From Rhodocyclales bacterium (GTDB lineage: Bacteria > Pseudomonadota > Gammaproteobacteria > Burkholderiales > Rhodocyclaceae): 29,533 bases of DNA. Made by a program: the position numbers and the translations under genes. Shown here piece after piece: positions 1 to 29,533 of the stretch; within the stretch, counting starts at the first letter, position 1; each line of letters begins with the position of its first letter. Location of the stretch: contig JAJTBM010000002.1 of NCBI GenBank assembly GCA_021286885.1, forward strand, positions 1-29,533, given 5' to 3'. Below the pieces are notes generated by a model. It was given only the letters and a program-made list of their open reading frames with translations. It was not told where the DNA came from and made no database searches.

Positions 1-1
1 G

Positions 2-118
2 GGCACGAAGGCTTATGAGCAGATGCAGCGAGAGGTGCAAGCAATGCTGGATGAACTCATCGACCTTGAGACTGATGCATTTCAAAAGCCAGAAGGCAGA
101 CAAGGAGTGATGTCATGA
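2..118 (+). CDS. Partial hypothetical protein (3' end only)
   Basis: The frame is open from the left edge of the window and ends in a TGA that overlaps the next start codon as ATGA, so only the last 38 residues are visible. The visible peptide is polar and probably helical, rich in Glu, Gln and Asp with regularly spaced Leu and Met. I do not recognise a family. The ATGA overlap says it is translationally coupled to the small gene that follows. The DNA is much AT-richer than the rest of the window, which suggests a different origin. A two-gene toxin-antitoxin or plasmid-derived unit is possible, but nothing in the sequence demonstrates it. Confidence 0.5.
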   Translation, partial: GTKAYEQMQREVQAMLDELIDLETDAFQKPEGRQGVMS

Positions 119-354
119 ATCATGCAGTCCATACATCCAGTAGCCGTAAAGCGAAAAAAATCTGGATTTTGCTTGGCGGAGAAATGATCTCGGTCCGTCG
201 AACTGGCGAAATACGTTATGTCCATTCAGTGTTCCTCGATACGGTTCGAGCGAATGATCGCCGGACTGATGTGCCTGCCGTGCTTCTCAGCCGTATCAAT
301 CAGTTGCTGCGCATGAAGGCTGTAAACGATCCGATATGGGATATGGTGAAGTGA
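115..354 (+). CDS. Hypothetical protein, 79 aa
   Basis: A 79-residue basic protein starts inside the stop codon of the preceding partial gene (ATGA). A possible ribosome site (caaggagtg) lies about 10 bases upstream. There is no signal peptide or membrane segment. The N-terminus is Ser/Lys/Arg rich, and the middle (KKIWILLGGEMISVRRTG) looks like alternating beta strands. I do not recognise it. The region has about 45 percent G+C in the lines I counted, against roughly 65-70 percent further right, so this pair may be recently acquired. An inverted repeat about 30 bases downstream may end its transcript. Confidence 0.5.
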   Translation: MNHAVHTSSSRKAKKIWILLGGEMISVRRTGEIRYVHSVFLDTVRANDRRTDVPAVLLSRINQLLRMKAVNDPIWDMVK

Positions 355-386
355 CATCAAGAGTTCGTTTTTGATGCCTGCCGTCT

Positions 387-403
387 GAGTCAGCCTCTGA
401 CTC
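387..403. terminator. Inverted repeat, possible terminator or operator
   Basis: GAGTCAG and CTGACTC form a perfect 7-bp inverted repeat around CCT. A T-rich but interrupted tail follows at 404-417. It lies between the AT-rich gene pair and the Crp/Fnr regulator. It could terminate the upstream pair, or be a protein site in front of the regulator. The 3-base loop is tight but workable. Confidence 0.35.
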
Positions 404-469
404 TGGTTTGAGTTTTTCGGCCCACTTCTTGCCTCCCACCCCGCATGTCCTCTCTCCACGAGCCATGCC

Positions 470-1147
470 ATGTCGCCCATCTCCATTGCTGCGCCCCCGT
501 CTGCCACGCCCGGGTTTGATCCGGCGAGCCGGTTTCCGCCGGGGTTTCTGGAGGGCTTTGGGGTGCGGGATTTGCCGGGGGGCTATCTGCTGGCGACGCC
601 GGGGCAGCCGCTGGATCAGGTGTTCATTGTGCGCAGCGGGCGTGTGCGGGTGTATCTGGCGAGTGAGGCGCGGGAGTTGAGTCTGGCGATTCTGGAGCCG
701 GGGGATGTGTTTGTGACCCACACGCCGACCTTCGTCCAGACCCTGGAGCCGGTGACGCTGTGGGTGCTGGGTACCCGGGAGTTTGCGGCGCGGCTGGCCC
801 GGGAGCCGTCCATCACGCCGGCCATCATGCGGGTGCTGGGGCGGATTCTGAGCAATGCGGTGGCGCTGGTGGAGGATCTGGCGTTTCGCGATGTGCCGGC
901 GCGGCTGGCGCGGTTTCTGGTGCGGCAGGCGGAGCAGCGCGGGGTGATGGAGGCGGACGGCTGTCTGCTGCCCCTGCGCCTGGGCACCGAGGATATTGCC
1001 TGCCTGCTGGGCACCACCCGCCAGTCGGTGTCGTCCCAGATGAACCAGTGGCAGCGGGAAGGCCTGCTCACCCGGCGCAGCCGCCATGCGCTGCTGATTC
1101 ACGATCTGCCCGCCCTGGCCCTGCGTAGTCTGGCTTCGAGCGGCTGA
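470..1147 (+). CDS. CooA-like Crp/Fnr-family regulator, probable haem-based CO sensor
   Basis: This 225-residue protein has the Crp/Fnr layout: an N-terminal cyclic-nucleotide-type beta-roll (about 25-110), a long dimer helix (about 115-150) and a C-terminal winged helix-turn-helix (about 170-215). It resembles CO sensor CooA more than Crp or Fnr. The block VRVYLASEARELSLAILEPG and the dimer-helix block VLGRILSNAVALVEDLAF align well with remembered CooA sequence. His84, in GDVFVTH, falls where CooA has haem ligand His77, but CooA Cys75 is replaced by Val82. The recognition helix has Arg184-Gln185, as in CooA, which reads TGTC half-sites. There are no N-terminal Cys residues, so an Fnr-type iron-sulfur cluster is unlikely. 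The next gene, cowN, has a matching operator. No strong ribosome site precedes the ATG. CO sensing is inferred, not shown. Confidence 0.7.
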   Translation: MSPISIAAPPSATPGFDPASRFPPGFLEGFGVRDLPGGYLLATPGQPLDQVFIVRSGRVRVYLASEARELSLAILEPGDVFVTHTPTFVQTLEPVTLWVLGTREFAARLAREPSITPAIMRVLGRILSNAVALVEDLAFRDVPARLARFLVRQAEQRGVMEADGCLLPLRLGTEDIACLLGTTRQSVSSQMNQWQREGLLTRRSRHALLIHDLPALALRSLASSG

Positions 1148-1173
1148 AGGGCAGGGGCGCGGTTTGGGTGTTT

Positions 1174-1189
1174 TGTCGGCTGGCCGACG
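1174..1189. promoter_or_regulatory. CooA-type operator upstream of cowN
   Basis: TGTCG-GCTGGC-CGACG contains perfect 6-bp arms (GTCGGC/GCCGAC) around TG. It closely follows the published Rhodospirillum CooA site pattern TGTCA-N6-CGACA. Its centre (1181.5) lies about 41 bp before the start site predicted from the -10 box at 1211, the usual class II activator position. No T-run follows, so it is unlikely to be a terminator for the regulator gene. Confidence 0.65.
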
Positions 1190-1210
1190 GAAAGCCCCTG
1201 GCGTTTTGCA

Positions 1211-1216
1211 TACAGT
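1211..1216 (+). promoter_or_regulatory. Predicted -10 element of the cowN promoter
   Basis: TACAGT is a good -10 box, with predicted transcription start near 1223. No good -35 box is seen; the CooA-type operator occupies that region, as expected for an activator-dependent promoter. The transcript leader would be about 30 bases and carries the GGGGA ribosome site at 1244-1248. Confidence 0.45.
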
Positions 1217-1254
1217 GTGCCCATCACATCCGTTTTTTGTTTTGGGGATACACC

Positions 1255-1589
1255 ATGAGCGACCAGACCACTTCCCGTCCGGCTGATTGCGGCTGCCGTC
1301 TGCGGGCGGGCAGCAGCCCAGACCGTTACATCAGCTTTGCGGGCATTGATTGCGACGGCAACGCCCGCCGCTTGATGGCGATGATCGACGCCCACCTGCT
1401 CGACCCGGCCAAGAAGGACGCCTTCTGGGCGTATTTCGAGCGCAAGCGGCGGGCCGAAACGGGCCCCCCCGGGCCGACGAGCTGTTCCTGATCCACAGCA
1501 ACATCAACCAGATTCGGGATTATCTTGAGGATTGGGACGACGCACCCGCCCAGGCCCTGTTGCTCCAGATTGAGCTGGAGTGTTGTTGA
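1255..1589 (+). CDS. cowN: CowN, CO-protective nitrogenase factor, with an apparent frameshift
   Basis: CowN lets cells keep fixing nitrogen when CO, an inhibitor of nitrogenase, is present. The N-terminal part carries the family core DRYISFAGIDCDGNARRLM and FWAYFERK. The C-terminal part, in the next frame, carries DELFLIHSNINQIRDYLEDW and the typical end IELECC. The two halves are joined at a run of seven C (1464-1470). Read straight through, the first frame stops at 1491 after 78 residues; adding one C, or slipping back one base, gives 111 residues matching the family end to end. Causes could be a sequencing error, a real mutation, phase variation or programmed slippage. The ATG at 1255 has GGGGA seven bases upstream. 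An N-terminal extension of about 20 residues with two Cys precedes the core. The family call is firm; whether it is functional is open. Confidence 0.8.
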
Positions 1590-1649
1590 GTGATGGAAGG
1601 CTGGGGGCTGCTGCGGCCTCCCGCACGCCCCCGCAGTTCCCAATCACGC

Positions 1650-1655
1650 TACAAT
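1650..1655 (+). promoter_or_regulatory. Possible -10 element immediately before the efflux operon
   Basis: TACAAT ends seven bases before the ATG at 1663. If used, transcription would start at or next to that ATG, giving a leaderless mRNA. No convincing -35 box lies 16-18 bp upstream, so an activator would be needed or the match is chance. Confidence 0.35.
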
Positions 1656-1662
1656 CGCCGCC

Positions 1663-2109
1663 ATGTTCCGCCGTTTCCTCATTCTCCTGCTGATCATCAC
1701 CCTGCCGGCCCAGGCCCTGGCGGGGATGTTGGGCATGGGCTGCCGTCATGGGCAGGGGGAGAGCACGCCCGAGCGTGGCGTGGCGTCTGTGGTCGCACCC
1801 GCACCCATGGCGATGGCGGACGATTGCCCCATGCATCACAGCGCCCACCATGCCGCCCAGGCTGTGGCCGATCAGGGGGCAGATCAGGCGGCGCCTGCTC
1901 CCGATGCGGGCGCCGGATCGGCCCATCATGCGGCCCTGGTCTGCGATGATTGCGGCACCTGCCATTCGGTGGGCTTCAGCCTGCTGGCCCCCGGTGTGGT
2001 CCTGGCGCTGCCGGAGCTGGCCCCGGTTCAGGTCGCCCACGCCCCCCGCCTGCTGCTGATCGAAGCCCCCGGGCGCCTCGAACGTCCTCCCAGAAGCCCC
2101 CGCGTTTAA
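1663..2109 (+). CDS. CzcI-like His/Cys-rich exported protein
   Basis: This 148-residue protein opens the metal-efflux operon. It has a clear signal peptide (RRFLILLLIITLPAQALAG, cleavage near residue 21). The exported part is rich in potential metal ligands: CRHG, DDCPMHHSAHH, SAHH and the cluster CDDCGTCHS. The Cys/His motif and the position ahead of a CzcCBA-type pump match the small periplasmic CzcI-type proteins associated with such systems. A periplasmic metal-binding or sensing role is inferred. The middle is low in complexity (Ala, Asp, Gln), and the C-terminus is Pro/Arg-rich. A -10-like TACAAT lies only seven bases upstream of the ATG, and no Shine-Dalgarno is visible. Confidence 0.6.
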   Translation: MFRRFLILLLIITLPAQALAGMLGMGCRHGQGESTPERGVASVVAPAPMAMADDCPMHHSAHHAAQAVADQGADQAAPAPDAGAGSAHHAALVCDDCGTCHSVGFSLLAPGVVLALPELAPVQVAHAPRLLLIEAPGRLERPPRSPRV

Positions 2110-2110
2110 C

Positions 2111-2197
2111 GCGGACAGGGCTTGTTCTGCTAACAGCTTCTTCCCCTCTCCGGGCCTTTCGGCCTGGCTGACGCGCCTTCGGGTGCGCCCTGTCCGC
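2111..2197 (+). ncRNA. Candidate multi-stem structured RNA element in the efflux operon
   Basis: An 11-bp perfect pairing (2111-2121 with 2187-2197, GCGGACAGGGC/GCCCTGTCCGC) encloses two further hairpins. One is CCGGGCC/GGCCTGG (2150-2156 with 2161-2167, one G-U pair). The other is GCGCC-TTCG-GGTGC (2173-2186), with a very stable cUUCGg tetraloop. It begins two bases after the stop of the CzcI-like gene and ends 46 bases before the outer-membrane-factor start. It could be a leader, an RNA-processing or stability element, or an attenuator. There is no T-run directly after it. I do not recognise a known riboswitch. Confidence 0.4.
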
Positions 2198-2243
2198 ATG
2201 TGTTCTGCGCTTTCCGCCGTATTTTTGTGGTTGCGAGGATTTC

Positions 2244-3506
2244 ATGGGACTTCATCCCGGGGCCGTGCGGGCCCTCACCCTATGCATTGTGATGGGCAGC
2301 AGCTCTGCTGCCCGGGCCGAGGCGCTGTTTCAGTCTCAAACCCAGGCCCAAACCCAAGCTCAAGCCCAGGCCCAGTCTGTGCCGGCCCTGCGGGCCTTGG
2401 TGGATCAGGCCTGGCAGCTTGATCCCCAGGCGCGCCGCATCCGCCACCGTCGTGACGCGCTGGAGGCCCAGGCCCGCCAGGTGGGCGGCTGGACGCCGGC
2501 CCCCGGCAGTCTGGCCGTGGGCCAGCGTTCCGACCGTTACCTGGCCGGGCGTGGCCAGCTCGAATGGGAACTGGAATACGCCCAGCCCCTGTGGCTGCCC
2601 GGTCAGGCCGACGCCCGCCGCCAGGAGGCCGCCCTGGCCCTGGCCGCGCTGGAGGCCGACGCCGCCCTGCTGCGCCTGGAGCTGGGCCGCCAGCTGGCCG
2701 AGGCCCATCAGGCCTGGCGTCTGGCGGCAGATCTGCACGCCCTGGCCGGGCGCCGGCAGACGCTGGCCGAAGCCCTGGCCGCCGATCTTGCACGCCGCTA
2801 CCGGGCTGGCGAGGCCCCCCGGTTTGATGACAACCTGGCCCAGGCCGAGCTGCTGGGGGCCCAGGCCGCCCGGGACGAAGCGGCGCTGGCCGAGCAGGCA
2901 GCGGAGGATAGCTTCCGCCGTCTGGCGGGCAGCCCGCCCCCGGCCCACTGGCCCCGCCCGGGGCAACTGCCGCCCCCGGTGCCGCCCCAGCTGGACGCGC
3001 CCCAGCGGGCCCTGGATTGGGCCCTGGCCCAGCTGGAAAGCACCCGCCGCAGCCCCCGGGACAACCCGGAGCTGGGGGTGCGCCTGCGCCGCGAGCGGGA
3101 TGCCACCGGCGCCGAGTTTGCCGATTCCCTGGCCCTGCGCCTGAGCATTCCCCTTGAATCCGCCCCCCGCCAGCAGGCCCGGGAGGCGGATGGCGCGGGC
3201 GCGGTGGACGAAGCCCAGGCCGCCCTGGCCCGGGCCCGCCTCACCCAGGCCCAGGAACTGCGCCGCAGCGAGGCCCAGCGCGCCCGGGCGCTCCAGCTGG
3301 AGGCCGGGGCCGACACCCGCCTGCAGCTTGCCCAGGACAATCTGGCCCTGGCCGACAAGGCCTGGCGCCTGGGCGAACGCCCCCTCGAAAGCCTGCTGCG
3401 CACCCGCAGCGCCTTCTTTGATGCGGAAGAAGCCCGCCTGCGTGCCCGCCACGCCCGGGCCCAGGCAGAAACCGCCCAGCTTTACTGGTCAGGAGTGGCC
3501 GAATGA
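2244..3506 (+). CDS. TolC-family outer-membrane efflux protein (CzcC-like)
   Basis: The outer-membrane channel of a tripartite metal pump, 420 residues, the usual CzcC/CusC size. A signal peptide (cleavage near ARA, residue 25) is followed by a Gln-Ala-Thr low-complexity stretch (about 30-44). Two long alpha-helical Ala/Leu/Gln/Arg-rich halves follow, typical of the TolC coiled-coil barrel, with repeats such as LAEAHQAWRLAADLHALA and LAQDNLALADKAWRLGERPL. The ATG has GAGGA five bases upstream. The stop overlaps the next start as ATGA. The partners are the adaptor at 4108 and the RND pump at 5229. The fold assignment is strong; the transported metal cannot be read from this protein. Confidence 0.85.
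   Translation: MGLHPGAVRALTLCIVMGSSSAARAEALFQSQTQAQTQAQAQAQSVPALRALVDQAWQLDPQARRIRHRRDALEAQARQVGGWTPAPGSLAVGQRSDRYLAGRGQLEWELEYAQPLWLPGQADARRQEAALALAALEADAALLRLELGRQLAEAHQAWRLAADLHALAGRRQTLAEALAADLARRYRAGEAPRFDDNLAQAELLGAQAARDEAALAEQAAEDSFRRLAGSPPPAHWPRPGQLPPPVPPQLDAPQRALDWALAQLESTRRSPRDNPELGVRLRRERDATGAEFADSLALRLSIPLESAPRQQAREADGAGAVDEAQAALARARLTQAQELRRSEAQRARALQLEAGADTRLQLAQDNLALADKAWRLGERPLESLLRTRSAFFDAEEARLRARHARAQAETAQLYWSGVAE
2331..2376 (+). repeat. Low-complexity Gln-Ala/Thr coding repeat
   Basis: Imperfect 6-base units of the form CAGGCC/CAAACC encode alternating Gln with Ala or Thr (about residues 30-44) just after the signal peptide of the outer-membrane factor. This is a likely site of length variation between strains. 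Confidence 0.6.
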
Positions 3507-4108
3507 ATCCCCTTATCCCCGTATTGTGTCTGCTGGCGGCCCTGCCGCTGGCCGGCCCCGCCCGTGCCCACGAAGGCCACGACCACGCCGAGCCGCCCCC
3601 CGTGGTGGCCGATTGGGCGCCCCGGGCCGCCGCCCGTAGTGAATTGTTTGATCTGGTGCTGGCCTGGGGGCCGGCGGCTGACTCGGCGGCTAATTCGGCG
3701 GTTGAGTCGGCGGCTGACTCGGCGGCTGACTCGGCGGCGCCCCCCGAATTGCGCCTGTGGCTGGACGGGGCCGACAACCGCCCCATCTCCGATGCCCGTA
3801 TCCAGCTGGAACTCAACGCCGGCCAGCCCGATGCCTGGCAGGCCGAAGCCCGGCCCGTGGGGGCGGGCGCCTACGTGCTCAGCGCCCCGCCCCTGGCGCG
3901 CCCGGGCAGCTACGCCCTCACCGCCACCGTCACGCGGGGAGACGATCTGGATCTGCTCCCCCTGCAACTGGTGGTGCCAGCCCCTGCGCAGGCCGAAGCC
4001 GCACATCTGCCGGCCCTGAACGCCGCCTGGTGGAGTGCGGCAGGGCTGGCGGGGCTGTTGGCCCTGGGGGCTGGTTTGGTCTGGCAACAACGCAGGAGGG
4101 CCCGGTGA
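3503..4108 (+). CDS. His-rich, membrane-anchored periplasmic protein of the efflux operon
   Basis: A 201-residue protein with a signal peptide ending in ARA, immediately followed by the metal-ligand motif HEGHDHAE. A low-complexity Ala/Ser/Asp stretch (about 58-77), encoded by a 12-bp tandem repeat, precedes a beta-rich Ig-like domain (about 80-165). A single transmembrane helix (about 178-195) and a basic tail (QQRRRAR) follow, so most of the protein should face the periplasm. It sits between the outer-membrane factor and adaptor genes, with ATGA overlaps on both sides, so it is almost certainly co-translated with the pump. A role in handing metal ions to the adaptor is an inference. I do not recognise a named family. 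Confidence 0.65.
   Translation: MNPLIPVLCLLAALPLAGPARAHEGHDHAEPPPVVADWAPRAAARSELFDLVLAWGPAADSAANSAVESAADSAADSAAPPELRLWLDGADNRPISDARIQLELNAGQPDAWQAEARPVGAGAYVLSAPPLARPGSYALTATVTRGDDLDLLPLQLVVPAPAQAEAAHLPALNAAWWSAAGLAGLLALGAGLVWQQRRRAR
3674..3733 (+). repeat. 12-bp tandem repeat, five copies, in frame
   Basis: Five consecutive copies of GCGGCTGACTCG occur; copies 1, 4 and 5 are identical and copies 2 and 3 carry substitutions. They encode a repeating Ala-(Ala/Val)-(Asp/Asn/Glu)-Ser linker after the His-rich N-terminus. Because the unit is a multiple of three, copy-number changes would alter linker length without breaking the frame. Confidence 0.85.
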
Positions 4109-5232
4109 TGGCCGCGTACCGTTGCAACACGCGTGCTTGGGCCCTGGCCTGGGTGCTGGCCCTGCCGCTCGTGGCCCGGGCCCATGGGGGTGAGGATCAC
4201 GGCGCCCCGGTGGCCGCCCGGCCCCAGGCCGGTGGGCAGGAAAGCCCGCGCCGGCTGGCAGGCGGGCAGGTGATGCTGCCCAAGGCGCTACAACACGCCT
4301 GGCAGATCCGCAGCCTGAGCCTGGCTGCAGCCAGCACCCCGCCCCAGTGGGCCTTGCAGGGGCGGGTGGTGGCGGATCCGGCTTTGGGCGGACGGCTCCA
4401 GGCGCCCCAGGCGGGCGTATTGGAAGCGCCTGCCGGTGGCCTGCCCCTGCCCGGGCAGACGGTGGCGGCGGGGGCGGTGCTCGCTTGGCTGCGCCCCCAG
4501 CCCGGGGCCCTGGAGGCCAGCGCCCGCCAGGCCGAACAGGCGGATCTGGCGGGGCGGGTGCTGCTCGCCCGTCAGCGGGCCGAGCGCCTCGCCCAGCTGG
4601 AAGGCAGCGTGGCCCGCAAGGACATTGAAGCCGCCCGCAGCGAGGCCGATGCCCTGGCCCGCCAACAGGCTGCCCTGGGGGGCGGGCTGGCGCGCATCCC
4701 TTTACGGGCGCCCTTTGCCGGGGTGGTGGCGGCCCTGGGCGCCCAGGCCGGGGAACGGCTGGAGGCGGGAGCCGAGGTGCTGACCCTGCTGCGCCCTGAC
4801 CGGCTCATGGTGGAAGTGCTGGCCGCCGATCCGGCCTTGGCCCGGGGGCTGGGAGATGCCCGGGGCGAGGCCGCCGGCCAGACCCTCACCCTGCGCTTTG
4901 CTGGGGCCGGGCGCAGTCTGCGGGAGGGCAGTCTGCCCCTGCTGTTCCGGGTGGAGGGCAGCCCGCCCCTGGTGCTGGGCCAGCCGGTGCGCCTGTGGGC
5001 GCGCCAGGAAGGCCCCCCCCAGGCGGCATTGCTGATCCCCGAGGCGGCGCTGGAAAGCCGCAGCGGGAGTGATGGGGCCCGGGTGTGGGTGCATGGGGCG
5101 CCCGAACAGTTCGAGCCCCGTTTGGTGCGGATACGCCCCTGGGGGCCGGGCGCGTGGGCGGTGGAATCCGGCCTGGTGGCCGGGGAACGGGTGGTAGTGC
5201 AGGGCGCGGGCCTGCTGGGGAGCGTGCGATGA
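4108..5232 (+). CDS. Efflux RND periplasmic adaptor (membrane fusion protein)
   Basis: A 374-residue adaptor bridging the RND pump and the outer-membrane channel. The signal peptide ends in ARA, followed by HGGEDHGAP, a short His-rich N-terminus like that of CzcB-type adaptors. The lipoyl-like half-motif GVLEAPAGGLPLPGQTVAAG (about 108-127) and its return half PLRAPFAGVVAALGAQAGER flank an alpha-helical hairpin (about 135-190). Beta-barrel and membrane-proximal domains follow to the end. ATG 4108 is chosen because it overlaps the previous stop (ATGA), has a strong ribosome site (AGGAGGG, 4094-4100) and opens a signal peptide. The stop overlaps the pump gene, again as ATGA. Confidence in the family is high; the metal is not determined. 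Confidence 0.85.
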   Translation: MAAYRCNTRAWALAWVLALPLVARAHGGEDHGAPVAARPQAGGQESPRRLAGGQVMLPKALQHAWQIRSLSLAAASTPPQWALQGRVVADPALGGRLQAPQAGVLEAPAGGLPLPGQTVAAGAVLAWLRPQPGALEASARQAEQADLAGRVLLARQRAERLAQLEGSVARKDIEAARSEADALARQQAALGGGLARIPLRAPFAGVVAALGAQAGERLEAGAEVLTLLRPDRLMVEVLAADPALARGLGDARGEAAGQTLTLRFAGAGRSLREGSLPLLFRVEGSPPLVLGQPVRLWARQEGPPQAALLIPEAALESRSGSDGARVWVHGAPEQFEPRLVRIRPWGPGAWAVESGLVAGERVVVQGAGLLGSVR

Positions 5233-8200
5233 GCGCCCCCCACGTCGCCCCGGGGCATCTTTTCGACCGGCTGGTGCGCTGGAGCCTGCATAACCGGCTG
5301 CTGGTGCTGGCCGCCGCGCTGGCCTTGCTGGTGGCGGGCAGCCTGGAGTTGGGCCGCTTGCCGGTGGATGTATTCCCCGATCTGGACAAGCCCACCGTCA
5401 CCCTCATGAGCGAGGCGGGCGGCATGGCGCCGGAAGAGGTGGAGCAACTGGTGAGCCAGCCCCTGGAGGCCGCCATGGGCGGCATTCCTGGCGTGAGCCG
5501 GGTGCGCTCGGTATCGGGCGTGGGGCTGTCGCTGGTGTATGTGGAGTTTGATTGGGGCAGCGACCTGTGGCGCAACCGCCAGAACGTGACCGAGCGCCTC
5601 GCCGCCGTGCGGGAGCGCCTGCCGGCAGCGGTCCAGCCCCAGCTCGGGCCGGTGTCGTCCATCATGGGGGAGGTGCTGCTCATCGCCCTGCCCATCGACC
5701 CGCGCCAGACCGACCCGCTGGCGGTGCGCGATTACGCCGACTGGGTGCTACGCCCGCGCCTGCTGGCGCTGCCCGGGGTGGCCCAGGTGATCCCCATCGG
5801 CGGTGGTGTGCGCCAGTGGCGGGTGAGCCCCGACCCGGTGCGCATGCGCAGCCTGGGGATCAGCCTGGATGCCCTGGAGGCCGCCGTGGCGGGCTTTGCC
5901 GGCAACGGGGCGGGGGGCTTTCTGGAGCGCCACGGGCAGGAATGGCTGGTGCGTGGCATTGGCCGCAGCCAGCGCATCGAAGACCTGGCCAGCGTGGCCG
6001 TTGGCGCCCCCCGGGGTGTGCCGGTGCGCCTGGGGCAGGTGGCCGAGGTGGGGTTTGCGGCTGCACCGGCCCGGGGCAGCGCAGGCTACAACGGCGGGCC
6101 GGCGGTGATCGTGTCGGTGCAGAAGCAGCCGGGCACCGACAGCATCCGCCTCACCCGGGCGGTGGAAGGCCTGCTGGCCGAGATGCGCCCTGGCCTGCCC
6201 CCAGGCATTGCCGAGCCGCGCTTTCTGTTTCGCCAGGCCGATTTCATCGAAGCCGCCCTTGGCAACGTGGGGGAAGCCCTGCGGGATGGGGCGGTGCTGG
6301 TGGCCCTGGTGCTGTTTGCGTTTTTGCTCAACGGGCGCACCACCCTGATTTCCCTGGTGGCGATTCCCCTTTCGCTGCTGATGGCGGTGCTGGTGTTCCG
6401 GTTGCTGGGCCTGTCCATCAACACCATGACCCTGGGCGGCCTGGCGATTGCGGTCGGAGAGCTGGTGGATGATGCGGTGGTGGACGTGGAAAACGTGCTG
6501 CGCCGCCTCCAGGACAACCGCCGTGCCGCCGCGCCCCGCCCGGCCCTGGCGGTGATCGCCGGGGCGTGCAGCGAGGTGCGCTCCGGCGTGGTGCTGGCCA
6601 CCCTCACGGTGGTGCTGGTGTTCGTGCCCCTGTTTGCCCTGCCTGGCATGGAAGGGCGGTTGTTTGCGCCCCTGGGCAGCGCCTACATCGTGGCGATTCT
6701 GGCCAGCCTGGCGGTGGCCGTGTTCGTGACCCCGGTGCTGTGCTTCTGGCTGCTGCCCGGCATGCCCCGGCTGGATCGCCCCGATGGCTGGCTGGTGGCC
6801 CGCCTCAAGGCCGCCCAGGAGCGCTTGCTGGGTTGGGCGCTGCCCCACGGGGGCGCCCTGCTGGCGGGGGCGCTGGCCCTGGTGCTGGTGGCGGGGCTGG
6901 GGCTGTTGGCCTTTCCGCGCAGCTTCTTGCCGCCCTTTAACGAGGGCACCCTCACGGTGAATGTGATCCTCCAGCCTGGGGTGTCGCTGGCCGAGTCGGG
7001 GCGCATCGGCCAACTGGCCGAAACTGCCCTGCTGGAGGTGCCGGAGGTGCGCCGGGTGGGGCGCCGCACCGGGCGGGCGGAGCTGGACGAGCACGCCGAA
7101 GGCGTCCATTACAGCGAGCTGGATGTGGATCTGGACCCGGCGGGCCGCCCCCGGGCCCAGGTGATCGCCGATATCCGCGCCCGGCTCGCGACCCTGCCGG
7201 CCAGCGTTTCGGTGGGCCAGCCCATCGCCCACCGGCTCGACCACTTGCTGTCTGGGGTGCGGGCCCAGATTGCGGTCAAGGTGAGCGGCGACGATCTGGA
7301 TCAGATCCGCCGGGTGGCCGAGGGCCTGCAGGCGGGCTTTGCCACCATTCCGGGGGTGGCCGACCTCCAGCTGGAAAAGCAGGTGCGCATTCCCCAGCTG
7401 CGCATTGAGCTGGACTATCCCGCCCTCGGTGCTGCCGGGGTGAGCCCCGCCAGCGTGCTGGGTCAGGTGCGCCGGCTGGTGGGGGGCGAGCGCATCGGCG
7501 AGGTGGTGGATGGCGCCCGGCGCCTGGATCTGGTGCTGCGCCTGCCGGAAGACGCCCGGGGCCCCGAGGCTCTGGCCGCCCTGCCGGTGCCCACCGCCAG
7601 CGGTGCCAGCCTGCCCCTGGGGGGGCTGGCCCGGATCAGCGCCGGTGATGGCCCCAACCAGATCGCCCGGGATCAGGGCCGGCGCCGGATTGTGGTGTCG
7701 GCCAATGTGGCGGGCAGCCTGTCGGAGGTGGTCGCCCAGATGCGCGCCCAGGTGGCTGCCACGCCCTTGCCCGCCGGGGTGGCGGTGAGCATCGAAGGCC
7801 AGTTCCAGGCCCAGGAAGAGGCCCAGCGCCGGATCGCGCTGCTGTCCCTGCTCTCGTTGGGGCTGGTGTTTCTGGTGCTCTACAGCCGCTATCGCTCCCT
7901 GCGTCTGGTGGGCATGGTGATGGCCGGGATTCCGGCAGCGCTGGTGGGGGCCGTGGCCGCCCTGGCCCTGGCCGGTCAGCCCCTTTCGGTGGCAGCGTTG
8001 GTGGGCTTTGTGACCCTCACCGGCATCGCCACCCGCAATGGCATCTTGAAACTGAGCCATTACCTGCATCTGCACCAGCAGGAAGGCGTGCCCATGGGCC
8101 CGGCCCTGGTGCTGCGCGGGGCGCGGGAGCGCCTCACTCCGGTGCTGATGACTGCCCTCACGGCGGCCCTGGCCCTGGTGCCGCTGCTGCTCGCCGCCGA

Positions 8201-8360
8201 CGGGGCAGGCAAGGAGATTTTGCATCCGGTGGCGGTGGTGATCTTCGGGGGGCTGTTCAGCGCCACCCTGCTCGATACCCTGCTGACCCCGATTCTGTTT
8301 TACCGCTACGGCGGCCCGGCCCTGGTCGCCGGGGCCGCGCCCGATTCTGATTCCGTATGA
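5229..8360 (+). CDS. Heavy-metal efflux RND transporter, CusA/CzcA family
   Basis: The proton-driven inner-membrane pump of the tripartite system, 1,043 residues, a normal length for the family. It starts with a transmembrane helix and the family signature LPVDVFPDLDKPTVTLMSEA, and has the second repeat SLPLGGLARI...EGQFQAQEEAQRR. The helix-4 motif reads GELVDDAVVDVEN (410-422). Asp414 aligns with CzcA Asp408/CusA Asp405 and Glu421 with CzcA Glu415, while CzcA Asp402 is Ala408. The three CusA copper-binding Met positions (573, 623, 672) align with non-Met residues, the last with His in RLDHLLSG. Copper(I) export by the CusA mechanism is therefore not supported; a divalent metal is more plausible, but the substrate is unknown. 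The start overlaps the adaptor stop (ATGA). Confidence 0.9.
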   Translation: MSAPHVAPGHLFDRLVRWSLHNRLLVLAAALALLVAGSLELGRLPVDVFPDLDKPTVTLMSEAGGMAPEEVEQLVSQPLEAAMGGIPGVSRVRSVSGVGLSLVYVEFDWGSDLWRNRQNVTERLAAVRERLPAAVQPQLGPVSSIMGEVLLIALPIDPRQTDPLAVRDYADWVLRPRLLALPGVAQVIPIGGGVRQWRVSPDPVRMRSLGISLDALEAAVAGFAGNGAGGFLERHGQEWLVRGIGRSQRIEDLASVAVGAPRGVPVRLGQVAEVGFAAAPARGSAGYNGGPAVIVSVQKQPGTDSIRLTRAVEGLLAEMRPGLPPGIAEPRFLFRQADFIEAALGNVGEALRDGAVLVALVLFAFLLNGRTTLISLVAIPLSLLMAVLVFRLLGLSINTMTLGGLAIAVGELVDDAVVDVENVLRRLQDNRRAAAPRPALAVIAGACSEVRSGVVLATLTVVLVFVPLFALPGMEGRLFAPLGSAYIVAILASLAVAVFVTPVLCFWLLPGMPRLDRPDGWLVARLKAAQERLLGWALPHGGALLAGALALVLVAGLGLLAFPRSFLPPFNEGTLTVNVILQPGVSLAESGRIGQLAETALLEVPEVRRVGRRTGRAELDEHAEGVHYSELDVDLDPAGRPRAQVIADIRARLATLPASVSVGQPIAHRLDHLLSGVRAQIAVKVSGDDLDQIRRVAEGLQAGFATIPGVADLQLEKQVRIPQLRIELDYPALGAAGVSPASVLGQVRRLVGGERIGEVVDGARRLDLVLRLPEDARGPEALAALPVPTASGASLPLGGLARISAGDGPNQIARDQGRRRIVVSANVAGSLSEVVAQMRAQVAATPLPAGVAVSIEGQFQAQEEAQRRIALLSLLSLGLVFLVLYSRYRSLRLVGMVMAGIPAALVGAVAALALAGQPLSVAALVGFVTLTGIATRNGILKLSHYLHLHQQEGVPMGPALVLRGARERLTPVLMTALTAALALVPLLLAADGAGKEILHPVAVVIFGGLFSATLLDTLLTPILFYRYGGPALVAGAAPDSDSV

Positions 8361-8386
8361 TGTATTGCAAACCCAGGAGAAACCCC

Positions 8387-8827
8387 ATGAATGCTGTTTT
8401 CAAATCCGTGACCCGTACTGCCCTGGCCCTGCTCGTGGCTGCCGCTGCCAGCGCTCCCGCCCTGGCCCACGATGATGCCACCCTGGATCAGATGCCCAGC
8501 GCCCACGGCGGCCAGATCCGCATGGCCGGCATGTACCACCTGGAGCTGGTGCTGGCCAAGGATGCCAAGGGCGGCGAAACCGCCGCGCCGGTCAAGGTGT
8601 ACTTCACCGATCACATGGGCAAATCCACCAACGTGACCGGCGCCAGCGGCAGCCTCACCCTGCTGTCGCCTGCCGGCAAGGTGGTAGTGCCCCTGAGCGC
8701 CGATGGGGATCACCTCCAGGGCAGCGCCCCCTACGTGGCCCACCCGGCCACCAAGGCGGTGGTGCAGGTGAAATTTGCCGATGGCAAGGGCGAAACGGCC
8801 CGTTTCGAGCCCTTCAAGAAAAAGTAA
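8387..8827 (+). CDS. Small periplasmic protein of the efflux operon
   Basis: A 146-residue exported protein, last in the efflux operon. The signal peptide ends in ALA, and the mature protein begins HDDATLDQMPSAHGGQIRM. His, Asp and Met near the N-terminus could bind metal, and the rest is a compact beta-rich domain ending in FKKK. ATG 8387 is chosen over an upstream ATG at 8357 because it has AGGAGA (8375-8380) at good spacing and opens directly into the signal peptide. It lies 26 bases after the pump stop. Similar small proteins accompany HME-type RND pumps, but I know of no assigned function. Confidence 0.65.
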   Translation: MNAVFKSVTRTALALLVAAAASAPALAHDDATLDQMPSAHGGQIRMAGMYHLELVLAKDAKGGETAAPVKVYFTDHMGKSTNVTGASGSLTLLSPAGKVVVPLSADGDHLQGSAPYVAHPATKAVVQVKFADGKGETARFEPFKKK

Positions 8828-8892
8828 AAGCGGTCAAACCTGGCGGGCAGGTGCCGTTAAGCCTCTCTGGTCGAATGGGAGGCTGGCTCAAC

Positions 8893-11691
8893 ATGGTGCG
8901 GCAGCGTGGGTGGTGCTGGGAGGGCGGGTGGTGCGCGGTGCTGGTGCTGGCCTTGCTGTACTCGGGGCTGGCCCAGGCTGCGTGCAGCCTGCCCGCCAAC
9001 TGGCCCAGCGGGGTGACGGGGAGCTGCCAGTGCGATGATTTCGGGCGCAGCAGCCTCAACCCCTCCACCATTTACAGCAGCAACTGGACGGCCACCACCA
9101 GCGATTCCACCGGCATCGTGCCGCGCATCGTCAATCAGGGCTATCTGCGCCTCACCGACAACACGGTGAACAACGCCAAGGCAGCCACCGTGCCCGGGGT
9201 TTTTCCGGCGGCGGGCAATTACATCTCCATCGAGTTCCGCCATTACGCCTACAACGGCAATGGCGGCGCCGACGGGGTGGCGATGATTCTGTCGGATTAC
9301 GCGGTGCCCGCCGTGCCCGGGGGCTACGGTGGGTCTCTGGGCTATGCCCCGCGTACTGATACGGGGCTGCCGGGTTTTGCCGGGGGCTGGCTGGGGATCG
9401 GTTTTGATGAGTACGGCAACTTCCAGAACCCCACCGAAGGCCGGGTGGGTGGGGTGGGTTATTACCCCCAGTCCATCGGGATTCGGGGCTCTGGGGCGGG
9501 GAGTTCCGGCTATCCTTGGCTGTATGGCTCTTACAGCCTGAGCGGCAGCAATTCCATCGACAATCGGGGCTCTACCAGCCCATCCCGAGGTTACGCCTAT
9601 CAGATCATCGTGGATGCGCGCAGCTACACGAGCGCTAACCAGGTGGCCTATGTGGCGATCAACCGGGATGTGTCTGGCAGCGAAACCAGCTACAGCGCGT
9701 TTTTTCCGTCTTTCGACGTGTATAGCCGCGCTCGGGCCATGGGCGTCAGCCAAGCCTCGGTGCCGGACAACTGGCAGATTTCCTTCACCGCCTCCACCGG
9801 GGCATACACCAACATCCACGAGATTGGCGGGCTCCGGATCTGCGCCATGTCCATGATGGCCCCCGGCGGCGGCACGCCTGGAGGCTTCAATGCCATCGAC
9901 AGCAGTTACACCCTGGGTGATGTGACGGCCCTCCAGGGGCATGTGTTCACCAAGTTGGCGGGAATACCCTTCAGCCTCAAGGTGGCGGCCCTCAACAGTA
10001 CGTCCAGCGGCATCGCCACCACCTACGCCCTGACCTCCACCAAAAATGTGACGGTGAGCCTGATCGACGATAGCAGCGGCACGTCCTGCAATGTATCGGC
10101 CAGCGCCTGCACGGCCTGCAACAAGCCCGTCATTGCGAGCCAGAACTTGAGCTTCAAGAGCACCGACAAGGGCAGCAAGCTCACCAGCAATTTCACGGTA
10201 GCCAAAGCTTATTCTCGGGTGCTGGTGCGCATCAACGATTCATCCACCACCGGCTGCTCCACCGACGTGTTTGCGATCCGCCCGACGGCGGTATCGGCGG
10301 TGAGCAGCAGCGCCACCAATGCCGGTCTCACCGGCAGCCCGGTGTTCAAGGCCGGCACAGATGCTTTCACCCTGAGTGCCAGCGTGCCGGTGGGCGGCTA
10401 TACCGGCACCCTCAAGGTGGCCGCCAAGGGCATCCAGGGCCTGCCCGGCGGTGCGGTGGCGGGCAGCCTGGGGAGCAGCAGCTTCGCGCCGGCGGTGGCA
10501 GGCACGAGCACTTCCAGCGCCAGTCTGAGCACCACCTACAGCGAGGCCGGCAATTTCCGCATTCTTGGCTCGGGGGGTATTTACGGGATCTACGACGACA
10601 GCTGGACGGCGGTGGACCAGGGCGCCAACAATGATTGCGTGGCCGGCAGCTACAGCAATACGCTGGATGCCAGCGGCAAATACGGCTGCCTGTTTGGCCT
10701 CACCAGCGACAGCGCCACCTTTGGCCGCTTCAGCCCCAGCCGCTTCGTGCTGGCGAGCAGCAGCGTGCAGCCCGCGTGCAGCGCCAGCGGCAAGACCGCC
10801 TTCACCTATATGGGCCAGCCCCTGGCCCGGCTGGCCCTCACCCTCCAGGCCCAGAACGGCGCGGGCGCCGTGCTGGCCAATTACGACTCCACCCTGCTGG
10901 GCAGCCTCGCCAGCATCAGCTGGACTGCCGAAAATGCCGACAACGGCCAGAATCTGGGCAGCCGGCTCAGCATTCCGTCCCCGGCCCGGGTGTGGAACGC
11001 CGGCCAATACCTGCTGGACACCGCCGCCGCCAGTTTTCTGCGCGCCACCAGTCCCGACGGCAGCTACGAAGCCCTCCAGCTCGGGGTGCAGCTCAGCGAT
11101 CCGGATGGGGCTGCCCTCACCAGCCTGGACATCAACCCCCTCACCCGCGGCGCCTGCACCCCCAATACCTGCACCGCCCGGGCTGTGGGCAGCCCCCTGG
11201 CGCTACGTTTTGGCCGCCTGCGCCTGCAAAACGCCTTCGGCTGGGAACAAGCCCCCCTGCGCATCCCCCTGCAGGCCGAATACTGGAAAGGCAGCGACTT
11301 TGTGCCCAATGCGGATGACAGCTGCACTACCCTCAGCCCCAGCAATTTTGTATTCACCACCGCCACCGGCGCCCCCACCAACTGCGCCACCGGCCTCAGC
11401 CTCAGCAATAACGGCCAATTCACCAACGGCAGCGCCCAGGCCACCCTGGCCGCCCCCGGCAGCCCCCTCAGCCTGTGGATTTCACCCGATCTGGACAGCA
11501 CCGCTGGCGGCAAGACCTGCGTCGGCACCCGCCTGCCGGTCAGCCTCAGCAACGCCACCGCCGCCAGCAAAACCTGGCTCCAGGGCCGCTGGCAGGGCAG
11601 CACCACCTACACCAGCAACCCCCGCAGCAAGGCCGTATTTGGTTTGCACCGGGGGGCCGACAAGGTGATTCAGGTGAGGGAGGTGTATTGA
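8893..11691 (+). CDS. mshQ: MSHA biogenesis protein MshQ-like (lectin-like and DUF6701 domains)
   Basis: A 932-residue exported protein matching MshQ, a large component of mannose-sensitive haemagglutinin-type pili that may act at the pilus tip or in adhesion. The signal peptide ends in AQA (about residue 29). An L-type-lectin-like domain (about 45-315) follows, with FRHYAYNGNGGADGVAMILSD and GGWLGIGFDEYGNF. A Cys-rich linker (SCNVSASACTACNK) and a long Ser/Thr-rich C-terminal DUF6701-type region ending VFGLHRGADKVIQVREVY complete it. ATG 8893 is preferred because GGAGG lies 10 bases upstream and the signal peptide follows at once; GTG 8851 and ATG 8875 are in-frame alternatives. In other MSHA loci mshQ usually follows mshP; here it lies upstream of mshE, cut off by hipBA. 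The end looks complete, not truncated. Confidence 0.75.
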   Translation: MVRQRGWCWEGGWCAVLVLALLYSGLAQAACSLPANWPSGVTGSCQCDDFGRSSLNPSTIYSSNWTATTSDSTGIVPRIVNQGYLRLTDNTVNNAKAATVPGVFPAAGNYISIEFRHYAYNGNGGADGVAMILSDYAVPAVPGGYGGSLGYAPRTDTGLPGFAGGWLGIGFDEYGNFQNPTEGRVGGVGYYPQSIGIRGSGAGSSGYPWLYGSYSLSGSNSIDNRGSTSPSRGYAYQIIVDARSYTSANQVAYVAINRDVSGSETSYSAFFPSFDVYSRARAMGVSQASVPDNWQISFTASTGAYTNIHEIGGLRICAMSMMAPGGGTPGGFNAIDSSYTLGDVTALQGHVFTKLAGIPFSLKVAALNSTSSGIATTYALTSTKNVTVSLIDDSSGTSCNVSASACTACNKPVIASQNLSFKSTDKGSKLTSNFTVAKAYSRVLVRINDSSTTGCSTDVFAIRPTAVSAVSSSATNAGLTGSPVFKAGTDAFTLSASVPVGGYTGTLKVAAKGIQGLPGGAVAGSLGSSSFAPAVAGTSTSSASLSTTYSEAGNFRILGSGGIYGIYDDSWTAVDQGANNDCVAGSYSNTLDASGKYGCLFGLTSDSATFGRFSPSRFVLASSSVQPACSASGKTAFTYMGQPLARLALTLQAQNGAGAVLANYDSTLLGSLASISWTAENADNGQNLGSRLSIPSPARVWNAGQYLLDTAAASFLRATSPDGSYEALQLGVQLSDPDGAALTSLDINPLTRGACTPNTCTARAVGSPLALRFGRLRLQNAFGWEQAPLRIPLQAEYWKGSDFVPNADDSCTTLSPSNFVFTTATGAPTNCATGLSLSNNGQFTNGSAQATLAAPGSPLSLWISPDLDSTAGGKTCVGTRLPVSLSNATAASKTWLQGRWQGSTTYTSNPRSKAVFGLHRGADKVIQVREVY

Positions 11692-11692
11692 G

Positions 11693-13030
11693 TCATAGGC
11701 CTTGGCCCCAGGCGATTTCTTGAGCCAGGGAAAAGCAGATCCGAAAACGGTTGATTTCAGTTTCAGGCATGCCCTCAGCGCTGAAATAGGTCTGCCAGTG
11801 CTCTGCAATGTATTGGGCCGTAGTGTGCAGATATGCGGTGGCTTCGGCATGGGTGTAGCCGTAGTGGGCTTCTGCTGCGGCCAGCAGGGCTCCCGTTTCA
11901 ATTACCGAGATCAGGCGGGGCGCTGTTCCGCTGGTCGGTGCGCGCCCTCGCTGTCCGGGGGGAATGTAGTGATAGGCCATGCATAGGGCCGGGTTCTGGG
12001 GCAGATTGGCGGTGGGGACCAGGTCAAAGGCTGGAGACAGGCGCCATTGCTGGCGGGCCATGTTTTCGCAGATCAGGCCGTGATTGCGGGGGTGGTCATC
12101 CAGATTACGGATTAGGGCATTGAAGACGATACGCCGCCAGAGTTCGCGCCGTTCTTCCTGGTGGATGGTTTGATCGCGAGACCAGCGAAGCATGTCCTGG
12201 GCCAGGCTGACATAGCTTTTACGCATCCCGGCCGGGCTGAAGCCCAGGGTGGCAAAGGCCTGCATGTCTTTGTGTTGAGGGGGATGCATGTCCAGCCTGA
12301 GCAGGGCGTGGGCGCTCACGTAGGCGGTTCTGGCATAGCTGCCGGATGCCATGCGGTGGCGATCAAAGCGTGGTACCAGGAGTGCAGTAGCACCTGTCGG
12401 GAGCCGCCAGACTTCGGGGTCTATCAGGGTGCGCACCCCACAGCTGCGGGCCAGTTTCAGCGTGGCGCATTCCAGATGGGGTAACCAGGGAGAATCGCCC
12501 TGGGCTGGAAATTTGGCCAGATACTGAATGCCATTCCGTTCGATGCTCAGTTTGGGCTTGGTTCCGCCTAAGCTGGTACCCCGCTGATGGGCGTCCATGA
12601 CCTGCTCCTCAAGGGGCGTGCGAGCCTGGGTTCCTTGGGACTGGGCGATGAGCAGTTCAAGAAACTCCTCCAGTTTAAGGACGTGCAGCCGTTCCTGACT
12701 GAGGGGGCCAAGCGCAATATTGCCTACGCCGTCGGTAGGGCACAGCGTCAGGGCCTCAAGCTCTGAAACGGCGCGCCCCAGGCGTCTTTCCAACAGATGA
12801 CGACCCCAGGTGTCGGGCCCCGCATCCAGAAAAATTGGAAAAATCCCAAGCCCACCTGTGACCGTTGTGGATTTGCGGTTGCGCGGGATGTCGGGGGCCA
12901 GGGCTGGGTGGCCAGCGGCGAGGTAGTCGGCCGAGTATTCAAAGCGTCCGACGTTTCCGGTGTGGGAGAACTCGCCTGCAAGGGTCGGTTCTGTTGCTTC
13001 GGGCAGCCATACATAAACGGGGTGCCCCAT
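11693..13030 (-). CDS. hipA: HipA-family serine/threonine kinase toxin
   Basis: HipA kinases phosphorylate translation factors, in E. coli glutamyl-tRNA synthetase, and promote growth arrest and persistence. This 445-residue protein has the glycine/serine-loop-like motif GTSLGGTKPKL (about 151-161), the catalytic motif NLDDHPRNHG (about 309-318, the first Asp matching E. coli Asp309) and the metal-binding SPAFDLVP (about 332-339). All core residues look intact. ATG 13030 shares one base with the hipB stop (TGATG); GTG 13033 is an equally close alternative. It is transcribed with hipB and points towards mshQ, with a gap of one base between the two stop codons. G+C content is somewhat lower than in the flanking msh genes, consistent with insertion of a mobile toxin-antitoxin pair. 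Confidence 0.85.
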   Translation of the reverse strand: MGHPVYVWLPEATEPTLAGEFSHTGNVGRFEYSADYLAAGHPALAPDIPRNRKSTTVTGGLGIFPIFLDAGPDTWGRHLLERRLGRAVSELEALTLCPTDGVGNIALGPLSQERLHVLKLEEFLELLIAQSQGTQARTPLEEQVMDAHQRGTSLGGTKPKLSIERNGIQYLAKFPAQGDSPWLPHLECATLKLARSCGVRTLIDPEVWRLPTGATALLVPRFDRHRMASGSYARTAYVSAHALLRLDMHPPQHKDMQAFATLGFSPAGMRKSYVSLAQDMLRWSRDQTIHQEERRELWRRIVFNALIRNLDDHPRNHGLICENMARQQWRLSPAFDLVPTANLPQNPALCMAYHYIPPGQRGRAPTSGTAPRLISVIETGALLAAAEAHYGYTHAEATAYLHTTAQYIAEHWQTYFSAEGMPETEINRFRICFSLAQEIAWGQGL

Positions 13031-13311
13031 CACGCCTCCGTTCCGTAGGACGGCGCCAACAGGCTGAGTAAGGGCACGTCGCCCAGTTCCAGCAGCCAGG
13101 CGGCGCGGGCGTAGTGGCCAATCTGGACAGTGGGGCGTCCCTGTTCCACAAACAGCGCGGTCTGGGGGCTGACACCCATCAGCCCGGCGAGCTCCCGTTG
13201 AGACAGGCCCCGTTCCTTGCGGGCCTGGGCGATCCGGTATCCCAGGGTTTCGAGGGAGGCTAGAACCTCAAAGGGCAGGGGAGAAACTTCAAAGGCGCGG
13301 ACTTTTGGCAT
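13030..13311 (-). CDS. hipB: HipB-like Xre-family antitoxin and repressor
   Basis: A 93-residue DNA-binding protein with an Xre helix-turn-helix (about 25-80): IAQARKERGLSQRELAGLMG followed by VSPQTALFVEQGR. It lies directly upstream of hipA with overlapping ends, the standard hipBA order. HipB proteins bind HipA and repress their own promoter. The start ATG (13311-13309) lies inside the left arm of a perfect 13-bp inverted repeat, and the right arm covers the predicted -10 box, a strong sign of autorepression. No clear Shine-Dalgarno is seen. The hydrophobic C-terminus (AAWLLELGDVPLLSLLAP) is the likely contact with HipA. The role is inferred from fold and context. Confidence 0.85.
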   Translation of the reverse strand: MPKVRAFEVSPLPFEVLASLETLGYRIAQARKERGLSQRELAGLMGVSPQTALFVEQGRPTVQIGHYARAAWLLELGDVPLLSLLAPSYGTEA

Positions 13312-13355
13312 GACTTATCAGTGCAAAAAGGGGTGTTTGCCATGATAAGTCATGC
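13308..13355. promoter_or_regulatory. hipBA operator: perfect 13-bp inverted repeat
   Basis: GCATGACTTATCA (13308-13320) and TGATAAGTCATGC (13343-13355) are perfect reverse complements separated by 22 bases. The left arm covers the hipB start codon and the right arm overlaps the predicted minus-strand -10 box. This is the expected placement for HipB autorepression, although the arms are longer and further apart than the E. coli HipB site (TATCC-N8-GGATA). Confidence 0.75.
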
Positions 13356-13369
13356 TTTTGTAAAAACAA
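13342..13369 (-). promoter_or_regulatory. hipBA promoter
   Basis: On the minus strand, TTGTTT (13369-13364) and TATCAT (13347-13342) are separated by 16 bp. Predicted transcription start is near 13335, leaving about 24 bases before the hipB ATG. Confidence 0.6.
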
Positions 13370-13434
13370 GGGGCTTGGTGATCCACCCTGAAGGTTTCGT
13401 GCGCACCCTTCATTTCCCGCCCCCTCCATCCGTA

Positions 13435-13470
13435 ATCAGACCTGTTACGTTCCCGTCAAAATGGTCTGAT
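13435..13470. promoter_or_regulatory. Inverted repeat abutting the mshE start codon
   Basis: ATCAGACC (13435-13442) and GGTCTGAT (13463-13470) are perfect 8-bp reverse complements separated by 20 bases. The right arm ends one base before the mshE ATG, and no Shine-Dalgarno is visible. It may be an operator for an unidentified regulator, or an mRNA hairpin covering the translation start. Confidence 0.5.
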
Positions 13471-13471
13471 C

Positions 13472-15226
13472 ATGAAGCGTCCCCAACGGATACGCCTGGG
13501 CGAGGTGTTGTTGCAGCAAGGTTTGCTGACCCAGGTGCAGCTTGAGGCCGCGCTCGATGAGCAGCAGCGCAGCGGGCGCAAGCTGGGGCGGGTGCTGGTG
13601 GAGAGTGGCTATCTCAGCGAGGCGGTGCTGGGGGAGGCACTGGCGCGCCAGCTGGGGGTGAAATTTGTGGATCTGCAGAACTTTGGCCCCCGGGCCGAGG
13701 TGGTGCAGCTCTTGCCCGAGGCCCAGGCCCGGCGTTTCCGGGCGCTGGTGCTGGACGATACGGGCGATGCCCTGGGGGTGGGGATGGCGGATCCGACGGA
13801 TCTGTTCGCCTACGAGGAGTTGGCCCGGTGGCTCAAGCGGGATCTGGAACGGGCGGTGGTGGGGGAGGGGGCGCTGCTGGCGGCGCTGGATCGCCTGTAT
13901 CACCGGGCCGGCGAAATCCAGGGGCTGGCGAGTGCCTTGAGCGCCGAGCTGCGCGACGAGGCCACCGATCTGGCCGATCTGTTCGGCAAGGGCTCGGGCC
14001 AGGAAGATGCGCCAGTGGTGCGCCTGCTCCAGACGGTGTTTGAGGAGGCGGTGCGGCTGCGGGCTTCCGACATCCATGTGGAGCCCCAGGAGCGCAGCCT
14101 GCGCATCCGCTTTCGGATCGACGGGGTGCTGCATGTGCAGACCGAGACCGACAGCAAGATCGCCCCGGCGGTGGCCCTGCGCCTCAAGCTGATGTCGGGG
14201 CTGGATATTTCCGAAAAGCGTCTGCCCCAGGATGGGCGCTTCCAGATGGGGTTGCGCGGGGCCACGGTGGACGTGCGGATTTCCACCCTGCCGGGCCAGT
14301 TTGGCGAATCGGTGGTGATGCGTCTGCTCAACCAGAGCACGGCCCTGGTGGGGCTGGACGGCACCGGCATGGCGCCGGAGATGCTCGCCCGGCTGCGCCG
14401 GATTGCGCGGCGCTCCAGCGGTATCATCCTCGTCACCGGCCCCACCGGCAGCGGCAAGACCACCACCCTGTATGCGCTCCTGGCGGAGTTGAACAGCCCT
14501 GAACGCAAGATCATCACGGTGGAAGATCCGGTGGAATACCGGCTGGCCGGGATCAATCAGGTGCAGGTGCAGGACAAGATAGATCTGAGCTTCGAGCGGG
14601 TGCTGCGCGCCGCCCTGCGTCAGGATCCGGATGTGATCCTGGTGGGGGAAATGCGCGACCGGGCCACCGCCGAAATCGGCATGCGGGCCGCCATGACCGG
14701 CCACCTGGTGCTCTCCACGCTCCACACCAACGATGCGCTGTCCACCCCCATCCGGCTGATGGACATGGGCGTGCCGCGCTTCATGGTGGCCCTCTCGGTA
14801 CAGGTGGTGCTGGCCCAGCGCCTGGTGCGCAAGCTCTGCCCCCAGTGTGCGGCGCCGGAGCCCCTGGCAGCGGTGGAGCGGGCCTGGCTGCGCCAGGAGC
14901 TGGGGGATGGGGTCGATCAATATCGCTTCCGGCGCGGGAGCGGCTGCCACATCTGCGCCAATCAGGGCTATAGCGGGCGGGTGGGCATTCACGAAATGCT
15001 GGAGATGACGCCGGCCCTGGTGGAGGCGGCCAATCAGGCCGATGGCCGGGCCTTCATCGACGCCGGGCGGGCCCAGCTCCAGGGGCGCACCCTGCGGGCG
15101 GCGGCGGTGCGCCTGGCGGTGCAGGGCATCACCTCGGTGGAGGAGGCCATGCGCGTCACCAGCACCCAGGCGGATGACGAGGCCACCGAAGCCGGCCCGG
15201 TTCCGGACGATCATGGCGGACTTTGA
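13472..15226 (+). CDS. mshE: MSHA pilus assembly ATPase MshE (GspE/PilB family)
   Basis: The 584-residue motor ATPase that powers pilus assembly at the inner membrane. The N-terminus carries the tandem MshEN c-di-GMP-binding motif: RLGEVLLQQGLLTQVQLEAA (from residue 8, ending at Gln31) and a second copy beginning LGRVLVESGYLSEAVL (residues 38-60). The ATPase domain has Walker A GPTGSGKT (323-330), Walker B DPDVILVGEMRD (near 390) and the His box HLVLSTLHTNDA. A zinc-binding tetracysteine (CPQC...CHIC) follows. All key residues are present. The stop overlaps the mshG start by 14 bases. Assembly should respond to c-di-GMP, as shown for Vibrio MshE. Confidence 0.9.
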   Translation: MKRPQRIRLGEVLLQQGLLTQVQLEAALDEQQRSGRKLGRVLVESGYLSEAVLGEALARQLGVKFVDLQNFGPRAEVVQLLPEAQARRFRALVLDDTGDALGVGMADPTDLFAYEELARWLKRDLERAVVGEGALLAALDRLYHRAGEIQGLASALSAELRDEATDLADLFGKGSGQEDAPVVRLLQTVFEEAVRLRASDIHVEPQERSLRIRFRIDGVLHVQTETDSKIAPAVALRLKLMSGLDISEKRLPQDGRFQMGLRGATVDVRISTLPGQFGESVVMRLLNQSTALVGLDGTGMAPEMLARLRRIARRSSGIILVTGPTGSGKTTTLYALLAELNSPERKIITVEDPVEYRLAGINQVQVQDKIDLSFERVLRAALRQDPDVILVGEMRDRATAEIGMRAAMTGHLVLSTLHTNDALSTPIRLMDMGVPRFMVALSVQVVLAQRLVRKLCPQCAAPEPLAAVERAWLRQELGDGVDQYRFRRGSGCHICANQGYSGRVGIHEMLEMTPALVEAANQADGRAFIDAGRAQLQGRTLRAAAVRLAVQGITSVEEAMRVTSTQADDEATEAGPVPDDHGGL

Positions 15227-16448
15227 TTACACCGCCCGGGACGGGCAGGGGGCGGCGCTCACGGGGCGGCTGGAGGCTTCCAGCGCCCAGGCGGCCGCCG
15301 AGCAGCTCCAGGCCCGGGGGCTGATTCCGGTGATGGTGCGGGCGGCGCGCCCGAACGCGGCGGAGAGCCTCAACCTGTGGCTGGCCCGGCTGGGGAGCCG
15401 GAGCGTATCGACCGAATCCCTGATGCTGTTCAGCCGCCAGATGAACACCCTGCTGCGTTCGGGAGTGCCCATCATCCGGGCCCTGCGCGGGATGCAGGAT
15501 TCGGCCTCCGACAAGCGTCTTGGCGAAACCCTGGGGGAGGTGCGCCAGTCTCTGGAGTCGGGCCGGGAGCTGGCGGCGGCCCTGGCCCGTCACCCCCGGG
15601 TGTTCTCGCCGTTTTACGTGGCCATGGTGCGGATTGGCGAGGTGACGGGGCGGCTGGATGCAATCTTCGACCGGCTGTTCGTGCACCTGGAGTTCGACAA
15701 GTTCATGGTGGATCAGGTGAAAGCCGCCCTGCGTTACCCCAGCTTCGTGCTGGGCGTCATGGCGGCGGCCCTGGTGGTGGTGAATATCTGGGTGGTGCCC
15801 GCGTTTGCCCAGATCTTTGCCGGGATGGGGGCGGAGCTGCCCTTGCTCACCCGGTTTTTGCTGGGGGTGTCCCGCTTCATGATCGAGGGCTGGTATCTGC
15901 TGCTGGCCGGCGCCATCGGGGGCTATCTGGGCTTCCGGGTGTGGAGCGGCCTGCCCCGGGGGCGCCTCGTGTGGGATCGCTTCAAGCTGCGTCTGCCGGT
16001 GATGGGCAAGATCATTCTGAAGGCCACCCTGGCCCGCTTTGCGCGCAGCTTTGCGCTGGCGGTGAAAAGCGGGGTGCCCATCGTCCAGGCTCTGGGGGTG
16101 GTGGCGGCCACCGTGGATAACGCCTACATCGGCCAGCGCATCGAGGGCATGCGGGATGGGCTGGAGCGGGGCGAGAGCATGCTCAAGGGCGCCATCGGCA
16201 CCCAGGTGTTCACCCCGGTGGTGCTCCAGATGATCGCGGTGGGGGAGGAATCCGGTGCCCTGGACGAGCTGCTGGATGAAATCGGCGGGCTCTATCAGCG
16301 CGAAGTGGAATACGAGCTGAAAACCCTGGCCAGCCAGATCGAGCCGATTCTGGTGGTGGCCCTGGGGATCATGATGCTCATCATGGCCCTGGGCATCTTC
16401 ATGCCCATCTGGGATCTGGGGCGTCTGGCCCTCAAGGGTGGGGGCTGA
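15213..16448 (+). CDS. mshG: MSHA pilus inner-membrane platform protein MshG (GspF/PilC family)
   Basis: The 411-residue polytopic platform protein that couples the MshE motor to pilin polymerisation. It starts with the family N-terminus FDYTARDGQGAALTGRLEA and has two GspF repeats, marked by FSRQMNTLLRSGVPIIRALR (about 75-95) and FARSFALAVKSGVPIVQALG (about 275-294). Membrane segments are near 171-195, 226-244 and 377-402. ATG 15213 is chosen because it overlaps the mshE stop and gives the canonical N-terminus. The length matches PilC/GspF. The stop is followed almost immediately by the mshF-like gene. Confidence 0.9.
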   Translation: MADFDYTARDGQGAALTGRLEASSAQAAAEQLQARGLIPVMVRAARPNAAESLNLWLARLGSRSVSTESLMLFSRQMNTLLRSGVPIIRALRGMQDSASDKRLGETLGEVRQSLESGRELAAALARHPRVFSPFYVAMVRIGEVTGRLDAIFDRLFVHLEFDKFMVDQVKAALRYPSFVLGVMAAALVVVNIWVVPAFAQIFAGMGAELPLLTRFLLGVSRFMIEGWYLLLAGAIGGYLGFRVWSGLPRGRLVWDRFKLRLPVMGKIILKATLARFARSFALAVKSGVPIVQALGVVAATVDNAYIGQRIEGMRDGLERGESMLKGAIGTQVFTPVVLQMIAVGEESGALDELLDEIGGLYQREVEYELKTLASQIEPILVVALGIMMLIMALGIFMPIWDLGRLALKGGG

Positions 16449-16449
16449 G

Positions 16450-16926
16450 ATGCAGCGGCGCTGGCGTCTGGGGTCGGTGGAGTTTGTCACCAGCATGGCG
16501 GTGATTGCGGTGTGCATGGCGGTGCTGCTCAACCGGATTTCGGCCTACCAGGAGCTGGCGGAGAAAACCCGGGTGGAGTTGACCATCACCCAGGTCCGCA
16601 CCGGGCTGCGCTATGCCCAGATGGATGCGCTGCTGCATCACCAGGACATCCCTGTGGATGCCTGGCTGGCGCGTAATCCCATGGCCTGGCTGGCCCAGCC
16701 GCCTGCGGATTACCACGGGGCCGTGGCCGCGTTGCCCCGCCCCCCGGAGCAGGGCTGGTATTACCTGAGCGATCAGCATGCGCTGGTGTATCTGCCCCGG
16801 TTTCATGCCCACCTGGATCGTCGGCTTGATGAGCGCCCTCCGCGCTTGATCTGGCAATTGCAGGCCGGGCCCAGTCTGCGCCCGGAAACAGTGGAGCTGG
16901 TGGCACGTCCTTACCAGTGGTTTTGA
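16450..16926 (+). CDS. MshF-like single-pass pilus biogenesis protein
   Basis: A 158-residue protein with one N-terminal transmembrane helix (about 10-32; SVEFVTSMAVIAVCMAVLLN) and a periplasmic domain. That domain contains NPMAWLAQPPADYHG and GWYYLSDQHALVYL, which resemble remembered MshF-type sequences. The helix looks pilin-like, but the segment after Gly8 reads SVEF, with Glu at +3 rather than the +5 of true prepilins, so cleavage by prepilin peptidase is uncertain. It lies between mshG and mshA, where mshF is found in other MSHA loci. ATG 16450 is used; an in-frame GTG at 16438 is an alternative. The exact role is unknown. Confidence 0.6.
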   Translation: MQRRWRLGSVEFVTSMAVIAVCMAVLLNRISAYQELAEKTRVELTITQVRTGLRYAQMDALLHHQDIPVDAWLARNPMAWLAQPPADYHGAVAALPRPPEQGWYYLSDQHALVYLPRFHAHLDRRLDERPPRLIWQLQAGPSLRPETVELVARPYQWF

Positions 16927-16978
16927 ATCCTTGCCTGGAAATCTCAATTCCTCCCGGGCCGCTGCCGTTACAGATAAC

Positions 16979-16994
16979 AGGCCACGGGTTTGCC
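16979..16994 (+). promoter_or_regulatory. Possible sigma54 (-24/-12) promoter of mshA
   Basis: AGGCCAC-GGGT-TTGCC places GG (16980-16981) and GC (16992-16993) exactly 12 bases apart, matching the -24/-12 spacing and most of the TGGCACG-N4-TTGCA consensus. Transcription would start near 17005, about 35 bases before mshA. Type IV major pilin genes are often sigma54-dependent. It is a pattern match only. Confidence 0.35.
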
Positions 16995-17039
16995 TGGAGC
17001 AGCCCATTAACCGACGAACCTGTGATTTCCTGTGAGGCG

Positions 17040-17456
17040 ATGATGATGCGTGCGCATGCTCAAAAGGGTTTTACCCTGATTGAACTGGTGGTGGTGATCG
17101 TGATTCTGGGCATTCTGGCCGCCGTGGCGGTGCCCAAGTTTGTAGATCTGTCGGCTGATGCCGGCGACGCTGCCGCCCAGGGGGTGGCCGGGGGGCTGAC
17201 TTCCGCCTCGGCCCTCAACTACGCGACTTCGGTGGCTCGGGGGGCGAGTGGCACCGGGGTGGTCACCGTCAAGAGCGGGGGAGCTTGCTCCACCGTGGCG
17301 GCCAGCCTGCTGAGCGGCGGGGTGCCCACCAATATCACCGTGACGGGGACGCTGGCCTGCAGCGGTGCGGGCGTCACCGATACCAACTGCCTGGTGTCCC
17401 ATTCCAAGGGCACAGCGGGTAAGACGGTGGCGGCCACCCTGACCTGCACCCAGTAA
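17040..17456 (+). CDS. mshA: MSHA-type major pilin MshA
   Basis: A 138-residue type IV prepilin. A short basic leader ending AHAQKG is followed by the perfect prepilin motif FTLIELVVVIVILGILAAVAV, with Glu at +5 for assembly; cleavage is expected after Gly10. The globular domain is Ser/Gly/Thr-rich with Cys in GGACS, LACSG, TNCLV and TCTQ, probably forming disulfides. Three ATG codons in a row (17040, 17043, 17046) make the exact start ambiguous; GAGG lies just upstream (17034-17037), so the second or third could be used. It is the shortest pilin after mshG and carries its own candidate promoter, as expected for the major subunit. Confidence 0.85.
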   Translation: MMMRAHAQKGFTLIELVVVIVILGILAAVAVPKFVDLSADAGDAAAQGVAGGLTSASALNYATSVARGASGTGVVTVKSGGACSTVAASLLSGGVPTNITVTGTLACSGAGVTDTNCLVSHSKGTAGKTVAATLTCTQ

Positions 17457-17472
17457 GCCCCGGGCCCGCATC

Positions 17473-17928
17473 ATGGGCCGACGCGATGGGCGGGGCTACA
17501 CCCTGCTGGAGCTGGTGGCCGTGATGTTGCTGACGGCCACCCTGGCGGTGGTGATTCTGCCCCGCTTTGCCGATCAGACCAGCTTTGCCAGCCGGGGCTA
17601 TGCCGACACCCTGAAGGCCAGTCTTCAGCACGTCCGCCGCACCGCCATTGCCCAGCGCCGCACTGCCTGCGTGAGCCTGAGCGGCAGTGTGCTCAGCATG
17701 CGCATCAGTAGCGCGCCGGCTTCGGCCAGTTGCGACCTGCCCCTGGCCGATCCGGTGGGCGGCGGCGCCCTCAGCCTCAGCCCGCCCAATGGGGTCAGCA
17801 TCCGCATGAGCCCGGCGAGTTTCAGTTTTGATCCCCAGGGGCGGCCTTCTGCGGCGGTGAGTTTCGCCATCGGTGGCAGCCCGGCCCGAACCCTGGTGGT
17901 GGAGGCGGAGAGCGGCCATGTCCATTGA
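17473..17928 (+). CDS. mshC: MSHA minor pilin MshC-like (GspH-type)
   Basis: A 151-residue minor pilin with the leader MGRRDGRG and the prepilin motif YTLLELVAVMLLTATLAVVI, cleavage after Gly8. The rest has the GspH/FimT look: a helix with RRTAIAQRRTACVSL and a beta-rich C-terminal half with two Cys. It begins 16 bases after the mshA stop and overlaps mshD by 11 bases. The position right after mshA and the length fit MshC. Minor pilins of this kind usually prime assembly or sit at the tip. Confidence 0.75.
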   Translation: MGRRDGRGYTLLELVAVMLLTATLAVVILPRFADQTSFASRGYADTLKASLQHVRRTAIAQRRTACVSLSGSVLSMRISSAPASASCDLPLADPVGGGALSLSPPNGVSIRMSPASFSFDPQGRPSAAVSFAIGGSPARTLVVEAESGHVH

Positions 17929-18469
17929 TGCAGGTTTTTTGGGCCGGCACCAGCGGGGCGTGACCCTCATCGAGCTGATCGTGTTTGTGGTGATCGTGGC
18001 GGTGGGGCTGGCAGGCGTGCTGGTGGCCTACAGCCAGACGGTGCGCGGCTCCGCCGATCCGATGCTGCGCCGCCAGGCTCTGGCGGTGGCCGAAGCCCTG
18101 CTCGAAGAGGTGCGCCGGGCCGCCTTCAGCTGGTGCGATGTGCAGGATGCGGCCGCTGAAACCGCCACTTCGGCAGCGACGTGCGCCAGCCTCCCCGAAG
18201 CCCTGGGCCCCGAGGCGGGCAATACCCGCCCCTACGACAACGTGAACGATTACCAGGGCTACGCCATGCGCGGGATCACCGATCAGGCGGGCCAGCCCTT
18301 GCCCGGCCTGGAGAACTACCAGGCCAGCATCAGCATCCAGGCGGCGGCCCTGGGGAGCGTGCCGGCTTCGGAAGCCCTGCGCATCCAGGTGAGAGTGACC
18401 GCGCCAGATGGGCAAACCTACATTCTGGAAGGCTGGCGAACCCGCTATGCGCCCAACGCCCTGCCCTGA
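17918..18469 (+). CDS. mshD: MSHA minor pilin MshD-like (GspI/PilV-type)
   Basis: A 183-residue minor pilin. The leader ends HQRG and is followed by VTLIELIVFVVIVAVGLAGVL, with Glu at +5. A short helix (ALAVAEALLEEVRRAAF) and Cys residues in WCDV and TCAS follow, then a DNVNDYQGYAM motif that I associate with MshD. ATG 17918 is chosen because it gives a short leader before the cleavage site and overlaps the mshC stop. It overlaps mshO by 23 bases, showing tight translational coupling. Confidence 0.75.
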   Translation: MSIDAGFLGRHQRGVTLIELIVFVVIVAVGLAGVLVAYSQTVRGSADPMLRRQALAVAEALLEEVRRAAFSWCDVQDAAAETATSAATCASLPEALGPEAGNTRPYDNVNDYQGYAMRGITDQAGQPLPGLENYQASISIQAAALGSVPASEALRIQVRVTAPDGQTYILEGWRTRYAPNALP

Positions 18470-19262
18470 AATCCCGCCCAAGTGCCAGGGCTTCACCCTG
18501 ATCGAGATGGTGGTGACCCTGAGCGTGCTCGGCATTGTGGCTGGCATGGTGGCGGTGTTCGTGCGGGCCCCCATCCAGGCCTATGCCGACACCAGCCAGC
18601 GGGTGGCCTTGGTGGATCTGGCCGATGCCACGCTGCAGCGCATGGCCCGGGAGGTGCGCACCGCCCTGCCCAACAGCCTGCGGGTGGGGGCGGCCGGGAG
18701 CGTGGTGTATCTGGAATTCATCGCAACCAGCGGTGCGGGCCGTTACCGGGCTTCCCTCGCGGGAGACGGGAGCGGCAATCTGCTGGACTTCACCGGGGCG
18801 GACGCCAGCTTCGACATTCTAGGCCCGGTGCCGGACGTGCCCAGCGGCGCAGCGCTGGTGGTGATGAACCTGGGCAGCGGCTCCGATGCGGATGCCTATG
18901 CGGGCAGCAACCGGGCTGCCATCAGCGGCCTGAGCGGCAGCGTGCTGAGCTTTGCCAGCTTTCTGTTTCCGTACGAATCGCCGGCCCGGCGCTTTTTTGT
19001 GGCCACGGGCCCGGTGACCTACGCGTGTGATACGGTGGGGGGCACCCTGTATCGGATCAGCGGCTACGCCTATGGGGCCAGCCAGCCCACCCCGCCCCTG
19101 GGCGGGAGCAGTGCTTTGGTGGTGGATCAGGTGGCCGGCTGCAGTTTCAGCTTTGATGCGCTGGCGAGCCGCAGCGGCATGCTCAGCATGAGCCTCAGTC
19201 TGGCCAGTGGCGCCGAAAGCATCCGGCTGTTCCGGCAGGTGGCGGTGGACAATGCGCCCTGA
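18447..19262 (+). CDS. mshO: MSHA minor pilin MshO-like (GspJ/PilW-type)
   Basis: A 271-residue minor pilin. The leader ends PPKCQG and is followed by FTLIEMVVTLSVLGIVAGMV, with Glu at +5. The large C-terminal domain includes a helix ATLQRMAREVRTALPNSLRV, typical of GspJ/PilW-type pilins, and Cys in YACDT and AGCSF. ATG 18447 is inside the end of mshD and is the closest start to the cleavage site. It overlaps mshP by 11 bases. Order and size match MshO. Confidence 0.8.
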   Translation: MRPTPCPEIPPKCQGFTLIEMVVTLSVLGIVAGMVAVFVRAPIQAYADTSQRVALVDLADATLQRMAREVRTALPNSLRVGAAGSVVYLEFIATSGAGRYRASLAGDGSGNLLDFTGADASFDILGPVPDVPSGAALVVMNLGSGSDADAYAGSNRAAISGLSGSVLSFASFLFPYESPARRFFVATGPVTYACDTVGGTLYRISGYAYGASQPTPPLGGSSALVVDQVAGCSFSFDALASRSGMLSMSLSLASGAESIRLFRQVAVDNAP

Positions 19263-19695
19263 ACGCTGCTCCCCCGCGTGGCGTAGCGCTGGCCTGGCCC
19301 TGCCGGCGGCCATCTTCATCCTGGTCATCCTGAGCGGGCTGGCGGTGTTTCTGGTACGCATGGCCAGCTTGCGCCAAGCAGGCATGGCCCAGGAGTTTCT
19401 GGCCAGCCGGGCCTATCAGGCCGCCCGCAGTGGGTTGGAGTGGGGCTTCTACCAGGGTCTGCGCCAGGGGAGTTGCAGTGGCACCCAGAGCTTCAATGCG
19501 GGAGGCGGGCTGGCGGAGTTCACCATCACGGTGGTGGCCACGAGCCAGCGCTATAACGAGGCGGGCAGCACCCTCAGCATCTGCCAGGTGGTGGCTACCG
19601 CCTGCAACCAGCCCCAGGCCGGCGCCTGCCCGGGCACGGCGGGGGCGGCCTTCTACGCCGAGCGTCAATTGCGCGCCAGCTTCCCTTATCCCTGA
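19252..19695 (+). CDS. mshP: MSHA biogenesis protein MshP-like (PilX/GspK-like)
   Basis: A 147-residue protein. A short basic N-terminus leads to GLALPAAIFILVILSGLAVF, a hydrophobic helix of the PilX/MshP type lacking Glu at +5, as is usual in this group. The helix continues into ASRAYQAARSGLEWGFYQ, the family signature, and Cys residues follow in pairs (GSCSG, SICQ, TACN, GACPG). ATG 19252 overlaps the mshO stop. It is the last pilus gene here; mshQ does not follow it, unlike many loci. A hairpin begins directly after its stop. Confidence 0.8.
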   Translation: MRPERCSPAWRSAGLALPAAIFILVILSGLAVFLVRMASLRQAGMAQEFLASRAYQAARSGLEWGFYQGLRQGSCSGTQSFNAGGGLAEFTITVVATSQRYNEAGSTLSICQVVATACNQPQAGACPGTAGAAFYAERQLRASFPYP

Positions 19696-19720
19696 GCCCG
19701 GGTGTCGCGCAAACCCGGGC
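19696..19720. terminator. GC-rich hairpin after the msh operon
   Basis: GCCCGGGT (19696-19703) pairs perfectly with ACCCGGGC (19713-19720) around a 9-base loop, starting right after the mshP stop. No U-run follows, so it is at best a weak intrinsic terminator or an mRNA 3' stabiliser. Confidence 0.4.
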
Positions 19721-19727
19721 GGGCGCC

Positions 19728-19756
19728 TTGGCACCCTCGGGGGCGGGCACTACAAT
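19728..19756 (+). promoter_or_regulatory. Sigma70-type promoter of ubiC-ubiA
   Basis: TTGGCA (19728-19733) and TACAAT (19751-19756) are separated by exactly 17 bp. Predicted start is near 19762, 27 bases before the ubiC ATG. It is the best sigma70 match seen in the window. Confidence 0.7.
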
Positions 19757-19788
19757 CGGGCGCCTGCGCGTTTCCTTCCCCCTGCAAC

Positions 19789-20343
19789 ATGACTCTCGCC
19801 CATTTTCCGGGACGTGATCCGTTCCGGATGGCGGCCTGGCAGGCTCCGCACCCAATGCGGGGCTGGCTGACCGATGACCATTCCCTGACTGCCCGCATCC
19901 GCGCCCGTTGTGCGCACTTCAGCCTGCGCCTGGTGTTCCAGGGCAAGGGCCCGGCCCTGCCCGATGAGCGGGCCGCCCTGGGGGGCGTGCCCCACGGGGA
20001 TGTCTGGCACCGGGATGTGCTGCTGCTGGCGGATGGGGTGCCGGTGGTGTTTGCGCGTTCGCTGGTGGCGGGGCCGGTGGTGCCCCCCGCCTGGCATCTG
20101 GTGCGCCATTTGGGCGGTCGGCCCCTGGCGGCGGTGCTGTTTGACGATCCTCGAGTCCGCCGTTCGCCCCTGGAAGCGGGCCGGCTGGATGCCCGGGACC
20201 GGCGCTGGCATCAGGCCTGCGCGGCCCTGGGGGAAACACGCTTGCCGCCCTTGTGGGCCCGGCGCTCGGCTTTTGTGCGCCACCAGGAGCCTTTGTTGAT
20301 CACCGAAATCTTTCTGCCTGCCATCCGGAGTCTGCGTCCATGA
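19789..20343 (+). CDS. ubiC: Chorismate--pyruvate lyase UbiC
   Basis: UbiC removes pyruvate from chorismate to give 4-hydroxybenzoate, the first committed step of ubiquinone synthesis in the cytoplasm. The 184-residue protein has the family landmarks [11 protein letters not shown] (Arg75, equivalent to E. coli Arg76), [11 protein letters not shown] and the C-terminal [12 protein letters not shown] (Glu173, equivalent to E. coli Glu155). ATG 19789 is chosen because a sigma70 promoter ends just upstream and an earlier in-frame start would precede the transcription start. It overlaps ubiA as ATGA, so both enzymes are made together. Confidence 0.9.
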
Positions 20344-21221
20344 GCGCCCTGAGCCTGAACCAACGCCTCGTCGAGTACAAGAAGCTGATGCGCCTCGACA
20401 AGCCCATCGGCATTCTGCTGTTGCTGTGGCCCACCCTGTGGGCCCTGTGGGTGGCGGCAGACGGGCGCCCGGCCCTGCTGCATGTGCTGATTTTTGTGCT
20501 CGGCACGGTGTTGATGCGCTCGGCAGGCTGCGTCATCAACGATTACGCCGACCGGGATTTTGACGGCCATGTGGAACGCACCAAGGAGCGCCCCCTGGCC
20601 GCCAAGCGGGTCAGCACCAAGGAGGCGCTGCTGCTGGCGGCGGGGCTCTCGCTGCTGTCGTTTGTGCTGGTGCTGCCCCTGAACGGGCTGACCATTGCCC
20701 TCAGCGTGCCGGCGGTGTTCCTGGCGGGCAGTTATCCCTTTACCAAGCGTTTCCTGGCGATTCCCCAGGCTTATCTGGGCATCGCGTTCGGGTTTGGGAT
20801 CCCCATGGCCTTCGCCGCCGCCCAGGCTACGGTGCCGCTGGAAGCTTGGGTGATGCTGGTGGCGAATGTGTTCTGGGCGGTGGCTTACGATACCGAGTAC
20901 GCCATGGTGGACAGGCCCGATGACCTGAAAATCGGTATCAAGACCTCGGCCATCACCTTTGGCCGTTTTGACGTGCTGGCCGTGATGCTGTGCTACCTCG
21001 CCACCCTGCTGCTGCTGGGTTGGGTGGGGCTGGCGGGTGGGCGCGGCTGGCCGTTTGGGGCCGGGCTGGCGGTGGCAGCCGGGCTCATGGTGTACCACTA
21101 CACCCTGATCCGCCACCGGGAGCGGGGCCCCTGCTTCAAGGCGTTTCTGCACAACAACTGGGTGGGCGCCGCGATCTTTGCCGGCTGGGCCCTGGATTAC
21201 CTGCTCCGCCCGGTGGCCTGA
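20340..21221 (+). CDS. ubiA: 4-hydroxybenzoate polyprenyltransferase UbiA
   Basis: An integral membrane prenyltransferase that attaches the polyprenyl tail to 4-hydroxybenzoate, the second step of ubiquinone synthesis. It has 293 residues and about eight or nine membrane helices. The first Asp-rich motif is NDYADRDFD (67-75), binding magnesium diphosphate, followed by RTKERPL. The second is [13 protein letters not shown] (about 182-194). Both are intact. The start is the ATG of the ATGA overlap with ubiC. The stop lies four bases from the convergent waaA stop. Confidence 0.92.
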
Positions 21222-21225
21222 GCCT

Positions 21226-22533
21226 TTAGCCCGGCTGCGGTGCCGGCGGGCGCCGGTAGCGGGGGCGGGCGATCTTGAGCAGCGGGGTGATCAGATCCAT
21301 GGTGCGCCCGGTGGCGCCCCGGTGGGAAAGGGCAAAGCGGATGCCCGCCCCGGCCATGATCTTGCGCCGCCCGGGGTGATCCATCACTTCAATGGCGAGG
21401 CGCATACCGTCGCCAATATCCTGGGCGCGCATGGCCGCCCCTGAACTCACCGCCTGATTGCAGATCCGCTCAAAGTTGAAGGTGTGGGGGCCGACAATGA
21501 CCGGGCAGCCCACCGCACTCGCCTCAATCGGGTTCTGCCCGCCCAGGGGGCGCCAGGAGCCGCCGATCAGCGCCACGCTGGCGGCGCTGTAGTAGGCGAA
21601 CATTTCCCCCATCGAATCCCCCAGCAAGACCCGGGTGTCCGGCCGGATGGGGGCGTTTTCTGAGCGACGCTGGACTTGGAGCCCGGCCTTGCGGGCAAGC
21701 TGGGCCACTTCATTAAAACGTTGGGGGTGGCGCGGCACCAGCATCAACAGCACATGGGGGGCGCAGTAATGCTTGAAGGCCTCCAGCAGCGGGCCTTCTT
21801 CTCCCTCCCGGGTGCTGGCGGCCAGCACCACCGGGCGGGCGCCGATGCGTTGGCGCAATTCACTGCCCAGCAGCAGCATGGGCGCGGGCGGGTTGATGTC
21901 GAACTTCATGTTGCCGGTGGGGCTCACGAAGCGGGCGCCCAGGGCGCTCAGGCGTTGCTCGTCGGCTTCGGTCTGGGCACCGATGGCGCTCAGATTGGCA
22001 AAGGCCTGGCGCGCCAGGCTGCCGATGAAGGCATAGCCCCGGGCCGAACGGGCAGACAGGCGGGCATTCACCATCGCCAGCGGGGTATGGGTTTCCACGC
22101 AGGATTGCACCAGATTCGGCCACAGCTCGGTTTCCATCAGGATGCCGATGCGCGGCCGAAAATGCTCCAGAAAGCGCAGGGTGGCCCAGGGCAGATCGTA
22201 GGGCAGATAGGCGCTCATCACCCGCTCGCCGTGTTCGGCAAACAGGGTTTCGCCGGTGGCCCGGCCCGTGGGGGTCATGTGAGTGAGCAGCAGCTGATAG
22301 CCCGGGTGGGCCTCAAGTAGGGCGTGCACCAGGGGCGCCGCCGCCCGGGTTTCGCCCACCGAAACCGCATGCAGCCAGATCACCGGCCCTGGCAGGCGCT
22401 GGGGGTAAAAACCAAAGCGTTCCTGGATGTGCTGGCGGTAGGCGGGCTGCTTGCGCCCGCGCCAGTACAGGCGCAGCAGTACCAGCGGAACGAGCACGTG
22501 CCATAGAACGGAATATAAGAAACGAGAAATCAA
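21226..22533 (-). CDS. waaA: Kdo transferase WaaA (KdtA)
   Basis: WaaA adds 3-deoxy-D-manno-octulosonic acid to lipid IVA at the inner face of the inner membrane, starting the LPS core. The family N-terminal anchor ([21 protein letters not shown]), RFGFY, the catalytic HAVSVGET (Glu61) and the C-terminal [20 protein letters not shown] are all present. I use a TTG start at 22533, giving 435 residues. It places the catalytic Glu where E. coli has Glu60, and a good -10 box lies just upstream. The only upstream in-frame ATG (22647) would precede that promoter and add 38 atypical residues. No Shine-Dalgarno is visible. One or two sugars may be added; this cannot be told from sequence. Confidence 0.88.
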
Positions 22534-22563
22534 GGGAAAACACCAATGTTGCCAATTGTTTGA

Positions 22564-22569
22564 AGTATA
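22564..22569 (-). promoter_or_regulatory. Predicted -10 element of waaA
   Basis: TATACT on the minus strand is a strong -10 match about 30 bases upstream of the TTG start. The -35 region (near 22587-22592) is weak. It lies in the 208-base divergent gap between waaA and the epimerase gene, where I see no other convincing signal. Confidence 0.45.
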
Positions 22570-22741
22570 CCGGGCGGGGCGTTGCAGATGCCACGTATGC
22601 AAGAAGGGGGCCGATTTACGCCCCTGTCCGGGCCATGCGAGAATCAAGGATTACGGGAGTTCAGGCCCGGGGGCCGGTTGGATTGTGACGGCCCAGGCTG
22701 TGTTCCTTTTTTCCCCTTTTTCTTCCGAGACTTCTGCGACC

Positions 22742-23749
22742 ATGAAAATTCTCGTTACCGGTGCGGCCGGTTTCATCGGCAGTCATACCAGCCTGCTCCT
22801 GCTGGGGCGCGGAGATCAGGTGGTCGGCCTCGACAACCTCAACGATTACTACGATGTCCAGCTCAAGCTGGACCGCCTGGCCCGTTTGACCCCCCACGAG
22901 AACTTCCGTTTCGTGAAGATGGACGTGGCCGACCGGGAAGGCATGGCCAAGCTGTTTGCCGAAGAGAAGTTCGACCGGGTGATCCACTTGGCAGCCCAGG
23001 CCGGCGTGCGCTACTCCCTGCAGAACCCCCACGCTTACATCGACAGCAATCTGGTGGGTTTCACCAACATCCTCGAAGGCTGCCGCCACAGCAAGGTGCA
23101 GCACCTGGTGTATGCCAGCAGCTCCAGCGTGTACGGTGGCAACACCAAGATGCCCTTCTCCGAGCACGACAGCGTTGACCATCCCGTCAGCCTGTACGCC
23201 GCCACCAAGAAGGCCAATGAACTGATGGCCCACACCTACAGCCATCTGTTCAACCTGCCCACCACCGGCCTGCGCTTCTTTACCGTGTACGGCCCCTGGG
23301 GGCGTCCCGACATGGCCCTGTTCCTGTTTACCAAGGCCATTCTGGAAGGCCGCCCCATCGACGTGTTCAACCACGGCAAGATGAAGCGGGATTTCACCTA
23401 CATCGACGACATCGTTCAGGGTGTGGTGCGCACCATGGACCGCGTGGCCGAGCCGGATCCCAATTACGACTCCAACAACCCCGATCCCGCCCGGGGCAAG
23501 GCGCCGTACCGGGTGTTCAACATCGGCAACAACAACCCGGTGGAACTGATGGGCTTTATTGGCGCCATCGAGGACGCACTCGGCCAGCAGGCCCAGAAGA
23601 ATTTCCTCCCCCTCCAGGATGGGGACGTACCCGCCACCTACGCCGATACCGACACCCTTAACGAGTGGACCGGCTTTGTGCCCGCCACCCCGGTGAGCGA
23701 AGGCATTGGCCGCTTCATCGAGTGGTATCGGAGTTATTACAAGGTTTGA
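22742..23749 (+). CDS. NAD-dependent UDP-glucuronate 4-epimerase-like protein
   Basis: A 335-residue extended short-chain dehydrogenase/reductase. The NAD-binding motif TGAAGFIG (6-13), SSSSVYGG and the catalytic YAATK (Tyr152, Lys156) are intact. Features of the UDP-glucuronate epimerase group include [37 protein letters not shown] and [15 protein letters not shown]. Such enzymes make UDP-galacturonate from UDP-glucuronate for capsule or LPS. It opens the polysaccharide operon; its stop overlaps the next start (TGATG). No good Shine-Dalgarno is visible, and a pyrimidine-rich tract precedes the ATG. Other UDP-hexose epimerase specificity cannot be excluded. Confidence 0.85.
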
Positions 23750-24555
23750 TGTCTGAGTCTTGTGCTCCTGGGCGTCTGAGCATCAGTTTGGTGCTCTTTC
23801 GCCCTGATTTGGCCGCGCTGGCGGCAACCCTGGAAGCACTGGTCATCGCCTGCCGGACGGCAGAGGTGGTGCCGGTGCTTCACCTTGTGGACAACGGTGA
23901 TGCACATCTGCCACTAGGCTTTGCCTTTCCGCCGGGTTGGCGGGTGGTCTGGCACCGGGGGCAGGGAAATGTGGGCTTCGGGCGTGGGCATAACTTGGCA
24001 CTGCACGCCATGGGCGAGTATCACCTGATCCTCAACCCGGATCTGGAGTTGGCTCCGGATGCCCTTGTGCAGGCCCTGGCTTTCATGGCGGCCCACCCGG
24101 ACTGTGGCCTGCTGGCACCAGCGGCCCGCTGGAGCGATGGACGGCTCCAGTATCTGTGCAAGCGCATGCCCAGCCTGCTGGATCTGTTTGTGAGGGGCTT
24201 TGTCCCGGCACGCCTGCGCAAACCCTTCGCCCGGCGCCTGGCGCGCTATGAAATGCAAGACTTGGTAAATGCGCACGACGTGCTGTGGTCCCCACCCATT
24301 GTGAGTGGTTGCTGCATGTTGTTCAGGCGTCAGGTTTTACACGCTTTGGGCGGGTTTGATCCCCGGTTTTTTCTGTATTTTGAAGATTTTGACCTGAGCC
24401 TGCGGGCTGGCAGAATAACGCGTATTGCATATGTTCCGCAGGTGCGGGTGGTGCACCATGGGGGCCATGCGGCCCGCAAGGGGTGGCATCACATCCGCCT
24501 GTTCGGCGCATCTGCGCGGGTTTTCTTCCAGATCCATGGGTGGCGATGGTGGTGA
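23749..24555 (+). CDS. GT2-family glycosyltransferase (rhamnosyltransferase-like)
   Basis: A 268-residue GT-A fold transferase. It has the nucleotide-binding start SISLVLF and HLVDNGD, the GNVGFGRGHNLAL loop and the metal-binding region LILNPDLEL (DXD position). An acceptor/base region GGFDPRFFLYFEDFDLSLRA is followed by VVHHGGHAARK. This pattern is common in WbbL-type rhamnosyltransferases of O-antigen and capsule clusters. The C-terminus lacks membrane helices. It starts within the epimerase stop (TGATG) and overlaps the exported ligase by 10 bases. Donor and acceptor sugars are unknown. Confidence 0.8.
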   Translation: MSESCAPGRLSISLVLFRPDLAALAATLEALVIACRTAEVVPVLHLVDNGDAHLPLGFAFPPGWRVVWHRGQGNVGFGRGHNLALHAMGEYHLILNPDLELAPDALVQALAFMAAHPDCGLLAPAARWSDGRLQYLCKRMPSLLDLFVRGFVPARLRKPFARRLARYEMQDLVNAHDVLWSPPIVSGCCMLFRRQVLHALGGFDPRFFLYFEDFDLSLRAGRITRIAYVPQVRVVHHGGHAARKGWHHIRLFGASARVFFQIHGWRWW

Positions 24556-25430
24556 CTTCCTCGATACAGAACGTGGTTTCTTCTTCTTTGGTGCGTGCGG
24601 CATGGGTTGGGGTACTGAGTCTGCTGCCTGCAGTGCCTGCGTTGGCGGCAGCCTCGGATGGGCCCCCGCTCCTGCTCGCTCAGGTACCCAAAGGCCCCCT
24701 GGTGGTGGCCGATTATTGGGTGAGCGAAAAGCTGGATGGGGTGCGGGCGGTGTGGGATGGCCAGCACCTGCGCTTTCGCAGTGGCCGTCTGGTGCCGGCG
24801 CCGGCCTGGTTTTTGGCGGGCTTGCCCCCGGAAGCCCTGGATGGCGAGTTGTGGATGGGCCGAGGCCGTTTCGAGGCCCTGGCCGGTGCGGTGCGCCGCC
24901 TCCAGCCCCGGGACGAAGAGTGGCGCCAGATCCAGTACCGGGTGTACGAACAGCCCGGCGGTGCCGGTAGTTTCACTGAACGGGTCGCCCGGCTGGCGGG
25001 CATCCAGCAGCGGGGCGCAGCCTCCTGGGTCTTGCCCGCCGAACAGTTTCGTCTGGCGGATCGGGCCGCGCTAGAAGCGCGTTTGCAGCAGGTCATTGCC
25101 CTGGGCGGCGAGGGCCTGATGCTGCACAAGGCCGATGCGCCCTGGCTCACCGGGCGGCAGGATGTGCTGCTCAAATTCAAACCCCACGAAGACGCCGAGG
25201 CCACCGTCCTCGCCCATCTGGCCGGCAAGGGTCGGCTGGCAGGGCAGGTGGGGGCGTTGTTGGTGGAAGATGCCGAGGGGCGCCGTTTTCAGGTGGGGAG
25301 TGGGCTGGATGATGTCCTGCGCGCCCATCCCCCTGCGGTGGGCACCCGCATCACCTATCGTTTCAGGGCGCGGACCCGGGACGGCTTGCCCCGTTTCCCG
25401 ACCTATCTGCGCCAGGAGGAAATATTCTGA
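24546..25430 (+). CDS. Exported ATP-dependent DNA ligase, LigE-like
   Basis: A 294-residue minimal ATP-dependent DNA ligase with a predicted signal peptide (cleavage near ALA-AAS, residue 36), so it should act in the periplasm. The nucleotidyltransferase motifs are intact: I EKLDGVRA (Lys62, the adenylated residue), LDGELWMGRG, QYRVYE, IV GGEGLMLH (187-194) and V LLKFK (208-212). A C-terminal OB domain ends ITYRFRARTRDGLPRFPTYL. Lig E proteins occur in many proteobacteria and have been linked to repair of DNA outside the cytoplasm, for example during uptake. ATG 24546 overlaps the glycosyltransferase stop; the gene ends in a CTGA overlap with the next. Its place inside a sugar operon is unusual. 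Confidence 0.85.
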   Translation: MVVTSSIQNVVSSSLVRAAWVGVLSLLPAVPALAAASDGPPLLLAQVPKGPLVVADYWVSEKLDGVRAVWDGQHLRFRSGRLVPAPAWFLAGLPPEALDGELWMGRGRFEALAGAVRRLQPRDEEWRQIQYRVYEQPGGAGSFTERVARLAGIQQRGAASWVLPAEQFRLADRAALEARLQQVIALGGEGLMLHKADAPWLTGRQDVLLKFKPHEDAEATVLAHLAGKGRLAGQVGALLVEDAEGRRFQVGSGLDDVLRAHPPAVGTRITYRFRARTRDGLPRFPTYLRQEEIF

Positions 25431-26401
25431 GTGTCAGCGATCTGGGCCGGGTTCTGGTGACCGGCGGACGGGGCTTCATTGGCCGGCGCCTGGTGGCCCG
25501 GCTCGAAGCCCTGGGCCATGAAGTGCGCGTGCTGACCCGGGGCAGCCCCTGCCACCCCCGGGAAGTGCAGGGCGACTTGCTGGATGTGCCCAGCCTGGCC
25601 CGGGCCTGTGTGGGGGTGAGTACGGTTTTCCACTGCGCCGGCCATGCCCACGCCTTTAGCGCGATGGGGGCCGATGAAGCCCGGCGCCATCATGCGGTGA
25701 ATGCCCAGGGCACCCAGGCCATGGCCGAGGCTGCAGCGGCGGCCGGGGTGCAGCGCTTTGTGTTGTTCTCCAGCGTGAAGGCCATGGGCGAGCCAGGCGC
25801 CCGGTGTATCGACGAATCCTGTCCCTTACCCCCCGAAACCGACTATGGCCGGGCCAAGCGCGCCGGTGAGGCCGCCCTGCATGCCATCGCCGCCCAAAGC
25901 GGGATGCATGCGGTGAGCCTGCGTCTGGCCATGGTGTATGGGGCGGGCGGGCGGGGCAATCTGGAGCGCATGGCCGCGCTGGTGCGCAAGGGTGTGTTTC
26001 CGCCCCTGCCCGAAACAGCCAACCGGCGTTCCCTGGTGCATGGGGATGATGTGGTGGCCGCCATGCTGCTGGTGGCCCGAGCCCCCCAGGCGGCAGGGCA
26101 GACCTATGTAGTGGCCCACCCCGATACCGCGTCGGGCCGCCAGCTGTACGACGCCCTGCGGGCTGCCCTGGGCCTGCCCGCCCGGCGTTGGGCGGTACCC
26201 TACGCCGTGCTGGCCGGTTTGGCCCGGCTGGGGGATGGGCTGGAGGCCCTGCTGGGGCGGCGGCTGCCCCTGGATAGCGAAGCCCTCGACAAATTATTGG
26301 GTTCCGCCTGTTATCTTCCCACTCGTTTGCAAACGGAGTTGGGCTGGCAGCCCCAGGTCAATCTGGCGGCGGGCCTCAGGGAGATGTTGAGTGCTGAATG
26401 A
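25427..26401 (+). CDS. WbpK-like NAD-dependent epimerase/reductase
   Basis: A 324-residue short-chain dehydrogenase/reductase with the Rossmann motif TGGRGFIG, the active-site SSVKAMGE and the YGRAK pair (Tyr140, Lys144). It resembles the 4-ketoreductases (WbpK/WbpV type) that reduce UDP-4-keto-6-deoxy-GlcNAc to a FucNAc or QuiNAc nucleotide. The next two genes are WbpL-like and WbpM-like, which supports that reading. The start is the unusual point. The first standard start (GTG 25457) falls one codon before the Rossmann Thr-Gly and would remove beta strand 1. A CTG at 25427 has AGGAGG seven bases upstream and overlaps the ligase stop as CTGA, so I place the start there. ATT 25424 is another non-standard option. 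Confidence 0.78.
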   Translation: MSVSDLGRVLVTGGRGFIGRRLVARLEALGHEVRVLTRGSPCHPREVQGDLLDVPSLARACVGVSTVFHCAGHAHAFSAMGADEARRHHAVNAQGTQAMAEAAAAAGVQRFVLFSSVKAMGEPGARCIDESCPLPPETDYGRAKRAGEAALHAIAAQSGMHAVSLRLAMVYGAGGRGNLERMAALVRKGVFPPLPETANRRSLVHGDDVVAAMLLVARAPQAAGQTYVVAHPDTASGRQLYDALRAALGLPARRWAVPYAVLAGLARLGDGLEALLGRRLPLDSEALDKLLGSACYLPTRLQTELGWQPQVNLAAGLREMLSAE

Positions 26402-27386
26402 ATGGTATATGCCCCTGCTGGCCTTCGGGCTGGCCTGGTGGCTTACCCGGATGTGCTGCGATCCGGGCTCGGTGCTGTATTTTCTGGATCACCCGAATGA
26501 GCGCTCCCTGCATGTGCGCCCAACCCCCCGCACCGGTGGGGTGGGGGTCATGGGCGGGGTGCTGGGGGCCGGGCTGGTCTTGGGCCTGGTGCGGGGCTTT
26601 GCGCCTTCCATGTGGGCGGTACTCGGGGGGGCGTTTGGCCTCGCAGTGCTCAATCTGGTGGATGATCGCAGCGGCCTGCCTGCGCGGGTGCGCTTCGCCG
26701 CCCAGGCCCTGGCGGCCCTCGTATTTCTCGGTCTGGCAGATTTGCCCGGGCCGGGCTGGGGGCTGCTCCCGGCCTTTCTGGGCCTGGTCTGGATGGCCAA
26801 TCTGTACAACTTCATGGATGGTTCCGATGGCCTCGCGGGTGGCATGGCCGTGTTCGGCTTTGGTGCTTGCGGGTTGGGCGCTGCCCTGGGGGGCGACATG
26901 ACCCTGGCCCTGCTGTGCGCCAGCATCGCGGCGGCGGCGGGGGGCTTTCTGTGCTTCAACTTCCATCCAGCCCGGATTTTCATGGGAGATGTGGGTTCGG
27001 TGCCCCTGGGTTATATGGCGGCCGGGCTGGGCCTGTATGGCTGGCAGCAGGGGCTGTGGCCCCTGTGGTTTCCGCTGGCGGTGTTCTCGCCCTTTTGTGC
27101 AGATGCCACTGTGACCCTGCTGCGCCGGGCCTGGCGCGGCGAAAAAATCTGGCTGCCCCATCGCACCCACTATTATCAGCGCTTGGTGCAACTGGGTTGG
27201 GGGCACCGGCGTACCGCCCTGTTTGCGTATGGGTTAATGTGCGCATGCGGCGTAGGGGCGCTGGTAATATTACATTTTGCATTCCCCGTTCAGATTGGGG
27301 TCATTACAATCGGATGCATCGCGTATTGCATCATCGGCGTGTTGGTGGATCAGGCTTGGCGCCGCCACCAGAACGGCCCCACCTGA
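26391..27386 (+). CDS. WecA/WbpL-like polyprenyl-phosphate sugar-1-phosphate transferase
   Basis: A 331-residue polytopic membrane enzyme of the MraY/WecA superfamily that moves HexNAc-1-phosphate from a UDP-sugar to undecaprenyl phosphate, starting O-antigen or capsule units. Family motifs are present: HVRPTPRTGGVGV near the N-terminus, NLVDDRSG (Asp91-Asp92), NFMDGSDG (140-147), FMGDVGS (Asp200) and the cytoplasmic HRTHYYQRL. About ten hydrophobic helices are visible. The GTG start at 26391 has AGGGAG at good spacing and overlaps the preceding stop by 11 bases. Position between WbpK-like and WbpM-like genes points to FucNAc or QuiNAc as the first sugar, an inference. Confidence 0.87.
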   Translation: MLNEWYMPLLAFGLAWWLTRMCCDPGSVLYFLDHPNERSLHVRPTPRTGGVGVMGGVLGAGLVLGLVRGFAPSMWAVLGGAFGLAVLNLVDDRSGLPARVRFAAQALAALVFLGLADLPGPGWGLLPAFLGLVWMANLYNFMDGSDGLAGGMAVFGFGACGLGAALGGDMTLALLCASIAAAAGGFLCFNFHPARIFMGDVGSVPLGYMAAGLGLYGWQQGLWPLWFPLAVFSPFCADATVTLLRRAWRGEKIWLPHRTHYYQRLVQLGWGHRRTALFAYGLMCACGVGALVILHFAFPVQIGVITIGCIAYCIIGVLVDQAWRRHQNGPT

Positions 27387-27393
27387 GTCTGCC

Positions 27394-29268
27394 ATGTCCC
27401 TGATCTCCCGTTCCCTGCTGGTATTTCTGTCTGATACGGTGGGGGTCTGTCTGGCCTGGTTGCTGGCCTACCAGCTGCGTTTTGACTTTGCCATCCCGCC
27501 CGAGTTTGTTCGCCCCATGCTGATGGGGTTGGGCATGGTGCTGCCCCTGCAGGCGGTGCTACTGCGTTTTTTTGGGCTCTATCGGGGGATCTGGGTCTTT
27601 GCCAGTCTGCCCGACCTGCTGCGGATTGCCCGGGCCTTGAGTGTGGGGGCGGTGCTGGTGCCCATCATCCTCACCCTGTTGCTGCATACCGAGCCCTGGG
27701 TGCCGCGCTTGGTGTTTATGATGTTCCCGGTGCTGCTGTTCTTTTACATTGGTGGCACTCGGGTCTTGTATCGCAGCTGGAAGGAATATCGCCATTTTGG
27801 CGCCTTGCGAGCCCAGGGCCAGCCGGTGTTGATTCTGGGGGCGGGCAAGACTGGCGCCCATCTGGTGCGCGAGCTGGCCCAGTCGGCCCAGTGGCGGGTG
27901 GTGGGCTTGCTCGATGACGATTGGCACAAGCATGGTCGGGAAATCCAGGGCCACAAGGTGCTGGGGGCCACCACCGAGCTCAAGAACTGGGCCGAGTATT
28001 ACAAGTGCTCCCACGCCATCATCGCCATGGCTTCGGTGCGCCATGAGATTCGGCGCAAGGTGGCGGGGCTGTGCGTGTCTTCGGGGGTGCGCCCGCTGAT
28101 CGTGCCTTCCATCGACGAAATGATGTCGGGCCATGTGCGCTTCAACGAAATCCGCCAGGTGAATGTGGAAGATTTGCTGGGGCGCGACCCGGTACGCATC
28201 GATACCGAACAAGTCGGCCACTGCCTCAAGGGGCGCGTGGTGATGGTGACGGGGGCCGGGGGCTCCATCGGCTCCGAACTGTGCCGCCAGATTGCCCGCT
28301 TTGAGCCTTCCCTGCTGGTGTGTTTCGAGCTCAACGAGTTTGCCCTCTACAACCTCACCGAAGAGTTTGCGACCCACTTCCCGCGCCTCCAGCTGGTGGC
28401 CATTGCAGGTGACGTGAAGGACGCGGTACGGGTGGATGAAATCGTTGGGCGCTACCATCCCCACGTGATCTTCCATGCCGCTGCCTACAAGCACGTGCCC
28501 CTGATGGAAGAAGATAACGCTTGGCAGGCGGTGCGCAACAATGTGCTGGGTACCTGGCAGGTGGGACGCAGCGCGGTGAGCTTTGGGGTGGAGCGCTTCG
28601 TACTCGTTTCCACCGACAAGGCGGTGAACCCGACCAATGTAATGGGTGCCACCAAGCGCATGGCCGAGCTGGTCTGCCAGATGCTTTCAGCCCAGGGCAA
28701 GACCCAGTTTGAAATGGTGCGTTTTGGCAACGTACTGGGCAGTGCGGGCAGCGTGATCCCCAAGTTCCAGGCCCAGCTGGCCGCTGGCGGGCCGCTGACC
28801 GTGACTCATCCGGAGATCACCCGCTATTTCATGTCCATCCCCGAGGCGGCCCAGCTGGTACTCCAGGCCGGCTCCATGGGGCATGGGGGTGAAATCTTTG
28901 TGCTCGACATGGGCGAGCCGGTGCGCATCGCCGATCTGGCCCGGGACATGATCCGCCTGTCGGGCCAATCCGAAGAGAAGGTGCAGGTGGTATTTACCGG
29001 CCTGCGCCCCGGCGAGAAGTTGTACGAAGAAGTGCTGGCCGACGCGGAGCAGACTCGCGCCACCCACCATCCCAAGCTGCGCATTGCCCGGGCAGTGCCG
29101 GTGGATCCGGCGGAGCTGGATAACATTCTCAACTGGTTGCGTCAGCGCCGGGCGGTCGGCGCGGCTGAAGTGCGGCGCGAACTGCGGCGCTGGGTGCCTG
29201 AGTATCAGCCGGCGCGGCATGAGCCTCCCCAGCTGCAGCTCATCAACAATATGGCAGCCGGCGCTTAG
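27394..29268 (+). CDS. WbpM/CapD-like membrane UDP-GlcNAc 4,6-dehydratase
   Basis: A 624-residue protein of the large WbpM/PglF type. Four N-terminal membrane helices (about 1-125) precede a first Rossmann-like domain (PVLILGAGKTGAHLVREL, near 145-162) and a catalytic SDR domain with TGAGGSIGSE (286-295). The usual catalytic Tyr is Met417 in VMGATKRMAE (Lys421), with the STDKAVNPTN segment before it, as is normal for this group. HAAAYKHVPLMEE and GLRPGEKLYEE are further signatures. These enzymes make UDP-4-keto-6-deoxy-GlcNAc, the substrate of WbpK-type reductases such as the gene two upstream. The ATG lies seven bases after the preceding stop; no strong ribosome site is visible. Confidence 0.88.
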   Translation: MSLISRSLLVFLSDTVGVCLAWLLAYQLRFDFAIPPEFVRPMLMGLGMVLPLQAVLLRFFGLYRGIWVFASLPDLLRIARALSVGAVLVPIILTLLLHTEPWVPRLVFMMFPVLLFFYIGGTRVLYRSWKEYRHFGALRAQGQPVLILGAGKTGAHLVRELAQSAQWRVVGLLDDDWHKHGREIQGHKVLGATTELKNWAEYYKCSHAIIAMASVRHEIRRKVAGLCVSSGVRPLIVPSIDEMMSGHVRFNEIRQVNVEDLLGRDPVRIDTEQVGHCLKGRVVMVTGAGGSIGSELCRQIARFEPSLLVCFELNEFALYNLTEEFATHFPRLQLVAIAGDVKDAVRVDEIVGRYHPHVIFHAAAYKHVPLMEEDNAWQAVRNNVLGTWQVGRSAVSFGVERFVLVSTDKAVNPTNVMGATKRMAELVCQMLSAQGKTQFEMVRFGNVLGSAGSVIPKFQAQLAAGGPLTVTHPEITRYFMSIPEAAQLVLQAGSMGHGGEIFVLDMGEPVRIADLARDMIRLSGQSEEKVQVVFTGLRPGEKLYEEVLADAEQTRATHHPKLRIARAVPVDPAELDNILNWLRQRRAVGAAEVRRELRRWVPEYQPARHEPPQLQLINNMAAGA

Positions 29269-29284
29269 GCTCCTGCTGCGGAGC
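29269..29284 (+). promoter_or_regulatory. Short hairpin overlapping the apaH ribosome site
   Basis: GCTCC (29269-29273) pairs with GGAGC (29280-29284). GGAG is the only ribosome-site-like sequence before the apaH ATG, and GTCTTTT follows. It could couple apaH translation to the upstream gene or act as a weak terminator. Confidence 0.3.
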
Positions 29285-29292
29285 GTCTTTTC

Positions 29293-29533
29293 ATGGCGAC
29301 TTATGCAATTGGCGATGTTCAGGGCTGTTTTACGGCCCTGACGGCGCTTCTCGACAAAATCGGCTTCAGCGCAGGGCGGGACCGGCTGTGGCTGGTGGGG
29401 GATCTGGTGAACCGGGGCCCCGAATCCCTGGAAACCCTGCGTTTTGTGCGGGATCTGGGCCCGGCAGCGACCACCGTGTTGGGTAATCACGACCTGTATC
29501 TGCTGATGGTGGCCCACGGGGCGATTCGTAACC
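29293..29533 (+). CDS. apaH: Symmetrical bis(5'-nucleosyl)-tetraphosphatase ApaH, 5' part
   Basis: The first 80 residues of ApaH, which hydrolyses diadenosine tetraphosphate to two ADP and can also remove Np4 caps from RNA in E. coli. The metallophosphatase motifs are visible: IGDVQG (residues 6-11), [11 protein letters not shown] (about 36-46) and GNHD (about 64-67). The N-terminus [12 protein letters not shown] is typical of the family, which supports the chosen ATG. The gene runs off the right edge of the window. It begins 24 bases after the polysaccharide operon, with GGAG nine bases before the ATG. Confidence 0.92.

Follow-up and report, generated by a model that had tools for sequence, protein, structure and literature searches.

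The window, by which we mean the whole 29,533-nucleotide contig analyzed here, very probably carries a local switch responding to CO, of the CooA-cowN type, in which a CooA-type regulator would act on the cowN gene directly downstream through a palindrome centred at -41.5 in a sigma70-like promoter. The features behind this sequence-based reading are collected in Table 1. The contig (G000:C284) belongs to an assembly of 3.44 Mb in 611 contigs that is 80.5% complete.

Table 1. Features of the predicted CO-response module (coordinates in the window)
Feature	Position	Strand	Basis or remark
CooA-type Crp/Fnr regulator, 225 aa	470..1147	+	Open reading frame, sequence and fold search; start codon at 470 predicted
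Val82	713..715	+	Alignment; position of R. rubrum CooA Cys75
His84	719..721	+	Alignment; position of haem ligand His77 of R. rubrum CooA; His in 121/121 (120 listed of 277 matches plus the window)
Arg184-Gln185, recognition helix	1019..1024	+	Alignment; both invariant in 121/121 (120 listed of 277 matches plus the window)
Operator TGTCGGCTGGCCGACG, predicted CooA site	1174..1189	.	Sole YGTCGGCYRGCCGACR in the genome; conserved in 38/38 named cooA-cowN loci
TACAGT, predicted -10 box	1211..1216	+	Sets operator centre at -41.5
cowN, start-codon frame	1255..1491	+	Codes for CowN as far as about KRR; out of frame from there to the stop
C7 run	1464..1470	+	cowN frame broken at or near this run
C-terminal half of CowN, other frame, with stop	1473..1589	+	HMM match 1401-1586

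A CooA-Type Regulator and Its Predicted Operator

The first-pass annotation of this DNA, made from the sequence alone, had described a Crp/Fnr protein with CooA-like features, and the corresponding 225-amino-acid open reading frame is present at 470-1147. CooA structures proved to be its best solved relatives: the four top matches in a sequence search of the PDB are CooA chains (2fmy, E = 2.1e-40; 2hkx, 7.5e-39; 1ft9, 1.1e-27; 6cpb, 2e-20), the first non-CooA Crp/Fnr structure following at E = 2.7e-16, and the alignments to the CooA proteins of C. hydrogenoformans and R. rubrum (2fmy and 1ft9) run without gaps over 187 and 189 residues. A structure model, for which 41 sequences were used (mean pLDDT 86.8; residues 1-14 below 50), was likewise matched best by three CooA chains in a fold search of the PDB, with TM-scores of 0.76 to 2hkx, 0.52 to 2fmy, and 0.51 to 1ft9. 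The last two values are lower than those to several cAMP receptor proteins, which perhaps reflects the orientation of the domains in the model. Among NCBIfam models, none specific to CooA matched the regulator, and the best general models fell far under their own cut-offs. With CooA the closest relative by both sequence and fold, and with the haem-ligand histidine and the Arg-Gln pair retained, the regulator is assigned by these comparisons to the CooA type.

Residues were compared across 121 aligned proteins, namely the window's regulator and 120 listed of its 277 matches. Arg184-Gln185 aligns with the Arg-Gln of both CooA structures, bearing out the earlier remark that the recognition helix resembles that of CooA. 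In R. rubrum CooA, Cys75 ligates the ferric haem, a residue that other CooA proteins can do without. Both C. hydrogenoformans and R. rubrum CooA have Cys at the position occupied by Val82 in the window's regulator; among the 121 aligned proteins (120 listed of 277 matches plus the window) the residue there is T in 92, S in 24, V in three, A in one, and I in one, and Cys in none, nor does Cys occur there in the 38 cowN-linked regulators described below or in that of locus L017. The ligands of ferrous haem in CooA are His77 and the N-terminal Pro2, according to the available text of two reports (PMC12937710; PMC9670170). By alignment the N-terminus of the window's regulator has no conserved Pro2, in a region where the start codon is predicted and model residues 1-14 have pLDDT below 50. 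A suspected branch of regulators without the haem histidine (six rows of the tree) was discarded as an artefact of the motif search, caused by a GD-to-GE change; the histidine is present.

The cowN-linked regulators also include a well-supported second clade (L017, L051, L067, L076, and L086) with an GELFSTHTRAYL-type haem motif. The L017 regulator is 41% identical to the window's and comes from the same genus (G012), one genome of which thus carries the second-clade type. The operators of this clade are fully symmetric in L017, L067, and L076.

The gap between the regulator and cowN is 107 bp long. It had been said to hold TGTCG-N6-CGACG about 41 bp before a transcription start predicted from TACAGT, and the palindrome is indeed found at 1174-1189: its centre lies 29.5 bp from the first T of TACAGT (1211), which corresponds to -41.5 if that T is taken as -12. 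The sequence TGTCGGCTGGCCGACG fits the CooA site form TGTC-N8-GACA, except that its final base is G rather than A. By base composition only, about 0.0005 occurrences of the arms are expected in the gap. Over the 3.44-Mb assembly the arms match seven times, against 12 for a control in which the pattern was read backwards, and the looser YGTCG-N6-CGACR matches 13 times against 38. Because the observed counts lie below the controls, the arms alone carry little weight genome-wide; with no enrichment there, arm-only counts were dropped as proof of an operator, and it is conservation in relatives that makes the case. The extended site YGTCGGCYRGCCGACR has one copy in the genome, the window's own, and its control none.

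Neither the gap nor the 400 bp preceding the regulator contains a match to the strict NifA and sigma54 patterns; TGT-N10-ACA is not matched in the gap because the operator ends in ACG. Autoregulation of the window's regulator was considered and rejected, no TGTC-N8-GACA-type site having been found upstream of its gene.

Conservation among cowN Loci

Two overlapping sets of loci were compared (L028-L031 and L067, for example, are in both). In the first, consisting of the window's genome and 59 relatives, cowN occurs in eight of the 60 genomes and the regulator (E 1e-20) in seven, all of them among the eight with cowN (Fisher 2e-8, kinship ignored). In six of the eight cowN loci outside the window in this set the regulator lies directly upstream, and each of the six has TGTCGGCT(G/A)GCCGAC(G/A) in the gap.

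The second set came from a scan of named genomes with the CowN alignment, in which 149 stretches matched, 82 were relatives, and 80 were kept. The regulator lies directly upstream of cowN on the same strand in 38 of these 80 loci, and the operator is found in every one of the 39 cooA-cowN loci (the 38 and the window). At least nine of the ten arm positions are retained in 38 of the 39, all but L101. There an exact extended site (3701-3716) precedes the cowN match by 236 bp, slightly beyond the reach of the 250-bp span first searched, and is contained in the 3'-terminal part of the regulator's own open frame, where it encodes SVGQPT. In L060 the best score sat at the cowN match itself, and the upstream site was taken instead. 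A TAnnnT element starts 21 bp after the palindrome in 24 sites and 22 bp after it in ten, or 34 of 38 sites (a count that leaves out L101), and lies at another offset within 0-38 in one more; with the TAAAGT found at 21 bp in L101, the total at 21-22 bp is 35 of 39. The extended form of the operator is present in 32 of the 38 named loci. Of the 38 operators counted without L101 but with the window's, 32 end in G and hence do not fit TGT-N10-ACA, which the other six do. The comparison across relatives, named beforehand as a point on which the circuit could fail, therefore found gene order, operator, and spacing conserved.

The 42 named loci lacking an adjoining regulator imply that cowN is not always under the control of a neighbouring CooA. 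All ten arm positions occur in two of them (L035 and L074), nine in six, and eight or fewer in 34; a pattern of the NifA type, TGT-N10-ACA, is present in many, accompanied in L059 and L072 by a sigma54-type match. In 22 of the 42, inspection by eye of the genes preceding cowN revealed no common regulator. L035 and L074 have perfect operators upstream of cowN with no regulator gene in the stretch examined, and their regulator may be encoded elsewhere in the genome. In a class-wide sample, cowN was found in three of 369 genomes besides the window's. Two of these loci (L025 and L027) have no regulator match within 3.3 kb; in the third, L026, cowN directly follows a gene (820-1392) whose product is distantly related to the regulator (33-36% identity), and the 3.3-kb locus lacks YGTCG-N6-CGACR, so that this protein perhaps uses a different operator.

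A second TGTCG-N6-CGACA stands within 400 bp before the regulator in nine of the 38 loci (L033, L041, L044, L056, L062, L068, L076, L082, and L091), with no matches for either control pattern, and autoregulation is likely in these nine, judging from the site.

A Frameshifted cowN and the Gene Content of the Assembly

The placement of cowN after the regulator in the first-pass annotation holds as far as the identity of the gene is concerned (NF033689, 65.6 bits against a cut-off of 48; Pfam CowN, PF20543, 63.9 against 27), but the gene is not one open frame, a break that had been missed. The two halves match the CowN model separately. The frame from the ATG at 1255 meets a stop at 1489-1491, the stop of the other frame is at 1587-1589, and a single frameshift therefore keeps the window's cowN from being one intact reading frame. 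The eight cowN matches outside the window have no internal stops; no near-identical intact CowN of the same species was present among 90 matches. With cowN frameshifted in the assembly, its output is either broken in the strain or only apparently so, through a sequencing or assembly error.

The number of possible targets was assessed in 41 genomes (the window's, those of the 38 loci, and those of L035 and L074). YGTCGGCYRGCCGACR occurs once in 31 of them, more than once in six, and not at all in four; its reversed control matched in five of the 41. The single copy is the cowN site in 30 of the 31 single-copy genomes, the exception being the genome of L051, whose cowN operator differs. The same-genus genomes behind L028-L031 have one YGTCGGCYRGCCGACR each.

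The observation that no CO-dehydrogenase genes are in view extends from the window to the whole assembly: there are no CooS matches in the window's genome (G000, 80.5% complete) or in four genomes of the same genus. Among the 41 genomes, CooS exceeds its cut-off in three (L074, L076, and L101) and gives weak partial matches in four others; 36 of the 38 other cooA-cowN genomes, many of them drafts, have no CooS over cut-off. The aerobic CO-dehydrogenase large subunit (TIGR02416) had no match at E 1e-100 in any of the 41, a weak search whose control gave a match in one of 14 genomes.

NifH is over cut-off in 34 of the 41 genomes. No nifH, and no nifHDK, was found in the window's assembly (80.5% complete). 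Its contig C196 begins inside nifE (275.6 bits, partial) and continues with nifN (570 bits, over cut-off), a nifX-like gene (91.6 bits, cut-off 112), and the NifX-associated TIGR02935 (over cut-off); since C196 starts in mid-nifE, nifHDK probably lies in unassembled sequence.

The rest of the window contains genes of other kinds. Directly downstream of cowN (1663-8827) is a heavy-metal efflux-type cluster, comprising a weak CzcI-like match (27.6 bits, cut-off 100), a weakly matching TolC-type protein, and a CusA/CzcA-family RND transporter over cut-off. It is followed by a 946-amino-acid protein with DUF6701 (212 bits; 8851-11691) and, on the minus strand at 11693-13311, by a HipA-type protein (HipA_C, Couple_hipA) with an adjoining small helix-turn-helix gene, a HipBA-like pair. 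Apparent pilus-assembly and pilin genes, recognized by eye from the open reading frames, lie beyond the DUF6701 gene at about 13472-19695.

Interpretation

The circuit would work as follows. Haem b would be held by His84 and the N-terminal amine, and CO would displace the N-terminal ligand; the dimer could then bind the palindrome, where it would overlap the -35 region and recruit RNA polymerase to the cowN promoter in the manner of a class II activator. The CowN produced is expected to raise the CO tolerance of nitrogenase. The original proposal of a CooA-type circuit for nitrogenase protection is partly sustained, by the conserved arrangement, by the restriction of the regulator to cowN-bearing genomes among the 60, and by the lack of CooS matches; the frameshift in cowN and the failure to find nifHDK tell against it in this assembly.

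It seems highly improbable that the palindrome instead terminates transcription of the regulator gene or is a GC-rich repeat that arose by chance. It is GC-rich and self-complementary, it sits just past the regulator gene, and the arms on their own turn up often in genomes of this kind; but no T-run directly follows it, its distance to TAnnnT is fixed at 21-22 bp while the spacer varies, the L101 palindrome lies within the regulator frame, and similar arms precede the regulator gene in nine of 38 loci. A greater, though still small, chance attaches to the idea that regulator and operator do control cowN but in response to another haem ligand or to redox state (NO, O2). Haem-based NO sensors, HcpR among them, are known from the Crp/Fnr family in the portion of the literature covered, and the Cys75 position is never Cys in this branch (120 listed of 277 matches plus the window), so that redox behaviour may differ from that of R. 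rubrum CooA. CO is favoured as the signal by the nearest solved structure, that of C. hydrogenoformans CooA, and by two points in the available text of PMC8047169: CowN, the sole neighbour conserved (by design of our survey), protects against CO, and CO induces cowN in G. diazotrophicus, where the gene adjoins cooA.

A more serious contender, if still an unlikely one, is that the module is decaying in this strain, with cowN a pseudogene and the regulator and operator its remnants. The single frameshift and the missing nifH would agree with this, as would the distribution of cowN, which is found in only five of 22 other genomes of the genus, the module being absent from most. Several points speak against decay. 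The regulator has an intact reading frame, and four genomes of the same genus have exactly the same operator; a C7 run in an assembly broken into 611 contigs is a plausible place for a single-base error; and the assembly does contain nifN and other nif genes.

Within the CooA-cowN reading, which we prefer, a narrower version is conceivable, and we put its chances at somewhat under even. CooA in this branch would be a one-promoter switch devoted to nitrogenase protection only, combining a sensor without Cys75, an extended palindrome YGTCGGCYRGCCGACR present once per genome in most members, and a class II site at a sigma70-type promoter; as the window has no overlapping NifA site, CO alone, and not nitrogen status, would set cowN transcription. 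Were cowN to answer to CO alone, the two-input model of NifA plus CooA would not be universal. As a sensor of CO with a single apparent target, the regulator would also offer a simple biosensor part. More generally, the 39 cooA-cowN loci support a role for CooA as a guard of nitrogenase in many diazotrophs without CO dehydrogenase, and they yield a precise predicted geometry of operator and promoter.

Relation to Published Systems

Two aspects of the module are possibly new: a Cys-free branch of cowN-linked CooA, apparently with a one-promoter target set and a single-copy extended operator, and a sigma70-type cowN promoter with -41.5/-42.5 geometry and without an overlapping NifA site in the window and most relatives. 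The literature searched, available in part and with key CooA papers largely outside its coverage, yielded no report of the Cys-free cowN-linked branch, the single-copy extended operator, the -41.5/-42.5 geometry, or the absence of TGT-N10-ACA and sigma54 patterns from a gap such as the window's.

The comparisons that follow draw on the accessible portions of the cited reports. R. rubrum CooA regulates CO-dehydrogenase and hydrogenase operons (PMC4257681), whereas the window's genome has no CooS match; with the CooA proteins of R. rubrum and C. hydrogenoformans the window's shares the His and the Arg-Gln pair, and it differs from both in lacking their Cys at the Val82 position. The cowN gene of R. 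capsulatus is CooA-dependent, with NifA taking part, and sustains nitrogen fixation in CO (cited in PMC8047169); the action of NifA there contrasts with the window's gap, which has neither a NifA nor a sigma54 pattern. A 2026 survey lists cooA and cowN among the protection genes of nitrogen fixation (PMC12903952).

In the algH-cooA-cowN cluster of G. diazotrophicus, a CooA-type site, tGTCg-N6-tGACa, lies about 60 bp upstream of cowN and control by CooA has been proposed (PMC8047169). The adjoining cooA and the site upstream of cowN are as in the window; the difference is an overlapping NifA site (TGT-N10-ACA), a pattern lacking in the window's gap; no algH came to notice next to the window's regulator, and cowN in G. 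diazotrophicus follows nitrogen status, with CO induction only under diazotrophic conditions (PMC8047169). In Rubrivivax gelatinosus and R. benzoatilyticus, cooA and cowN are neighbours, a pair that occurs in strain IL144 and in R. benzoatilyticus without an anaerobic CO dehydrogenase; strain CBS has CO dehydrogenase and RcoM as well (PMC4257681). The Rubrivivax loci of our survey (L033, L036, and L041) have operators that deviate from the extended consensus, which the window's does not, and in two of these loci another TGTCG-N6-CGACA precedes cooA, for which the window has no counterpart. As in R. benzoatilyticus (PMC4257681), cooA adjoins cowN in the window, lying directly upstream on the same strand, and no CooS was found in the genome. 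Because CooA control of cowN (Rhodobacter, Gluconacetobacter) and cooA-cowN pairs free of CO dehydrogenase (Rubrivivax) have been published, the cooA-cowN circuit itself is not new, and the window adds a member to it.
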